From contig NZ_CP059735.1 in NCBI RefSeq assembly GCF_000948975.2, positions 1,612,001 through 1,676,000 on the forward strand: a stretch of DNA of 64,000 bases, written 5' to 3'. The first letter of the stretch is position 1; the number at the start of each line of letters is the position of its first letter. This document shows, in pieces, positions 1-64,000 of the stretch. Under the pieces are notes generated by a model. That model did not search any database. It was not told where the DNA came from and worked only from the letters and a program-made list of their open reading frames with translations. The position numbers were made by a program, and so were the translations under genes. The stretch is from Thalassomonas actiniarum (lineage in GTDB: Bacteria; Pseudomonadota; Gammaproteobacteria; Enterobacterales; Alteromonadaceae).

Positions 1-140
1 TCTGGCTTTGTTACAATTGCTGTGACTTTCACCCGATGTAGCTCCCTGAGAAATGTCGGGCTATTTTATTTGGTGATTTACCAGGTAATGCGGTTTGGTC
101 GGAATGAATTAACCTACTTTTAGCACTTAAAAGGATTTTT

Positions 141-1994
141 ATGAATAAAATAGTTTTTGCTTTCACCTCGGCAGTACTTTTGTTAAGTGGTTGCGGCGGC
201 GGAGGCGGCGGCTCTGATAAGCCGGTGATCACCAACCATACCCCGGTAGCCCAAATCAGTCATAACATGGCTGATGTCAGTGTTGTGCCATTAGGAGCTG
301 CTCTTAATTTCAGTGGCTCACAAAGCAGTGACAGTGACGGCGATAGTCTGCGTTATAGCTGGAGTTTAAGCGATGAAAATGGAGAACCCCTGGTTTTGGC
401 GAATGCGGATCAGGTAGAAATTAGTTTTGTCGCGGTACAAACGGGGGAATTTCGCTTATCTCTGGTGGTGAATGACGGGCAAAAAGACAGTGCCACAAAA
501 AGTATCCAATTTACTGTGCTTGACGATACTACGACACCGGATCAGGTGCCTGTGGCCAGTGCCGGGCGGGATCAAAATGTGCTGATTAATGCCAGCGTGC
601 AGCTTGATGGCAGCCAAAGTCAGGATCCCGACGGCGGCGCCATCAGTTATTTATGGCAGTTTATCGAAAAACCTCAGGGCAGCGATGCCACTCTCGATGA
701 TGAAACTTTGGCGCAGCCCAGGTTCAGTGCAGATGTGATCGGTAATTACCGTCTCTCCCTTGTGGTCAATGACGGTGTTTTAACCAGTGAAGCGGATGAG
801 GTGGTTATTAGCGTGGCCGCCAGTGAAGAAAACAGCAGGCCGGTTGCCAATGCCGGTGAAAACCAGCATGTCCTGGTCACCGGCATTGTGATACTCGACG
901 GCAGTCTGAGTTCAGATGCCAATAATGATCAACTCACTTATCGCTGGGAAATGCTCACTAAGCCGGCAGACAGTTCCGCGACCCTGATGTCTGAAACCGA
1001 CGTGCAAACAAGATTTACTGCCGATGTTGAAGGCACGTTTACATTTAGCCTGGAAGTATCCGATGGCGCCCTTACCAGTGAGGCGGATCAGGTAGTGATC
1101 ACCGTCAGTACCGACAATATGGCACCTGTAGCGGACGCCGGAAATGACCAGGAGGTCGGGGTACATGAAAGCGTGAATTTAGATGCCGGTGGCAGTAGTG
1201 ATCCCGAAGGTGGGCAGCTGCAATATAGCTGGGAATTTATCAGTAAACCGGAAGGCAGTAACAGCAATCTTGATAGTGACAATCAGGTTAACGTCAGTTT
1301 TATCCCCGACGTAGCCGGTGAATATGTATTGTCCCTGAAGGTTTTTGACGGCTATACCTTTTCTGAAGCCGATAATGTGGTGATCACGGCATCTGAAGCA
1401 AGCAGTTTATTAAACGGTATGGTTTATGGAAAACTGGTCAATTCTCAAAATGTTTCCCTGATTGGGCTTAACGTCAAAGTCAATGATATTGAGTTGACTA
1501 CCAGCAACCAGGGAGAATTTTCCACCGAAATACAAGTGGCAGAAAATGAGACCATCACCATCACAGTCAGTGACGATACTGTTCCTACCGCTGTCTATAC
1601 CAGTGACGGTATTGTTAAAAGCAATGCCCCGGGGAATTATGACTTTGCCTTGTTATTACCGGTGCAGAAGTTACCTGTGATGCAAACTGTGACCGGGTTG
1701 TTTTTTGACTGTAACGATTATCAGGGGCAGGGACCCGATAGCTTGAATGTTAATTTTGCCCTTGTTGAAGATGAATCAACCCTGTTTGCCATTGATTATC
1801 AGCAAGAGTACAGTCTGGAAGTAGGGGAAAACTTCAGTATTTCATTGCCGGCATACGGTGAATTTGCCGTCAGCACCGAAGGTTTTTGGCTGTCGAGTAT
1901 CAATGAGCCCGAGTACAGCGCGGTGACCAGCTTAACCAACCTCTATACCGGCGATATTGGTATCACCTCGTTAAATGTCTGTTTGGCAGAATAA
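141..1994 (+). CDS. PKD-repeat lipoprotein
   Basis: This 617-residue protein is probably a cell-surface or periplasmic lipoprotein. The N-terminus has a hydrophobic stretch and a lipobox LSGC with the acceptor Cys at position 18, followed by a run of six Gly that would act as a flexible tether. About four PKD/REJ-like beta-sandwich domains follow (roughly residues 33-125, 133-225, 232-325 and 328-420), each with the pattern V-A-x-A-G-x-x-Q near the start and L-V-V-N-D-G or a similar strand near the end. Residues about 425-617 form a different C-terminal domain with two Cys and no family I recognise. The start is supported by AAGGA upstream. PKD domains usually mediate adhesion or glycan and protein contacts. 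The ligand is unknown. Confidence 0.85.
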   Translation: MNKIVFAFTSAVLLLSGCGGGGGGSDKPVITNHTPVAQISHNMADVSVVPLGAALNFSGSQSSDSDGDSLRYSWSLSDENGEPLVLANADQVEISFVAVQTGEFRLSLVVNDGQKDSATKSIQFTVLDDTTTPDQVPVASAGRDQNVLINASVQLDGSQSQDPDGGAISYLWQFIEKPQGSDATLDDETLAQPRFSADVIGNYRLSLVVNDGVLTSEADEVVISVAASEENSRPVANAGENQHVLVTGIVILDGSLSSDANNDQLTYRWEMLTKPADSSATLMSETDVQTRFTADVEGTFTFSLEVSDGALTSEADQVVITVSTDNMAPVADAGNDQEVGVHESVNLDAGGSSDPEGGQLQYSWEFISKPEGSNSNLDSDNQVNVSFIPDVAGEYVLSLKVFDGYTFSEADNVVITASEASSLLNGMVYGKLVNSQNVSLIGLNVKVNDIELTTSNQGEFSTEIQVAENETITITVSDDTVPTAVYTSDGIVKSNAPGNYDFALLLPVQKLPVMQTVTGLFFDCNDYQGQGPDSLNVNFALVEDESTLFAIDYQQEYSLEVGENFSISLPAYGEFAVSTEGFWLSSINEPEYSAVTSLTNLYTGDIGITSLNVCLAE

Positions 1995-2025
1995 GCCGTG
2001 TTATTAAGTGGCATTGAGTAAAACA

Positions 2026-2050
2026 GGGCTCCCTTTGCGGAGCCTTTTTT
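2026..2050 (+). terminator. Intrinsic terminator after the PKD lipoprotein gene
   Basis: GGCTCC and GGAGCC pair across a short CTTTGC-type loop and are followed by a run of T. It lies about 30 bases after the stop codon. The T-run leads directly into the 50-bp repeats. Confidence 0.85.
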
Positions 2051-2250
2051 TATTACAGGGAAGTATGTATCCGGCGCGCTCAGGATGAGCATTAGCGGGG
2101 TATTACAGGGAAGTATGTATTCGGCGCGCTCAGGATGAGCATTAGCGGGGTATTACAGGGAAGTATGTATCCGGCGCGCTCAGGATGAGCATTAGCGGGG
2201 TATTACAGGGAAGTATGTATCCGGCGCGCTCAGGATGAGCATAAGCCGGG
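2051..2250 (+). repeat. Four tandem 50-bp direct repeats
   Basis: A 50-base unit beginning TATTACAGGGAAGTATGTAT is repeated four times head to tail, at 2051, 2101, 2151 and 2201. Copies differ at only a few bases (for example C or T at unit position 21, and the last part of the fourth copy). A partial fifth unit follows at 2251-2268. The first copy abuts the T-run of the preceding terminator. No spacers separate the units, so this is not a CRISPR array. Confidence 0.9.
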
Positions 2251-2350
2251 CATTACAGGGAAGTGTGTCAGCCTGTTTTTCGGTAGAGAGCCCTCCAGAT
2301 ATAAGTTAAGTACTTACCTTCTGTAAGTAATCCGGTGTGCTCAAGATGCG
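2251..2350 (+). repeat. Interspersed intergenic repeat, degenerate copy
   Basis: After the tandem array the sequence continues as a degenerate member of the repeat family also seen near 26.35, 32.5, 46.9 and 55.3 kb. The recognisable parts are ACAGGGAAGT at the start, then AAGTTAAGTACTTACCTTC and TGTAAGTAATCC, which matches the corresponding segment at about 55.36 kb. It fills the space between two convergent genes. Confidence 0.55.
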
Positions 2351-2360
2351 TATGCTGGAA

Positions 2361-2783
2361 TTACTCACTTCTTTTTTTATGCTGCAATGCCAGAATTTTG
2401 ATGATATCCCGCCAGGTGATAATGCCGACCGGGCGGTAATGCTCATCTACCACCGGCAGGCAAGAGATATGATTGTCGTAGAAGAGTACAACCGCTTCAT
2501 TTAACGGCAGGTTGGCGGCGCAGGTGATCAGGTCCCGGGTCATGATCAGGTGAATCTTTTTCTGCAAATATGCCGTGTCTTTGTGGGTTTCTTTATAGGT
2601 GCCTATGGCCGGACTTAAGTGTTTATAAAGATCCCTGTCGGTAAAGATGCCCACCAGCTCTTTGTTATCGGTGACCAATATATGATGGATTTGGTGTTGA
2701 TCAAAAATAGCCTTGGCTTTGCCCAGATCATCGTCCATGGACAAGGTGATTAATTTGGTTGACATATAATCGGCAATGCTCAT
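2361..2783 (-). CDS. CBS-domain pair protein
   Basis: This 140-residue protein consists almost entirely of two CBS domains (about residues 5-60 and 75-135). Typical features are V-G-I-F-T-D-R-D in the first and V-G-I-I-T-W-R-D in the second. Stand-alone CBS pairs bind adenine nucleotides or similar ligands and act as cytoplasmic sensors, so the target cannot be told from the sequence. It is transcribed alone, convergent with the PKD lipoprotein gene and divergent from the aldehyde dehydrogenase gene. The 271 bases between it and the dehydrogenase hold the two promoters, and I saw no other gene there. Confidence 0.88.
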   Translation of the reverse strand: MSIADYMSTKLITLSMDDDLGKAKAIFDQHQIHHILVTDNKELVGIFTDRDLYKHLSPAIGTYKETHKDTAYLQKKIHLIMTRDLITCAANLPLNEAVVLFYDNHISCLPVVDEHYRPVGIITWRDIIKILALQHKKRSE

Positions 2784-3054
2784 ATTTGCTCCGTGATTTT
2801 TTAAATGTAAACACCTGTTTAAAAACTGTCGTCAACTTATTGATAATGTGCTTATATATACTCAAGCCAGTTTAGGCGCAATATTCCCGGGGCTGAATTT
2901 GTATCGGCACCTGTACTTTGAGCTAGTTGGCAATAACCAATAATAAATTAACATATACAAAGATGGTGCGGATGACAATGGAATTTTCCTGGTGCAGGAG
3001 TAGATATTTGTCATAAAAGCCATTTTCTAACAAGAAGTTAAGCAGGAAGTTTTT

Positions 3055-4500
3055 ATGGCAAGTAATTCATATACCCAAGCGGACGACAGGGAACAAATCA
3101 CCCTGGTGGATGACGTTTTTCAATTACAACAAGCGGCATTTAAACAGCAGCCTTATTTAGCAGCCAGTGACCGTATTCATGATTTACAGCAGCTGAAGAA
3201 AGCCCTGCTTGGTCATCAACAGGAGCTGGTGCAGGCCTTGTCTGAAGATTTTGGCTGCCGCAGCTTAGACGACAGTAAAATGGCGGACCTGATGCCAACC
3301 GTGATGGGCATCAATTATGCGATAAAACGCCTGAAAAAATGGATGAAACCGTCAAAACGCCATGTCGGTGTATTATTCCAGCCGGCAAGCGGTTATGTGA
3401 TGTATCAGCCGTTAGGAGTGATCGGTATTATTACCCCGTGGAATTATCCGCTGTTTTTGTCTTTAGGGCCGTTAACCACGGCGCTGGCGGCGGGTAACCG
3501 CGCCTTGATCAAAATGTCAGAATTTACCCCGAAAACCAATGCCGTGCTGGCGAAAATGTTGGGCAGTATTTTTTCACAGGACAAGGTGGCGATTATCGCC
3601 GGCGGCCCGGATGTGGCGGCGCATTTTTCCCGTCAGCCGTTTGACCACTTGCTGTTTACCGGCTCAACCCGGGTCGGTAAAATGGTGATGGCGGCGGCAG
3701 CTGCTAATTTAACCCCGGTAACCTTAGAGCTGGGGGGGAAATCCCCCACCATTATCGATGACACCATTGCCATAAAAGATGCGGTTTCGCGGCTGATTTT
3801 AGGGAAAACCCTCAATGCCGGGCAAACCTGTGTCGCCCCGGATTATATTTTATGTCCCAAGGGACGTGTTGAAGAGCTTAAGCAGGCTTTCGCCGACTGG
3901 TTCAGTAAAATGTACCCGGATATTGCCAACAACAAAGACTACACCAGCATTATCAATGAGGCGCAGTTTGAGCGGTTAACGGCCTGGCTCGAAGATGCCA
4001 GAGAAAAAGGTGCCGAAATCACCGAGCTTGGCGATGACAGCGGCGCTGCCTGCAGGGAGCAAAGGAAAATTCCCCTGACCTTAGTGTCAAAAGTCAGTGA
4101 TGACATGACCCTGATGCAGGAAGAAATTTTTGGTCCGCTGTTGCCGATAGTTAGTTATGACTCGCTCGATGATGCCATCGCTTATGTCAACGACAGGCCC
4201 AGACCGCTGGCGTTATACCTGTGCAGTTTTGATGATCAGGTTCAGCAAAAAGTGTTGCAACAAACCCATGCCGGCGGTGTGTGCCTTAATGAATCGGCGA
4301 TGCAGGTGGCGCAGGACGATATGCCCTTTGGCGGCATAGGGCCTTCCGGTATGGGGCATTATCATGGCCATGAAGGTTTTTTGACCTTATCAAAAGCAAA
4401 ATCTGTGCTGAAAAAAGGCAAACGCAACAGCTCCAGTCTGGCCTTTCCCCCTTATGGCAAACTGGTGCATAAACTAATTTATAAACTCTTTTTACGCTAA
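3055..4500 (+). CDS. NAD(P)-dependent aldehyde dehydrogenase, coniferyl-aldehyde-dehydrogenase-like
   Basis: This 481-residue enzyme oxidises an aldehyde to the acid with NAD(P). The general base Glu is in L-E-L-G-G-K-S-P (about residue 225) and the catalytic Cys in G-Q-T-C-V-A-P (about residue 259). E-E-I-F-G-P and P-F-G-G-I-G-P-S-G-M-G, typical of the superfamily, are also present. Short length and the lack of an N-terminal extension place it with the fatty or aromatic aldehyde dehydrogenases such as coniferyl aldehyde dehydrogenase. GCAGGAAG lies upstream of the start. An acyl-CoA ligase gene begins 51 bases downstream on the same strand, so the two may convert an aldehyde to acid and then to acyl-CoA. 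The substrate is inferred, not seen. Confidence 0.88.
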   Translation: MASNSYTQADDREQITLVDDVFQLQQAAFKQQPYLAASDRIHDLQQLKKALLGHQQELVQALSEDFGCRSLDDSKMADLMPTVMGINYAIKRLKKWMKPSKRHVGVLFQPASGYVMYQPLGVIGIITPWNYPLFLSLGPLTTALAAGNRALIKMSEFTPKTNAVLAKMLGSIFSQDKVAIIAGGPDVAAHFSRQPFDHLLFTGSTRVGKMVMAAAAANLTPVTLELGGKSPTIIDDTIAIKDAVSRLILGKTLNAGQTCVAPDYILCPKGRVEELKQAFADWFSKMYPDIANNKDYTSIINEAQFERLTAWLEDAREKGAEITELGDDSGAACREQRKIPLTLVSKVSDDMTLMQEEIFGPLLPIVSYDSLDDAIAYVNDRPRPLALYLCSFDDQVQQKVLQQTHAGGVCLNESAMQVAQDDMPFGGIGPSGMGHYHGHEGFLTLSKAKSVLKKGKRNSSSLAFPPYGKLVHKLIYKLFLR

Positions 4501-4551
4501 TGGTGTAGCGCACATTAGCTACGGATATAAAAATAACGACAAGGATTTGAT

Positions 4552-6198
4552 ATGAGTAATAACAGCAGTACAGGGGTAGAGTTAAACGGCCTTGGCAGCG
4601 TATTTGACCTGGTGCAACAGGCCATGACCAGGTTCGCCGACAAACCGGCGTTTAGCTGTTTGGGACAAACCCTGAGCTTTAAGGAAGTCGAGCAGCAATC
4701 ACGGGCACTGGCCAGTTATCTGCAACATCATACCAAGCTGGTGCCGGGTGATCGTATTGCCATACAGTTGCCCAATATCATCCAGTTTCCGATTGCCGCC
4801 TATGCCGCCATGTCTGCGGGCTTAGTGATCGTTAATACCAACCCTTTATACACCACCCGGGAGATGGCACACCAGTTCAGGGATGCCGGGGTTAAAGGCA
4901 TTATCGCCTATGGGGATGTGGTGCCAAAGCTTGCGGAAATATTAGCAGATACTGAGCTTGAAACCCTGATCGTCACCAAAGCCGATGATTTACTGACCGG
5001 CGAGCAGGATATTACTAATTTGCTCAGCCGGGAGCTGTTGGATAACTTGCCGTCGACTGTCTTGCTCAGCAGTTTTAACGGCGCCCTTGCTAAGGGGAAA
5101 GCACAAGCGCCCCGGACGGTGCAGCCGGAAAGCCTGGAAACACTCGCTCTGTTGCAATACACGGGCGGTACCACAGGACTGTCAAAGGGCGCCATGCTTA
5201 GCCATGGCAACCTGGCGGCGAATGTCCAGCAGACCCATGAAAGGTTTGCGCCGGTATTACAACCGGGAGAAGACATCTATATTTGTCCCTTACCCCTGTA
5301 TCATATTTATGCCTTTATGGTGAACCTGTTATTGGCGGCGTCTCAGGGGGCCCATAACGTGCTGATCGCCAATCCCAGGGATCTTGATGCATTTGTCAAT
5401 GAAATCAAACCCTACGCTTTTACCAGCTTTACCGGCATCAATACCTTGTTTGTCGGCTTATGTCACCATGACGGCTTTAAACAACTGGACTTTTCCCGGT
5501 TAAAACTGACCATATCCGGCGGCAGCGCCCTGACCCAAAATGCCGCCAACTTATGGCACCAGCTCACCGGCTGTACCATCTCCGAAGGTTATGGCTTATC
5601 GGAAACCTCGCCGGTCTTGTGCTTTAATACCCCGGGTAAAGAAAAACTCGGCACCATAGGCTGGCCGTTAATCGCTACCGAGATAGAGATCTGGGATGAA
5701 GACAACCGGGCTTTAGCCATAGGTGAAACCGGGGAAATTGTCGCCCGGGGACCGCAGGTGATGTCAGGCTACTGGCAGCAGGCCCGGGCCAGTGAACAGG
5801 CATTGGTCAAGGGTTTCTTTAAAACCGGCGATATCGGCTTTATCCATGAGGATGGCCGGGTACAAATCGTTGACCGCAAAAAAGACATGATTTTGGTGTC
5901 CGGCTTTAATGTTTACCCCAATGAAATTGAAGAAGTGCTGGCGCTGCACCCGAAAATTTTGGAGTCGGCGGTGGTGGGCCATGCCGATGAAAACTCGGGG
6001 GAAAAAGTCTGTGCTTATATCGTGCTGGAAGAAAATGATTCGCAATCCCCAGACTTTGCCGAATACCTGATCGCCGAGCAAATCACTGCCTATTGCCGCA
6101 GTCAACTCAGCGCCTATAAGGTGCCCAAAGAATATCACTTTGTTGAGGAGTTGCCCAAATCCACGGTAGGTAAGGTCTTGCGCCGGGAATTGCGCTAA
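4552..6198 (+). CDS. Long-chain fatty-acid-CoA ligase, FadD-like
   Basis: This 548-residue protein belongs to the adenylate-forming acyl-CoA synthetases. It has the P-loop-like Y-T-G-G-T-T-G-L-S-K-G, the Y-G-L-S-E-T-S-P motif, F-F-K-T-G-D, D-R-K-K-D-M-I and a C-terminal lysine region S-T-V-G-K-V-L-R-R. Length and motif order are close to FadD, which activates free fatty acids with ATP and CoA at the inner membrane for beta-oxidation. It is probably co-transcribed with the upstream aldehyde dehydrogenase gene. A paralogue specific for another carboxylic acid cannot be excluded, so I give no gene symbol. It converges with the tolC-like gene, only 29 bases from its end. Confidence 0.88.
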   Translation: MSNNSSTGVELNGLGSVFDLVQQAMTRFADKPAFSCLGQTLSFKEVEQQSRALASYLQHHTKLVPGDRIAIQLPNIIQFPIAAYAAMSAGLVIVNTNPLYTTREMAHQFRDAGVKGIIAYGDVVPKLAEILADTELETLIVTKADDLLTGEQDITNLLSRELLDNLPSTVLLSSFNGALAKGKAQAPRTVQPESLETLALLQYTGGTTGLSKGAMLSHGNLAANVQQTHERFAPVLQPGEDIYICPLPLYHIYAFMVNLLLAASQGAHNVLIANPRDLDAFVNEIKPYAFTSFTGINTLFVGLCHHDGFKQLDFSRLKLTISGGSALTQNAANLWHQLTGCTISEGYGLSETSPVLCFNTPGKEKLGTIGWPLIATEIEIWDEDNRALAIGETGEIVARGPQVMSGYWQQARASEQALVKGFFKTGDIGFIHEDGRVQIVDRKKDMILVSGFNVYPNEIEEVLALHPKILESAVVGHADENSGEKVCAYIVLEENDSQSPDFAEYLIAEQITAYCRSQLSAYKVPKEYHFVEELPKSTVGKVLRRELR

Positions 6199-6227
6199 AG
6201 CGATAGCTCTATAGCCAGGCCGGCTTT

Positions 6228-7553
6228 TTAAGGTTGCAGCTGGCCCTGGGCATTGACCGGTACCCCGATAACATAATCGAGTTCGGCCTTGGCGGTTAAA
6301 AACTGTCCCAGCGCCTGGATATGGTTGCTCCGGGTTTGGGTGAGCAGATCCTGGGCGTCGAGCACGTCATTGGAGCTGCCCAGTTGCTCCTTGTAGCGTA
6401 TCTGGCTGACGCGGAAATTTTCTTTGGCCAGTGCCAGCGATTGTTGCAAGACCTTAAGGTTATTGTCTGCCTCCTGTAACTTCAGCCACACGGCGTGGAC
6501 ATCCGCCTGGAATTGGTTTTTCTGTTGCCGCAGATCTAAAGATAACCGGCGCAGGTTGTAGTCTACGGCGGCAACCTGCTGTGAAGTTTTACCCCATTGC
6601 CAGAAATTCCACTGCAGCGATAAAGTCACCTGGGTTTCGGTGACGGAATTATCAAAACTTGAGTTAAAGGCGCTGGAACCCCGCTGCAGATTGAGATCCA
6701 GGCTGGGTTTCATATCGGCTTTGGCGATATTACGATCTTGTCGGGCAATATCAATATCAAGCTGTGTCTGTTTCAGTTCGGCCCTATGGCCCAAGGTATA
6801 ATTGACGGCATCCTGATAGCGCCATTTTACCGGGCTGTAGTCAAGCTGCCCCCGGGTATCAAAGGCAAAGGTGATTTCGCGGTCCATCAAAATATTCAAC
6901 TGACGTTTGGCATCGAGGACGTTATTTTTACTGACCAGCAGTTCCTGCAGGCCGCTGGAGACCCTGACCTTGGCCTGCAATACATCATTACTCCAGATCA
7001 GGGCATTGGCGTACATATGCTCGGCATTAGCCTGGTGTTGTTTGAGGCGTTCAAGGGATTCCTGTGATTCGGCCACCAGCAGCTGGGCGGTTAATAACTG
7101 ATACCAGGCGCTTTTGAGATCAAATAACAGTTGCTCCCGGGTGCGCGCCAGGTTGAGGCGGGCGTCTAACTGATCCAGGGCGGACTTTTTATAGTTAGCC
7201 ACAAGTGCGGGGCGATACAGGGGTTGCGACAAGGTTAACCGGGCGGAGTACAAGGTATCGTCAGGCGTATCGGCGGCATCTCCCTGGAGCACTTTTTCCC
7301 CGCTACTGCTTGCTGAAAAGTTGGGCAGGAGTTGGCGAAAGGCGGCTTTTTCGCTGGCATCTTTAGCATAGGTATTTTCCTGCTGCCCCAATAATATCGG
7401 GTTTTGCTTAAATGCCAGTTCGGTAATTTGCTCAAAGCTGAGTTTGGCGCTGCCCTGGGCCATAGAGCTGAGGCCGGCGCTGAACAGCAGCAGTGCCGGC
7501 TTAATGAGGCGCTTAACTGGCTTAAGTAAATCTATGGAACCGGCTATCGTCAT
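6228..7553 (-). CDS. TolC-family outer-membrane channel protein
   Basis: This 441-residue protein has an N-terminal hydrophobic signal region and the duplicated helical repeat of TolC/OEP proteins, for example L-A-F-K-Q-N-P near residue 47 and the N-V-L-D-A-x-x-x-L-T/N pattern near residues 200 and 400. It would form the outer-membrane and periplasmic duct for an export complex. It is the last gene of a four-gene minus-strand operon, starting 14 bases after the small HlyD gene, and GGGGAAA precedes its ATG. The operon contains no ABC or RND pump, which is unusual for a TolC partner set. Confidence 0.88.
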   Translation of the reverse strand: MTIAGSIDLLKPVKRLIKPALLLFSAGLSSMAQGSAKLSFEQITELAFKQNPILLGQQENTYAKDASEKAAFRQLLPNFSASSSGEKVLQGDAADTPDDTLYSARLTLSQPLYRPALVANYKKSALDQLDARLNLARTREQLLFDLKSAWYQLLTAQLLVAESQESLERLKQHQANAEHMYANALIWSNDVLQAKVRVSSGLQELLVSKNNVLDAKRQLNILMDREITFAFDTRGQLDYSPVKWRYQDAVNYTLGHRAELKQTQLDIDIARQDRNIAKADMKPSLDLNLQRGSSAFNSSFDNSVTETQVTLSLQWNFWQWGKTSQQVAAVDYNLRRLSLDLRQQKNQFQADVHAVWLKLQEADNNLKVLQQSLALAKENFRVSQIRYKEQLGSSNDVLDAQDLLTQTRSNHIQALGQFLTAKAELDYVIGVPVNAQGQLQP

Positions 7554-7567
7554 CTGTTGTTTCCCCG

Positions 7568-8368
7568 TTATTGCTGCGGCAACCAGTTTTCTAATTCGAC
7601 ATAGCGGCCTGATAAGATTTGGTTATTGTCTGCTTGCACAGACCAGATGATGCGCCGTAAACCGCTGGCGGGATCGATATGGGGAAAGATCTGTTTTAAT
7701 TGCACCTTGCCCACCACTTGCTGATTGATGGTAATCGCGGTTTCCTGTCCCGGGTTCAGGTATTGAATAAAATCAGGGGGCACATCAATGGACAGCACTA
7801 ACTGGTTTAATGTGGCATACTCCATAATCGGGGTGCCGGACTTGACCCATTCGTTAATGCTGGCATCCTGTGTGACTATGGTACCGTCGAAGGGGGCGTA
7901 AATCACGCAGTTGGCCAGGGCGATTTTTGATAACGCCAGCTGTGCCCGGGCGGCCTGCTCCTTGGATTTTGCCATCTCAATTTCAAAGTCGGCTTCTACC
8001 AGGGCGATATCCGAGAGGATATTTTCTTTGACCAGTCGCGCAGTTTTACTGCGTTTATGCTCGGCTGCTTTCAGGGCAGAAGATGCCGACTGCATCAGGG
8101 CCTGGTTTTTGTGCATATCCGCCCTGGCCTTGTTATCATCTATGCGCGCCAGTATCTCCCCCTTGGCTGCCGACTTGCCGTTGCCCAGCATTTCCAGCAA
8201 TAGTCCTCCCTGTGAAAAGGCTATTTTGACCTGTTCACCCGGCAGCACTACGCCGCGTAAATGTATGCTGGGATCGATTTTCCCGGCGGCATCAGCCGCC
8301 ATTGCCGGCAATAGATACATCAAGCCGGATAGCAGGAAATAAGCTGAAATAAGCCTTTTTATAACCAT
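7568..8368 (-). CDS. Small HlyD/RND-type periplasmic adaptor
   Basis: This 266-residue protein has an N-terminal signal peptide ending near A-M-A-A-D, then a lipoyl/barrel-sandwich half, a short helical hairpin (about residues 85-150) and a beta-barrel segment with V-I-Y-A-P-F-D-G-T-I, a hallmark of membrane fusion proteins. It is shorter than MacA or AcrA (about 370-400 residues). It should bridge the inner-membrane components and the TolC-like channel encoded next. Its ATG overlaps the end of the upstream metalloprotease gene by 10 bases, pointing to coupled translation. It is the third adaptor-type domain encoded in this operon. Confidence 0.85.
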   Translation of the reverse strand: MVIKRLISAYFLLSGLMYLLPAMAADAAGKIDPSIHLRGVVLPGEQVKIAFSQGGLLLEMLGNGKSAAKGEILARIDDNKARADMHKNQALMQSASSALKAAEHKRSKTARLVKENILSDIALVEADFEIEMAKSKEQAARAQLALSKIALANCVIYAPFDGTIVTQDASINEWVKSGTPIMEYATLNQLVLSIDVPPDFIQYLNPGQETAITINQQVVGKVQLKQIFPHIDPASGLRRIIWSVQADNNQILSGRYVELENWLPQQ

Positions 8369-10440
8369 AAGTCTGCCCGCAATATTTTTCTGATTTCATG
8401 GAAAATATGCCGCCAAAGCGGCTGGTGCTCGCCAAAGATCAGGGCATCACCCGATAGCCCCAGCGGCGCCGGATGGACATTTTCTGTCGGTAATAGCTGC
8501 ATCCTGACCTTGAAACTTTGTTCGACATCTTCCAGGGTGGCCACTGGCGAGATAGTGGTAATTTTCCCCTGGTAGATCTCGGCCGGGCTGCCGGTCAGTT
8601 TTATCCGTCCGACATTGCCGGTTTGCAGCAGGTAAACATCGCGCTGGTCAACGATGACATCGATATAGCGCTCTGTGGCGTCCACCAGGGTCAGTATTTC
8701 GCCGTTTTGCTCGAAGAAACGTCCCTGCAGCGCCTGCGGCGGCATGCCTTCCACCTGCCAGTGGCCGGGAGGAGGGTAGATATCCAGTTGCCTGAGCTGA
8801 TGGTCCACCTGGGCGAGTTTGTCCTGGATCAGTGCCAGCTGTATCAGTAGCTGGCGGTTTTTGGCCTGCTCTTTTTCCGACAGGGCTATGGTTTGCTGTA
8901 ACCTCAGCGCCGCCTGCTCCGCCAAATAGGCTTCCCGGGTCAGGTTGAGCTCGGGAGAAGACAGGGATAAAAGTAAAGGGGTTGGCATTGTCGCCAGCTG
9001 CCTTTGCTGATCATAACCGACATAGGTCACAAAAGCGTTTTGCGGGGCATAAAGTGTCACCCGGGTGCTTTCTATGATGCCATGTGAGCGGATACGCATC
9101 TGGGGTTGCCAGAAAATCAGTACCAGTAATATCAGCAACAGGCCGCCAAGGGTGCGCTTTTGCCGCTTGCTGGAACTCCAGAAAAAAGTTTTATGCCAGT
9201 GCACTAAGGTCTCCCCCCAGCTGCCGGTGAGTTTTTTCATCAACAGGTAAAACAGATAGATAAAGCCGAGATTGGCAAAAAAGCCGAACTCCCTGGAAAC
9301 CAAACCATAACCTATGATGCCAATAGCACTGAGAATGATGGTCATATACAGGGCGACCAGGCCGCCATAGATCAGATAAATGCGTTTTTCCCGCGGCGAA
9401 GGACTCAGTGGCGGCTCGGTATCGAGCCGCAGTATATGGCGCTTAATGGACCAGGAAAACCAGGCGGTGGAATTTTGCCGCAGGTTTTCCATTTCCAGCA
9501 TATCGGTGAGGATATAGTAACCGTCGAACTTGAGCAGCGGATTGAGGTTAATAAAAAGCGAACTGGCGGTGCTGATGGTCATCAGGACAAAAGCAACAAA
9601 ACCCAGGGGATTGGAGATATCGATTAACAGCCATAGCAGGGCCGCCAGTGCCGCCAGCAAGAGTTCGACCCAGACACCGGCCAGGGCGACATAAATTTTA
9701 TGGCGTTTATGCTCAAACAGCCAGGCATCATTGACATTACAGTACAGACAGGGCTGGAATGCCAAAAACAAAAAGCCCATATCGTGCACGTCGCCGCCGA
9801 AATGCTTGCAGGTGAGGCCATGGCCGCATTCATGCAGGGCGATGGCCCCCAGGGCAATAAACCAGATGGCGAGCAGGCCGCCGAGGTTGCCCTGGTTGCT
9901 GAGGTAAATACGGTTGAAGTCCTGTAAAAATCGCTCTCCCTGAAACAGGACTAAAACAAAGGCGACGGCCACTAAGCTGATTTGCCAGCGTACCGCCGTC
10001 GGTGTCCATAAAAAACGGATGCGGTCGATAATGCGGTCAAAAAAAGCATTGGGGTCGACCAGGTGAAAACGCAGGAACAGCAAACTGCCTTTGGCCTGCA
10101 AGATCTTTTTCCGCCGCTCTTCCCGGTTCCTTTCCAGCAAAGCGGCGGTTTCTTCCTGGCGGCTGCGTTTGAGTAAATGTAAGTCTTTGCAGGAGTCGTA
10201 TATGTCCTGCAGGGCTTCGAGGTCAAATTCATATTGCTGCGACTGCTGGTTAAAGGTTTCCACCAGCTGCTCCAGGGTTTTCTTATTATCAAACAGGATC
10301 AGCATCTGGTACTGGGCCTGATCGAAATGATAATACTCCTGTTTATCCGGTTCTTTGATGACGTAGGTGGTTTTTCCCCGCTGCACCAGTTCACGGATCT
10401 TTAAATCGAGTCTCAGCGGTGGCGGAACTATGGCTTCCAT
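8359..10440 (-). CDS. PqqD-like / M50 zinc metalloprotease / HlyD fusion membrane protein
   Basis: I use the ATG at 10440 (693 residues). An in-frame TTG at 10467 is also possible and would overlap the previous gene. The first 90 residues resemble PqqD-type peptide-recognition domains. A multi-pass membrane part follows, with the site-2-protease motif H-E-C-G-H (about residues 203-207) and a second zinc-ligand motif N-P-L-L-K-F-D-G-Y-Y (Asp about 306). The last 250 residues, after another membrane segment, look like a HlyD periplasmic adaptor with a coiled hairpin (K-E-Q-A-K-N-R-Q region). Related proteins are annotated as putative peptide zinc metalloproteases in peptide maturation and export loci. 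I infer that it recognises, and perhaps trims, a leader and couples this to export. The active-site residues are intact. Confidence 0.8.
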   Translation of the reverse strand: MEAIVPPPLRLDLKIRELVQRGKTTYVIKEPDKQEYYHFDQAQYQMLILFDNKKTLEQLVETFNQQSQQYEFDLEALQDIYDSCKDLHLLKRSRQEETAALLERNREERRKKILQAKGSLLFLRFHLVDPNAFFDRIIDRIRFLWTPTAVRWQISLVAVAFVLVLFQGERFLQDFNRIYLSNQGNLGGLLAIWFIALGAIALHECGHGLTCKHFGGDVHDMGFLFLAFQPCLYCNVNDAWLFEHKRHKIYVALAGVWVELLLAALAALLWLLIDISNPLGFVAFVLMTISTASSLFINLNPLLKFDGYYILTDMLEMENLRQNSTAWFSWSIKRHILRLDTEPPLSPSPREKRIYLIYGGLVALYMTIILSAIGIIGYGLVSREFGFFANLGFIYLFYLLMKKLTGSWGETLVHWHKTFFWSSSKRQKRTLGGLLLILLVLIFWQPQMRIRSHGIIESTRVTLYAPQNAFVTYVGYDQQRQLATMPTPLLLSLSSPELNLTREAYLAEQAALRLQQTIALSEKEQAKNRQLLIQLALIQDKLAQVDHQLRQLDIYPPPGHWQVEGMPPQALQGRFFEQNGEILTLVDATERYIDVIVDQRDVYLLQTGNVGRIKLTGSPAEIYQGKITTISPVATLEDVEQSFKVRMQLLPTENVHPAPLGLSGDALIFGEHQPLWRHIFHEIRKILRADLWL

Positions 10441-10444
10441 GGGG

Positions 10445-12415
10445 TTACCAGCCGAAATTAAAGGCAAAGAAATTGCTGATCCTGCGCCATATCTTGACCA
10501 GGGCCGAGGTTTTCGGGGTGGTGATAATGGCCTGTCCGGTCATGCCGGGGCGCAGCTGATAGGGGGCATGGGCGATTTCCACTTCGGCAATAAAGCCGGT
10601 ATTGGTTTCTTCGCTTTCGAGTTCGGAAGAAGACTCGAGTACGGTATTGGGGGTTTCATAGGCCTGGCCGATATGGCGGACAATGCCGGTAAAGTACTCT
10701 CCCGGCTGGGAGCGCATAACGCCTTTGACCCTTTGGCCGACTTCGATGTCGGTTAAATCGGTTTCCGGGATATGGACGATCACCAGCAGGTTTTCGGGGT
10801 TGACGAAACGCATGATTTCTTCCCCTAAGGCAAAATAGCGTCCGGTTAATTCCTGGGGCCTGGGGGTTAAAACGATACCGTCTATGGGGGCGCGGATATT
10901 GACCTGCTCCAAATCGTACCTGGCTTTGACCACCTGGGCGTTTGCCGCCGCCCGCTCGATCGCGGATTTGCTCATTAAGGCGGCATCCGACTCCGCCCGG
11001 GCTTCAATGATTTGCCGGTCTAAAATCGCCAGTTTTGCCTCGGCTTCTACCAGGGTGAGCCTGGGCAGGGCGGGGTCGAGTTTGGCAATAATATCTCCCG
11101 ACTTCACCGTTTGTCCTTCTTTCACCATGATGTTTTCCACCCGCCCGGCCACAGGTAAAAAGGCGCCGACACCGAGCCTGGCTTCGACTATGGTCTGGCC
11201 GGAAACAAAGCGGAAAAAAGGCGCGTAATGCAGCACTTCAAGCAATAATATCGAGGCTAAGATCAGGGTCAGGGATTTTTTCTTGCCGGTGGCGAGCATT
11301 TTTTGCCCTTTTTGGCCGATATTGCTTAAGGTGGCGCTAAAGGGGATGCTTTTAAATAAACTGGCATTGCGCAGGGCGACCGTGGCCTGGGTAGCGAGAA
11401 TATGCAATAAATCGGTTTTGCCCTGGCCGGCAAAATGGGACTTATCGCTTTCAAACCAGAGCACCCCCAAAACCCCTTCATCGTCTTCGAGCGGCACCGC
11501 CCAAAAGGCATTTAATTCATGTTTTTCCAGGTAGTTGAGCCAGGCGTTAGCACCGCCTTTGAGGGTTTTTTTATAGCTGAGGCGGTCGGCAACATAAGAG
11601 CTGCGCCCTAAGGTTCTGATTTGCTCCATCAGCGCCAGTTGCTCTTGCTGTTTGTCCTGTTTGATGTCTATGGCCTCGCCGCCGGATAACACCCTGAGTT
11701 TGAGCACCTTGCGGTTTTCATCCCATAAGGCAATGGCGCCGCCGGTGATTTCTACCAGTTCATTGGTTTTATTGACGACATAATCGAGTACCTGTTCTAT
11801 GTCCAAGGTAGCGACCACTTCCTTGGAAATGGTCATCAGGATATTCATTTCCTTGACCAGGCTTTCTACTTCCAGCAGGCGGGCGTTTCTCATCGACAGC
11901 GAGGCGGCAACCGCCAGCTCTTTTACCAGCTCGCAGTCTTCTTCATCAAACCTGTGGTTAACGCCGCTTCTTTTGTTGATCACCTGGATGGCGCCGTAAG
12001 ACTCGTTACTGACGGTCAGGGGCACACAAATCATCGAATGGGTGATAAAGCCGGTATTTTTATCGACTTCGGCATTAAAGCGGGGATCTTTGCCGCAATC
12101 CATGATCAGCTCAGGTTGCTGGTTTTCGACCACGGCGCCGACCACGCCGACACCAAAAGGTAAACGCAGGCCGATCACCCGGTTTTTGGCGGTGCCTTTG
12201 GCCAGGTGGCAGACATTCTGGTTTTTTGTTTTATCCACTAACCACAAAGAGCCGGACTCTGCGTCCAGGGCTTCTAATACCCGGTCAAACACGATCGCTA
12301 CCAGCTGTTTCACCCCTTTTACATTACTGATAAATTCCTGTAAAAGCTGGCGTGAAATCGTCAAGCGCTTGATGGTTTTTTCCAGTTGGCGTATTTGTTG
12401 TTGTTGAGCGTCCAA
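10445..12415 (-). CDS. Tandem-GAF / HlyD membrane protein
   Basis: This 656-residue protein combines two cytoplasmic GAF domains (about residues 24-165 and 185-350) with a single membrane segment (about 375-395) and a periplasmic HlyD-type adaptor (about 400-645). The adaptor part shows P-V-A-G-R-V-E-N-I-M-V-K-E-G and A-P-I-D-G-I-V, typical of barrel-sandwich domains. GAF domains bind small molecules or mediate dimerisation, so a cytoplasmic signal might gate the adaptor. The ORF begins with TTG at 12415, and I saw no better in-frame ATG upstream. It is the first gene of the operon, and the next gene's ATG is 4 bases past its stop. The fusion itself is unusual. Confidence 0.8.
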   Translation of the reverse strand: MDAQQQQIRQLEKTIKRLTISRQLLQEFISNVKGVKQLVAIVFDRVLEALDAESGSLWLVDKTKNQNVCHLAKGTAKNRVIGLRLPFGVGVVGAVVENQQPELIMDCGKDPRFNAEVDKNTGFITHSMICVPLTVSNESYGAIQVINKRSGVNHRFDEEDCELVKELAVAASLSMRNARLLEVESLVKEMNILMTISKEVVATLDIEQVLDYVVNKTNELVEITGGAIALWDENRKVLKLRVLSGGEAIDIKQDKQQEQLALMEQIRTLGRSSYVADRLSYKKTLKGGANAWLNYLEKHELNAFWAVPLEDDEGVLGVLWFESDKSHFAGQGKTDLLHILATQATVALRNASLFKSIPFSATLSNIGQKGQKMLATGKKKSLTLILASILLLEVLHYAPFFRFVSGQTIVEARLGVGAFLPVAGRVENIMVKEGQTVKSGDIIAKLDPALPRLTLVEAEAKLAILDRQIIEARAESDAALMSKSAIERAAANAQVVKARYDLEQVNIRAPIDGIVLTPRPQELTGRYFALGEEIMRFVNPENLLVIVHIPETDLTDIEVGQRVKGVMRSQPGEYFTGIVRHIGQAYETPNTVLESSSELESEETNTGFIAEVEIAHAPYQLRPGMTGQAIITTPKTSALVKIWRRISNFFAFNFGW

Positions 12416-12625
12416 AATTGCTTTGCCCTGCCGCTTAAGGCATTAAAAGTGAAGACTAATTTGTTCCGATGTCTTTAAGAATAGATGATATTTACTATTA
12501 AAAATTAACTAATGACCTACTTGATAACAAAACTCACAAAAAGCTGAGAATAAGACTGGTAATAAAGCCGTTAGTAAGACTAGTTATAAGACCTGTAGCT
12601 CAATCAATAGTCAAATGAAAGAAAG
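12416..12625 (-). promoter_or_regulatory. Upstream region of the export operon
   Basis: About 200 AT-rich bases precede the TTG start of the GAF-HlyD gene and should contain the operon promoter. Loosely repeated TAAGACTGGTAAT / TAAGACTAGTTAT segments lie near 12550-12590. I could not assign a -35/-10 pair with confidence. Confidence 0.35.
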
Positions 12626-12656
12626 ACTTACCGGAACAAGTACTGTTCCGGTAAGT
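12626..12656 (-). terminator. Perfect 13-bp hairpin, probable terminator of the 47-codon ORF
   Basis: ACTTACCGGAACA and TGTTCCGGTAAGT form a perfect inverted repeat around a 5-base loop. Read on the minus strand it follows the small ORF and is followed by a T-rich stretch (CTTTCTTTCATTT), so it probably ends that transcript before the export operon. Confidence 0.7.
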
Positions 12657-12704
12657 TTGAAGTTTATCGGGGCGGCGGCTATTTATCCGCCACCCGGTTG
12701 GCGG

Positions 12705-12848
12705 TTAAGGCCGGGGGCGGTTAGTGACCTGTTTGGCCTTGATCTGATGTATATTGGCGGTAATTTGTGCCTGTCTTGCTTTAGAGCGAGCCATGGCCGC
12801 GCTTGCCGCTGTTTTTACTTCATTCAGTTTGTTTTGTGGAATAGTCAT
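12705..12848 (-). CDS. Small 47-residue Ala/Lys-rich hypothetical protein
   Basis: This short ORF begins MTIPQNKLNEVKTAAS and ends NRPRP. Its ATG at 12848 lies 7 bases after AAGGAG, so this start is preferred over an in-frame ATG six bases upstream that is too close to the ribosome site. It is predicted to be helical and basic with no hydrophobic segment. It sits between the repeat-protein gene and the export operon, on the same strand, and is followed by a strong hairpin. It may be a small cargo, chaperone or regulator of the system. I do not recognise a family. Confidence 0.6.
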   Translation of the reverse strand: MTIPQNKLNEVKTAASAAMARSKARQAQITANIHQIKAKQVTNRPRP

Positions 12849-12969
12849 ATCCATTCTCCTTGGGTATTTAAGTAAAACTCGTGGTAAACAACATTTCATT
12901 TATCTTCTGCATAAAAAACGTTGCATAAAACATTAAGTTTATTGTGTAAAGCTCGGTTAAAGTTTTGCC

Positions 12970-13003
12970 CCTGCGCTAAATCCTGTGTTCAATAAAGCGC
13001 AGG
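12970..13003 (-). other. Inverted repeat downstream of the mini-ORF array
   Basis: CCTGCGCT and AGCGCAGG pair over an 18-base loop just after the last mini-ORF. No clear T-run follows on the minus strand, so it may stabilise the transcript end rather than terminate it. Confidence 0.4.
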
Positions 13004-13013
13004 AGCCTCGTTA

Positions 13014-13127
13014 TTACGTCCACTGCTCGGTTGTACCATCGGCATAGGTCACGCTGCCGCTGCCGTCAGGGTTATACTGCCAGCCATTTGAGCCCGTAGG
13101 CTTCCTGAGAAGAGGCATAGAGTCCAT
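13014..13127 (-). CDS. Mini-ORF copy 3, distal repeat of the repeat-protein C-terminus
   Basis: This 37-residue ORF begins MDSMPLLRKPTGSNG and ends ADGTTEQWT. Its last 22 residues equal the C-terminus of the 1246-residue protein. Its ATG overlaps the stop of mini-ORF copy 2 in the arrangement TAATG. Compared with copy 2 it differs at four bases, all silent. Expression is not demonstrated, and there is no strong ribosome site, so it would depend on re-initiation. Confidence 0.35.
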   Translation of the reverse strand: MDSMPLLRKPTGSNGWQYNPDGSGSVTYADGTTEQWT

Positions 13128-13240
13128 TACGTCCATTGCTCGGTTGTACCGTCGGCATAGGTCACGCTGCCGCTGCCGTCAGGGTTATACTGCCAGCCGT
13201 TTGAGCCCGTTGGCTTCCTGAGAAGAGGCATAGAGTCCAT
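13127..13240 (-). CDS. Mini-ORF copy 2, repeat of the repeat-protein C-terminus
   Basis: This is the second 37-residue unit (MDSMPLLRKPTGSNG...ADGTTEQWT), again joined to its upstream neighbour by TAATG. It differs from copy 1 mainly at third codon positions. Only one change, Asn to Ser, alters the protein. Confidence 0.35.
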   Translation of the reverse strand: MDSMPLLRKPTGSNGWQYNPDGSGSVTYADGTTEQWT

Positions 13241-13353
13241 TACGTCCACTGCTCGGTAGTGCCGTCGGCATAGGTCACGCTGCCGCTGCCGTCAGGGTTA
13301 TACTGCCAGCCGCTTGAGCCCGTAGGCTTCCTGAGAAGAGGCATAGAGTCCAT
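13240..13353 (-). CDS. Mini-ORF copy 1, overlapping the stop of the repeat-protein gene
   Basis: This 37-residue ORF starts on the A of the TAA stop of the 1246-codon gene (TAATG at 13351-13355 on the minus strand). Its sequence begins MDSMPLLRKPTGSSG and continues as a copy of the large protein's last 22 residues. A one-base overlap of 114-base ORFs explains the 113-base repeat period. It may be translated by termination-reinitiation, or the array may be only a by-product of recombination. Confidence 0.35.
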   Translation of the reverse strand: MDSMPLLRKPTGSSGWQYNPDGSGSVTYADGTTEQWT

Positions 13354-16300
13354 TACGTCCACTGCTCGGTAGTGCCGTCGGCATAGGTCACGCTGCCGCT
13401 GCCGTCAGGGTTATACTGCCAGGTTGTGCCGTCTGCTTCGGTATGGCTGGAAGTACCGTCGCTTGACCAGGTACCACTACTGCCATCGGCATTGGTATAA
13501 CTGCCGGAGCCATCGCTATTCCAGGTGCTGGTATTGCCCATACCGTCATCCCAGCTGCCATTGCCCTGGCCGTCCCAGGTTTCCACCGAGCCGTCGGCAA
13601 AAGTAACAGAGCCGGAGCCATCGGCATTCCAGCTTTCCACCGTGCCGTCGGGATGGGTGGCGGTGCCCGAGCCGTCTTCGTTATAGGTATACTGGGTACC
13701 GTCATCGCCGGTGACATCACCTGTACCGCCATCGCCGAGATCGTTACCCGCGGCATCGGTATAGGTGATATTGCCCTGAGCATCCCAGGTTTCCGTGGTG
13801 CCGTCGGCCGAGGTATAGCTGCCGGAGCCGTCGCTGTTATAGGTACCGCTGCTGCCGTCGCTATTGGTCCAGCTGCTGGAGCCGTCGCTGTTGTAGGTAC
13901 CGCTGCTGCCATCTGAGCTGGTCCAGCTACCGCTGCCATCGCTATTCCAGGTACTGGTATTGCCCATGCCGTCATCCCAGCTGCCGCTGCCATCACTGCC
14001 CCAGCTGCTGGAGGAGCCGTCGGCATAGGTTTCGCTGCCGGAGCCATCTGCATTGTAGGTGCCACTGCTGCCGTCGCTGCTGGTCCAGCTGCTGGAGCCG
14101 TCACTATTATAGGTATTACTGCTGCCATCGGCCCCGGTATAGGTGGAGCTGCCGTCGGCGGACCAGCTGCCGCTGCTGCCGTCGCTACTGGTCCAGCTGC
14201 CAGAGCCGTCGCTGCTCCAGGAATTGGTATTGCCCATACCGTCATCCCAGCTGCCGCCGCCCTGGCCATCCCAGGTTTCCACAGAGCCGTCGGCATAAGC
14301 GACAGAGCCTGAGCCGTCCACGTTCCAGCTTTCCACCGTGCCGTCAGGGTGGGTAGCGGTGCCTGAGCCGTCTTCGTTATAGGTATACTGGGTACCGTCA
14401 TCGCCGATAACATCCCCGCTGCCGCCGTCGCCGAGATCGTTACCCGCGGCATCGGTATAGGTGATATTGCCCTGGGCATCCCAGGTTTCCGTGGTGCCGT
14501 CGGCTGAGGTATAGCTGCCGGAGCCGTCGGCGTTATAGGTGCCGCTGCTGCCGTCACTATTGGTCCAGCTGCTGGAGCCGTCGCTGTTATAAGTGCCGCT
14601 GCTGCCGTCACTGCTGGTCCAGCTGCCGGAGCCGTCGCTATGCCAGGTGCTGGAGTTGCCCATACCGTCATCCCAGCTGCCGCTGCCATCGGGGGCCCAG
14701 CTGCTGGATGAGCCGTCGGCATAGGTTTCGCTGCCTGAGCCATCGGCATTGTAGGTACCTGAATTCCCCTGGCCGTCCCCCCAGCTGCCGCTGCCATCGG
14801 CATTATAGGTGCTGTAGGAACCGTCGGCCCCGGTGTAGGTGGAGCTGCCGTCTGAGCTCCAGGAGCCGCTGCTGCCGTCTGAGCCGGTAAAGCTGCCGCT
14901 GCCGTCGCTATGCCAGGTACTGGAGTTGCCCATACCGTCATCCCAGCTGACGCCGCCCTGGCCATCCCAGGTTTCCATCGAGCCGTCGCTAAAGGCTATC
15001 GAACCTGAGCCGTCCGCGTTCCAGGTTTCCACCGTGCCGTCAGGGTGAACTGCGCTGCCGGAGCCGTCTTCATTATAGGTATAGGTGGTGCCGTCATCGC
15101 CGGTTACCACCCCGGCGGTTTCATCATAAGTACTGGTATCGCCGTTGACGTCATAATAAGTGACATTGCCCTGGGCATCCCATACTTCACTGCTGCCGTC
15201 GGCTGCGGTATAGCTGCCGGAGCCGTCGGCATTATAGGTGCCGCTGCTGCCGTCAGCATTGGTCCAACTGCTGGAGCCGTCTGAGTTATAGGTGCCGTTT
15301 GAGCCGTCACTGCTGGTCCAGCTGCCGCTGCCGTCGCTATTCCAGGTACTGGAATTGCCCATGCCGTCATCCCAATGGCCGCTGCCGTCGCTGTTCCAGC
15401 TGCTGGAAGAGCCATCGGCATAGGTTTCGCTGCCTGAGCCATCGGCGGCCCAGGTGCCTGAGTTGCCCTGGCCGTCCCCCCAGCTGCCGGAGCCATCGCT
15501 ATTGTAGGTATTGTAGGAGCCGTCGGCGGCATAATAACTGGAGCTGCCGTCGGCCGACCAGGTGCCGCTTGAGCCGTCACTGCCGGTATAGCTGCCGCTG
15601 CCATCGGCATTCCAGGTACTGGAATTGCCCTGGCCGTCATCCCAGCTGCCGCCGCCCTGGCCATCCCAGGTTTCCACCGAGCCATCGCTAAAGGCGATCG
15701 AACCTGAGCCGTCGCTGTTCCAGGTTTCTACCGTGCCGTCGGGATGGGTGGCGGTGCCTGAGCCGTCTTCGTTATAGGTATAGGTAGTGCCGTCATCTGA
15801 GGTAACCTCTCCCATGCCACCATCGCCGAGATCGTTACCGGCGGCGTCGGTATAGGTGATATTCCCTTGGGCATCCCAGCTTTCCGTGGTGCCGTCGGCT
15901 GAGGTATAGCTGCCGGAGCCGTCGCTGTTATAGCTGCCGCTGCTGCCGTCAGAGTTGGTCCAGCTGGAGGAGCCGTCGCTGTTATAGGTGCCGCTTGAGC
16001 CGTCGCTGCTGGTCCAGCTGCCGGAGCCGTCACTGTTCCAGGTGCTGGAGTTGCCCATACCGTCATCCCAGCTGCCGCTGCCGTCGGGGGCCCAGCTGCT
16101 GGAAGAGCCGTCGGCATAGGTTTCGCTGCCTGAACCATCGGCATTGTAGGTGCCCGAGTTGCCCTGGCCGTCGCCCCAGCTGCCGGAGCCATCGGTATTG
16201 GTTGTGCTGTAGGAGCCGTCAGCCCCCTGGTAAGTGGAACTGCCATCGCTACTGTAGCTGCCGCTTGAGCCGTCGCTGCTGGTCCAGCTACTGGAGCCGT

Positions 16301-17093
16301 CGCTGCTCCAGGTACTGGAGTTGCCCTGGCCGTCATCCCAGCTGCCGCCTCCCTGGCCATCCCAGGTTTCCATAGAGCCATCGGCATAAGCAATAGAGCC
16401 GGAGCCGTCACTGCTCCAGGTCTCAACCGTGCCGTCCGGGGAGACCGCAGAGCCGGAGCCGTCGCTGTCATAATTATATTCGGTGCCGTCATCGCCGGTG
16501 ACCACACCCGTACCGCCGTCGCCCATATCATTGCCTGCGGCATCGGTATAGGTGATATTGCCCTGGGCATCCCAGGTTTCGGTGACGCCGTCGGCGGAAG
16601 TATAACTGCCGGAGCCGTCGGGGTTATAGCTGCCGCTGCTGCCGTCGCTATTGGTCCAGCTGCTTGAGCCGTCAGAGTTATAGCTGCCGCTGCTGCCATC
16701 GCTGCTTTGCCAGGTGCCGGAGCCGTCGGCATTCCAGCTGCTGGAATTGCCCATGCCGTCGTCCCAGCTGCCGCTGCCGTCGGCCTCCCAGGTTTCGACA
16801 CTGCCGTCGGGATAAACGGCTGAGCCGCTGCCGTCGCCGTTGTCGGTATAAACCGTTTCCTGCTCGCCGGTCATGTCACCCGGGGGAGGGGCATCGTCTG
16901 CAGGGGGGGCATCTGAGGTGGTGTCTGCCGCTGGCGGCTGGTCTGTTGTCGTGCCGGTATCGTCGGTCGTGGTATCTGCGCCTAAATCTCCTACCAGACC
17001 GCCTATGCCACCCGGGGCTATGCGGTCTTCGAGTTTAGAGACCTGGGACTCGACCTTGGTTTTCAGTTTTTTAGAGGGAATTTTCTTTGCCAT
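13353..17093 (-). CDS. Giant DGS/Trp-repeat protein with an N-terminal LEDRIAPGG leader
   Basis: This 1246-residue protein starts after AGGAAATGG with a basic leader (MAKKIPSKKLKTK) ending K-L-E-D-R-I-A-P-G-G (residues 20-29). An acidic, Pro/Thr-rich linker runs to about residue 75. The rest is built from units of 10-11 residues of the type x-D-G-S-x-S-W/Y. These are organised in five super-repeats of about 232 residues, marked by W-D-A-Q-G-N (offsets 696, 699, 696 and 696 bases). After Arg24 I found no Lys, Arg or Cys. There is no Sec signal peptide and no C-terminal secretion signal I recognise. I infer a secreted or surface-displayed repetitive protein whose leader is read by the neighbouring PqqD/M50 export operon. 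It is not a known toxin by anything visible. Confidence 0.8.
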   Translation of the reverse strand: MAKKIPSKKLKTKVESQVSKLEDRIAPGGIGGLVGDLGADTTTDDTGTTTDQPPAADTTSDAPPADDAPPPGDMTGEQETVYTDNGDGSGSAVYPDGSVETWEADGSGSWDDGMGNSSSWNADGSGTWQSSDGSSGSYNSDGSSSWTNSDGSSGSYNPDGSGSYTSADGVTETWDAQGNITYTDAAGNDMGDGGTGVVTGDDGTEYNYDSDGSGSAVSPDGTVETWSSDGSGSIAYADGSMETWDGQGGGSWDDGQGNSSTWSSDGSSSWTSSDGSSGSYSSDGSSTYQGADGSYSTTNTDGSGSWGDGQGNSGTYNADGSGSETYADGSSSSWAPDGSGSWDDGMGNSSTWNSDGSGSWTSSDGSSGTYNSDGSSSWTNSDGSSGSYNSDGSGSYTSADGTTESWDAQGNITYTDAAGNDLGDGGMGEVTSDDGTTYTYNEDGSGTATHPDGTVETWNSDGSGSIAFSDGSVETWDGQGGGSWDDGQGNSSTWNADGSGSYTGSDGSSGTWSADGSSSYYAADGSYNTYNSDGSGSWGDGQGNSGTWAADGSGSETYADGSSSSWNSDGSGHWDDGMGNSSTWNSDGSGSWTSSDGSNGTYNSDGSSSWTNADGSSGTYNADGSGSYTAADGSSEVWDAQGNVTYYDVNGDTSTYDETAGVVTGDDGTTYTYNEDGSGSAVHPDGTVETWNADGSGSIAFSDGSMETWDGQGGVSWDDGMGNSSTWHSDGSGSFTGSDGSSGSWSSDGSSTYTGADGSYSTYNADGSGSWGDGQGNSGTYNADGSGSETYADGSSSSWAPDGSGSWDDGMGNSSTWHSDGSGSWTSSDGSSGTYNSDGSSSWTNSDGSSGTYNADGSGSYTSADGTTETWDAQGNITYTDAAGNDLGDGGSGDVIGDDGTQYTYNEDGSGTATHPDGTVESWNVDGSGSVAYADGSVETWDGQGGGSWDDGMGNTNSWSSDGSGSWTSSDGSSGSWSADGSSTYTGADGSSNTYNSDGSSSWTSSDGSSGTYNADGSGSETYADGSSSSWGSDGSGSWDDGMGNTSTWNSDGSGSWTSSDGSSGTYNSDGSSSWTNSDGSSGTYNSDGSGSYTSADGTTETWDAQGNITYTDAAGNDLGDGGTGDVTGDDGTQYTYNEDGSGTATHPDGTVESWNADGSGSVTFADGSVETWDGQGNGSWDDGMGNTSTWNSDGSGSYTNADGSSGTWSSDGTSSHTEADGTTWQYNPDGSGSVTYADGTTEQWT

Positions 17094-17549
17094 GTTTCCA
17101 TTTCCTATGAAAAATTGTAGCCCCGGCCGGGTAAAACATGTGCTGAACTTACCTGTTATTCATATCGGCCAAAGCGTTAAAATTAAACAAGTTTTCAGTT
17201 AGTTTACGACTTGAACAGGGTACTGAGGGGAACCCTCTGTTCAAAAACGACAATCTTTTAAGGTCATTAATAAGGCTTAAGGTTTATTCATACTGAAACA
17301 CCCGGTTGCGTGCTTCATCATACAGAGCAGTGCATCCCTTGATTCGAATAAACGTCATATAGAATCTGATTACGACTTGTACACCAGTTCTTCAAATTTA
17401 GTCCAAAACAATAGCCTTGCCAGTGTTTTGCTTAATAAAATCGAATAAATTTATATTTGCCTGAAAAACAGGGGGAAACTGCCGGTTAAAGCTGCTGTGC
17501 CAGTGGCTCGGTAAAGCAGAAATCAACAGGGAAGATAACCAAAGTGCGG
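17094..17549. other. Non-coding stretch upstream of the repeat protein
   Basis: These 456 bases hold the promoter region of the repeat-protein gene and the 3' flank of the next gene. I saw no convincing ORF, RNA gene or repeat here. Confidence 0.5.
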
Positions 17550-18047
17550 TTAGCTGGGTTCAATCAGATCTAAAAAATCAAAAGGGATCTCATTGCGAAA
17601 ATAAGCATATAAATTAATGTAAAATGAAAATAATGCCTGCATGCAGGTAAAAATTTCTTCCCGGCTGACATCCGCCAGGTTGAGCTGATTGACTTTTGCC
17701 AGGCACAGGTCGAATAAATCCCTGAGTTTTTGTCCCTGCTCGCTGGTATCGCGGTAGTCAAAGCTGGTCTCGAATAAATATTCGGAGCACAGGCAATGAA
17801 ATTTTTGCTCAAAGACGGAGCCGGTTTTTGTTGAAGTTACCAGCTCACTTTTTTTGGCCTTGATCACTTTATAATAGGCAAAAATATCTTGATATGTCTG
17901 CCCGCAAGCGGGGCAGGTGAGCGGGAAAGGCTGGCTGTAAACCGTTAATGCCCGGGTTTGAAAGGAGTCCATGGAAGAGAGCAGGTCTTTGATTTCATTC
18001 TGTTCTTTTTCCAGATAGGTATCGGCCAGATAATTATAGTTCATCAT
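17550..18047 (-). CDS. Hypothetical protein with paired Cys motifs
   Basis: I do not recognise this protein. From the paired ATGs (MMNYNYLADTYLEKEQ) it is 165 residues. A longer frame opens at 18101 but starts without a visible ribosome site. C-P-A-C near residue 45 and C-L-C near residue 80 could form one zinc-binding ribbon. The C-terminal half is helical and ends with F-D-F-L-D-L-I-E-P-S. It is soluble, lies divergent from pstC, and is on the same strand as the repeat-protein gene but 456 bases away. A link to either neighbour is unproven. Confidence 0.6.
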   Translation of the reverse strand: MMNYNYLADTYLEKEQNEIKDLLSSMDSFQTRALTVYSQPFPLTCPACGQTYQDIFAYYKVIKAKKSELVTSTKTGSVFEQKFHCLCSEYLFETSFDYRDTSEQGQKLRDLFDLCLAKVNQLNLADVSREEIFTCMQALFSFYINLYAYFRNEIPFDFLDLIEPS

Positions 18048-18236
18048 GTTTGTGTTATTTTTATCCCTTAAGTGACTCCCGGTTTTACCTGGTCTCAGCA
18101 TTGATCGCGGGCGTTAGCCAAAGCTGAAAACAACGCTGTTGTTATGTTCGTTTTTAAGCATAGTTGAACAACGGATGAATATTTATTACGCGGTGAATAA
18201 TTTATTTCTAAGTGGCTGGTTTTTAACTTTTATCGC

Positions 18237-18270
18237 ATGTCACAAAACTGTCATATAACTGTCTTATAAT
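18237..18270 (+). promoter_or_regulatory. Pho box and -10 element of the pst operon
   Basis: Three 11-base direct repeats, TGTCACAAAAC (18238), TGTCATATAAC (18249) and TGTCTTATAAT (18260), match the PhoB box CTGTCATAWAWCTGTCAYA. The first two repeats fit PhoB binding in place of a -35 element, with TATAAT at 18265-18270 as the -10, about 43 bases before the GTG start. This predicts induction by phosphate limitation through PhoBR, which is not encoded in this window. Confidence 0.85.
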
Positions 18271-18312
18271 CCCTGCCGTAATTTAAACTTCCCTTGTCTG
18301 AAGGTAATATTC

Positions 18313-20559
18313 GTGGTGACAGCGTTAAAATCGGCCGGTTCGCGCCAGCTAAAAAATTCATTTGCCCGTTGGCTTATCACTTTAGGTGGTATCAGTGTAT
18401 TACTGACCTTAGTGCTGATTTTTCTTTATCTGCTTTATGTGATCAAGCCGGTATTTGACAGCACAGAAATAACGCCGTCAACGGCTGTAGAAATATCATC
18501 CGGTGCACAAGTACTCTCAACCGGTGTGGATGAACTCAAAGAGTTGGCTTTTACTATTAACCGCTTTGGCAGCATAGACTTTTATCAGTTGGTACCAAGT
18601 GCCACGCGCCCGCTGGGGGCCCAGGTGCTGTCAAAGCAAGTGACAGAGCCCGGGATCACGCTGACGCAGGTGGTCGATAGCGGTCATAACAATAAGTTAT
18701 TGCTTGATAGCCTGGGGCAGGTACAACTGCTGACGCCAAGCTTTACCGCCAGTTATGATAATAACAGCCGCGAGATTAATCCTGCTGTTCGCTATCCCTT
18801 AGGCGAAGAGGTCATTGTTGTTGATGAAATGCAGGCGTCCCTGGAAAAACTTGCCTTTGCCATGGATGATGAGCGTGCGGTTTTTGTTGCCTTAACCCAA
18901 GACAAGCGCCTGATCAAAACCACTTTAGTGGCGGAAGATGACTTTAATTATGATCCCGCTCATGAAAGTGTCTACCAGGTAATTGAAGAGGGGGTTAGCG
19001 CCGTGGATGATATTTTGATCACCCCGGATCTGATGATGGCTTTTGTGCGTGACGGTAACCGCGTGCTGGTGTTCTCCCTTGATGATGACTATGAAGTACC
19101 GCTAAAAGCCGTTATTACCGATACAGATAATATTGATGCCGGCTTGACCACTATGGCGCTGTTATCCGGCGGCAGTTCTTTGCTGCTTGGTAATAATCTC
19201 GGGGAAATCAGTCAGTGGTTTGAAGTTGCTACCGATAACGGCCGTCAATTTAAAAAAATCCGCAGCTTTAACCTGAGCGAGGGGGAAAGTATTGCTGCTA
19301 TTTATACCGAGCAATACCGGAAGAGTTTTTACGCCATGGGCCGGTCCGGTAAACTTAGCGCCTTTTATACCACCAGTGATGCCGATTTATGGCAGGGTAA
19401 GTTAACAGATGCCGCCCCGGGCGCGTTTGCCATTTCCCCGCGTGCCGATGCCCTGGTTATGACAACTGCCACAGGGGCAGACAGCCAGCAGCTGAGCCTG
19501 TTTTCGGTAGAAAATGAACACCCTGAGGTGACCTGGCAGGCGTTATGGCAGGAAGTCTGGTATGAAGGTTATCCAGAGCCGGACTATATCTGGCAGTCAA
19601 CCTCAGGTTCGGATGACTTTGAAGCGAAGTTCTCCCTGGTGCCTATTTCTTTCGGTACCATCAAGGCTGCGCTTTATGCCATGTTATTTGCTGTACCTAT
19701 TGCTTTGGCGGCGGCTATTTATACCGCCTACTTTATGACCCCGGTATTAAGAACCAAAGTTAAGCCGACCATAGAAATGATGGAAGCGCTGCCGACGGTT
19801 ATTTTAGGTTTCCTGGCCGGTTTATGGCTGGCGCCCATTATTGAAAACTATCTGCCGGCGATGGCTCTGCTGCTGGTGATGTTGCCGCTGGCAACCCTGC
19901 TGACGGCTTTAGGCTGGTCTGCTTTACCTAAAGAGTGGAAAAGCCGCATTCCTGAAACCTGGGCGCCGATGATTTTGATCCCCGTGTTGTGTTTTACCGG
20001 TTATCTGGCCTTTGCCTTATCGCCTGTGATGGAAGCGGCGTTTTTTGGCGGTGATATGCGCCAATTTGTAACCAACGATTTAGGCATAGACTTTGACCAG
20101 CGTAATGCCCTGGTGGTGGGGATTGCCATGGGCTTTGCCGTGATCCCGACCATTTTTTCCATGGCGGAAGATGCCATTTTCAGTGTGCCGCGTCATTTAA
20201 CCAGCGGTTCACTGGCCCTGGGGGCAACCCAGTGGCAGACCCTGGTGAAGGTGGTCTTGTTGACGGCCAGCCCGGGCATCTTCTCTGCCATCATGATGGG
20301 CCTTGGCCGTGCGGTGGGAGAAACCATGATAGTGCTGATGGCCACAGGTAATACCCCGATCCTTGACTGGAGTATTTTCCAGGGCATGCGAACCCTGGCC
20401 GCCAATATTGCGGTGGAAATGCCGGAATCTGAGGTGGGCAGCTCACATTACCGTATCCTGTTCCTGGCAGCCTTTGTCCTGTTTGTGTTTACGTTTGTAT
20501 TAAATACCCTGGCGGAATTTATTCGTCAGCGTCTCAGAGAAAAATACAGCTCTTTATAA
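18313..20559 (+). CDS. pstC: Phosphate ABC transporter permease PstC, long form
   Basis: This 748-residue protein is one of two inner-membrane permeases of the high-affinity phosphate ABC importer. It is far longer than E. coli PstC (about 320 residues). After a first membrane segment (about 20-42) there is a periplasmic region of about 400 residues with beta-propeller-like strands, then a permease domain from about residue 448. The coupling helix region S-L-A-L-G-A-T-Q-W-Q-T-L and the following G-R-A-V-G-E-T are intact. It starts with GTG after GAAGGT, and a Pho box lies upstream. This long form is common in marine gammaproteobacteria. The extra domain may help dock the binding protein, but that is inference. 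Confidence 0.92.
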   Translation: MVTALKSAGSRQLKNSFARWLITLGGISVLLTLVLIFLYLLYVIKPVFDSTEITPSTAVEISSGAQVLSTGVDELKELAFTINRFGSIDFYQLVPSATRPLGAQVLSKQVTEPGITLTQVVDSGHNNKLLLDSLGQVQLLTPSFTASYDNNSREINPAVRYPLGEEVIVVDEMQASLEKLAFAMDDERAVFVALTQDKRLIKTTLVAEDDFNYDPAHESVYQVIEEGVSAVDDILITPDLMMAFVRDGNRVLVFSLDDDYEVPLKAVITDTDNIDAGLTTMALLSGGSSLLLGNNLGEISQWFEVATDNGRQFKKIRSFNLSEGESIAAIYTEQYRKSFYAMGRSGKLSAFYTTSDADLWQGKLTDAAPGAFAISPRADALVMTTATGADSQQLSLFSVENEHPEVTWQALWQEVWYEGYPEPDYIWQSTSGSDDFEAKFSLVPISFGTIKAALYAMLFAVPIALAAAIYTAYFMTPVLRTKVKPTIEMMEALPTVILGFLAGLWLAPIIENYLPAMALLLVMLPLATLLTALGWSALPKEWKSRIPETWAPMILIPVLCFTGYLAFALSPVMEAAFFGGDMRQFVTNDLGIDFDQRNALVVGIAMGFAVIPTIFSMAEDAIFSVPRHLTSGSLALGATQWQTLVKVVLLTASPGIFSAIMMGLGRAVGETMIVLMATGNTPILDWSIFQGMRTLAANIAVEMPESEVGSSHYRILFLAAFVLFVFTFVLNTLAEFIRQRLREKYSSL

Positions 20560-20586
20560 ATAGTGCTGTTGTAAGGAATCGAATAA

Positions 20587-22224
20587 ATGAAAACTTGGTT
20601 TAAATCGGGTTCCCCCTGGGTTTGGTTATCTGCCGGCGGGGTCAGTATCAGTCTTATCTCGGTACTGGGGTTATTATGGCTGATTGCCTCCCGCGGCTTA
20701 TCTTATTTCTGGCCGTCGGATATTTATCAGTTTGATATGGTGGATCAAGCCGGCAACAAGAGTAGGGTGATCGGTGAAATTTATGATCGTGAATTTATCC
20801 CGGCAGAGCAGCTCGCCCATGCCGATATCACACTGGCGCCGGGCACGACCACGGTTGAACGTTTGTTGGTGAAAACCGGTAACCGTGAACTGGTCAGCCT
20901 GGATTTTCGCTGGTTGCTGGTGCCGCAAATCACCGAGACCACGACACCAGAAGAACTGGTGGTGATCGAAAGACGTACCAATGGTAACTTCTACGGTTTT
21001 ATTGAAGAGCTGATTTTAGACGGCCAGCTTGTGCCGCAAAGCAAGCTCCCTGAGCTGGTCAGCCGGGTTGAGCATTTTCAGGAGCAAATCGATGCCTTGC
21101 AAAAAGTGGATATCGGCGCGATTAACTATCAGCTGGAACGTTTGCGCTTAAAAGAGCGTAAACATAACCTGGATAAAACCTTAACTGCAGAAGTTAAAGC
21201 GGATATCCACGGACAAATGGATACGCTGAAAAGTGAATATCAGCAGTTAGAAAGCAAGTTACTTGCCCTGAGGGAAGAAATTGCCCGCGACCAGCTAAAA
21301 GTCAGGGCAATGGATGGTCAGGTCGTGACCATTAATTTTGAAGATATACTTAAGGTAACCTTTAATAACCAGTTAGGGCTTTGGGATAAAACCGGCGTTT
21401 TCTTCAGCCAGGTTGCCGCTTTTGTTGTTGATGACCCCAGGGAAGCCAATACCGAAGGCGGGGTATTCCCGGCTATTTTCGGTACTGTGCTTATGGTGTT
21501 GCTGATGACGGTCATCGTTTCTCCCTTTGGTGTTATTGCGGCGATTTACCTGCACGAATATGCCGGTAACAATGCCCTGACCAAAATCTTACGTATCGCG
21601 GTGATCAACCTGGCGGGGGTGCCTTCGATTGTTTATGGCGTGTTTGGTTTAGGCTTTTTTGTTTATATGGTGGGCGGCAGTTTAGATCAGCTGTTTTATC
21701 CGGAAAACCTGCCAAGCCCGACCTTTGGTACCCCCGGGGTGTTATGGTCGGCTATTACCCTGGCGATTTTAACTTTACCTGTGGTGATCGTTTCCACCGA
21801 AGAAGGTTTGTCGAGAATACCGGCGGCGATGCGCCACGGCAGCCTGGCGCTGGGAGCGACTAAAGTTGAGACTTTATGGCGGATTATCTTACCCATTGCC
21901 AGCCCGGCGATCATGACAGGCATCATCCTGGCTATCGCCCGTGCGGCGGGGGAAGTGGCGCCGCTGATGCTGGTGGGGGTGGTAAAAATGGCGCCGAACC
22001 TGCCGCTGGACGGTAACTTCCCGTTCCTGCATTTAGACCGTAAATTTATGCATTTAGGTTTCCACATTTATGATGTCGGTTTCCAGAGCCCGAATGTTGA
22101 AGCGGCGCGTCCGCTGGTGTATGCCACAGCCTTGTTACTGGTGACCATTATTGTCGCCTTGAATATGACGGCGGTATCGATTCGCAACCGCTTACGTGAA
22201 AAATACCGCATGTTAGAGCATTAA
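20587..22224 (+). CDS. pstA: Phosphate ABC transporter permease PstA, long form
   Basis: This 545-residue protein is the second permease subunit. It has an N-terminal membrane segment and about 250 residues of periplasmic sequence that include a coiled-coil stretch (about residues 150-240). A standard PstA permease domain starts at about residue 295, with S-L-A-L-G-A-T-K-V-E-T-L-W as coupling helix and A-R-A-A-G-E-V-A-P. It follows pstC by 27 bases. E. coli PstA is about 296 residues, so both permeases here carry large periplasmic additions. Confidence 0.92.
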   Translation: MKTWFKSGSPWVWLSAGGVSISLISVLGLLWLIASRGLSYFWPSDIYQFDMVDQAGNKSRVIGEIYDREFIPAEQLAHADITLAPGTTTVERLLVKTGNRELVSLDFRWLLVPQITETTTPEELVVIERRTNGNFYGFIEELILDGQLVPQSKLPELVSRVEHFQEQIDALQKVDIGAINYQLERLRLKERKHNLDKTLTAEVKADIHGQMDTLKSEYQQLESKLLALREEIARDQLKVRAMDGQVVTINFEDILKVTFNNQLGLWDKTGVFFSQVAAFVVDDPREANTEGGVFPAIFGTVLMVLLMTVIVSPFGVIAAIYLHEYAGNNALTKILRIAVINLAGVPSIVYGVFGLGFFVYMVGGSLDQLFYPENLPSPTFGTPGVLWSAITLAILTLPVVIVSTEEGLSRIPAAMRHGSLALGATKVETLWRIILPIASPAIMTGIILAIARAAGEVAPLMLVGVVKMAPNLPLDGNFPFLHLDRKFMHLGFHIYDVGFQSPNVEAARPLVYATALLLVTIIVALNMTAVSIRNRLREKYRMLEH

Positions 22225-22295
22225 GCCCGGCGGCATAACCTTTATTGCCTGGCCGGCGTCAGCCGGCCAAAAGAGATGAATAGAAAGAGCATAAT

Positions 22296-23120
22296 ATGAT
22301 TTCTGTAACACCTAAAGTTTTAGCATCAGATCCTAAGCAGCTTGATTTGAACAATTTATCCCCGGAGCAGGTTGCCTTGGGCATTAATAACCTTAACCTG
22401 TATTACGGTGACAAGCAGGCACTGAAAAACATTACCATGTCTATCCCCAAAGGCCAGGTGACGGCTTTTATCGGACCAAGTGGTTGCGGTAAGTCGACCT
22501 TGTTGCGTTGTATCAACCGTATGAACGACCTGGTGGATACGTGCCGTATCGAAGGGGAAATTAACCTGCACGGGGAAAATATCTATAATAAGCATGTTGA
22601 CGTGGCAGCCCTTCGCCGTCAGGTGGGCATGGTATTCCAGCGGCCAAATCCCTTTCCGAAAAGTATTTATGAGAATGTGGTCTATGGTTTGCGCATTACC
22701 GGTGTTAATAACCGCCGTGTGCTTGATGATGCGGTGGAAAAGTCCCTGCGCAGCGCCGCGTTATGGGATGAGGTGAAAGACAGGTTGCATGAAAGCGCCC
22801 TGGGCTTGTCCGGTGGTCAGCAGCAAAGGCTAGTGATCGCTAGGGCTATTGCCATAGAGCCGGAAGTTTTACTGCTGGATGAACCAACCTCGGCGTTAGA
22901 TCCCATTTCTACCTTAACCATAGAAGAGTTGATTAACGACCTGAAAAAGCAGTTTACGGTAGTGATCGTTACCCATAATATGCAGCAGGCGGCACGGGTC
23001 TCGGACCAAACTGCCTTTATGTATATGGGGGATCTGATCGAATACAGCGACACCAATACCTTGTTCACCGCACCGTTGAAGAAGAAAACCGAAGACTATA
23101 TCACCGGACGATATGGGTAA
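22296..23120 (+). CDS. pstB: Phosphate ABC transporter ATPase PstB
   Basis: This 274-residue cytoplasmic ATPase powers phosphate import with PstC and PstA. Walker A is G-P-S-G-C-G-K-S-T, the signature L-S-G-G-Q-Q-Q-R-L and Walker [12 protein letters not shown]. It ends [13 protein letters not shown], the usual PstB C-terminus. Length is normal apart from an N-terminal extension of about 20 residues. A copy of its 3' end lies immediately downstream. Confidence 0.95.
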
Positions 23121-23162
23121 TATTTGCATGGAAGGGAGCGGATTAAAGATAGTGATACTCCC

Positions 23163-23230
23163 TTTACCTTGCTGTTTACCGCACCGTTGAAGAAGAAAAC
23201 CGAAGACTATATCACCGGACGATATGGTTA
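23163..23230 (+). pseudogene. Duplicated 3'-end fragment of pstB
   Basis: Bases 23178-23227 are identical to the end of pstB (23067-23116), offset 111 bases, and are followed by a stop in the same frame. Just outside the identical 50 bases the two copies differ by mostly silent changes (TTC or TTT, GGG or GGT) and by one extra Leu codon. This looks like a remnant of a second pstB end rather than a fresh duplication. There is no start codon in frame. Confidence 0.75.
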
Positions 23231-23294
23231 AGCCTATATACCGGTTTACCGGGTAAGAGCAGGCAAACCGATTAGCTAGATAAGAGTAAAGACA

Positions 23295-23996
23295 ATGGAT
23301 AATTTAAATCTCGGTCGTCATATTTCCGGCCAGTTTAACGAAGACCTTGAACGGGTGATCAACCATGTAATGCATATGGGTGGCCTGGTTGAGAAACAAG
23401 TCAGTGACGCTTTGGTTGCCGTGGCGGAAGCCGACGAAGATTTGGCGCGTAAAGTACTGAGCAATGATTTTCAGATCAATAGCTTAGAAGTCAGCATTGA
23501 TGATGAGTGTACCCGCATTATCGCCAAACGCCAGCCGGCTGCCGGAGATTTACGCCTGATCATGGCAATCGTAAAAACCATTGCCGACTTGGAACGTATC
23601 GGCGATGAGGCGGAAAAAATCGCCAATGTCGCGCTGGAAAGCTTTTCCGGCGACTATAAAGCCTTATTGCTGAGCCTGGAAAACCTCGGCAACCGGGTGA
23701 TAGAGTTCTTGCGCGCCACCTTAGATGCCTTTACCCGTATGGATGCCGAAACCGCCATTAGCGTGCATAAAAGCGATGACAAGGTAGACAGGGAATATGA
23801 AGCCCTGATGCGCCAGCTGATGACCTATATGATGGAAGATCCCCGCTCTATCCCGCAAATCATGAGTGTGATCTGGTCTGCCCGGGCGCTGGAGCGTATC
23901 GGCGACCGTTGTCAAAATATTTGTGAATACATTATTTACTTTGTTAAAGGTAAAGATGTCCGTCACCTTAAAGCGGAAGATATGAAGGAACTTTAA
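23295..23996 (+). CDS. phoU: Phosphate signalling regulator PhoU
   Basis: This 233-residue protein has the PhoU double three-helix-bundle fold. Conserved acidic metal-binding motifs such as E-R-I-G-D-E-A-E-K-I and E-R-I-G-D-R-C-Q-N-I appear near residues 99 and 200. PhoU restrains the PstSCAB-PhoR signalling complex when phosphate is plentiful and tunes uptake. It follows pstB and the pstB remnant and ends before a strong terminator, so it is the last gene of the pst operon. Confidence 0.93.
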   Translation: MDNLNLGRHISGQFNEDLERVINHVMHMGGLVEKQVSDALVAVAEADEDLARKVLSNDFQINSLEVSIDDECTRIIAKRQPAAGDLRLIMAIVKTIADLERIGDEAEKIANVALESFSGDYKALLLSLENLGNRVIEFLRATLDAFTRMDAETAISVHKSDDKVDREYEALMRQLMTYMMEDPRSIPQIMSVIWSARALERIGDRCQNICEYIIYFVKGKDVRHLKAEDMKEL

Positions 23997-24095
23997 CGGT
24001 TGGCGTGAAAGCTTGGGATCAGGCACTTTTATGCCTGTTTCAGGTCACAGCTTAACCGATAAAAGTTGTAATATCGGACGTTTTAATCCATAAAA

Positions 24096-24130
24096 ATATA
24101 CCGGCAACTACATCTGCCGGTATATTTTTT
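24096..24130 (+). terminator. Intrinsic terminator of the pst-phoU operon
   Basis: ATATACCGGCA and TGCCGGTATAT pair perfectly around an 8-base loop, followed by six T. The remaining bases to 24325 hold the presumed promoter of the next operon and no gene I can support. Confidence 0.9.
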
Positions 24131-24325
24131 CATTTTAATGCTTGATAACAGCAAGATTCTGGCAGGGCTTATGTTGCTTAATTCCTTAATCTGGCTGGCA
24201 TTAGTCATTAACATGTAAAATAACTGCTGCGGATAGCTGATAAAGTCGTTTGCTAATCTTGGCAAATGGGTTAATATCCGCGGCGAATAAAAACAAAGAG
24301 ATCATTAATCTCCTGGAAAAACATT

Positions 24326-25006
24326 ATGGCCAGAAATTCAATACTAGGTGTATTTGCAAAATCACCGATAAAACCATTAGAAAAACACATTCGTATGGTA
24401 ACTAAGTGTTGTAACCAACTTATACCGTTCTTTGCTGCCTGCTCCGAGCAGGATTGGACTACTGCAGCAAAAGTGCGTAAAAAACTTTCTAAGTTAGAGC
24501 AGGACGCCGACGTATTAAAACGCAAACTTCGCCTGGAACTGCCCGGCGGTTTGTTTATGCCGGTGGACAGAGCTGACTTGCTGGAACTCTTGACCCAACA
24601 GGACAAGATAGCGAATAAGGCGAAAGATATCGCCGGTCGCGTATTAGGACGGAAACTGGAGATCCCGGAAGCTATTCAGGATCAGTTTTCCACTTATTTA
24701 CAACGTTGTATCGACGCTACCGAAAAGGCGGCGGATGCAATAAATGAATTAGACGATTTATTAGAAACCGGATTTCGTGGTCGTGAAGTTGAATTGGTTG
24801 AAAAAATGATCAACCAACTTGATGAAATTGAAGATGATACAGATACCATGCAAATTGAACTTCGTCACGATCTGATGTTGATTGAAAATACACTGAACCC
24901 TATTGATGCAATGTTCTTGTATCAAATAATCGAATGGGTTGGCGACCTTGCCGACTTAGCTGAGCGCGTTGGTGCTCGTTTAGAAATTTTGTTGGCTAGA
25001 AACTAG
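24326..25006 (+). CDS. DUF47 / TIGR00153-family phosphate transport regulator
   Basis: This 226-residue helical protein belongs to the PhoU-like DUF47 family (TIGR00153), whose members are usually encoded just before a Pit phosphate transporter. Acidic motifs such as L-D-E-I-E-D-D-T-D (about residue 170) resemble PhoU metal sites. It is soluble and cytoplasmic. The pit-type gene begins 10 bases after its stop, so the pair forms an operon. A role in tuning low-affinity uptake is known for the family only in outline. Confidence 0.88.
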   Translation: MARNSILGVFAKSPIKPLEKHIRMVTKCCNQLIPFFAACSEQDWTTAAKVRKKLSKLEQDADVLKRKLRLELPGGLFMPVDRADLLELLTQQDKIANKAKDIAGRVLGRKLEIPEAIQDQFSTYLQRCIDATEKAADAINELDDLLETGFRGREVELVEKMINQLDEIEDDTDTMQIELRHDLMLIENTLNPIDAMFLYQIIEWVGDLADLAERVGARLEILLARN

Positions 25007-25016
25007 GGTTTAGATC

Positions 25017-26282
25017 ATGGATATTTTACTTTCTCACGGCTCTGTATTAGTGCTGATTGCCGCCGCTGTTGGTTTTTTCATGGCCTGGGGCATAGGTGCT
25101 AACGATGTTGCAAATGCAATGGGAACCTCGGTTGGTTCTAAAGCGTTAACCATCAAACAAGCCATCATTATTGCTATGGTGTTTGAATTTGCCGGTGCCT
25201 ACCTGGCCGGTGGTGAGGTGACCTCCACCATACGTAAGGGTATTATCGACGCCAGTTATTTCGTCGATACGCCTGAGCTCCTGGTCTTTGGTATGATCTC
25301 GGCATTATTTGCCGCGGCGACCTGGTTATTGATCGCTTCTATCCTGGGCTGGCCTGTTTCTACCACTCACTCTATTGTCGGCGCCATCATAGGTTTCGCC
25401 GCTTTTGGTGTCAGCCCTGATACCGTTGCCTGGGGCAAGGTATTAGGCATAGTGGGCAGCTGGATTGTGACGCCGTTAATTTCCGGTGTGATTGCCTTTA
25501 TCATCTTTAACAGTGCACAAAAGCTGATTTTTGATACTGATCATCCCCTCAAGCAAGCCAAGCGTTATGTACCTTTTTATATGATGCTGGCCGGCTTTGT
25601 CCTGGCGCTGGTGACCATTAAAAAAGGTCTTAAGCATGTTGGTTTAGATATCGGCGTCACCGAAGGTTATGTCTACGCCATCGCCGTTTCTGCTGTGGTT
25701 GCTCTTATTGGTAAGTTCTTTATCGGACGTTTGAAGTTTGATGAAAAGGCTTCTAAAAACGACCATTACGCCAATGTTGAAAAAGTTTTCGCTGTGCTGA
25801 TGATAGTGACCGCCTGTTGTATGGCATTTGCCCACGGCTCGAATGATGTTGCCAATGCTATCGGACCACTGGCTGCGGTTGTCGGTATCGTGGATAACGG
25901 CGGTGAAATCGTCAAGAAAACCGCACTAGCCTGGTGGATTTTACCGCTTGGCGGCTTTGGTATCGTTGCCGGTTTAGCCATCTTTGGCCATAAGGTTATT
26001 GCCACTATTGGTCAGGGCATTACCCACTTAACACCAAGCCGTGGTTTTGCTGCCGAGCTGGCCGCTGCCTGTACCGTTGTTATTGCATCGGGTACCGGTC
26101 TGCCAATCTCCACCACCCAAACCTTAGTTGGTGCGGTATTAGGTGTCGGTATGGCGCGTGGTATTGCCGCAATCAACATGGGCGTTGTGCGTAATATCGT
26201 GGTTTCCTGGGTGATCACCTTACCTGTGGGCGCCGGTTTGTCTATCCTGTTCTTCTGGATGATGAAGGCGGCATTTGCTTAA
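25017..26282 (+). CDS. Inorganic phosphate transporter, PiT family
   Basis: This 421-residue inner-membrane protein has about ten hydrophobic segments and the duplicated signature of PiT transporters. G-A-N-D-V-A-N-A-M-G appears near residue 28 and G-S-N-D-V-A-N-A-I-G-P near residue 277, each followed by a T-T-x-T/S-G region (P-V-S-T-T-H-S and P-I-S-T-T-Q-T). These proteins import phosphate or metal-phosphate with cations at low affinity. With the Pst operon next door, the cell has both high- and low-affinity uptake at one locus. Confidence 0.92.
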   Translation: MDILLSHGSVLVLIAAAVGFFMAWGIGANDVANAMGTSVGSKALTIKQAIIIAMVFEFAGAYLAGGEVTSTIRKGIIDASYFVDTPELLVFGMISALFAAATWLLIASILGWPVSTTHSIVGAIIGFAAFGVSPDTVAWGKVLGIVGSWIVTPLISGVIAFIIFNSAQKLIFDTDHPLKQAKRYVPFYMMLAGFVLALVTIKKGLKHVGLDIGVTEGYVYAIAVSAVVALIGKFFIGRLKFDEKASKNDHYANVEKVFAVLMIVTACCMAFAHGSNDVANAIGPLAAVVGIVDNGGEIVKKTALAWWILPLGGFGIVAGLAIFGHKVIATIGQGITHLTPSRGFAAELAAACTVVIASGTGLPISTTQTLVGAVLGVGMARGIAAINMGVVRNIVVSWVITLPVGAGLSILFFWMMKAAFA

Positions 26283-26311
26283 GCTGCTTGTTTAAACAAA
26301 GATAAACATTT

Positions 26312-26345
26312 AAAACCGGGTCAGTGAAAACTGACCCGGTTTTTG
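26312..26345 (+). terminator. Intrinsic terminator of the pit operon
   Basis: AACCGGGTCAG and CTGACCCGGTT form a perfect long stem with a TGAAAA loop and a T-run. An interspersed repeat begins at the end of the T-run. Confidence 0.92.
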
Positions 26346-26440
26346 TATACATGGACGTATTTCAGCTTACACGCTCCGGGGGGAAGCTAAATCGCTGCAT
26401 CCGGTCAGCGAAGCTGCACTGACATGGAGGCGATTCCTTT
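26346..26440 (+). repeat. Interspersed intergenic repeat copy
   Basis: The segment begins TATACATGGACGTATTTCAG and continues CTTACACGCTCCGGGGGGAAG. It matches the start of the copy at 55.3 kb and part of those at 46.9 and 32.5 kb. It directly abuts the pit terminator. Confidence 0.75.
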
Positions 26441-26466
26441 ACCACCTTGAAGTGTGAAGAGCGAGC

Positions 26467-26748
26467 TTACTCGTTACGGGCAGTGACTTCCACCAGGTGA
26501 TAACCAAACTGGGTTTTTACCGGACCTTGTACGGTATTTAACCGGGCGCTAAAAACCACTTGATCAAATTCCGCCACCATTTGCCCGCGGCTGAATGAAC
26601 CCAGGGCGCCGCCGTGCATTTTTGAAGGGCAGGTGGAGTGTGCTTTAGCGAGTTGTTCGAATTCTTCCCCAGCCTCAATTCTTTCTTTAATTTGCTGGCA
26701 TTGCTGTTCTGTTTTCACCAAAATATGGCGGGCTGCGGCTCTTTTCAT
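26467..26748 (-). CDS. Small parvulin-type peptidyl-prolyl isomerase, PpiC-like
   Basis: This 93-residue protein is a complete stand-alone parvulin domain. It starts A-A-A-R-H-I-L-V-K-T and contains G-G-A-L-G-S-F-S-R-G-Q-M-V and the C-terminal T-Q-F-G-Y-H-L-V-E-V. It matches cytoplasmic PpiC in length and lacks a signal peptide. It would catalyse cis-trans isomerisation at prolyl bonds during folding. It is transcribed alone and faces the pit operon. Confidence 0.93.
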   Translation of the reverse strand: MKRAAARHILVKTEQQCQQIKERIEAGEEFEQLAKAHSTCPSKMHGGALGSFSRGQMVAEFDQVVFSARLNTVQGPVKTQFGYHLVEVTARNE

Positions 26749-27002
26749 TGTTTATCTTCCTGATATCTTGTCCGTTGTTTGCGCCTGAGCAAAGGTTTTA
26801 TTTATCCTCTGAATCAGGCTCTGTAAAGGCTTAGTCGCTGGCAATAACAAAGCCCTTTAATAAGCTATGAATGGTTATGCCGATAACTTATGTTTTAACC
26901 ATATCCTAATTAAAAAAGAAATTAAAGTTTCAGTTTTTCGGATGAATAACCTTACTTTTATTTCGGGGCAGGCCGAGTAAAGTACCGGTCGAGGTGAAGG
27001 GC

Positions 27003-28016
27003 TCAGTAATAACCTTTACGACCATGTTTTTCATCCATTACCGGATAGATACTGCCGTGTTGATTAATGGCCTGGATCAGCTCCTGTGTTGCCTCTTCGG
27101 CAAACGCCAGTTCGCTTGCGCTTGCCTGTGTTATTAAGCGCTCTTTTTGCCTGGAAAAGTGCTCGTAGATTTTATTGTCATCGGTAAAGTATAAGCCGGC
27201 ATCCAAATGCGCCAGCGCTAAGGCCAAACTCATTTTTTCATCGGGGATTTTTTGATTTTTATAAAGATATGCCAAGTGTCCCAGGGATTTTAGGCTGCCC
27301 CGGCGGGCCGCATCTTTAAGGTGGTTGATTTTTTGCCTGTGAAAGGCCCGGGACTTTTTAATATATTCATCCCGGGGCAAGTCCTGGTAACCTAAATGGC
27401 GCATGTAAGCTTCTGTGGGCACCATACCGACAATCTCCTGTGCCGGCAGGTAATGTGCGTCTGCGGCTTCAAGCATATAGTGCAGGTGTTGCGCTCTCTG
27501 CTGTTGGCTGATCCCCTGGCAAAAATCGAATCTCTCCCTGAGCCTGGAGATAAAGCGGTCGCTCTCGCCATCGTTATAGGCCTGCTGGAGAACTTGTTCA
27601 AATGTCTCCATTTCGGCCGGTACTTTTGAGCATTGAAGCAAGTTAATCGCCAAAATATAACTAGATTGCCGGTTTCCCTGTTGGTGCTGTGCTAATAAAT
27701 ATTCGAAGTGATCACTAAGATTCCCCGTGAGTGTCCAGTCGGGGCGGGTGTTAATGCTAAAAGCCGGTTGTGTCTGTTGCCCCCTTGTGCTTTGAGGCGA
27801 AGTTTGCACTTGTGGTGGAATTTGCTGGGAAGTGACAGGCCGGGCTTTATCCTTGTTACTCTGCTCTTGAGCTGTATTTGCTTGTTGACTGGGGGATGCT
27901 TTGTCGGAGCCAGAAATTGAGGCGACAATCACTAAGCTAAGCATTATGAAAAGCAAAATAGAGATGATATAAAGGGGCTTGATGCTTTTTAGGGGAGATG
28001 GCAAAGCTTTTTTCAT
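27003..28016 (-). CDS. Membrane-anchored hypothetical protein with Sel1/TPR-like C-terminus
   Basis: I prefer the ATG at 28016 (337 residues), though a GTG at 28031 is also open. A membrane segment lies at about residues 12-35. A Gln/Ser/Pro-rich linker to about residue 95 follows, then a helical region. The part A-A-R-R-G-S-L-K-S-L-G-H-L-A-Y-L-Y resembles a Sel1-type repeat. The main domain would be periplasmic. I do not recognise a characterised homologue. It is divergent from the OxyR-type regulator gene, with 277 bases between them that show no other gene. Confidence 0.7.
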   Translation of the reverse strand: MKKALPSPLKSIKPLYIISILLFIMLSLVIVASISGSDKASPSQQANTAQEQSNKDKARPVTSQQIPPQVQTSPQSTRGQQTQPAFSINTRPDWTLTGNLSDHFEYLLAQHQQGNRQSSYILAINLLQCSKVPAEMETFEQVLQQAYNDGESDRFISRLRERFDFCQGISQQQRAQHLHYMLEAADAHYLPAQEIVGMVPTEAYMRHLGYQDLPRDEYIKKSRAFHRQKINHLKDAARRGSLKSLGHLAYLYKNQKIPDEKMSLALALAHLDAGLYFTDDNKIYEHFSRQKERLITQASASELAFAEEATQELIQAINQHGSIYPVMDEKHGRKGYY

Positions 28017-28308
28017 GGGGATATCTATCACTCTTTTTTGTATGGGAATGTCGTCATACTCATTGCCAGCAATAACCTGCGGATGTGCTCATTAAACCTC
28101 AAATGAACTCCGGCGGATAAAGTTGTGCGGTTATAAATGATGAAAGCCATGCTTATTATGAAGCTGTTGACTGACGTCAGAGAACTGAGCCTGAGTTGTG
28201 CTGCTAGCATAACCCAGGAAAAGTGGCTTTAAAAGCTCCGTAGCTTTAGCCGCTATCTTTAATTAAAATACGGTTTTTAATCGTTTTATCACTTCTTAAA
28301 GGGCAAAA

Positions 28309-29244
28309 GTGCCGGGGGAGAGCTTGTTACCTAACTTAAAACACCTGAAATATCTATTGGCGCTGCACAAGCACCAGAATTTCAACCGTGCGGCGGATGC
28401 CTGTTATGTCAGTCAGTCGACTTTAAGCAGCGCCATTATCAAGCTTGAAGAGCAGCTTAATTGTCAGTTGATAGAAAGAGATCACAAGGCGTTTATTTTC
28501 ACGGCCCAGGGGGAAGTGGTGGTGGATATGGCGCAAAAGCTGCTCCTGTCGGCGCAGGAGTTGCTTGATTACGGCAAACAACAGGGCAATCCTGCTACCG
28601 GCAGTGTCCGTATCGGCTGCATTCCGACAATAGCCCCTTATTTGCTGACGGATCTGGTCAAGCAGTGTCAACAGACCCTGCCTGAATTGGCTTTGTATCT
28701 GCGTGAAGACAGTACCGATAACCTGATGGCCATGCTTGCCAACGGTGAAATAGACACGGCGATTCTGGCACTGCCGGTAGCGGGTCACAGTTTTCGCAGT
28801 AAAGTGGTCGGTAGGGATGCTTTTTATATCGCAGGGGATGCCGATTTAGTGAAGTTATATGCCAAAGACATGGATTACCAGCAGTTGCCGCAGCAAAGTA
28901 TCTTCTTACTGACCCATGAACATTGTTTAACCGAGCATGCTGTTTCTGCCTGCCAGCTGGCGGATGCCAGCCGTATCAATCACTTTTCCGCTTCAAGCCT
29001 GGCGACCCTGGTACAGATGACCGCCTATCACAAAGGTTTTACCTTTCTGCCGGAAATGGCAGTAAAGAAATCCCTGGGCATCGCCGAAGGGCTGACCATC
29101 AAAGCTTTGTCTCCCGATGTCTACCGGGAAATCGGCCTGTTGTGGCGGCCGACCAGTTTACGCCAGCAAACGTTTTTGCGCCTGGCAAATATTCTGGAAC
29201 AGCTGCTGTTACCTGCTGAAAATGACCATAAAGTAAAAAAATAA
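28309..29244 (+). CDS. oxyR: OxyR-type LysR-family regulator
   Basis: This 311-residue protein has an N-terminal winged helix-turn-helix (F-N-R-A-A-D-A-C-Y-V-S-Q-S-T-L-S) and a LysR ligand domain. H-E-H-C-L-T-E-H-A-V-S-A-C places two Cys (about residues 206 and 215) with the same nine-residue spacing as Cys199 and Cys208 of E. coli OxyR, the peroxide-sensing disulfide. I therefore call it OxyR. The GTG at 28309 follows AAAGGG at good spacing. A TTG at 28324 is an alternative start. No catalase or peroxidase gene is nearby in this window. Confidence 0.8.
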   Translation: MPGESLLPNLKHLKYLLALHKHQNFNRAADACYVSQSTLSSAIIKLEEQLNCQLIERDHKAFIFTAQGEVVVDMAQKLLLSAQELLDYGKQQGNPATGSVRIGCIPTIAPYLLTDLVKQCQQTLPELALYLREDSTDNLMAMLANGEIDTAILALPVAGHSFRSKVVGRDAFYIAGDADLVKLYAKDMDYQQLPQQSIFLLTHEHCLTEHAVSACQLADASRINHFSASSLATLVQMTAYHKGFTFLPEMAVKKSLGIAEGLTIKALSPDVYREIGLLWRPTSLRQQTFLRLANILEQLLLPAENDHKVKK

Positions 29245-29336
29245 AAAAAACTTCAATTTTTTTCAAACTATTTTAGCGCCGCTTGCGACATTAATAGTAA
29301 GTCGGAAATAACAACAAGTATAAAACGGGAAAATGC

Positions 29337-29885
29337 GTGTTTGAACGTAGTGATGAAACGTTAGTAAAACAAGCGCTGAAGGGGAAAAAGTCGGCCTGGG
29401 TGACGTTAGTAAAGCGTTACGAAAAAAGTGTCTATAACTATACCTACCGTATGGTGAACAATGGCGATGATGCCATGGATCTGATGCAGGATATTTTTAT
29501 GGCGGTATTTCGCAACCTGGCCTCTTTTCGCGGCGACAGTCCGTTTAAAGGCTGGTTATTTAAAATCGCCCATTACCGCTGCATTGAATTCTACCGCAAG
29601 AAACGGCCGACACAATCTTTGGATGAGGCACCGGAGCAGCTGGCTGAGGGCGATGCTACCTGCCCCGAGTATCAAATGTCCAGCAGCCAGCAGGCAAGTG
29701 AATTGCAGCGGGCGATGCAATTTTTGTCCTTTAACCAAAAGCTGGTGGTGGAATTGAAGTTTTTTCAACAGTGCACTTTTGAGGATATCGCCGCGCAGTT
29801 AGGCATATCCACCAATACCGCAAAATCGCGTCTGTATAGTGCACTGGATAAATTAAAAGATCAGTTGGAGGTCGGTTATGTCTGA
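29337..29885 (+). CDS. ECF-type RNA polymerase sigma factor
   Basis: This 182-residue protein has region 2 (Y-R-M-V-N-N-G-D-D-A-M-D-L-M-Q-D-I-F through F-K-G-W-L-F-K-I-A-H) and region 4 with a helix-turn-helix (F-E-D-I-A-A-Q-L-G-I-S-T-N-T-A-K-S-R). There is no region 1 or 3, as expected for ECF sigma factors. It starts with GTG. Its stop overlaps the next ORF by 8 bases, so the two are translationally coupled. ECF sigma factors usually direct envelope or stress regulons and are held by the product of the next gene. Confidence 0.92.
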   Translation: MFERSDETLVKQALKGKKSAWVTLVKRYEKSVYNYTYRMVNNGDDAMDLMQDIFMAVFRNLASFRGDSPFKGWLFKIAHYRCIEFYRKKRPTQSLDEAPEQLAEGDATCPEYQMSSSQQASELQRAMQFLSFNQKLVVELKFFQQCTFEDIAAQLGISTNTAKSRLYSALDKLKDQLEVGYV

Positions 29886-30561
29886 TCAAGAGCAGAAATT
29901 TGCCCACTGGCTCGATGGTCAATCGCCACGGGCAAACAACAGTGGCGGTCAACAAGATAAATGTTGGCAGGACAGGGAAGCGATGGCGCAGCAGTTGTTT
30001 CACCAGGCGAGCCTGGAGGAAGAAAGAGCTGTGCCTGCATGGGACAGGGGCAGTACCTTTGGCGGTAGTGAAGAAAAAAGCTGGTGGCAATGGTCGGGCT
30101 TACCTGCGTTATCTATGGCTTGTTCACTGTTTGCGGTTGCCCTGGTGCTGCTAAAAGTTGAGCTGGTGGTGCAGGATGAAGGTATTTTGCTAAGTTTTGC
30201 CGGTAATTCTCTGGCACAGCAGCAAGCGCAGCAGACTTTGGTCAATAACCTGGTAGAGCAGAAACTGAAAGAGTTCGCCAGCGAGCAGCAAGTGGTGCTG
30301 GCCAATTATGCCGCCGATATCGTGACCCGGCAGCAAGACAACAACCTGCAACTGGCCAGTTATATTCTTGATGCCTCCAGGCAGGAGCGTCAGGAAGATA
30401 TCGGTGATTTTATCAGCTATATCAATGATCAGCGAAAAGATGAGCAGTTAGAGCAGAAAATTAAATTCCAGCAGCTTGAACACAAGATCAAATTGCAAAC
30501 TATCAGTAATACATCATCGGCTAAAACAGCCAAACCCGCCAATTGGCGTTTAGAGGAGTGA
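29878..30561 (+). CDS. Single-pass membrane protein, probable anti-sigma factor
   Basis: This 227-residue protein has a short soluble N-terminal part, one membrane segment (about residues 78-98) and a long helical C-terminal part rich in Gln and Glu. The N-terminal part (about 75 residues) would be cytoplasmic, as in anti-sigma factors, but I cannot see a clear zinc-binding H-x3-C-x2-C motif. The call rests mainly on its position, overlapping the sigma gene. The C-terminal part may be a coiled coil in the periplasm that pairs with the product of the next gene. Confidence 0.65.
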   Translation: MSDQEQKFAHWLDGQSPRANNSGGQQDKCWQDREAMAQQLFHQASLEEERAVPAWDRGSTFGGSEEKSWWQWSGLPALSMACSLFAVALVLLKVELVVQDEGILLSFAGNSLAQQQAQQTLVNNLVEQKLKEFASEQQVVLANYAADIVTRQQDNNLQLASYILDASRQERQEDIGDFISYINDQRKDEQLEQKIKFQQLEHKIKLQTISNTSSAKTAKPANWRLEE

Positions 30562-30565
30562 TCAG

Positions 30566-31477
30566 ATGACAAGATTGTTAAAACTTTTTCCTGGTGCCGT
30601 ACTTGCCTGTGCCGTCAGCACCTCAGTTCAAAGCCAGGATTATGCGGATATGCATAAGCAGCTTGATATTATGGGCAATATCATCCAGTCGTCGGTGGCA
30701 TCCGATAACAGCCGTAAGGGCTCGAGGATCACAGGTGTCGACAGCACCTATTTAAAGGGGCAGGGGATTGTATTTACCGTTAACTCCAGTTCTATCAGGG
30801 GTAACCACGGCAGTTATAACTTTAATTTTGTTATCCCGCCGATCCCGGAAATGCCTGTGGTTAATTTTGGCTCGCACGAACATGAAGAGCTTGTTGAAGT
30901 GGAATCTCAGGTGGCACAGGCGTTGGAGTCAGCCTCGGAAAGTTATGAGCGGGCGCTCGACTCCCTGGATGATGAAAGAGATCAATACCGGGAATTAAGG
31001 GAGCAGCAGCGGGATATGGCCAGGGAAGTGCGGGATATCGAGCGGGAAATGCGGGATTTGCAGTATCAGCTGCGTCATGTTGATGATGAAAGTCAAAAGG
31101 AGCTGGCACAGGAAAAGGCCCAATTGGAAGCGAAAAAAGCGAAAGCAGAAAAGCAGCGGAAGGCTATCAAACAACGTGCTGAAAAATATAATGAAAAGCG
31201 AAAAGTTGCCAAGCAAAAGCAACAGGCACAGCGCAGTGAGTTTTACCGGGAGTTATCAGGCACTATGGCGGAAACCTTGTGTTTATACGGCAATGGTTTA
31301 AAGGCGCTGCCTAAAAATGAAAAAGTGACGGTGATTTTAAAGGCCGGTGGTGACAAGGATGGCCGCCGTTATAAAGATAAGATCTTTGTTTACAACAAAA
31401 AAGATATCTCCGCCTGCAGCAGCGATAAAATCTCGGTGGCAAAATTACTGGAAAGAGGCCAGGGCTACCAGTTTTGA
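30566..31477 (+). CDS. Periplasmic coiled-coil protein of the ECF operon
   Basis: This 303-residue protein has a signal peptide (cleavage probably after V-Q-S near residue 24). A beta-rich stretch follows, then a long charged coiled coil at about residues 110-220 that is very rich in Arg, Glu, Lys and Gln. The C-terminal domain has two Cys (C-L-Y-G about residue 238 and A-C-S-S about residue 291) that could form a disulfide. It begins 4 bases after the probable anti-sigma gene. I do not recognise the family. It may sense an envelope state and signal through the membrane partner, but this is inference from position. Confidence 0.7.
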   Translation: MTRLLKLFPGAVLACAVSTSVQSQDYADMHKQLDIMGNIIQSSVASDNSRKGSRITGVDSTYLKGQGIVFTVNSSSIRGNHGSYNFNFVIPPIPEMPVVNFGSHEHEELVEVESQVAQALESASESYERALDSLDDERDQYRELREQQRDMAREVRDIEREMRDLQYQLRHVDDESQKELAQEKAQLEAKKAKAEKQRKAIKQRAEKYNEKRKVAKQKQQAQRSEFYRELSGTMAETLCLYGNGLKALPKNEKVTVILKAGGDKDGRRYKDKIFVYNKKDISACSSDKISVAKLLERGQGYQF

Positions 31478-31542
31478 TGTCTTAAAGCCGAGTGCTTAAC
31501 TTAGATGGCACATCCGGTTAATTTTATTAACCCCTGAAACGA

Positions 31543-31577
31543 AAGAAGCTTTACCTGAGGGCAAAGCTTCTTTTTTT
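31543..31577 (+). terminator. Intrinsic terminator of the ECF sigma operon
   Basis: AAGAAGCTTT and AAAGCTTCTT pair around TACCTGAGGGC, followed by a T-run. It lies between convergent genes and may serve both. Confidence 0.85.
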
Positions 31578-31601
31578 GGGATAAGCAAAGTGTAAAAAGA
31601 T

Positions 31602-32030
31602 TTATAGGTCTTCTTTGGTTTCACAGTCAAGAAGTGTCATATCATGGAAAAAGGCACTGTCTTCTTTAGCAGAAAAACCGGAAATAAACTGCTGCAGCTT
31701 ATCGTTAAAAATGTTGGCAATTTCAAATAACTGGTTCTTTTTTTCAATTGGCTTAGCGATAAAGTGTTCCCCCTGGTTGACGGGGAGTTGAAGTAAAGGC
31801 TTGGTCAGCAACTGTCCCAGGGAAACAAGATTGCTGTCCCCGGTGATATTAAGTGGCGAGCCGGCATTACCTGCCAAACGGGCGGGCATGGTATAAACCT
31901 TAACGATTTGGCTGATGACTTTAACTTTTGGCTCCGCCGGGGCATTGGCGGAAGCTGATGAGACAATACCACATAAACCTAAGGTACTTAGTGATATATA
32001 TAATAGTAAAGGCTTCAATGATAATTTCAT
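31602..32030 (-). CDS. Small secreted hypothetical protein
   Basis: This 142-residue protein has a clear signal peptide (K-L-S-L-K-P-L-L-L-Y-I, cleavage near S-A-S-A-N-A at about residue 29). The mature part is about 113 residues with one Cys near the C-terminus (L-L-D-C-E-T-K). No domain is recognisable. It is transcribed alone, convergent with the ECF operon. Confidence 0.65.
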   Translation of the reverse strand: MKLSLKPLLLYISLSTLGLCGIVSSASANAPAEPKVKVISQIVKVYTMPARLAGNAGSPLNITGDSNLVSLGQLLTKPLLQLPVNQGEHFIAKPIEKKNQLFEIANIFNDKLQQFISGFSAKEDSAFFHDMTLLDCETKEDL

Positions 32031-32339
32031 TATAATATCCTGTTTAAGTAGTGTTTTCTCTAAATTCGAGCTAAACCTGAATCAAACCCGGCAACCGTTC
32101 ACTTTGGGTTTGGCCGGCCATTATATCCCAATAATCTCGTAAAAGATCCTAATAATTGATCGTTTTTGTGAGATTTTTATATTTATTTGCTTACATTTTA
32201 CTATAAACAGAAATATGCCTTGTCACGACCCTTATGGGATAAGCTGCCTGTTTTTTACGATTAAAGGATCTTTTTATTTTCTGGCCATCTTTAACCAGAA
32301 CCTGTATTGGCGGTTTTTCTTTTATTTTTGAGGTTACTT
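32031..32339. other. Intergenic AT-rich stretch
   Basis: About 300 bases upstream of the small secreted protein gene hold its promoter region. They include ATCTCGTAAAAGATCCTAAT-like imperfect inverted segments near 32130. I saw no gene. Confidence 0.4.
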
Positions 32340-32595
32340 TACCGGAGGAAACCCGGCTCCAGCATTTCCTGCGACCGCAGGATTGCTTACAGGGTGTAGG
32401 TACTTAGCTTACGTCAGGAGCCTAGTAAGCTGAAATCATCCCTGTATAAACCCTGCTTCATCACATCCTGTGATCCCAGTATAAATACTTCCCTGTATAA
32501 ACCCTGCTTTATCACATCCTGTGATCGCAGAGTTGCTTACAGGAGGTAAGTACTTAGCTTATGCCCGGAGCATATAAGCGGAGATACTTCCCTGT
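32340..32595 (-). repeat. Interspersed intergenic repeat, compound copy
   Basis: Read on the minus strand the block starts TATACAGGGAAGTAT directly after the glcB terminator and contains several nested units. CATAAGCTAAGTACTTACC, TGTAAGCAA, GATCACAGGATGTGAT and AAGCAGGGTTTATACAGGG recur two or three times. The same words occur in the copy at 55.3 kb and partly at 2.3 kb. Confidence 0.8.
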
Positions 32596-32622
32596 ATAAA
32601 AACCGGGCATGTTAGCCCGGTT
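32596..32622 (-). terminator. Intrinsic terminator of malate synthase G
   Basis: On the minus strand AACCGGGC and GCCCGGTT form a stem around TAACAT, followed by TTTTTAT. The repeat block begins at the end of the T-run. Confidence 0.88.
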
Positions 32623-32651
32623 ATGCTTTATTTAGCCTTTGCCTTAATAAC

Positions 32652-34832
32652 TTATACTTGCAGGGGCTTTTGCTTTTTTATTTTCCTGAAGTTGTGCAAT
32701 AAAGGTTCGGTATAACCGCTGGGCTGTTTGGCTCCTAAAAAGACCAGTTCGCAGGCGGCGCGAAAGGCGATATTGTTATCAAAATCGTCTGCCATAGGGT
32801 AATAGCTGTTATCCTGGCTATTTTGTTTATCAACAACGGCGGCCATTTTTTCCAGGCTTGCCCGCACTTGCTGTGGCGTGCAAATACCATGGTATAACCA
32901 ATTGGCCATATGCTGGCTGGAGATACGTAAGGTCGCCCTGTCTTCCATCAGGCCGACATTATTGATATCCGGTACTTTGGAGCAGCCGATCCCCTGGTCT
33001 ATCCAGCGCACCACATAACCGAGTATGCCCTGGGCATTATTGTCAAGTTCGGCCTGTATTTCTTCCTCGCTCCAGTTTGTCTCTTGCGCTACCGGGAAAG
33101 TCAGCAAGTCATCAAGTAAAGCGTTTTTTTCCTGGCTTAAGCCCGGATGTAAGGCAAAGACGTCCTGTTGATGATAATGCAGGGTATGTAAAGTGGCGGC
33201 TGTCGGTGACGGCACCCAGGCGGTGGTGGCACCGGCCTGCAGGTGGCCGATTTTTGTTGCCAGCATATTGGCCATTTGATCCGGCACCGGCCACATGCCT
33301 TTACCTATCTGGGCTTTGCCGCTCAAACCGCAGCTGAGGCCAATGTCGACATTATTCTTTTCATAAGCCGCTATCCAGCGGGTATCCTTGATATCGGCTT
33401 TGCGCAGCACAGGGCCAGCGGCCATAGAGGTATGAATTTCATCCCCGGTTCTGTCTAAAAACCCGGTATTGATAAACACCACCCTTTCTTTGGCGGCAAA
33501 AATACAGGCCTTGAGGTTGACGCTGGTGCGGCGCTCTTCATCCATAATGCCCATTTTTATTGTGTGCCGGGGCAAGTTGAGCATATCTTCTACCCGGTCA
33601 AACAAGGTATTGGCAAAGGCGACTTCTTCCGGGCCGTGCATTTTCGGCTTGACGATATAAATGGAGCCTTCCTGGCTGTTGCTGAGCTGATTGTTCTTTT
33701 TGACATCATGCAGGGCTATTAATGAAGTGACCACAGCATCTAAGATCCCTTCGGGAATTTCCCCGCCGGCCTGATCTAAGATGGCATCATTGGTCATCAG
33801 GTGGCCGACATTGCGGACAAACATCAAACTACGGCCTTTAAGGGTCAGTTCGCCGCCGCTTAGTGTCTGATAATGGCGGTCGCTGTTCATGGTGCGGGTG
33901 ATAATGCCGTTTTTTTTCTCTACCTGCTCACTGAGATCGCCTTTGATTAACCCGAGCCAGTTGCGATAAGCCAGCACCTTATCACCGGCATCGACGGCGG
34001 CAACTGAGTCTTCACAGTCCATTATCGTGGTTAACGCGGCTTCGAGCAGTATATCGCTGATGCCGGCGGGATCAGCCTGGGCTATCGCGCTTTTGCGGTC
34101 AAAGCGGATTTCAAAATGTAAACCGTGATGTTTAAACAGCAGGCTGTCGGGAATATTGATACTGCCGGTAAAACCGATCAAGGCATTTGGCTGGCAAAGC
34201 TTGCTTTGTTTACCGTCGTTTAGGGTCAGGATCAGCTGCTGTCCGTCAAGCTGGTAATCGCTTACCTCCTGGTGCGAGCCTGACTCCAGTGGTAACACCT
34301 GGTCGAGGAAGTCCTTGGCAAAAGCCACGACTTTGGCTCCGCGCACCGGATTATAAGCTCCGGACTTTTCTGCTCCCTGGGTTTGTGCGATTACGTCTGT
34401 GCCGTAAAGGGCATCGTACAGACTGCCCCAGCGGGCGTTTACCGCATTGAGGGCAAAGCGGGCATTCATGATAGGCACCACCAGCTGCGGACCGGCTAAG
34501 GTGGCGACTTCAGCGTCAACTTTTGTGGTGGATATTTTGAAATCGGCAACTTCCGGAGCGAGGTAGCCAATGTCTTGCAAATACGCCTTGTATGCATCAA
34601 AGTCAAAAGCATCTCCGTTGTGCTGCTGATGCCAGCTATCGAGTTGTTGCTGCAGCTGTTCCCGTTTTGCCAGCAAGGCCCGGTTAACGGGAGTTAAGTC
34701 TGAGATTAAGCGGGAAAACCCTTGCCAGAAATCTGCCGGTGTTAATCCGCTTGATGGTAAGGCTTCGTCTTCGATAAAGTCATATAAGCAAGATGCAACC
34801 TGCAGATTGGCGACTGAAATTCTTTGCTCCAT
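32652..34832 (-). CDS. glcB: Malate synthase G
   Basis: This 726-residue enzyme condenses glyoxylate with acetyl-CoA to give malate. The length fits the G isoform (about 720 residues) rather than the A isoform (about 530). Typical regions include [18 protein letters not shown], the [13 protein letters not shown] part and [15 protein letters not shown]. It is monocistronic, with a terminator and a 714-base upstream gap. Isocitrate lyase, which makes glyoxylate, is encoded 4 kb away. Confidence 0.96.
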
Positions 34833-35546
34833 AAGTCCCTCTGTTAACGTTGAAAAGTGGTTGCCGGTGAGCTTTGGACTCTCGAGGAAAGTCGTAACTG
34901 ATGTTTTAACCTTAGCGACAAAAACTGCCTAACCGGCACGTGCTTAGGGCAATGTATTGATTATTTTCTTGCGGTGCAATAGCGCAGCCGGGGCAGCAAA
35001 TGATATAAGCGTGTTAAAAGCGTGTCTGAAATTTACCTGATGACATGGGTGTTGATATTAACGTATTGAGTTTAATGGTTAATTTTTAGGTGAGAGGCTC
35101 CTGGCTATCAATAATAATTAAAGTTATTGCTCTAATCTATCTTTGTTATTCATGCTGTGAATATCTTTCTGTTTGATAATTATTAAATTTATGCTCCGAT
35201 GCTTTTTACGGCTTAACCTCGGCTTTAATCAGGCCAGGCCAGTAAAGGGGCTATATTTGCGTTGACTGTTGTTGCCCTGTAACAAGCCATCAATTCCTAT
35301 TTTTATTTATATATTTCATATAGTTGATGTTTTCGTACGGCTATCGATACAGTGCGGGCAATTGACATAAATATTAAATGCCAGCCCAGGGGGATTTTTC
35401 CGGTATTTTGTACTATCACTAACAGGTGAATTCCCCGTCAGCGGAGGTATGTAAAGCAGAGCACCAGCAGATAAACCAAGCGCTGCCCCTAAGTGGAGCA
35501 ACACTCAGAGACAGCTAACCACAACAGATAAATAGAGGTATCTATC
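34833..35546. other. Long gap upstream of glcB
   Basis: These 714 bases contain the promoter regions of glcB (minus) and of the two small ORFs that follow (plus). The part near 34900-35200 is AT-rich. I saw no tRNA, terminator or convincing ORF here, and a 62-codon minus-strand frame at 35316-35504 has no ribosome site or family. Confidence 0.5.
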
Positions 35547-35708
35547 ATGGCTAAACCTAATGATATGCCAGAGTTTCACTCGGTTAAAGCTTACCTAACA
35601 GAAAGTTTAACAGAAAATATACCAACCCCCACCGTCAGGCAGCCAACATCAGCTTATGCAAGCAACTATACGCCGTTAAGTCGCAAGGGAGGCAGCTGTC
35701 ATGTCTGA
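35547..35708 (+). CDS. 53-residue hypothetical protein, first of a small gene pair
   Basis: The ORF begins MAKPNDMPEFHSVKAY after AGAGGT with good spacing and ends KGGSCHV. It overlaps the next ORF by 8 bases (ATGTCTGA), so the second gene would be coupled to it. The protein is soluble and Thr/Pro-rich in the second half. No family is recognised. The ribosome site and coupling are the main evidence that it is real. Confidence 0.55.
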   Translation: MAKPNDMPEFHSVKAYLTESLTENIPTPTVRQPTSAYASNYTPLSRKGGSCHV

Positions 35709-35988
35709 ATCAAACCTGCCGCTTACGGAGGATGCAATCAAAAGGGAACAGCTGTCGAGCGATTTTGCCAATCTAAGTGAAGATTTTGACAAATTCAGCG
35801 AAGAATGCGCCTTCCTGTTCGATGCATTTTCAGCGGTTACCCGCGAGCCCGAATGCATCACCGAGCACACCAGTGAAGGTATCAGGCACCTGTGCTATTG
35901 GCTCAAATATCAGGTTATCGGCTACCGGGAGAAAATAGGCGAGATGCAAGAATCCTGGAGAGTGCTCAGCCGCAAGAAGTCATGTTAA
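35701..35988 (+). CDS. 95-residue helical hypothetical protein
   Basis: This soluble, acidic, mostly helical protein begins MSESNLPLTEDAIK. Its ATG follows GGGAGG and lies inside the end of the upstream small ORF. It contains four Cys and a Phe-rich segment (F-A-N-L-S-E-D-F-D-K-F-S). Small genes of this type are frequent near regulatory or phage-derived loci, but nothing here shows a phage origin. Function unknown. Confidence 0.6.
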   Translation: MSESNLPLTEDAIKREQLSSDFANLSEDFDKFSEECAFLFDAFSAVTREPECITEHTSEGIRHLCYWLKYQVIGYREKIGEMQESWRVLSRKKSC

Positions 35989-36281
35989 CCACGTAAGATT
36001 GACTATGGCGTAAACGGGGCAAAAGCCGGGCGAGTTAACGGTAATAAGCGTTTCAGCTATGTCAGTAACCCGCCCGGTATTCAATGCAACCCTGGCAACC
36101 CTGAGGGGAATCGCCTTGCTGTTAGCGCATGTTAACCTAAGCGTTAGTATTTACCTGCCCGTCACTAGCAATCCATACCTTTTATCGCTACTGGCTACCA
36201 GTCCTGATGTCGTGATAATCCCCCGTATAGCTGAACTTTTCATACCGCAGTCTATACCCTGGTAAATAATGAACAGCAACA

Positions 36282-37016
36282 CTAAGTGCCAACAAAGCCG
36301 GTAAAGAAAACCTGCAAGTAACCAATAAGTCCCGGGCTGATCAGGGCGGTGACTATGGCGGATATGATCAAAGCCAGCGAGCCATAGGCGCCGTGCTCGT
36401 AACTGGTTTTGCTGATGGTGGCGGTGCCCAGTGCGTGGCTGGCGGCGCCTATGGCCAGCCCTTGCGCCTTTGGTGAATGGACATTTATCGCCTTAAGCCA
36501 GGCAGGACCCAGTAAGGCGCCAAAAAGCCCGGCCAGGATAATGGCAAAAGCGGTCACCGAAGTATCCCCCTGAAGTTCGCTGGTTAACGCCAGGCCTATC
36601 GGGGTGGTGATAGATTTAAGTGACAGGGAAACGGCGATTTGCGGATAATTGAGCAATAGCATGGTCAAGCAAAAGCTGATGCTGATCACCAGTAAGGCCC
36701 CCAAGATCAGCAGGGAAAAGATCACTTTCCACTGCCTGGCTATCTGTGACAGCTGCTGGTACAAGGGGAAACCCAGGGCGACAACGGCAGGCTCTAGCAG
36801 CATATTCAGCGGCTCGGTGGCTCGGTAAAACTGCTGAAACGGCATTTCAGTTAATAGCAGGCAGGGAATGATCACTAAGATGGACAGTAACATGGGGTTA
36901 AGCCAGACTTGCCTGCTGCGCCTTTGCAGCCAGGCGAAACCCTGGTACAGAGTGATGGTGGCCAGGATTAACAGCACAGAAGTAAAGATATCTGCTGTGG
37001 AGGCGGGAAATGACAT
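36282..37016 (-). CDS. LrgB/YohK-family membrane protein
   Basis: This 244-residue protein has about six membrane segments and the LrgB signature around P-A-V-V-A-L-G-F-P-L-Y (about residue 78) and K-S-I-T-T-P-I-G-L-A (about residue 134), followed by the A-I-G-A-A-S-H-A-L-G-T-A motif. LrgB pairs with LrgA in the inner membrane. The pair was first linked to murein hydrolase control. Later work on homologues (pyruvate uptake in Bacillus, plastid glycolate/glycerate exchange by PLGG1) points to transport of small organic acids. It follows the lrgA-like gene by 4 bases. Confidence 0.9.
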   Translation of the reverse strand: MSFPASTADIFTSVLLILATITLYQGFAWLQRRSRQVWLNPMLLSILVIIPCLLLTEMPFQQFYRATEPLNMLLEPAVVALGFPLYQQLSQIARQWKVIFSLLILGALLVISISFCLTMLLLNYPQIAVSLSLKSITTPIGLALTSELQGDTSVTAFAIILAGLFGALLGPAWLKAINVHSPKAQGLAIGAASHALGTATISKTSYEHGAYGSLALIISAIVTALISPGLIGYLQVFFTGFVGT

Positions 37017-37020
37017 GCTA

Positions 37021-37449
37021 TCAGGCCCCCGGTTGTTTGTTTACGGTTTTGCTTTGGCAAAAATGCTCGCAGCACAAGCCTACAAAGGTTAACAGGATAA
37101 AAGTGGTGATAAAAATAATGGCGACGATGGCCAGTCCGTGTTGTTGAATCAACTCAAAATGATTGATAATGCCAACCCCCGCCGGGACAAAACATACCCC
37201 CATATGCTGGATAATCCAGGTGATGGCGGGTTTGATGATTTGGGCATCGAAAACCTGAAAATGCAGCAGCGCGGTAAAGACTATCATGCCGTGCAGGCTG
37301 CCCGGCAGTCCCCCCAGGGTTGCCGCCAGCACCTTACCCGCCCCCAGGCTGACGGCGATGGCAAAAATACTGTATAAGCAGATAAAGAGCGGTTTATGCT
37401 TGAAACGGCTGAATTTAGGCACAGGGGAAACTCCTTGGCTCAAATACAT
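37021..37449 (-). CDS. LrgA/CidA-family membrane protein
   Basis: This 142-residue protein has four membrane segments and belongs to the LrgA/CidA holin-like family (L-P-G-S-L-H-G-M-I-V-F near residue 50, and F-V-P-A-G-V-G-I near residue 92). It is the first gene of the pair with the LrgB gene. The LysR-type regulator gene lies just upstream on the same strand. Because malate synthase and isocitrate lyase flank this group, I think a two-carbon acid is a plausible substrate, but this is inference. Confidence 0.88.
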   Translation of the reverse strand: MYLSQGVSPVPKFSRFKHKPLFICLYSIFAIAVSLGAGKVLAATLGGLPGSLHGMIVFTALLHFQVFDAQIIKPAITWIIQHMGVCFVPAGVGIINHFELIQQHGLAIVAIIFITTFILLTFVGLCCEHFCQSKTVNKQPGA

Positions 37450-37523
37450 GAGCTGAAAAACATTTGGCTAAAACCACTTGCCTTATACACACTGGACTGA
37501 AAAAGCCAGCCTTAAGGGGAGTA

Positions 37524-38459
37524 TTAGCTTTGGGCGGCGGCCTCAATCACCAGCTGCCTGAACCAGATATGGCTGGCATCATGGTGCAGCAGCGGACTCC
37601 AGATCATTTTTAATTCTATTTCGGGAATATCAAAAGGCGGCTTTAAAATGGTAAAATTACTGTCGTCTTTATGTAATAACGCGGCTTTAGACGGCAGGGT
37701 GGCGATCAGATCATCTTCATAGGCCAGTTGCATCGCCACATGGTAATTACGGGTAAAGACCTTGATGTCGCGTTTTTTGCCGAGCCTGGCAAGGGCTTCA
37801 TCTACCCAGCCAAGCTTCTGGACATCTTTGGGGTCCATGCCGACGCCGACGCCGAAACCGGTTTTTGACACCCAGACATGCTTGGAGGCGAGATAAGAGT
37901 TGAGGTTAAACTTTGATACCACAGGGCTCTCGGCACTGAGCAGGCAGGAAAAGGTATCGCGCCAGATGGTTTTTTGATGGAACGACTGGGGCAACTCATC
38001 GAAGCGGTTAATGGCCATGTCGATTTTTCCCGCTTCAACATCATGAAAAGTGACATCGCTCGGGGTCATAATATCTATGGTGATGTTAGGGGCAATCTGG
38101 TTGATGCGCCTCAATAACCCGGGCAGCAAAGTGGAAGCGGCATAATCGCTGGCCATCAGGCGAAAGACCCGCTGGCTGTTTTGCTCGTTAAATTCTTCTT
38201 CTCCCTGCAGCGCCTCTTCCAGCTCAAGCAATATTTTTCTGATGGCGGGGGCCAGGGACCTGGCGCGCTCTGTCGGCACCATGCCGTCTGAGGTGCGCAC
38301 CAGGATAGGATCATTAAACAGGGTTCTTAGACGTTTGAGGCCGTTGCTCATGGCCGGCTGCGTGATATTTAGCTGTCTGGCGGCACGGGTGACATTTTTT
38401 TCCCTTAGCAGCACATCAAGGTAAATCAACAGGTTTAAATCAATCTTAGAAATATTCAT
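37524..38459 (-). CDS. LysR-family transcriptional regulator
   Basis: I take the ATG at 38459 (MNISKIDLNLLIYLDVLL, 311 residues). The open frame extends 63 bases upstream, but LysR proteins of this type start with this motif. The helix-turn-helix reads V-T-R-A-A-R-Q-L-N-I-T-Q-P-A-M-S. The C-terminal part is a normal LysR effector-binding domain, closer to the NodD/NahR branch than to OxyR. It is encoded upstream of lrgA-lrgB on the same strand and divergent from aceA across 390 bases, so either could be its target. Confidence 0.88.
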   Translation of the reverse strand: MNISKIDLNLLIYLDVLLREKNVTRAARQLNITQPAMSNGLKRLRTLFNDPILVRTSDGMVPTERARSLAPAIRKILLELEEALQGEEEFNEQNSQRVFRLMASDYAASTLLPGLLRRINQIAPNITIDIMTPSDVTFHDVEAGKIDMAINRFDELPQSFHQKTIWRDTFSCLLSAESPVVSKFNLNSYLASKHVWVSKTGFGVGVGMDPKDVQKLGWVDEALARLGKKRDIKVFTRNYHVAMQLAYEDDLIATLPSKAALLHKDDSNFTILKPPFDIPEIELKMIWSPLLHHDASHIWFRQLVIEAAAQS

Positions 38460-38849
38460 AAACTTAATGATCTTCAATAAAAATATAACTGATATAGATG
38501 TGACTACTATAAAGGCAAACAAGCCCGGGATTCAATCTATTACAAAAAAATGGCTGTAAATTATTCCCTGTGCCTGAATCGCTTTTGCTGTTTAGTTCTT
38601 GAAATATAATGTTTTTCCTTTTCTCTTTGATTAGAGTATATATACTAACATTTCTTTCGTGAATCTTGGTTATGTAACATATAAATTTTGTAAATGCTGA
38701 TTTGCTGGAATAGTATTTTGCTTGTCCGATGTGAAAGCTTTTATGTCGGGTTACATTTGGCTATTTGATTGAGTTGCATCTAGCCTGATTAAACCTGGCC
38801 CAGTTACATCAAAACTTTTTCTTAAAAAAGATTATCCAAAGGAAGTGTT
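38460..38849. other. lysR-aceA divergent promoter region
   Basis: This 390-base AT-rich gap contains a palindromic GTATATATAC (38636-38645) within TTAGAGTATATATACTAA. The aceA ribosome site AAAGGAAG lies near 38838. I could not assign specific regulator sites with confidence. Confidence 0.4.
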
Positions 38850-40445
38850 ATGTCTACCTACAACAGCGAAATTGATTCTTTAGCGTCACTTATTTCTTCT
38901 AAACAAGAAGGCTGGCAGGCAATCTCGCCTGAGTCAGTGGCACGGATGCGTTTGCAAAACCGTTTCAAAACCGGATTAGATATTGCTAAATATACCGCGG
39001 CGATTATGCGGGAAGACATGGCAAACTACGATGCCGACAGCAGTAAATATACCCAGTCCCTGGGCTGCTGGCATGGCTTTATCGGCCAGCAAAAAATGAT
39101 TTCCATCAAAAAACATTTCGATAATACCGATCGTCGTTATCTCTACCTTTCCGGCTGGATGGTGGCGGCGCTGCGCTCTGAGTTCGGTCCTTTACCGGAT
39201 CAGTCCATGCACGAAAAAACCTCGGTAGCCGGTTTAATCGAAGAGTTATATACCTTTTTACGCCAGGCGGATGCCCGTGAATTAGGCGGCCTGTTCCGCG
39301 AGCTGGATCAGGCGAAAGCAGCCGGCGATGCGGCGAAAGAAAAAGAAGTTCAGGCGGCGATTGACTCTCATCAAACCCATGTGGTGCCGATTATTGCCGA
39401 TATCGATGCCGGCTTTGGTAATGCCGAAGCCACCTATTTAATGGCCAAACAAATGATCGAAGCGGGTGCTTGCTGTATTCAAATTGAGAACCAGGTTTCC
39501 GATGAAAAGCAATGTGGCCACCAGGACGGTAAAGTAACCGTGCCCCATGAAGACTTTCTTGCCAAGATTCGTGCTGTGCGTTATGCCTTCCTTGAACTGG
39601 GCATTGAAGACGGGGTGATTGTTGCCCGTACCGATTCTTTAGGCGCCGGTTTGACCAAACAAATTGCCGTGACTAAAGAGCCGGGCGACTTGGGTGATCA
39701 GTACAATGCTTTTCTTGATTGTGAAGAAGTGACTCCAGAGAACATGCAAAACGGTGATGTTATCATTAACCAGGCAGGCAAGTTAATGCGCCCGAAACGC
39801 CTGGCCAGCAACTTGTTCCAGTTCAAGCAGGGCACGGGTGAAGCACGTTGTGTGCTTGACTGCATTACTTCATTGAAAAACGGTGCGGATCTACTCTGGA
39901 TTGAAACCGAGAAACCTCATATCGGCCAAATCGGGGCTATGGTGGATGCCATCCGTGAAGTGGTGCCGGATGCGAAACTGGTTTATAACAACTCGCCTTC
40001 TTTCAACTGGACGTTAAATTTCCGTCAGCAGGTATTTGACCTTATGGTAGAAGAAGGCAAGGATGTTTCCGCTTACGATCGCGACAAGCTGATGAGTGAA
40101 GAATACGACAGTACTGAGTTGGCAGTGCTGGCGGATGAAAAAATCCGAACCTTCCAGGCGGATGCCGCGAAACAGGCGGGTATTTTCCACCACTTGATCA
40201 CCTTACCGACATATCATACCGCGGCATTGTCCACCGACAACCTGGCCAAAGAATACTTCGGCGAGCAAGGCATGTTAGGTTATGTTAAGGGGGTGCAGCG
40301 CAAGGAAATCCGCCAGGGTATTGCCTGTGTCAAACACCAGAATATGGCGGGTTCGGATATCGGGGATGATCACAAAGAATACTTCTCCGGTGATGCCGCG
40401 CTCAAGGCTTCAGGTAAAGACAATACCATGAACCAGTTCAGCTAA
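38850..40445 (+). CDS. aceA: Isocitrate lyase, long (531-residue) form
   Basis: The enzyme splits isocitrate into glyoxylate and succinate, the first step of the glyoxylate shunt. The catalytic loop is K-Q-C-G-H with Cys at about residue 222, where E. coli AceA has K-K-C-G-H. Other active-site parts such as D-I-D-A-G-F-G and the later N-N-S-P-S-F-N-W motif are intact. At 531 residues it belongs to the longer group found in Pseudomonas aeruginosa and many marine gammaproteobacteria. Malate synthase G nearby would complete the shunt. Confidence 0.95.
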   Translation: MSTYNSEIDSLASLISSKQEGWQAISPESVARMRLQNRFKTGLDIAKYTAAIMREDMANYDADSSKYTQSLGCWHGFIGQQKMISIKKHFDNTDRRYLYLSGWMVAALRSEFGPLPDQSMHEKTSVAGLIEELYTFLRQADARELGGLFRELDQAKAAGDAAKEKEVQAAIDSHQTHVVPIIADIDAGFGNAEATYLMAKQMIEAGACCIQIENQVSDEKQCGHQDGKVTVPHEDFLAKIRAVRYAFLELGIEDGVIVARTDSLGAGLTKQIAVTKEPGDLGDQYNAFLDCEEVTPENMQNGDVIINQAGKLMRPKRLASNLFQFKQGTGEARCVLDCITSLKNGADLLWIETEKPHIGQIGAMVDAIREVVPDAKLVYNNSPSFNWTLNFRQQVFDLMVEEGKDVSAYDRDKLMSEEYDSTELAVLADEKIRTFQADAAKQAGIFHHLITLPTYHTAALSTDNLAKEYFGEQGMLGYVKGVQRKEIRQGIACVKHQNMAGSDIGDDHKEYFSGDAALKASGKDNTMNQFS

Positions 40446-40486
40446 AATCTTGCTGTTGGTTTAGCCGTGCAAGCGGCTTTCAGGTC

Positions 40487-40516
40487 AAGCCCGGCGGTTT
40501 TGCCGGGCTTTTTTTA
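40487..40516 (+). terminator. Intrinsic terminator of aceA
   Basis: AAGCCCGGC and GCCGGGCTT pair around GGTTTT and are followed by a T-run. No interspersed repeat follows here. Confidence 0.92.
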
Positions 40517-40668
40517 TCCGGTCTCTTTATTCGGCTTATTATTTGGGATAGGCCCGGCTAAGATATCAGTTATTAAGATAACGGGATTGCTGGTAAATCC
40601 TGCTGTTTTTATTTCAATTCTTTGTTTTTCTGCTAACTTTAACATCATACTCTTACGGATGAGATGTT

Positions 40669-43600
40669 ATGGCCAAACAACCTGCTACTGCCGATTTGTT
40701 TAGGATAAATAAGTTTTTCAGCCAGCTCTCCCGCCGCCAGGTTTACTGCTTGTTTGTGGTAATAATATGTGTTTTACCTGCCCTGTTGAATTTATCCGGA
40801 GTAGATTTTGCTTCGCCTAAAGCCGAGTTGCGCCCTGAAGGCGGGGGAAAGCTGACTGATGAGACGGTATTTTTAGCTTTTGCCGGGGCGTTTCACCATG
40901 CCTTACTGGAATGGTCTTCGGTGGTGTTTGCCTTGTTGGCCTTCCTCGCGGCTATTTTGCATTATCGTACCCGTGGCGATATTGCCATCCCCATTTTAGG
41001 TGTTGCGGTATTTTGTGCCGGTTCGGTAGATGCCTTTCATACCCTGGCGGCGACCCGTATCATTGACGCTAATGTCAATAATACCGACTTTATTCCTTTT
41101 ACCTGGGCTTTATCCCGCAGTTTTAATGCCATTATCATTTGTACCGGCAGTCTTATTGCGCTGTGGCTTTACCGCCAGAAAAAATCGGCTGCTTTGGGAA
41201 TGGATAAAAAAAACCGGGAATTAAAGGTTTTATTGTTCATCAGTGCTTGTTTTGCCAGTTTTGCGTATGTTTGTGTGCATTGGGCGGCGGTCAGTGATAA
41301 CTTGCCGCAAACCATGTTTAGCGACACTTTACTTGCACGTCCCTATGATGTCTTGCCCTTAGGTTTATACATAGTGGCGGCAACTTTGTACTGGAACCTT
41401 TATCGTTTCAATCCCTCATTAGCCAGGCTGGGACTTTTACTTGCTATCATCCCGCAAGCCACCACACAGGTACATATGGCTTTTGGCTCTAGTGCTCTAT
41501 TCGACAATCACTTTAATATTGCCCACGGCTTGAAAATTTTTGCCTACGCTTGTGTTTTGTACGGGATCATTATTGACTTGTACCAATTACGCCGGTTTAG
41601 GGGAAATACTGAAAAAGAAATCCTGCCGCTGGAAGCTGCCGCTATGCCACCTGGCGACACAAGTCAGCTTAGCGAGCCGGAAAACCTGTTGGATGTTGGT
41701 CAGGTCCGACAATCTTTGGGGTTACAGATCCCCGTGGTGGCTTTTATCTTATCCATCACTATTGTGCTGTTGGTGAGTCTGATGTTTTACGGGGAAAGCA
41801 AACGCCTGCTATTGACTCAGGAGTCGAAAAAATTGGCGATCGAAGCCAAGCTGGTTGAGCCCCTGATAGAGAAACTTTATTCCCAGGCGCATTCGGATGT
41901 GCTGTTTCTTAGCAATACCCCGCCGATCATGGGGTTGGCCTATGCGACAATCAACAAAGATCAACATGACTACGGCTTGTGGAAAGATCGCCTGGAGCAA
42001 ATTTTTGTCGAGTTTATCAATGCCAAACCTTACTATTTGAAACTGCGTTATATCGGCGTGGCCAATGATGGCTTGGAGCTGGTGAATATCAGTAGCCTTA
42101 GCAGCAATAAACCCATTCGCATCCCGCAAGCGAAATTGCAGCACAAGGCGGACCGGGATTATTTTTCTGCCGCTTTGAAGGAAAACCTTGGTCAGGTTTA
42201 TTTTTCAGATATCAATTTGACCCGGGATCAAGAGCAGGTTTCCCTGCCTCATCAGCCGGTGCTGAGGGTGGCAACGCCGGTTTTTCATCCGCTGAACGGG
42301 CAGCCTTTTGGATTGGTGATCATCAGTGTCGACTTTAGCTATTTTATTAATGAACTGAGAACAAATGAACTGTCGGAGTTGCGCTTATATATTGCTAATG
42401 AACAAGGGGATTATCTCGTTCATCCGGATGGCGATAAAACCTTTGGCTTTGAGCTCGGGCAAAGGTTTTTAATGCAGGAAGAATTTCCACAATTAACCGC
42501 AACCATTGCCGGAAATAATCAGGAGCAGAGTCTGCAAAACCTTGAGGTTGATCAGGGGCTGTTTTCCGGCCACTATACCCGGATAAGGTTGGAAAAATTT
42601 GATAACCGTCACCCGCTTAGGTTACTGGTATTGGGGAATAACCTGGACAGTTTGCAGGCTTTTGCCCAGTTTAAAGAGCACAGTATTATCCTGGGGACTG
42701 CACTGGCGTTTATGGCACTGGCGCTGGCGATTGTTGCCGCCAGGCGTATTGCCAACCCGCTAACGGGCATTATCCACACCCTGGAAAATTATGATAAAAC
42801 CGGCGCTTTAGGGGAATTGCCGGTTAAGTCAAATAATGAAATCGGTGTCTTGGCGCGTAATTTTCATAACCTGTTTGCCCGTATGAACTTATCCCTGACC
42901 AGGCAAATAGTGCTGGCCAATGAAGCTGAACAGGCGGTAAACAAGCTCAATGCGGTATTTGACAGTGCCGCGGATGCTTTTATTACTCTGGATAAACAGG
43001 GAGATATCCAGTCTTTTAACCGGGCGGCGGAATCTATTTTCGGTTATCAGCAAGAAGAAATGATTGGGGAAAATATCAAGTCCCTGATGCCTGATGAGTA
43101 CGCCTGTAGACATGATGGTTTTCTTAGCCAGTATGTTAAAACCGGTGTTAGCGGCATTATGGGGATGGGGCGCAAGCTCGAAGCGATGAGAAAGTCGGGA
43201 GAGATATTTCCCATTCATTTAGCCATCTCCGAAGTGAAAACCCCCCAGGGATATATTTTTACCGGCATTATCCGGGATATTTCTGCTGAAAAACGTCTGG
43301 AGCACCAAAGGGAACTTACTGAACTGGCCCTTAAGCAGGCAAATACCCGTATTTCAATCGCGACAGATTCGGCAGGCATCGGCATCTGGGAATATGATCT
43401 GGTTCATGATGTCCTGATATGGGATAAGTGGATGTTTAAGCTCTATGGCATTGCAGAAAGTGACTTCGGCGGCAGTTATGATGACTGGAGAAAGCTCTTT
43501 CACCCTGAAGATATTGGCGCAGCGGAGCAGGCGATTAAAGTGGCGATTGAGCAGCATATCCCGTTTGATCATGAATTTCGTATTGTTCTTCGTGATGGCG

Positions 43601-45825
43601 GTGTTAAGTATATTAAAGCAGCCGCCCAGGTGAATTACGATGATGGCGGCAATGCAGTGCTGATGACCGGGGTGAATTATGATATTTCCGATCGAAAAGA
43701 GGCCGAGTCGGTATTGATCCAGGCCCGGGAGCTTGCCGAAGATACCGTACGCCATAAGGCGGAATTTCTTGCCAGCATGAGTCATGAGATCCGCACGCCG
43801 ATGAACGGTGTTTTAGGTATGTTGGGGTTGTTGAAGCGCAGCGATTTATCGGAGCAGCAATATCACAGGGTTAAACTGGCCACTTCAAGTGCCGAATCTT
43901 TACTGACGATAATTAATGATATCCTGGATTTCTCCAAGGTTGAAGCCGGTAAACTGGATCTGGAAGTGATTGATTTCAATCTGTTGAGTTTGTTGGGAGA
44001 GTTTGCCGAGGGCATGGCCTTTAAAGCCCAGGAAAAAGGGCTGGAGATCATTTTGGATGTCAGCAACATCAAGTTCAGCCATGTGAAGGGAGATCCCGGG
44101 CGGGTGCGCCAGGTCTTAACCAATCTGGTCAGTAATGCCATTAAATTTACTGCTAAGGGAGAGATACTGATCTGCGCCGAAGTTTTTGAGCAGAATGAAA
44201 AGCAGGTAAACTTTTCTTGCTCGGTTACCGATACCGGTATAGGGATCCCGGAAGAAAAACTTACTGCTATCTTTGATTCTTTCACTCAGGTCGATGCTTC
44301 CACGACCCGGGAATATGGCGGTACCGGACTTGGGCTGGCCATTTCCAAACAGTTATGCCAGTTGATGCAGGGAGATATCAAAGTCAGCAGTAATGCCGGC
44401 CACGGCAGCTGTTTTAGTTTTGATATCATACTTGAGCTTAGCGAATGTTCGTCTGTGTTTATACCTAAAATTGATGTCAAGAATGTCGATTTGCTCATTG
44501 TTGACGATAACCAGACCAACCGCCTGGTATTAAAAGAGCAACTTGAGCTTTGGGGAGCCAGGGTGACGGAGGCAGAAGATGGTCTGGCAGCGCTTGCCCT
44601 GCTGCAAAGGCAGGAAAGACCCGATTTTAAAGTGGCATTTCTAGACATGCAAATGCCCTATATGGACGGCGCCGAGCTCGGACGTCGTATTCGTGAATCA
44701 AGTGAGCTGGACATGTTAAAACTGGTGATGATGACTTCTATGGCATCACGGGGAGATGCCAGTTATTTTGCCGGTATCGGCTTTGACGGTTATTTCCCTA
44801 AACCCGCGACCTTATCGGATTTGTTTGATACTTTGGCCTTGGTCCTGAACGACGAGAAGCCCCCGCCCGGGGAACGCCCTTTGATCACTCACCATTACCT
44901 GCAGGGGCTGAACTATGATCAGCAAAAACTTCAGGTTTCGGAGCATCTCAAACAGGAAAAAGCCGATTCAGAGAGCATAAAAGATTGCCGGGTATTGCTG
45001 GTTGAAGATAACCGTGTTAATCAGGAAGTGGCCGGTCATATTCTGGCAGAATACGGTATTCATGCCGATATTGCCAATGACGGCCTCGAGGCGCTGACAT
45101 CCTTGAAAATGGCGCAACAGGATACGCCCTATGATCTGATCCTGATGGATTGCCAAATGCCGGAAATGGATGGTTACCAGGCGACCCGCGAAATCCGCCG
45201 GGGAGCCGGCGGTGAAATGCATACCAAGATCCCGATCATTGCCATGACCGCCAATGCCATGAAAGGGGATAAAGAAAAATGCCTGGAGGCGGGCATGAGT
45301 GATTATCTTGCTAAGCCGATCCAGGCTGAATTTCTCAAGAAAAAACTACTGGCCTGGTACAAGTCTGATATCAAAGAGCAGGCCGGCAAGCTCAGTAAGC
45401 CGGTGGTGAAGGAGCCGGTCAAGCTGAATGCTGATTTGCCTTGCCAGGAACAAGTAAAACTCAGTTTAGCCGGCTCAACAACCATTATCTGGAGTAAGCA
45501 GGATTTGCTGGCCAGAATCAACCACAATACCGGATTTGAGCATAAGTTGTTGCAATTGTTTTTGGCGGAGATGCCGCGGTTAATCAATGATTTCACACAA
45601 GCTTATCAGCAAGGGAAAAGTCGGGAAATGCTGGCCGGTGTCGAGAAAATAAAGGAAATGACTTTAAATATTTGCGGTACGGCCATGTATGAAAAAACCA
45701 ATCTGGTGCTAAGTGCGATTGTTGAAGATAACCTTGATGAAGGTATCTACCGGGAGTTTATTCAGAGTTATCAGATGTTACATCAAAGGTTAAGCGAAGA
45801 GCTGCTGCTATGTTCTCATGAGTAG
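40669..45825 (+). CDS. Hybrid sensor histidine kinase (MASE3-Cache-HAMP-PAS-PAS-HisKA-HATPase-REC-REC-degenerate HPt)
   Basis: This 1718-residue inner-membrane kinase begins with a MASE3-like membrane sensor (about residues 15-275). A transmembrane segment (about 347-380), a periplasmic Cache-like domain, another membrane segment (about 670-697), HAMP and two PAS domains (about 756-880 and 890-1010) follow. The phosphoacceptor is His1039 in M-S-H-E-I-R-T-P. The ATPase domain (about 1140-1255) is intact (D-T-G-I-G-I and G-T-G-L-G-L). Two receiver domains carry Asp1326 and Asp1494. The C-terminal HPt-like domain appears to have Glu1659 where the active His should be. It is encoded alone, so its output partner is unknown. 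Confidence 0.92.
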
Positions 45826-45929
45826 GGGGAATGAGCTTTGCTAAGTGATACTGGTAAGCTTTCGCGGCAAGCCATATCTGGAACAAATCAGGCAGAGTAA
45901 ATGCTTGGTCACTCTGCCTGTCGATGTGA

Positions 45930-46706
45930 TCAGAAGCTGTAGACTAAGGTCATGGCCGTTTGGGTATCGGTGTTTTCTTTATCGGCTTCAACTTCGGTAT
46001 TGTGATCTATGGTGAAACTGAATTTCAGCTGCAGGGTTTCGATCAATTTGGTGGTGATCGAGCTTTCCGCCTTATAGGTGCTGTTTTCTCCGCTTTTCGG
46101 TGAATACTTGGCGGTAAACTGCTGCCTGAACTCGACATGTTCGTTTAGCTTACGTAAATACAAGGCCTGGGCCTGAATAATAAAGCTGTTGCTGGTTTCG
46201 CCTGAACTGTCGTCTGTATCTTTAAGGACATCTCGTTTGAAGCCCGGCCCGATATCGGCGTCAAAACTTGCCGTTTCGCTTTCATACCAGCGGCGACCCC
46301 AACCCAGGGACAGCGATGACTGGTTTTCAAAACTGCTGAATCTGTCGTCCTTGTAGGCGAAGTTGCCATAGACATAATTTTTTTCTTCTACACCTAAGGT
46401 ATAGTTAGTTTGTGATACCAGTTCCCATTTTTGATCGCTGGTGTCCATGCTGGTATCGCCGTCTTCATCTTCAGTTTCGGTTTTTTTCACCAGCAGGTCG
46501 AATTCGAAAATGCTTTTCCATTTCTCTTCTTCATATTTGAGATCAAAACCGGTTTTAATATCTGCACTTTTGGTGTTACCGGTTTGATAAAGAAAACCCA
46601 GCTCGGCCGATGTGGTAAAAGGGGAAGCCGGCTGTTCGCTGTTTTCGGCGGCGGTGGCTGCCAGGGGGACCAGGCAAAGTACGGCGGTTGCCAGTTTTGA
46701 TGTCAT
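45930..46706 (-). CDS. DUF481 outer-membrane protein, YdiY-like
   Basis: I choose the ATG at 46706 (258 residues), which lies 6 bases after AAAGAGA. An ATG six bases upstream overlaps this ribosome site. A signal peptide ends near A-A-T-A-A-E. The mature protein alternates short polar and aromatic strands and ends in Y-S-F, as in outer-membrane beta barrels. The DUF481/YdiY family is salt- or acid-responsive in some bacteria, and its role is unclear. The gene is transcribed alone on the minus strand. Confidence 0.85.
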   Translation of the reverse strand: MTSKLATAVLCLVPLAATAAENSEQPASPFTTSAELGFLYQTGNTKSADIKTGFDLKYEEEKWKSIFEFDLLVKKTETEDEDGDTSMDTSDQKWELVSQTNYTLGVEEKNYVYGNFAYKDDRFSSFENQSSLSLGWGRRWYESETASFDADIGPGFKRDVLKDTDDSSGETSNSFIIQAQALYLRKLNEHVEFRQQFTAKYSPKSGENSTYKAESSITTKLIETLQLKFSFTIDHNTEVEADKENTDTQTAMTLVYSF

Positions 46707-46863
46707 TAGCATTCTCTTTAGTAGTGTTTATGAGTACGGAGCACAGAATTTTTGCCGAATATTAACGTCGACACACATGACTTGGGCAAAATTTCGCGGT
46801 TATTATAGAGAAAAAATGGCGGCTTAACTATAAGTAAACATATAAAAATAAGAGTTTGGCAAT

Positions 46864-46887
46864 AAAAAAGGGCCGAAGCCCTTTTTA
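46864..46887 (-). terminator. Bidirectional-looking terminator downstream of class II aldolase
   Basis: AAAAAGGGC and GCCCTTTTT pair around CGAA, so either strand ends in a T-run. On the minus strand it would end the aldolase transcript. Confidence 0.85.
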
Positions 46888-46935
46888 TATACAGGATGTA
46901 TGGTCAGCTTACATGTTCCCGGCGTAAGCTAAATA
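46888..46935 (+). repeat. Interspersed intergenic repeat, short copy
   Basis: TACAGGATGTATGGTCAGCT followed by TACATGTTCCCGGCGTAAGC matches the first 45 bases of the copy at 55.3 kb. It abuts the T-run of the terminator read on the plus strand, so here it lies between fba and its terminator. Confidence 0.75.
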
Positions 46936-46953
46936 CAATATTGAGAAAACACT

Positions 46954-48018
46954 TTACTTGATCAGTGCCTTTAACTGGCCGCTTTGGTATTTCTGGTACA
47001 TTTCTTCCAAAGATACAGCCTTGATCTTGCTGGCATTACCTGCGGTATGGAAGGCTTCGTAACGGGCCTTACAAATTTCATACATGGCCTGAGTGGAAGC
47101 TTTCAGGTATTTACGCGGATCAAACTCACTTGGGTTTTGTGCCATAAAGCGGCGGATGGCGCCGGTGGCGGCTAAACGTAAGTCAGTATCGATATTGATC
47201 TTACGCACCCCGTGTTTAATGCTTTCCTGAAGCTGCTCTACCGGTACGCCGTAAGTTTGTGGCATTTCACCGCCAAATTCATTAATGACTGCCAGCCATT
47301 CTTGCGGCACGGAAGAAGAGCCGTGCATGACCAGGTGAGTGTTCGGGATACGGGTGTGGATTTCTTTAATGCGGTCGATAGCCAGGATATCACCTGTCGG
47401 CGGACGGGTGAACTTATAGGCGCCGTGGGAAGTACCACAGGCAATGGCCAGGGCATCTACTTGTGTTTTAGCTACAAAATCGGCGGCTTCTTCCGGATCT
47501 GTCAGCATTTGCTCGGTGCTTAATACTCCTTCTGCGCCGATACCGTCTTCTTCACCGGCCAATCCGGTTTCTAATGATCCCAAACAGCCTAACTCACCTT
47601 CAACCGATACGCCGCAGGCATGCGCCATTTCTACGGTGCGGCGGGTAACATCAACATTGTATTCGTAGCTGGTAGGGGTTTTACCGTCTTCCCCTAATGA
47701 GCCGTCCATCATTACCGAAGAAAAACCTAACTGGATGGAACGTTGGCAGACGCTTGGAGAGGTACCGTGATCCTGGTGCATAACTACCGGGATATGAGGA
47801 AATTCTTCGATGGCGGCAAGAATTAAATGACGTAAAAAAGGAGCACCGGCATAACTTCTGGCACCGGCAGAGGCCTGCATGATCACCGGGCTATCGGTAT
47901 CACTGGCTGCCTGCATGATGGCGCGAACTTGCTCTAAGTTGTTGACATTAAATGCGGGAATACCATATTCAAACTCTGCAGCGTGATCTAGCATTTGGCG
48001 CATAGAAACTAAAGCCAT
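46954..48018 (-). CDS. fba: Class II fructose-bisphosphate aldolase (Calvin-cycle subtype)
   Basis: This 354-residue zinc enzyme cleaves fructose 1,6-bisphosphate reversibly in glycolysis and gluconeogenesis. The metal and active-site motifs are present: V-V-M-H-Q-D-H-G-T near residue 80, E-G-E-L-G near residue 142, G-T-S-H-G-A-Y and H-G-S-S-S. It belongs to the subtype TIGR01521 also used in the Calvin cycle, which is common as the main aldolase in gammaproteobacteria. A class I aldolase gene lies 291 bases upstream on the same strand, separated by a terminator. Confidence 0.94.
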
Positions 48019-48071
48019 GAAACTACTCCTAAGTAAAATTTGTCATTAATTCGGTGAAAAGTGTATCTTGC

Positions 48072-48087
48072 GATGAAAGCTTTCATC
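48072..48087 (-). promoter_or_regulatory. Perfect palindrome upstream of the class II aldolase gene
   Basis: GATGAAAGCTTTCATC is a perfect 16-base palindrome 54-69 bases before the fba start codon. It resembles LacI-family operators such as Cra (TGAAACGTTTCA) and could control aldolase expression. The regulator is not identified. Confidence 0.5.
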
Positions 48088-48206
48088 TTGCGGGCCAGGA
48101 TTATATCAGAACTCGCCGCTAACTGGCAGTGAAGTTTGCAGATAAGTGGATTTAAATCGAGGATTTTAAATTAAGCCGTATTTTGTTCGAAAATTACGAA
48201 AAAAGT

Positions 48207-48235
48207 AATAAAAACCCCGGCGAAATGGCCGGGGA
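48207..48235 (-). terminator. Intrinsic terminator of class I aldolase
   Basis: On the minus strand CCCCGGC and GCCGGGG pair around CATTTC, followed by TTTTTATTACTTTTTT. It separates the two aldolase genes into different transcripts. Confidence 0.88.
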
Positions 48236-48309
48236 GAGTGGTGTTTACTGAAATTGGCGGTGAAAGTTAACAACAGGTGTTTTTGTTGTTTTACCTTGTT
48301 TTGCTCAGA

Positions 48310-49206
48310 TTAACTCTTAGATGCCTGAAAAATACTTTCTATGGCATTATCCAGCGCTTGGTTAAAGTCCTGATCCGTTTGCTTCTGGCTCAGTCCTTCG
48401 GTCAGTGCCCGGGAAAAGCTGGCGATCATGCCATGGTTTGCTGTTACCTTGTCGTTGGCCTGAGCCCGGGTATAACCGCCGGAAAGGGCGACCACTTTAA
48501 GGACTTTAGGGTGCTTGATACATTCGAGGTAAAAGTTATCGCTCTCGGGCAAGGTCAGTTTGAGCATCACCGGCTTATCGCCGGGCAGGGCATCGAGTTG
48601 TGCCAGCAAGGCGGTTTTGAGTAAAGCTTCCGCCGCTGCTTTTTCCGGACTGTGAATATCGATTTCCGGCTCAATGATCGGGGTCAGCTCCTTGGCCAAT
48701 ATTTCTTTTGCAATAGAAAATTGTTGTTCTACCAGAGCCCTGATGCCTGCTTCGTTGGCGAGTTTGATCACCGAGCGCATTTTGGTGCCAAAGACCCCTT
48801 GCTGATTGGCTTTATCGAGTAACTTGCCTAAATCCGGCATGGCTTTCATTAGCTGCACGCCGTTTTCTTCATCGACCAGGCCTTTATCGACCTTGAGGAA
48901 AGGTACGATATTTTTTTTCTGCCACAGATAGGCTGCGCTGTCTAAGCCGGCAATTTTCCGGTCCAGGGTATTTTCAAATAAGATCGCCCCTAAAACTCTG
49001 CTGCCGTTAAAGACGTCGCTGGTGATGATGCGGGTGCGCATCTGGTGTACCAGGTCAAACATTTCGTCATCTCCCCGGTATGCATCTTCTTCTATGCCGT
49101 AAAGTCGCAGGGCTTTTGGGGTGCTGCCGCCGCTTTGATCGAGGGCGGCGATAAAACCATCCTGGTTTTTTATTTTTTCCAGCATATGAGCTTTAGCCAT
49201 GTTCAT
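48310..49206 (-). CDS. Class I fructose-bisphosphate aldolase
   Basis: This 298-residue enzyme uses a Schiff-base lysine instead of zinc. [15 protein letters not shown] near residue 18 and P-V-M-L-K-L-T-L-P near residue 213, with a Lys in the strand, are typical of the bacterial class I family. It follows pgk by about 143 bases on the same strand and is unrelated in sequence to the class II enzyme encoded next. The start may be the ATG at 49206 or the second Met two codons downstream. Confidence 0.92.
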
Positions 49207-49349
49207 ATTCCTTCTGTTTGGGCAGGAAGCAGAGCAGTGAAACTACTGATCTGCTTATATCGGGTAATTAAATGAGTACCTTAGCGGTACGCTTGTTTAA
49301 CACTTGTAATTGCAAGTATTAAACTATTTTCCCTCGAGTTCAAGAGGCA

Positions 49350-50525
49350 CTATTTAGCGCGTTGCTCGAGGATTTCCACGGCAGGTAACTTTTTGCCTTC
49401 AAGAAACTCCAGGAAAGCGCCGCCGCCGGTAGAAATATAAGAAACCTTATCGGCAATATTATATTTATCAACCGCAGCCAAGGTGTCGCCGCCACCGGCA
49501 ATGGAGAAGGCGCTGCTGTCGGCAATGGCCCGGGCAATGACTTCAGTGCCTTTACCGAATTGATCAAATTCAAACACGCCTACCGGGCCGTTCCATACTA
49601 TGGTGCCTGCCTTGGCGATAATGTCTGCCAGTGCCTGGGCGGAATCCGGGCCGATATCGAAGATCATGTCATCGGCGGCAACCTGGTCAACCGGTTTCAA
49701 AGTCGCCACGGCGCTTTCGGAAAATTCCTGGCCGACGACAACGTCGCTCGGTACCGGGATATCACCGTTATTGTCCTGCGCCTGCTTGGTTAAGCGCTGG
49801 GCTTCACTGACCAGGTCTGCTTCATATAAGGATTTACCGACGCCGTGGCCCTGGGCGGCAATAAAGGTGTTGGCAATACCGCCGCCAACCACCAGCTGGT
49901 CGACAACACCGGCTAAAGACTCCAGTACGGTTAATTTCGTGGAGACTTTTGAGCCGCCGACAATGGCCACCAGCGGACGGGCGGGTTTGTCCAGGGCCTT
50001 GGCCAGGGCTTCAAGTTCACCCGCCAATAACGGACCGGCACAGGCGGTAGGCGCGTATTTGGCTACGCCATGGGTACTGGCCTGGGCGCGGTGGGCGGTG
50101 CCGAAAGCGTCCATAACAAAGACATCACAAAGGGCGGCCAACTGTTTGGCCAAAGCATCGTCATTGCTTTTCTCGCCTTTGTTAAAACGGATGTTTTCAA
50201 AGATCACCAGCTCGCCGGCGCCGACTTCTACGCCGTCTAAATAATCTGTTACCAGGCGTACCGGATAATTTAATGCCGCTGCCAGGTAATCAACCACAGG
50301 CTGCAGGGAAAATTCATGGTTAAATTCGCCCTCAACCGGGCGGCCCAGGTGAGACATCACCATGACCTTGCCGCCGGCTTCAAGCGCCAGTTTAATGGTG
50401 GGCAGCGCCGCTTTTAAACGGGCATCTGAGCTTATTTTACCGTCTTTTACCGGTACATTCAGATCTTCACGGATCAGTACCCGTTGACCGGCCAGAGCCA
50501 GATCGGTCATTTTAATGACAGACAT
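49350..50525 (-). CDS. pgk: Phosphoglycerate kinase
   Basis: This 391-residue cytoplasmic enzyme interconverts 1,3-bisphosphoglycerate plus ADP and 3-phosphoglycerate plus ATP. Motifs include [10 protein letters not shown] near residue 16, M-S-H-L-G-R-P near 58, G-G-S-K-V-S-T-K and the C-terminal G-G-G-D-T-L-A-A. It follows epd in the same direction with a structured 162-base spacer. Length and motif content are normal. Confidence 0.96.
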
Positions 50526-50592
50526 GATAAATCTCCCTTAATTGGATGAGTTAATAGATAAAGATGAAAGAGGTTAGTGGCTAGTGCCTGGA

Positions 50593-50637
50593 CAAACGCT
50601 ATTACCCGGAGAGCAGGAGCTTCGGAAATAGCGTTTG
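50593..50637 (-). other. Hairpin in the epd-pgk spacer
   Basis: CAAACGCTATT and AATAGCGTTTG are perfectly complementary. The loop can pair further (CCGGAG with CTTCGG, one G-T pair). No T-run follows, so an mRNA-processing or stabilising role fits better than termination. Confidence 0.6.
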
Positions 50638-50687
50638 CTAAAAATTTTTGTACAGGAACAGAAAAAGTCTTATCGGGCGAGGGGCGA

Positions 50688-51701
50688 TTAAAGCGCATGG
50701 CCCATGACCTCTGCGGTGTCTAACATGCGGTTGGCGAATCCCCATTCGTTGTCGCACCAGATCAATAATTTTACCAGGCGTTTATGGCTGACCCGGGTTT
50801 GATTGCCGTCAACGATACAGGAATGAGGGTCGTGATTAAAATCAATGGAAACCAGCGGCTCTTCGGTATAGCCTAAAATCCCCGCCAGGCCGTTGGTTTG
50901 GGCATACTGTATGGCGTTGTTGATATCGGCTATGGTGACATCGGTATTGAGGGTTAAGCTTAAATCCATCGCGGTAACATTTAAGGTTGGCACCCGTACC
51001 GCTATCGCCTCAAAACGCCCGGAAAACTGGGGTAAAATCCGCTCTATGCCGACCGCCAGTTTGGTATCCACCGGGATAATGGACTGGCTTGCCGCCCGGG
51101 TACGGCGCAGATCGCTGTGGTAGGCATCTATCACCTGTTGATCATGCATGGAAGAATGTATGGTGGTAATGGTGCCGCTTTCCACACCGAAGGCATCTTC
51201 GATGACCTTGATCACCGGAACCACACAGTTGGTGGTACAGGAGCCGTTGGAAACGATTTTATGCTGTGCGCCGAGCTGTTGGTGGTTGATACCGTAAATA
51301 ATAGTAGCATCGATGTCCTGGGCACCGGGATGTGAAAACAGCACCTTCTTTGCCCCCTGGTCGATATGTTGCTGTCCCTCTGCCTGGGAGCCGTATTTAC
51401 CGGTGCAATCAAGCACGATATCGACATGGTGGGCTTGCCAGTCAAGCTGGTGGAGAGCGTCGATATGCGTGAGTTTGACCTCATCCCCGGCGATGTTCAG
51501 TCCCTGCGGGGTTTGTTCCACGGCAAAGGAAAACCTGCCATGGGTAGAGTCATATTTTAATAAATGGGCGATGCCTTCCGGCGTTGCTAATTCATTGATG
51601 GCGACCAGGTTGAATGCCTGATTGCGGCCATTTTCATAGAGTGCTCTAACAATGCTGCGGCCGATGCGGCCAAAACCATTGATGGCAATATTTATGGGCA
51701 T
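50688..51701 (-). CDS. epd: Erythrose-4-phosphate dehydrogenase
   Basis: This 337-residue protein is a GapA paralogue with N-terminal NAD fold ([10 protein letters not shown]) and catalytic Cys in S-C-T-T-N-C. The substrate loop and the position between transketolase and pgk match Epd, which oxidises erythrose 4-phosphate to 4-phosphoerythronate for pyridoxal phosphate synthesis. Gap activity cannot be excluded from sequence alone, but the synteny tkt-epd-pgk-fba strongly favours Epd. Confidence 0.9.
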
Positions 51702-51733
51702 AATTCATCGCTAGTAGAAACTAAAGTGAAGGT

Positions 51734-51766
51734 GGGAACAGCAACAACAAACGTGCTGCTGTTCCC
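51734..51766 (-). other. Hairpin in the tkt-epd spacer
   Basis: GGGAACAGCA and TGCTGTTCCC pair perfectly around a 13-base loop between the tkt stop and the epd start. No T-run follows on the minus strand. It resembles the hairpin in the next spacer and may be an mRNA cleavage or stability element. Confidence 0.6.
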
Positions 51767-51778
51767 TGTTTTGGGCAC

Positions 51779-53773
51779 TTAACCCAGGTTGTTTACTGTG
51801 TTAACCACATTGTCTGCGGTAAAGCCGAAATGTTCGAATAAGGCATTGCCGGGCGCCGACTCACCAAAGGTGGTCATGCCGACGACCGCACCTGAGAAAC
51901 CGACATATTTATACCAGAAATCGGTATGGGCGGCTTCGATGGCAACACGTTTAGTGACGTTTGACGGTAATACCGACTCTTTGTAATCGCTGCTTTGCTG
52001 GTCGAAAACATTGGTAGACGGCATGGAAACCACACGCACCTGTTTGCCGTCTGCGCTCAGTTTTTCTGCTGCGGACATCGCCAGGGCAACTTCAGAGCCG
52101 GTGGCAATTAAGATCACGTCAGGGGTGCCCTCGCTGTCTTTTAAGATGTAACCGCCTTTGGCAATATCGCTTACCTGGCTTTCGCTACGATCCTGGGCAG
52201 GCAGGCCCTGGCGGCTAAATACCAGTGATGTCGGGCCGTCACGGCGCTCAACCGCACCTTTCCAGGCAACGGCAGATTCGGTGGCATCACAAGGGCGCCA
52301 GGTCACCATATTAGGGGTGGTTCTTAAGTTAGTTAACTGCTCGATCGGCTGATGGGTCGGGCCGTCTTCACCCTGACCGATACTGTCATGGGTATAAACA
52401 AAGACATTCTGGATCCCCATCAGCGCCGACATACGTACGGCATTACGGGCGTATTCCATAAACATCATGAAGGTAGCGCCATAGTTGATGAAACCGCCGT
52501 GCAGGGAGACACCGTTCATGATACCGCTCATACCGAATTCACGTACACCGTAGTAGATGTAGTTACCGGCCGGGTCGGTTTCTATGCCTTTTGAACCGGA
52601 CCATAAGGTCAGGTTAGAGCCGGCTAAGTCGGCGGAGCCGCCCAGTAATTCAGGCAACAGGCTGCCGAAGGCTTCGATGGCATTTTGCGAGGCTTTACGT
52701 GACGCGATGTTTTCGCCTTTTTCCTGGCACTGGGCGATAAAGGCGTTGGCTTTTTCTTCAAAATCAGCAGGTAAGTTGCCATCAATCACCCGGCGCTGGT
52801 ATTCAGCGGCGAGTTCCGGGTGGGCAGCCTGGTAGGCAGCAAATTTATCGTTCCAGCTGGTCTGGCTCGCCTGGCCTTTTTCTTTTTGATCCCATTTGGC
52901 ATAAACATCGGCCGGGATCTCAAACGGGGCATGTGGCCAGTTTAAAAATTCACGGGCAGCGGCAATTTCTTCTTCGCCTAAAGGTGCGCCGTGACAGTCA
53001 TGACTGCCGGACTTATTGGGGGAGCCGAAACCGATAATGGTTTTACAACAAATCATGGTCGGCTTGTCGGTGACCGATTTCGCTTCTTCAATGGCCTTGG
53101 CAACGGCTTGTGAGTCGTGGCCGTCAACATCGCTGATCACATGCCAGCCGTAAGCGGCGAAACGTGCCGGGGTATCATCGCTGAACCAGCCTTCAACATG
53201 GCCGTCGATGGAAATACCGTTGTCATCCCAAAAAGCGATCAGTTTACCCAGACCTAAGGTACCGGCCAATGAACAGGCTTCATGGGAAATACCTTCCATC
53301 AAACAACCGTCGCCTAAGAAACAGTAAGTGAAGTGATCAACGATATCGTGACCTTCGCGGTTAAATTGTGCCGCCAGGGTTTTTTCGGCAATGGCCATAC
53401 CTACGGCATTGGAGATACCTGCGCCTAACGGGCCGGTAGTGGTTTCTACACCCGGCGTGTAACCGTATTCCGGGTGGCCCGGGGTTTTAGAATGCAACTG
53501 ACGGAAGTTTTGCAGTTCTTCAATCGGCAGATCATAACCGGATAAATGCAACAGGGAGTAAATCAGCATAGAGCCGTGACCGTTGGACAGGATAAAACGG
53601 TCGCGGTCGGCCCAGTTAGGATCGGCCGGGTTATGCTTTAAAAAGTCACGCCATAATACTTCGGCGATATCCGCCATACCCATAGGGGCTCCAGGGTGAC
53701 CTGATTTAGCTTTTTGCACGGCATCCATGCTGAGGGCTCTGATTGCATTGGCCAACTCTTGACGCGACGACAT
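51779..53773 (-). CDS. tkt: Transketolase
   Basis: This 664-residue thiamine-diphosphate enzyme moves two-carbon units between sugar phosphates in the pentose phosphate pathway. Thiamine-binding [12 protein letters not shown] (about residue 155), the N-terminal [10 protein letters not shown], and the E-F-G-M motif with D-S-I-G[10 protein letters not shown] are all present. It starts the minus-strand run tkt-epd-pgk-aldolase. One of its substrates, erythrose 4-phosphate, is used by the next gene's product. Confidence 0.96.
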
Positions 53774-54050
53774 AGGGACTCCAAATCTGAAATGTTAATA
53801 AGAAAAAAATTGCCCGTATTTTCTCTTAGTGTCCGCCTTAGCGCAAATGTTATTACGTTATTTATTATATTTTTTCCAGGGTCGTTATAGTTTATTGATA
53901 ATTAAAGGCTTTATCTGGTGTTTTCTCTTGTATAGACAAGCTTTCCCGCTGGGATAGTGGTGAATAATAGCCGTTTTCCCGGTATTATTGCCGTGACAGA
54001 TATCTGTGTTTTTTAACTTATTCACCAAGATTTGCTGGAGTAACCCCTAT

Positions 54051-54977
54051 ATGTCGATTGCATTGTTGGTAACGGACAGGAATTTAACCGTGTTGGCACA
54101 AGGGCTTAAACAGGCCTTGCCCGGGGTAAACATTCAATGCTGGCCGGATATCACACAGCCGGAAGAGGTTGAATTTGCCGTTGCCTGGCAGCAGCCAAAA
54201 AATTGTTGGGCCAAGCTGCCCGCACTTAAGGTAATAAGCTCATTAGGGGCCGGTTGTGATGCTTTGCTCTCGGATCCCGGTTTGCCGGGCAATGTCCGGA
54301 TCACCCGTATCGTTGATCCCGGTTTGTCCGGGCAGATGGCGGAATATGTACTGGCAAGTATCTTGATGCTTAAGTGCCGTTTTACGGCCTATTTCAGGCA
54401 GCAGCAACAAGCCAGTTGGCAGGTTTTGCCTAAAGAGAGCAGGCGGCAAAAGGTTACCCTGTTAGGAGTTGGCAGCATAGGGGAGGTGGTTGCCGGGCGT
54501 TTGATGAATAATGGTTTCGAGGTCAGCGGTTGGCGCCGGTCACAGAAAACACATCCGGATTACCGGGTCTATTATGGTCAGGATCAGCTGGGGCAGGCAC
54601 TTGCTGATGCCGATTATGTGGTGAGTATTTTACCCAATACCCCCGCCACCCAAGGGTTAATCAATAAAGCCTTTTTCGAGAAGTTAAAACCGGGCTGTTT
54701 TTTGATTAATGTCGGACGGGGACAGGCGGTGAACGACGGTGACTTAATTGATGCCCTGGATAAACAGGTGATTGCCGGGGCAGTACTGGATGTTTTCAAC
54801 CAGGAGCCTTTACCTGAAGATCATGCCTTTTGGCGGCATGAATCTGTGTTGTTAACCCCGCATATTTCAGCGATCACAGATCAGCAAGAAGTGATCGCAC
54901 AAATTGCCGGCAACTACAAAAGATTTCAGCAAGGACAATTACTGGATAACCTGGTGGATGTCGCCAAGGGTTATTAG
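54051..54977 (+). CDS. D-isomer 2-hydroxyacid dehydrogenase, GhrA-like glyoxylate/hydroxypyruvate reductase
   Basis: I choose the ATG at 54051 (MSIALLVTDRNL, 308 residues) with GGAG upstream. The open frame goes 45 bases further but without a ribosome site. The NAD(P)-binding loop L-G-V-G-S-I-G-E-V-V (about residue 140), the V-S-I-L-P-N-T-P-A-T strand, N-V-G-R-G and a late H (L-T-P-H-I-S-A) match the GhrA branch. These enzymes reduce glyoxylate and hydroxypyruvate with NADPH. The gene is transcribed alone, divergent from tkt. Confidence 0.9.
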   Translation: MSIALLVTDRNLTVLAQGLKQALPGVNIQCWPDITQPEEVEFAVAWQQPKNCWAKLPALKVISSLGAGCDALLSDPGLPGNVRITRIVDPGLSGQMAEYVLASILMLKCRFTAYFRQQQQASWQVLPKESRRQKVTLLGVGSIGEVVAGRLMNNGFEVSGWRRSQKTHPDYRVYYGQDQLGQALADADYVVSILPNTPATQGLINKAFFEKLKPGCFLINVGRGQAVNDGDLIDALDKQVIAGAVLDVFNQEPLPEDHAFWRHESVLLTPHISAITDQQEVIAQIAGNYKRFQQGQLLDNLVDVAKGY

Positions 54978-55124
54978 TTTTTAGAGCAACTAACGGGTGC
55001 CTTTGACATCAAACTGTAAGAAAAGGGTAAACAAAGATTGTAATCAATACCCGGATAGGTTAAGTTTTGAGCTGTTGTAGCTCATGCTAAAAAATAGAAT
55101 AACCTGACTTTACAGGAATATAAA

Positions 55125-55259
55125 ATGAATAAGCCATCCTCAAGGGGATTTAAGCTGACAACAGTAATATTTGCCGTTTTAATATTAGCCTTGTCAGCGG
55201 TATTGAGTAATACCTCAATAGCTGATGACATCAATAGCAAAGTAGAAACATTAAAATAG
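55125..55259 (+). CDS. 44-residue small membrane or secreted peptide
   Basis: The ORF begins MNKPSSRGFKLTTVI after AGGA, has a single hydrophobic stretch (about residues 12-28), an S-I-A that could be cut by signal peptidase near residue 33, and ends D-D-I-N-S-K-V-E-T-L-K. It has its own terminator 27 bases after the stop. This could be a small inner-membrane protein or the precursor of an 11-residue exported peptide. No family is recognised. Confidence 0.6.
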   Translation: MNKPSSRGFKLTTVIFAVLILALSAVLSNTSIADDINSKVETLK

Positions 55260-55285
55260 TATTTATTTGTTATCAAGATAACTCC

Positions 55286-55312
55286 AAAGCCCCGTTTCCG
55301 GGGCTTTTTTAT
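55286..55312 (+). terminator. Intrinsic terminator of the 44-codon gene
   Basis: AAGCCCCG and CGGGGCTT pair around a 4-base loop, followed by six T. The T-run leads straight into an interspersed repeat. Confidence 0.9.
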
Positions 55313-55520
55313 ACATGGATGCATTTCAGCTTACTTGCTCCCGGCGTAAGTTAAGTACTTACATCCTGTAAGTAATCCTGCGATCACAGGGGGTGATGAA
55401 GCTGGGTTTATGCTCAGGATGCAAGGTATCCGGCGTTGATATGGATATCAAAGAGCCAGGATACATGGACGTACCTCAGTCTGCTCTTCAGGTGAAGAGG
55501 ACTCCCGGCACAAGCTAAGT
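55313..55520 (+). repeat. Interspersed intergenic repeat, longest simple copy
   Basis: This copy begins ACATGGATGCATTTCAGCTT and runs through GTAAGTTAAGTACTTACATC, CTGTAAGTAATCCTGCGATC and GATGAAGCTGGGTTTATGC. A second partial start, GGATACATGGACGTACCTC, lies at about 55459. It contains most of the words found at the other four sites. Confidence 0.8.
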
Positions 55521-55602
55521 TTGTCTATCGCAGCATGTAAGCCTTCGTTTTTCTTAAGAAAACTTCCAATATATTCATGCCTTTTGGGCAAGAGATTTAC
55601 TG

Positions 55603-55682
55603 CGGACACTAAACTCTGAACAAGTGTCCGGCTAAGTGTTCGCGGACACCGGCGGACAGTTTTAAGTGTCCGTTCGGACACT
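55603..55682 (+). promoter_or_regulatory. Cluster of seven GTGTCCG half-sites, candidate activator-binding sites
   Basis: Half-sites AGTGTCCG/CGGACACT or one-base variants occur at 55603, 55623, 55635, 55643, 55653, 55665 and 55675. The last two form the perfect palindrome AGTGTCCGTTCGGACACT (55665-55682), and the pair at 55636-55649 forms an imperfect one. They lie about 90-165 bases before the sigma-54 start point, the usual distance for enhancer sites. The response regulator at the end of the operon is the obvious candidate binder. Confidence 0.8.
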
Positions 55683-55742
55683 CTTGTTATAGTACCTTGA
55701 AATAAAACCTACTAAAAACAAGTGATTATCTTTTTTGTAAAC

Positions 55743-55759
55743 TTGGCATCCCAACTGCA
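55743..55759 (+). promoter_or_regulatory. Sigma-54 promoter of the ABC export operon
   Basis: TTGGCATCCCAACTGCA matches the -24/-12 pattern TGGCAC-N5-TTGC with exact spacing (TGGCAT, five bases, CTGCA). The start point would be near 55770, ahead of the ATG at 55809. This excludes the upstream in-frame start at 55722 for the adaptor gene if this promoter is used. Confidence 0.8.
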
Positions 55760-55808
55760 ACCTTACTGGACAAATGTTAATTCTTTATCAAGGTGCAAGA
55801 GTTTAATT

Positions 55809-57080
55809 ATGATAGCGGGTACCCAAAGTCAGGATGAAGTTATTCAAAGTTCTAAAAAAAATTGGCCATTAAGGCAGCTGTTACTGTTGGCCCTGGCGAT
55901 ACTATTAGCTTATCTGGCGCTGCCGACTTTAAGCCAGTGGTATTCCTCTATTCCAGATGTCGATGCTAATGATTTAGTGATTGCGCCTGTGCTGCGCGGT
56001 GAACTTGTCCGCGAAGCCTCGGTTTCGGGTAAGGCGGTGGCCGCCAATGCCCCACGCTTATTTAGCACCGAGACGGGCAAAATTACCTTGCTGGCTAAGC
56101 CGGGGGAAGCGGTAGAGCTCGGCCAGTTGGTGGCGCGCCTGAGTAGTCCGGAGCTCGATGCCGAGATCAAACAGCAGGAGTCTACCTTAGAGCAGCTCAA
56201 TATCAATGCCAGCCGGGGGCTGTTAGAAGATAAAGAAGCGCAGCTTGAACTGGAAAGCCAGATGAATGCTGCCTTGTCGAGCCTAAATGTTGCCAGGCGA
56301 GAACAACAGCGGGCACAGATTTCCTTTGGTAAACAAATTATCAGTGAAGTGGATTGGATGAAAAGCCAGGATACCTTAACCGATGCACAGCGTTTCTATC
56401 AGCATGCGAAAAAGCGGGTCGAGCTGGCCCGGGAGCGGTTAACCTTTGAAACCCGCCACCGGGAATTCTTAGTGAAAAAACAGCAGCTGATCTTGGATGA
56501 GCTCAAACGCAGGCATCTGGCTTTAGCGATCACCGCACCGGTAACCGGCGTGGTGGGTAACTGGCTGGTGGCGCAAAAAAATGCCATTGCCGCCAATACC
56601 GAGATCATGACCATAGTGGACTTGTCCGAGTATGAAGCCGAGCTGAGTGTGCCAGAATTTTATGCCGATGACTTGGGATTGGGCTTGACTGTGATGATGA
56701 AGATTGCCGGCGTTGACGTCAGTGGTGAAATCATTGCCATCTCGCCTGAAATCAAAGACAACCTGGTGAAAGTCAGGGCGAGCATAAAAGCGGGAACAGC
56801 CATTGCCTTAAGGCAAAATCAGCGTATCAATGCCCGTATTGAGTTTGAAAAGAAAACGGATGTGCTGATGGTGAAACGTGGTGCTTTCATCGGGGCATTA
56901 GGCGGTAAGTTTGCCTATAAGGTCGGTGAAGATAACCAGGGCAGGAAAATTGCCATCAATACAGGGATCAGCAGTTTGGATTATATCGAGCTGATCTCGG
57001 GGCTAAAAGAGGGAGAGCAGGTGATTATTTCAGATTATCAGGACTTTAGCGCATCGGAGCAAATTAACATCAGCTATTAA
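55809..57080 (+). CDS. MacA-like periplasmic adaptor
   Basis: From the ATG at 55809 (MIAGTQSQDEV, 423 residues) the protein has an N-terminal membrane anchor (about residues 20-40), a barrel-sandwich domain, a long helical hairpin (about 110-230) and a beta-barrel with I-T-A-P-V-T-G-V-V-G. The open frame extends to 55722, but that start lies upstream of the sigma-54 transcription start. It belongs to the HlyD/MacA adaptors. With the following ABC ATPase and two FtsX-type permeases it forms a MacAB-type exporter or an envelope stress transporter. No TolC gene is in this operon. Confidence 0.88.
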   Translation: MIAGTQSQDEVIQSSKKNWPLRQLLLLALAILLAYLALPTLSQWYSSIPDVDANDLVIAPVLRGELVREASVSGKAVAANAPRLFSTETGKITLLAKPGEAVELGQLVARLSSPELDAEIKQQESTLEQLNINASRGLLEDKEAQLELESQMNAALSSLNVARREQQRAQISFGKQIISEVDWMKSQDTLTDAQRFYQHAKKRVELARERLTFETRHREFLVKKQQLILDELKRRHLALAITAPVTGVVGNWLVAQKNAIAANTEIMTIVDLSEYEAELSVPEFYADDLGLGLTVMMKIAGVDVSGEIIAISPEIKDNLVKVRASIKAGTAIALRQNQRINARIEFEKKTDVLMVKRGAFIGALGGKFAYKVGEDNQGRKIAINTGISSLDYIELISGLKEGEQVIISDYQDFSASEQINISY

Positions 57081-57147
57081 CCGGGCTATTGCCATAGCGA
57101 CAAATTAAAAATAAAGCAGAGAAAAAATTAATTTATAAGAGGGCACA

Positions 57148-57879
57148 GTGATGCTTAACATGAACAATATTTCACGTATTTACCGCACCGATACTATCCA
57201 GACCCATGCCTTGCGGGATTTTTCCCTGGCGGTAGCACAGGGGGAGTTTGTCGCCGTTACCGGCCCTTCCGGCTCGGGCAAGTCGACTTTTTTAAATGTT
57301 GCCGGTTTGCTGGATAACTTCGACCAGGGGGAGTACCAACTCGACGGTGTCAGTGTCAAGGGGTTAAAGGATGATGAGTTATCCCGGTTAAGAAATGAAA
57401 AAATCGGTTTTATTTTTCAAAATTATAACCTGATCCCGGACTACAGTATTTTTGACAATGTCGATATGCCCTTGCGTTACCGCGGCTTTAACGGCGCCGA
57501 GCGCAAGCGCCGGGTTGAGCAGGCGCTGGAAAAAGTCGGCCTGGCCTCACGGCTGGATTATTTACCCAGCCAGTTATCCGGCGGTCAGCAGCAGCGTGTG
57601 GCCATTGCCCGGGCGCTGGCGGGGGAGCCGAAAATATTATTGGCGGATGAACCCACAGGTAACCTGGACTCTTTGATGGCGCGCCAGGTGATGGAGCTGC
57701 TGCATAAACTCAATGAGGAAGGCACCACCATTATCATGGTCACCCATGACCCGGATCAGGCACGGGAAGTAAAACGTAATGTCCAGGTGATTGATGGCCA
57801 GATTTCCGATTTCAGTATCTATGCGCCGTTGCAACCCCAAACCTCTGCCGATGAAAAGCAGGAGTTGAGCCATGCTTAG
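57148..57879 (+). CDS. ABC transporter ATPase, MacB/LolD type
   Basis: This 243-residue ATPase has Walker A (G-P-S-G-S-G-K-S-T), the L-S-G-G-Q-Q-Q-R-V signature and Walker B (I-L-L-A-D-E-P-T-G-N-L-D). The closest families are MacB, LolD and FtsE, which drive conformational changes of FtsX-type permeases rather than moving substrate through a classic channel. Its stop overlaps the next gene by 8 bases. Confidence 0.93.
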   Translation: MMLNMNNISRIYRTDTIQTHALRDFSLAVAQGEFVAVTGPSGSGKSTFLNVAGLLDNFDQGEYQLDGVSVKGLKDDELSRLRNEKIGFIFQNYNLIPDYSIFDNVDMPLRYRGFNGAERKRRVEQALEKVGLASRLDYLPSQLSGGQQQRVAIARALAGEPKILLADEPTGNLDSLMARQVMELLHKLNEEGTTIIMVTHDPDQAREVKRNVQVIDGQISDFSIYAPLQPQTSADEKQELSHA

Positions 57880-59155
57880 TTATTACCTGAAATTAGCCCT
57901 GATCAGCTTTAAGCGGGCGCCGTCTTTATATTTTTTGGTAATTTTGACCTTATCAATCGGGGTCGGCCTGTTATCGGCCAACCTGGCCCTGGTGAATTCT
58001 ATGGGCAGTGATCCCCTTCCGGAAAAAAGTGGCCGTGTCTTTCATGTCAGTATGAATACCTGGCCCGATGAGCAAGCCAATGCTGAGCCTATGCATATAT
58101 TACGCTATCGCGATGCCAGGAAAATTACCGAATCCGGCATACCCGAGCATAGTGCGGTTTTTTATGCTACCGGGGTTTATGCCAGGGACGCCGAATCGGC
58201 AAACTTAACTCGGTACGATTCATCGGTCAGGGCGACAACCCCGGGGTTTTTCCCTTTGACCCAGGCGCCTTTCGCTTATGGCAGCGCCTTTAAGCAAAGT
58301 TCGGGCATGGAAGTGGTGATTGGCGATAAGTTGAATCAGAAAGTCTTTGCTGGCGGTAACAGTGTCGGTAAAACCCTGGAGCTTGACGGTGAGCTGCTAA
58401 CTATTGTCGGGGTATTAAAGCCCTGGATTTTGCGGCCGCTGTTTTATCACGCCACCGAAGGCCGGGCCTTTAACGCCACCGACGATATTTATGTGCCGCT
58501 GGAAACCGCAATCGACTTGGGCTGGTCAATTCATGCCCGCAGTTCCACCACGGAAGAAAATGCCAGTGTTAAGCGCAGCCGGGATATAGATCTTTATTTC
58601 CTGCAGGCCTGGATTGAATTGGCAGAGCCGGGGCAGTTGCAGGTCTTTCAGGATTATCTGGATCATTACAGCCAGACCCTCAAAGATGCCGGCGAGCACC
58701 CTTTGGCGATTCGTAATGAGTTAGACGATGTCAACAACTGGCTGTTAAAGCAAAAAGTGGTCGATCAGAAAGTGCTGGCATTTACCCTGGCGTCTGTGCT
58801 GTTTTTATGTGTCTGTGTGTTTAATGCCAGCAGTTTGCTGCTATCCCGCTTTCATGCGGGCAAATTTGAAGTGGGCCTGCGCCGGGCTGTTGGTGCCGGC
58901 AACAGGCATATGCTGATGCAGGGATTGATGGAAAGTGTCCTGGTGGGCTTGATTGCCGGTGTATTTGCCCTGGCTTTAAGCTGGCTGTTTTTAAAATTCT
59001 CCGCCAAATTTTTACCTGATTTGTCGAATATTGCCGTGCTGGAGCCAAAAATCCTGGTGTCCGGTGTGCTGCTGGCTTTAGCGACGGCAATTGCCAGTGC
59101 CTTGTATCCCCTGTACCGGGCAAGCCGCTATACCATCAGTGCCGAACTTAAATAA
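57872..59155 (+). CDS. ABC permease, MacB/FtsX type, first subunit
   Basis: This 427-residue protein has an N-terminal membrane segment (about residues 20-42), a periplasmic MacB-core-like domain of about 240 residues, and three C-terminal membrane segments with the FtsX motif L-R-R-A-V-G-A near residue 331. It overlaps the ATPase gene and pairs with the next, divergent permease. The two probably form a heterodimer. The substrate is not evident. Confidence 0.9.
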   Translation: MLSYYLKLALISFKRAPSLYFLVILTLSIGVGLLSANLALVNSMGSDPLPEKSGRVFHVSMNTWPDEQANAEPMHILRYRDARKITESGIPEHSAVFYATGVYARDAESANLTRYDSSVRATTPGFFPLTQAPFAYGSAFKQSSGMEVVIGDKLNQKVFAGGNSVGKTLELDGELLTIVGVLKPWILRPLFYHATEGRAFNATDDIYVPLETAIDLGWSIHARSSTTEENASVKRSRDIDLYFLQAWIELAEPGQLQVFQDYLDHYSQTLKDAGEHPLAIRNELDDVNNWLLKQKVVDQKVLAFTLASVLFLCVCVFNASSLLLSRFHAGKFEVGLRRAVGAGNRHMLMQGLMESVLVGLIAGVFALALSWLFLKFSAKFLPDLSNIAVLEPKILVSGVLLALATAIASALYPLYRASRYTISAELK

Positions 59156-59171
59156 TAAATAAGGAACCCCC

Positions 59172-60386
59172 ATGAATTTAAAAGCCTTAGTTAAGTCCTT
59201 ATTGCTGCGAAAATTCACCTCCGGACTTTTGATACTGCAATTGGCCATTACCCTGGCCTTAGTGGTGAACAGCGTGATACTGGCGCTTGATACCCGGGAA
59301 AGCTTATCCCGGGATACCGGCATGGATAATGAAAATATTTTGCTCGTTTCCCTGCATCCGACCTCCGGCAATTACCGGGATTTTAACTATTACCGCTCGG
59401 TGGTTGCCGAGGATCTTAGCCAGCTCGCCCGTTTGCCCGGGGTCAAGTCGGTTTCGGCGATGAATCAGCTGCCGCTTAGACCCAGGGGAGCCCTGAGAAA
59501 TGTCCATGATCTGGATAATCCCGAGCAGGAAAGAACCGATACCTATTTGCAGGACGTGAAGGTGTTTTTTGGCAACGAAAATCTGGCGGACGCCTTGGGG
59601 TTGTCTTTGCTTGAAGGGCGTTATCTGAACCAGAGCGATCAGCGGGACTTTGGCAGCGATGAAAGGCCCAATATCGTTATCAGTCAGTCTCTCAAGCAAA
59701 GTCTTTACGGGGACAACCCGGCAATAGGGCAGGAAACCAACCGGGGACGTATTGTCGGGGTAATACGGGATATTACTTTCAACCCTACGCTGCCCGAGGA
59801 TAAACAATATGCGGTGTTTGATAATACCCTGATGGAGTATGTCTATGTTGCCCGCTACTACGTTTTATCGGTTGAACCGGGACAAATGTCCAGCGTGCGC
59901 AACCAGGTCAGCGATACTATCTTGGCGGTGCAGCCGGAGCGGGATATTTTCAGGGTTTTTACCATGGCGGAGCATTTAAAACGCTTCTACCGGGATGATC
60001 AGGGCTTGGCGGATTTATTTTTATTATTATGCGGCTTAATGCTGTTGGTGACGGCGATTAGCAGTTATGCTTACGCGCAATTTCATATTTCACGACAAAA
60101 GAAATATATTGGTATTCGCCGGGCACTGGGGGCGCGTAAAAGAGATATCTTGCTCTACGTGTTAACGGAAAACGCCCTGAACTGTGGTTTGGGCTGTTTA
60201 CTGGGCATGGTGACTGTGATTGGTTTTAATGTCTTACTCAGTCAGTATATCGACTTGAGTAAACCTGAGCCGCTGCTGTTCTTACTGGCCTGTGGCATTA
60301 TGTTCATTGCCGGTCTTGTGGCCACCTGGTTACCTGCGGTCAGCACCAGTAATATTCCTCCGGTTATTGCTACCAGAACGGTGTGA
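59172..60386 (+). CDS. ABC permease, MacB/FtsX type, second subunit
   Basis: This 404-residue protein has the same plan as its upstream neighbour: N-terminal membrane segment, periplasmic core and a C-terminal FtsX domain with I-R-R-A-L-G-A-R-K near residue 315. The sequence similarity between the two is low outside the FtsX region, so they are paralogous but distinct subunits. It starts 16 bases after the first permease gene. Confidence 0.9.
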   Translation: MNLKALVKSLLLRKFTSGLLILQLAITLALVVNSVILALDTRESLSRDTGMDNENILLVSLHPTSGNYRDFNYYRSVVAEDLSQLARLPGVKSVSAMNQLPLRPRGALRNVHDLDNPEQERTDTYLQDVKVFFGNENLADALGLSLLEGRYLNQSDQRDFGSDERPNIVISQSLKQSLYGDNPAIGQETNRGRIVGVIRDITFNPTLPEDKQYAVFDNTLMEYVYVARYYVLSVEPGQMSSVRNQVSDTILAVQPERDIFRVFTMAEHLKRFYRDDQGLADLFLLLCGLMLLVTAISSYAYAQFHISRQKKYIGIRRALGARKRDILLYVLTENALNCGLGCLLGMVTVIGFNVLLSQYIDLSKPEPLLFLLACGIMFIAGLVATWLPAVSTSNIPPVIATRTV

Positions 60387-60410
60387 TGTCAAAAAAGATA
60401 AAGGATACAG

Positions 60411-61736
60411 ATGATTAAGGTTTTAGTGGTTGACGACAACCCGGATATTATTGCTGCGCTTGATTTATTGCTGGGTTTGCATGGTTATCAGGTGTTAACC
60501 GCTGCCACTAAAAAACAGGCGTTAATGGTGGCTTGCCACCAGGTCGTTGATTTGGTGATCCAGGATATGAACTTTGGGCAGGGACTGACTTCCGGCAGTG
60601 AAGGCCAATGCCTGTTTCATGAGCTCAGGGCGATAAAACCTGATCTTCCTGTTATCCTGATCACCGCCTGGAGCCAACTTGAAACCGCCATTGAACTGGT
60701 TAAGGCCGGGGCGGCGGATTATCTGCAAAAGCCCTGGAATGATACCAGGTTACTGGAGCTGGTTGAGTGTTATGCAAGTGAAGGACGGGATAAGCACAAT
60801 GCCAGGGAGCATGAAACAAGTCCGGGCGGAGACTTCAAGGCGCAGCCGCAGTTTATCTATCAAAGCCCGGTTATGCTGGCGCTAATGGCGGACGCTGAAA
60901 AAGTTGCTTCGTCCCAGGTGAATGTGCTGATCACCGGCGCCAACGGTTCGGGTAAGGAAAAGCTGGCGGATCATCTGCACCAACATTCGCTCCGTAAAAG
61001 TGCGCCGCTGATCAAGGTTAATATGGGGGCCATCCCCCAGGAGTTGATGGAAGCTGAATTATTCGGCGCCGAAAAAGGCGCTTATACCGGCGCCAACCAG
61101 GCAAGAAAAGGGCGTTTTGAAGCCGCCGATGGCGGTACCTTATTCTTGGATGAGATAGGAAATTTATCGTTAAGCGGACAAATGAAGCTGCTGCGGGTAC
61201 TACAAACCGGTGAGTTTGAACGCCTTGGCTCCAATGACACCCTTAAGGTGGATGTGCGGGTGCTAAGCGCCACCAACAGCAATTTGCCGCAGGCGATAAA
61301 GCAGGGGGAGTTCAGGGAAGATCTCTATTACCGCCTGAATGTCATTGAACTGCACCTGCCCGAGCTAAAAGCACGTAAAGCCGATATTTTGCCGCTGGCG
61401 CAGTATTTCATCGGCAGTGACTATAAGCTCAGCGATGATGCGAAACAATATCTGTTAGCTTGTCCCTGGCCCGGCAATGTCCGAGAGCTGGAAAATGCCT
61501 GTAAACGGGCCCTGGTATTTGCACAGGATGCCTGCATCAAGGCAGAAGATTTTAAAGGTGTCTCTAAGGTGAATAGCACGGGGAGTAACGCGGGTAATGA
61601 AAAGCAGCAGATTGAGCAGGTGCTGGTCAAACATGGCGGCGTTATTAAACACGCGGCAACCGAGTTAGGGCTGAGCCGGCAGGCCTTGTATCGGCGTATA
61701 GAGAAGTACCGGATAGATCCCGGTTTGCTGGGTTAA
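60411..61736 (+). CDS. Sigma-54-dependent NtrC-family response regulator
   Basis: This 441-residue protein has a receiver domain (V-V-D-D-N-P, phosphoacceptor in Q-D-M-N-F), an AAA+ domain with Walker A G-A-N-G-S-G-K-E, the sigma-54 contact loop G-A-Y-T-G-A and Walker B G-T-L-F-L-D-E-I-G, and a Fis-type helix-turn-helix (L-G-L-S-R-Q-A-L-Y-R-R-I). It should activate sigma-54 promoters when phosphorylated by the kinase encoded next. The operon it closes begins with a sigma-54 promoter and matching half-sites, so positive autoregulation is likely. Confidence 0.95.
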   Translation: MIKVLVVDDNPDIIAALDLLLGLHGYQVLTAATKKQALMVACHQVVDLVIQDMNFGQGLTSGSEGQCLFHELRAIKPDLPVILITAWSQLETAIELVKAGAADYLQKPWNDTRLLELVECYASEGRDKHNAREHETSPGGDFKAQPQFIYQSPVMLALMADAEKVASSQVNVLITGANGSGKEKLADHLHQHSLRKSAPLIKVNMGAIPQELMEAELFGAEKGAYTGANQARKGRFEAADGGTLFLDEIGNLSLSGQMKLLRVLQTGEFERLGSNDTLKVDVRVLSATNSNLPQAIKQGEFREDLYYRLNVIELHLPELKARKADILPLAQYFIGSDYKLSDDAKQYLLACPWPGNVRELENACKRALVFAQDACIKAEDFKGVSKVNSTGSNAGNEKQQIEQVLVKHGGVIKHAATELGLSRQALYRRIEKYRIDPGLLG

Positions 61737-61756
61737 AGCACAAGTCTGGAAATTCT

Positions 61757-63220
61757 ATGTTAACTTTTAAGCTTGCTCTTCTTAACCTGCTGTTTATTTT
61801 GTCTTTTATTCTTATTCTCCCCGGGGCTCCTGTTTTGTTTGCCTTGAGCACTGTGTTGTTGCTTTTGCTGGCTTTGCTGTTATTGCGACGAAGCCACCAG
61901 AGGCAAATGCTGGTGCTGCAGACCCTGGAAGATGGTTTGCGCAATCTGCAGGACGGGGATTTTGCCATCAGCTTGGCGGATAAACCTTTTAAAAAAGAAC
62001 AACGGCATCTGGCCCTGATCCGGCTTTTTAATCAGGTCGCGGATAAATTACGTGCGGAAAAACAAGCCTTGTATCAGCGGGAGTTGCTGCTGGATAAGGT
62101 GGTTAATGCCTCCGATGTTGTTACTGTATTGGTGAACCACAGGGACAGGATCATTTTTGCCAACCAGGCCGCCCGGCTCTTCCTGGAAAACTCAGGCGTT
62201 AGCCGCGCCTCTTTATTGGGGCAGGAATGGACGGCGTTAATTAAACAGCACAAACCTGAGTTACTGGCTTATATCGGAGAAAATGCTGCCGGGGCAAGTA
62301 TGAGCGGGGAAAGCTCGCGCGAAAAAAGCTTAACAGCAGAGCACCCTGCCGATAACCCTGAAAGGCAAGACTTTCATTCTCAAGGCATGGGAGCTCAAGA
62401 CATGGGCTCTCAAAGCTCGACTTATCAAGCGCAGGCGGGGCAGAGCAGCGCCATTATCCAGTTAAAAGAAGATGAAAGTGCAGGGATGGAGCAAAGCTGG
62501 CACTTATCCCGTCATCAGCTAAAACTTCACGGCAGCCGGCATCAGCTGATGCTGCTTAAACCTATGACCCGGGAGTTAAATCGCCAGGAATTGAAGACCT
62601 GGAAAAAAGTGATCCGGGTGATTAACCATGAACTTAATAATTCCATTGCCCCTATCAGCTCTATGTGTCATAGCGGCAAAGTGCTGGCACAGAGGATAAA
62701 TGAACCCAGGTTAAACCAGGTTTTTAGCACTATCTCCGGGCGGATAAACAAGTTATCTGAGTTTATCCAAAATTACAGCCAGTTGGCGCGGTTATCTTCT
62801 CCGAAAAAGCAGGCATTTGATCTCCTGGCTATGCTGGAGCAACTGCAGTCCCTGTATCCTTTTACCATCAAATGCCGGGAAAAGGAGTTTTTTGTCAAGG
62901 GGGATATCAGCCAGCTGGAGCAGCTGGTGATCAATTTGTTGAAGAATGCCCGGGAGGCTGCAGGAGAGATTCCGAGTCAGGTGACGTTAACTTCCGGGAT
63001 GCAGGGGATAACCCTGGTGATCCGGGATTTTGGTCCCGGGATGAAGCCGGAGGTGATGCAGCAGGCTTTCCTGCCTTATTATTCAACTAAGGTTGACGGC
63101 AGCGGCATAGGTTTGAGCATTTGCCGGGAAATCATTGATGCCCATCAGGGACAAATCAGTTTAAGCAATCCCCCGGGAGGGGGGGTAGCCGTTTTGATCG
63201 CTTTGCCCCGGGGACTATAA
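61757..63220 (+). CDS. Membrane sensor histidine kinase, partner of the NtrC-type regulator
   Basis: This 487-residue kinase has two closely spaced N-terminal membrane segments (about residues 1-45) with almost no periplasmic loop, a PAS-like region (about 110-185), a Ser/Gln-rich linker (about 185-235), the dimerisation helix with His in V-I-N-H-E-L-N-N-S-I-A-P and an intact ATPase domain (N-L-L-K-N-A-R-E-A-A, D-F-G-P-G-M, G-S-G-I-G-L). With little outside the membrane, it may sense the membrane itself or the transporter encoded upstream. It starts 20 bases after the regulator gene. Confidence 0.92.
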   Translation: MLTFKLALLNLLFILSFILILPGAPVLFALSTVLLLLLALLLLRRSHQRQMLVLQTLEDGLRNLQDGDFAISLADKPFKKEQRHLALIRLFNQVADKLRAEKQALYQRELLLDKVVNASDVVTVLVNHRDRIIFANQAARLFLENSGVSRASLLGQEWTALIKQHKPELLAYIGENAAGASMSGESSREKSLTAEHPADNPERQDFHSQGMGAQDMGSQSSTYQAQAGQSSAIIQLKEDESAGMEQSWHLSRHQLKLHGSRHQLMLLKPMTRELNRQELKTWKKVIRVINHELNNSIAPISSMCHSGKVLAQRINEPRLNQVFSTISGRINKLSEFIQNYSQLARLSSPKKQAFDLLAMLEQLQSLYPFTIKCREKEFFVKGDISQLEQLVINLLKNAREAAGEIPSQVTLTSGMQGITLVIRDFGPGMKPEVMQQAFLPYYSTKVDGSGIGLSICREIIDAHQGQISLSNPPGGGVAVLIALPRGL

Positions 63221-63271
63221 ACCTGTCATTGTTTATGCCAGCTTAGCCCCGGGAAAAGTTAAACGAACAGG

Positions 63272-64000
63272 TCACTGGATGATTTTGATCCAGTCCCCGG
63301 GCTCCGGCTCTCCCCTGGGATAAAGGCCGTTGATCAGTCTCAGCTGCTGCGGTGCGTAGGCGCCGATTTTCAATTGTTTGGCAAGCTGTTCTATGTTGGT
63401 ATTTTCATTGGCTTTGACATAATGCAGGGTTTTCGACTTCTGCTTGCGGGCACTGCTTTTTTGCGGCTTGAAACTGTGGATGCTTTTTAAAAATAACTCA
63501 TCATAATTGACATCGGCTTTGGCTGACAGTACAGAGCCGGTGAGCATATAAGCGCGCCGTCCCTGGTAGAGTACGGCGACCCTTTGCTTATAATCTCCCT
63601 TGTCGTTAACAATTATGCCGGTATGGCCGATCAGGCCGTTTTGGGCAAAATCTTCTGAGCGCTGCAGCATTTGGGTTTTCATTATACCGCGCAGGTAATC
63701 CCCGGGAGAAATGCCTTTTTTGGCCAGGGCAACCGTTAATTTTAACTCTGCTGATTTATCCGCCGGCTGGCCGACAATGGCCTGACGGGTATTTTCAACT
63801 TGCCATTTTTCCGGGAATAGCAGTGAAAATCCTAATTTATCATGGATATACAAGCCCGGGACTTTGGGTTGTGCTTTGAGTTTGGCATCATAGTTGACTC
63901 CGTACACCAGGCCTTCGGTATGTTTGCGGTATTCGCTTTTATTGTGGGTACTGTCCTGGTTTTCGGGAAATTCTCCGGCTTTGGCGATCACCTCTTTAAG
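63272..64000 (-). CDS. C-terminal part of an M48-type metalloprotease with LysM-like end (cut by the window edge)
   Basis: The open frame runs past base 64000, so only the last 243 or so residues are visible. The GTG at 63991 that could open it is probably not the real start. T-E-G-L-V-Y-G near the visible N-terminus and the following D-K-L-G-F-S-L-L-F-P-E-K-W and E-N-T-R-Q-A-I-V-G match the region after the protease domain in M48/BepA-like secreted proteases. The last 50 residues resemble a LysM cell-wall module (N-I-E-Q-L-A-K-Q-L-K, P-G-D-W-I-K). The zinc motif lies outside the window. Confidence 0.7.
   Translation of the reverse strand, partial: LKEVIAKAGEFPENQDSTHNKSEYRKHTEGLVYGVNYDAKLKAQPKVPGLYIHDKLGFSLLFPEKWQVENTRQAIVGQPADKSAELKLTVALAKKGISPGDYLRGIMKTQMLQRSEDFAQNGLIGHTGIIVNDKGDYKQRVAVLYQGRRAYMLTGSVLSAKADVNYDELFLKSIHSFKPQKSSARKQKSKTLHYVKANENTNIEQLAKQLKIGAYAPQQLRLINGLYPRGEPEPGDWIKIIQ

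What the first reader, a model, noticed from the sequence alone, without database searches (positions are those of the whole stretch)
6228..17093. Candidate export system without a pump: GAF-HlyD, PqqD-like/M50/HlyD, HlyD and TolC beside a repetitive cargo
Four overlapping or tightly spaced genes encode three HlyD-type adaptor parts and a TolC channel, but no ABC, RND or MFS pump. One adaptor is fused to a site-2-type zinc protease (HECGH, NPLLKFDGYY) with a PqqD-like N-terminus. PqqD domains bind leader peptides, and M50 proteases cut within or near membranes. The adjacent 1246-residue repeat protein has a short basic leader ending LEDRIAPGG and no Sec signal. I propose that the operon recognises this leader, may cut after GG, and exports the protein to the surface. 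The domains and order are seen, while the function is inferred.
Basis: partly seen in the sequence, partly recalled or inferred. Interest (0 to 1): 0.85.

Follow-up and report, generated by a model that had tools for sequence, protein, structure and literature searches.

The report
Leader-guided export of giant surface proteins
This gene group looks like a little-known export machine that reads a short LExR tag at the start of very large surface proteins and sends them out of the cell; relatives of the machine sit beside tagged proteins in many distant bacteria, but no step has been shown at the bench.

Summary
In detail: TolC, a HlyD adaptor, an N-domain-M50-HlyD fusion and a GAF-GAF-HlyD fusion lie beside a 1246-aa repeat protein starting ...KLEDRIAPGGIGGLVGDLG, with no ABC, RND or MFS pump near. 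I add a conserved 47-aa gene. Comparative tests support the leader idea. In the window's family, machine and leader were each found in 8 of 147 genomes, 7 shared. M50-HlyD relatives (~25% identical) neighbour giant proteins with LExR leaders, known so far as the orphan motifs LEPR-XLL and Planc_extracel. In 258 genomes of the class 34 have M50-HlyD; of 35 with a leader hit 22 have it, of the 22 strongest 20. All 9 plasmid loci read (of 14) carry the leader. Leader types sort into separate parts of the M50-HlyD tree. The N-domain is RRE/PqqD-like, and the nearest curated family is the daptide leader peptidase. Some relatives encode a SecA-like ATPase beside M50-HlyD (module published in 2015, role unknown); the window's genome has only one SecA. 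Best reading: RRE binds LExR, a SecA-type motor drives export, M50 clips the leader, HlyD/TolC lead outside. Binding, cutting, motor and export are inferred.

The parts
13353..17093 (-). cargo: 1246-aa acidic Gly/Ser/Asp-rich repeat protein (Tcp10_C-type repeats) with N-terminal LEDR leader
   Evidence: LEDR cargo beside 7 of 7 orthologous operons whose neighbourhood is intact
17007..17033 (-). LEDRIAPGG leader core (residues 21-29 of the cargo); LEDRIAPGGIGGLVGDLG is invariant in the 7 leaders aligned; a second cargo of G609 has one change in it (GDFG)
13013..13422 (-). 113-bp tandem array (3.6 copies) repeating the last codons of the cargo gene
12705..12848 (-). 47-aa basic Ala/Lys-rich protein, ribosome-binding site AAGGAG; a like gene of 41-47 aa lies between cargo and GAF-HlyD in 8 of 8 clade-A loci (two copies in L030); role unknown
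   Evidence: (three pairwise comparisons with genus-mates, summed: 21 synonymous and 6 non-synonymous codon changes; ORF 92% identical against 63-77% in flanks, measured for L028 and L029)
10445..12415 (-). GAF-GAF-TM-HlyD adaptor, likely sensor/gate
8359..10467 (-). RRE(PqqD-like)-M50-HlyD fusion, leader reader and candidate leader peptidase; likely start ATG at 10440
   Evidence: HExxH and a following D[GA]Y in 120 of 120 M50-HlyD loci (115 of 120 by a stricter pattern)
7568..8368 (-). RND-type periplasmic adaptor (HlyD family) with a Sec signal-like N-terminus (by eye)
6228..7553 (-). TolC-family outer-membrane channel

Best explanation
The operon is a dedicated export apparatus for a giant or repetitive surface protein marked by an N-terminal LExR leader (here LEDRIAPGG). 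Proposed working: the cytoplasmic RRE/PqqD-like domain of the M50-HlyD protein binds the leader; the polypeptide is threaded across the inner membrane by a SecA-type ATPase (a dedicated SecA-like protein in parts of the S and P lineages; presumably the single housekeeping SecA with SecYEG, or a path through the M50 membrane part, in the window's lineage); the M50 site clips the leader at the small residue that ends the motif (LExRhhh[S/D/A/G][A/G], so after ...GG here); and the HlyD parts with TolC form the duct to the surface. The GAF domains of the second adaptor may gate it. Shown: the gene set, its association with LExR cargos, leader type following machine clade, an RRE-like N-domain by predicted fold and profile, conserved catalytic residues. 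Inferred: binding, cutting, motor, export route and gating.
For: Family: orthologues of P0003 in 8 of 147 genomes and LEDR leader in 8 of 147, 7 shared; the two singletons (G537, G577) are drafts of the same genus, and G537's cargo is cut by the contig end. Order: full-length M50-HlyD in 11 of 148 genomes (a 12th matches only in part); LEPR-8K over cut-off in 9 of 148, 8 of them among the 11 (Fisher 3e-10; 1 of 14 control genomes also passes the cut-off). Proximity: strict motif in 28 of 295 same-strand ORFs within 6 kb of M50-HlyD against 0.21 expected from shuffled N-termini (L053 and L095 are one locus, so 27; six are clade A). Plasmids: 9 of 9 loci read, of 14 found. Tree of 74: labelled types A, D, S and P never mix in the sets that hold them. 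RRE. Leader-peptidase kinship: NF041824 daptide_HExxH over residues 32-409, E 3e-51, below that model's cut-off; the daptide paper calls MpaP an RRE-dependent intramembrane peptidase that removes the leader (PMC10036551, passages). Motor: SecA-like gene near M50-HlyD.
Against: No experiment. Two loci have a large neighbour with a Sec-like N-terminus and no LExR (L091, L222). In 11 of the 42 loci no leader ORF was seen and no large ORF was cut before its N-terminus (those two included). In most of the Planctomycetes/Verrucomicrobia loci no leader protein is adjacent. 13 of 35 class genomes with a leader hit at E<=0.05 lack M50-HlyD; most of these hits are weak, but G270 (1.3e-7) and G391 (7.5e-5) are strong (G384 of G270's genus has M50-HlyD). 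G125's leader is LEPK, not LExR. The window's genome and 26 other positive gammaproteobacterial genomes show no dedicated SecA, so the motor there is unknown. The window cargo itself is not hit by LEPR-8K. Leader type following machine clade would also arise from plain co-inheritance of neighbouring genes.
Confidence: 0.7

Rival explanations
1. Export is by ordinary Sec: the LExR leader is an odd Sec signal, and the M50/HlyD/TolC set acts later, for example by clipping a membrane-held precursor and passing or releasing it at the surface.
For: Cargo N-termini are basic and mildly hydrophobic and were not separable from Sec signals by hydropathy; two large neighbours have plain Sec-like signals (L091, L222); the window genome has only one SecA; one paper lists Planc_extracel among signal peptides (PMC10952558, one passage).
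Against: Charged E and R sit inside the would-be hydrophobic core: in the 7 clade-A leaders found by gene order and in 8 of 8 plasmid cargos chosen by position rather than by motif. The RRE-like domain precedes the first membrane segment (hydropathy scan) and is therefore probably cytoplasmic (inference).
Confidence: 0.15
2. A pump encoded elsewhere (ABC, RND or MFS) is borrowed, and the operon is a type 1 secretion variant with the M50 part only regulatory.
For: HlyD and TolC parts are those of type 1 systems; ABC-type genes lie within 20 kb in one relative (L037, by reading); [quoted passage not shown]
Against: One ABC ATPase and one ABC permease hit among 94 proteobacterial neighbours, with no RND or MFS among the 25 commonest of 73 families; no ABC, RND or MFS among the 25 commonest of 104 families in 96 other neighbours. 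A SecA-like gene takes the place in a part of the loci.
Confidence: 0.1
3. The operon matures or exports a small peptide or compound (RiPP-like), and the repeat protein is a chance neighbour.
For: RRE-M50 kinship with daptide proteases; a conserved 47-aa gene lies in the operon.
Against: The machine and LExR proteins co-occur in three nested genome samples and in plasmids. A scan for the 47-aa kind of gene found it only in clade A.
Confidence: 0.05

Closest known systems
SecA_DEAD / Peptidase_M50-HlyD / GAF-HlyD / HlyD module of Kamneva, Poudel and Ward 2015 (PMC4452313; parts 1-4 of 7 read, and a term search)
   Same: Same M50-HlyD and GAF-HlyD proteins, further HlyD parts, sometimes OEP, no ABC transporter; the paper suggests SecA as ATPase and M50 as pore
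   Different: The window's lineage lacks the secondary SecA. [quoted passage not shown] the term search of its main text found no LEPR, PqqD or Planc_extracel and one use of 'substrate'.
LEPR-XLL domain (NCBIfam NF012209) and Planc_extracel (Pfam PF07595)
   Same: N-terminal LExRxLL-like motif of large proteins; found on cargos of the relatives
   Different: The window's LEDRIAPGG leader does not score in NF012209.
Daptide leader peptidase MpaP (NCBIfam NF041824; PMC10036551, passages read)
   Same: RRE domain with an intramembrane peptidase (Pfam PF02163 in that paper's figure legend) that removes a leader
   Different: The window's protein has an added HlyD part, scores 174.6 against a cut-off of 300, and its presumed substrate is over 1000 aa, not a short peptide
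Type 1 secretion (HlyB/HlyD/TolC; general features recalled)
   Same: HlyD adaptors and TolC channel
   Different: No ABC transporter beside it; a presumed N-terminal rather than C-terminal signal

Membership tests
Kamneva 2015 SecA/M50-HlyD module | M50-HlyD fusion protein | tested here: met
Kamneva 2015 SecA/M50-HlyD module | GAF-HlyD protein in the same cluster | tested here: met
Kamneva 2015 SecA/M50-HlyD module | secondary SecA_DEAD protein | tested here: not met
   own genome: one SecA-type match, in a 904-aa frame
Type 1 secretion system | ABC transporter with the HlyD/TolC genes | tested here: not met
   none among the operon and its neighbours; a pump elsewhere in the genome was not excluded
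Type 1 secretion system | HlyD-family adaptor and TolC-family channel | tested here: met
LEPR-XLL / Planc_extracel leader | model score over cut-off | tested here: not met
   window cargo gives no NCBIfam hit and no PF07595 hit at E<=0.1; several relatives pass NF012209's cut-off
LEPR-XLL / Planc_extracel leader | LExR core near the N-terminus of a large protein | tested here: met
   LEDRIAPGG at residues 21-29
Daptide RRE-M50 peptidase | NF041824 over cut-off | tested here: not met
   174.6 bits, cut-off 300
RRE / PqqD fold | three strands then three helices; similarity to known RREs | tested here: met
   predicted fold; profile hits 3g2b, 6jx3, 5v1u; Pfam PqqD in 28 of 64 members but not the window's own. 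A structure comparison could not be run, so 'met' rests on prediction and profiles.
M50 / site-2 protease | HExxH and the distal D motif | tested here: met
   120 of 120 loci; Pfam PF02163 over cut-off
Leader-directed exporter | leader needed for export and cut off | not testable with these tools
   needs bench work

The most novel reading that the evidence does not exclude
A widespread but unnamed secretion system uses an RRE domain, of the kind known from peptide-natural-product maturation, to read an N-terminal LExR leader on proteins of up to about 14,000 residues, clips it with an intramembrane protease fused to the duct, and is driven by a SecA-type ATPase instead of an ABC pump; LEPR-XLL and Planc_extracel are its substrate signals in Proteobacteria, Nitrospirota, Planctomycetota and Verrucomicrobiota. 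The window holds a lineage with its own leader dialect, a private 47-aa helper and no dedicated motor.
Probability: 0.5. Interest if true: 0.92.

Novelty: new variant of a known kind. Interest (0 to 1): 0.82.

Why it matters
Two orphan N-terminal motifs on very large surface proteins, and an orphan SecA/M50/HlyD gene module, would each get a function from the other. The link makes direct experiments possible (leader mutation, M50 active-site mutation, mature N-terminus by proteomics) and would add an ABC-free, leader-directed route to the list of Gram-negative export systems. It would also set right labels now given to the parts, such as efflux adaptor, site-2 protease, prepilin peptidase or DEAD/DEAH box helicase.

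Tried and rejected
Comparison of the AlphaFold models with the PDB was tried 14 times and never accepted, so the RRE claim rests on the predicted order of strands and helices and on sequence profiles. Hydropathy of cargo N-termini did not separate them from the operon's own Sec-type N-termini. A first idea that the window's pump is a dedicated SecA was rejected: the own genome has one SecA only. A paired presence/absence test in Planctomycetes was planned and not done; 40 genomes already known to have M50-HlyD (12 of the loci given are not from Planctomycetes) were scanned for PF07595: 21 of 40 at E<=0.01, 14 over cut-off, controls 1 of 14 and 0 over cut-off. That shows compatibility, not association. 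NF012209 is a weak leader model: 7 of 14 control genomes ring at E<=1, 1 over cut-off. Literature: ten searches, seen as listings; five papers opened in part (PMC4452313, PMC10036551, PMC10952558, PMC10868602, PMC9611531). The library holds no preprints and few subscription papers, so absence there is weak.

Limits of the counts. The E<=0.005 cut for leaders in the class sample was set after seeing the list. Among those 20 genomes some leader frames are short (G218 48 aa, G237 145 aa, G224 497 aa; contig ends may explain some). The 34 M50-HlyD genomes include fragments. Leader profile A3 was built from loci of the order and genome contigs samples and holds the own-genome S leader, which is one of the 258 genomes. 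The motif table was made from leaders found with patterns that fix L/E/R and, for most, positions 7-9, so its regularity there is by construction. Genomes in the Fisher tests are not independent by descent. Tree labels were given by me from the nearby cargo before the tree was built; 32 of 74 rows had none, L030 was labelled A by its repeat protein (its N-terminus is cut off), and for L057, L071, L098, L123 and L131 the leader protein is on the other strand or farther off. An earlier wording of mine, that E and R are invariant in 40 leaders, was circular and is withdrawn in favour of cargos chosen by position.
Full report
OBSERVATION. The window is part of a 7.49-Mb genome in two contigs. Its class is Gammaproteobacteria by inference: G435, drawn as 'same class', has a contig of the same length and gene layout as one titled Gammaproteobacteria (L053/L095). 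On the minus strand lie, in order, the cargo (13353-17093), a 47-aa gene (12705-12848), GAF-GAF-HlyD (10445-12415), the N-domain-M50-HlyD fusion (8359-10467), a HlyD adaptor (7568-8368) and TolC (6228-7553).

CLOSE RELATIVES. P0003 has orthologues of 51-96% identity in 7 other genomes of the 147 searched in the family. In the six of these loci with complete surroundings the neighbour is a cargo with the same leader (with the window 7 of 7); in the seventh (L030) the cargo runs off the contig. LEDRIAPGGIGGLVGDLG is invariant in the 7 leaders aligned, while the transporters have drifted to about 50% identity. A leader profile found 8 of 147 genomes: the same ones except that G577 replaces G537, both drafts of one genus. 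G609 has a second LEDR protein (1622 aa, GDFG for GDLG) on a contig where no machine gene was recognised, so one machine may serve more than one cargo. A gene like the 47-aa one is in 8 of 8 clade-A loci; within the genus it changes mostly at silent sites and is better conserved than its flanks. A scan by composition and ribosome-binding site found no such gene in the other clades (two hits in L098 and L212 do not resemble it).

DISTANT RELATIVES AND THE LExR LEADER. Homologues about 25% identical over nearly the whole length occur in 11 of 148 genomes of the order, including a second system in the window's own genome (C1:2914096-2916237). In 9 of these 11 genomes a giant protein with an LExR leader lies in the locus (LEPRLLYSAD, LEPRILLDGA, LEQRLMFDGA, LEPRMMFDAA, LEARMLFDGA, MEPRLLLSAE, LEPRILFDGA, LEPRQLFDGA, LESRILLDGA). 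In the other two (G079, G125) the contig ends near the locus and a leader-bearing large frame (LEPR; LEPK) is on another contig. NCBIfam calls the motif LEPR-XLL, and Pfam's Planc_extracel hits three of six planctomycete and verrucomicrobial leader proteins weakly, below its cut-off. Over the order, LEPR-8K passes its cut-off in 9 genomes, 8 of them with M50-HlyD; the ninth hit is in a 301-aa frame; of 14 control genomes 1 passes.

FURTHER SAMPLES. In 258 genomes of the class, M50-HlyD (fragments included) is in 34. The leader profile hits 35 at E<=0.05, of which 22 have M50-HlyD (p 1e-14), and 22 at E<=0.005, of which 20 do (p 9e-19). Leader frames reach 14,112 aa (G386), 13,848 (G200) and 12,249 (G254). 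Of the 80 best named loci from the genome collection, most are from Planctomycetes, where a leader protein is mostly not adjacent but often abundant in the genome (up to 45 Planc_extracel matches; 21 of 40 genomes scanned have any at E<=0.01). Of 42 loci re-read (22 named loci outside Planctomycetes and Verrucomicrobia and the 20 of the class sample), 15 show a leader ORF, 16 have an ORF of over 300 aa cut before its N-terminus (not all need be cargos), and 11 show neither; two of the 11 (L091, L222) have a large neighbour with a Sec-like start instead. In the 120 M50-HlyD loci given, clade A included, the strict motif is in 28 of 295 same-strand ORFs within 6 kb (0.21 expected after shuffling; L053 and L095 are one locus, so 27), 3 of 110 on the other strand (0.03) and 2 of 78 further off (0.03). 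As a further test, 14 plasmid records hold a match to P0003. I read 9, one for each of nine species; five Azospirillum records (H6, H8-H11) were left. All 9 carry an LExR leader on a large protein: in eight the gene directly upstream of the machine genes (with a DUF3467 gene between in two), in Tistrella one about 4 kb downstream. RefSeq names two of them LEPR-XLL domain-containing protein.

LEADER DIALECTS FOLLOW THE MACHINE. I labelled loci by leader: A (LEDRIAPGG), D (LExR with D[GA]), S (LExR with SA[DE], and LEPRILLAAD), P (planctomycete/verrucomicrobial forms such as LExRxLLA). In a tree of 74 M50-HlyD proteins (42 labelled, 32 not) the five groups, the unlabelled counted as one, need 14 changes against a shuffled mean of 37 (0 of 200 shuffles as low). 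The 8 A rows are one branch (support 100); all 19 D rows lie in one set of 25 with 6 unlabelled (99); all 9 S rows in one set of 29 with 20 unlabelled (94, under the tool's star limit); all 6 P rows in one set of 11 with 5 unlabelled (96). D spans Gamma-, Beta- and Alphaproteobacteria, Nitrospirota and Myxococcota, so type follows the machine more than the host; the window's genome has A and S systems. In the plasmids the four S-type and five D-type loci fit the same picture: SecA-like genes in three of the four S loci and none of the five D loci. This is what leader recognition by M50-HlyD would produce, though shared descent of neighbouring genes would produce it too.

PARTS. The N-domain is predicted as three strands and then three helices in both models (mean pLDDT 81.7 and 77.8). 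The family profile's best PDB matches are PqqD (3g2b, E 1.7e-4), TfuB1 (6jx3) and TbiB1 (5v1u), the last two lasso-peptide RREs as I recall. PqqD is hit in 28 of 64 members, though not in the window's. The nearest curated family to P0003 is the daptide protease (E 3e-51, residues 32-409, below cut-off), described in the daptide paper as an RRE-dependent intramembrane peptidase that removes the leader. HExxH and D[GA]Y are kept in 120 of 120 loci, so catalysis seems to be selected. The HlyD part matches MacA/EmrA-type adaptors.

THE MOTOR. Among neighbours of M50-HlyD, HlyD and OEP families dominate; ABC_tran occurs once and an ABC permease once in 94 proteobacterial neighbours. SecA-like proteins of about 620-750 aa lie in the same locus, mostly within a few kb, in 16 of the loci first surveyed, one of them a fragment and one (L107) in a longer frame; GEGKT and DEAD residues are kept in at least 90% of the 14 aligned. 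In 80 chosen genomes such a short SecA-like frame is in 11 of 38 gammaproteobacterial genomes with M50-HlyD (in 10 of the 11 within about 200 bases of it, by comparison), 8 of 8 planctomycete genomes, 0 of 32 genomes without M50-HlyD (one of them, G163, has a second, partial match in a 1050-aa frame), and neither of the two exceptions G270 and G391. In the tree it falls only in the S and P parts. The window's genome has a single SecA. Kamneva and colleagues described the SecA-bearing module in 2015, proposed that SecA and the M50 protein might replace the ABC transporter, and called the broader role completely unknown. I found their paper after seeing the SecA genes; the module is their finding. 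What is added here is the substrate signal, the RRE reading, the SecA-free lineages and the leader dialects.

CONCLUSION. The best account is a leader-directed exporter for giant surface proteins. The link between machine and leader is strong (about 0.95); that it exports them is likely (about 0.8); that M50 cuts the leader is plausible (about 0.6); that a SecA-type motor drives it is plausible for the S and P lineages and open for the window's. It works like, but by test is not a strict member of, the 2015 module (no secondary SecA), type 1 secretion (no ABC beside it), LEPR-XLL (score) or the daptide proteases (score).

Noticed in passing
window 12705-12848 (-): Conserved 47-aa basic gene between cargo and GAF-HlyD; a like gene is in 8 of 8 clade-A loci (two copies in L030); role unknown.
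   Followed up: partly
window 13013-13422: 113-bp tandem array repeats the end of the cargo gene, giving extra copies of its last codons after the stop; L028 shows similar leftovers.
   Followed up: no
window 2051-2268: 50-bp tandem repeat, 4.4 copies, 96% matches, between ORFs.
   Followed up: no
window 55722-60386: HlyD-like protein, ABC ATPase and two MacB/FtsX-like permeases followed by a response regulator and histidine kinase (60411-63220), about 38 kb from the operon (names from reading the translations, no family scan).
   Followed up: no
L091 and L222: Large proteins beside M50-HlyD that start with a Sec-like signal and lack LExR: exceptions that may mean another cargo class.
   Followed up: no
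L230 17023-19047, L233 16135-18096: SecA-like genes of the module are annotated as 'prepilin peptidase' and 'DEAD/DEAH box helicase'.
   Followed up: yes
L232 11657-11953, L233 10742-11047: A DUF3467 gene lies between the leader-bearing giant gene and the HlyD genes in two alphaproteobacterial plasmids.
   Followed up: no
L035 7184-13674: Third M50 locus of the own genome: short M50 protein with HlyD-like, ABC ATPase and MacB-like permease genes, that is, a version with a pump (roles partly from reading the sequence).
   Followed up: no
L145 8347-13215: Second LEDRIAPGG cargo (1622 aa) in G609 on a contig without recognised machine genes.
   Followed up: partly
L148 5137-10149: A cargo with LEPK instead of LEPR (LEPKILLSAE) in G125, beside a HlyD-like gene.
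   Followed up: no
L032 6619-10703: The cargo of G579 is split over two overlapping frames; read as two pieces only.
   Followed up: no
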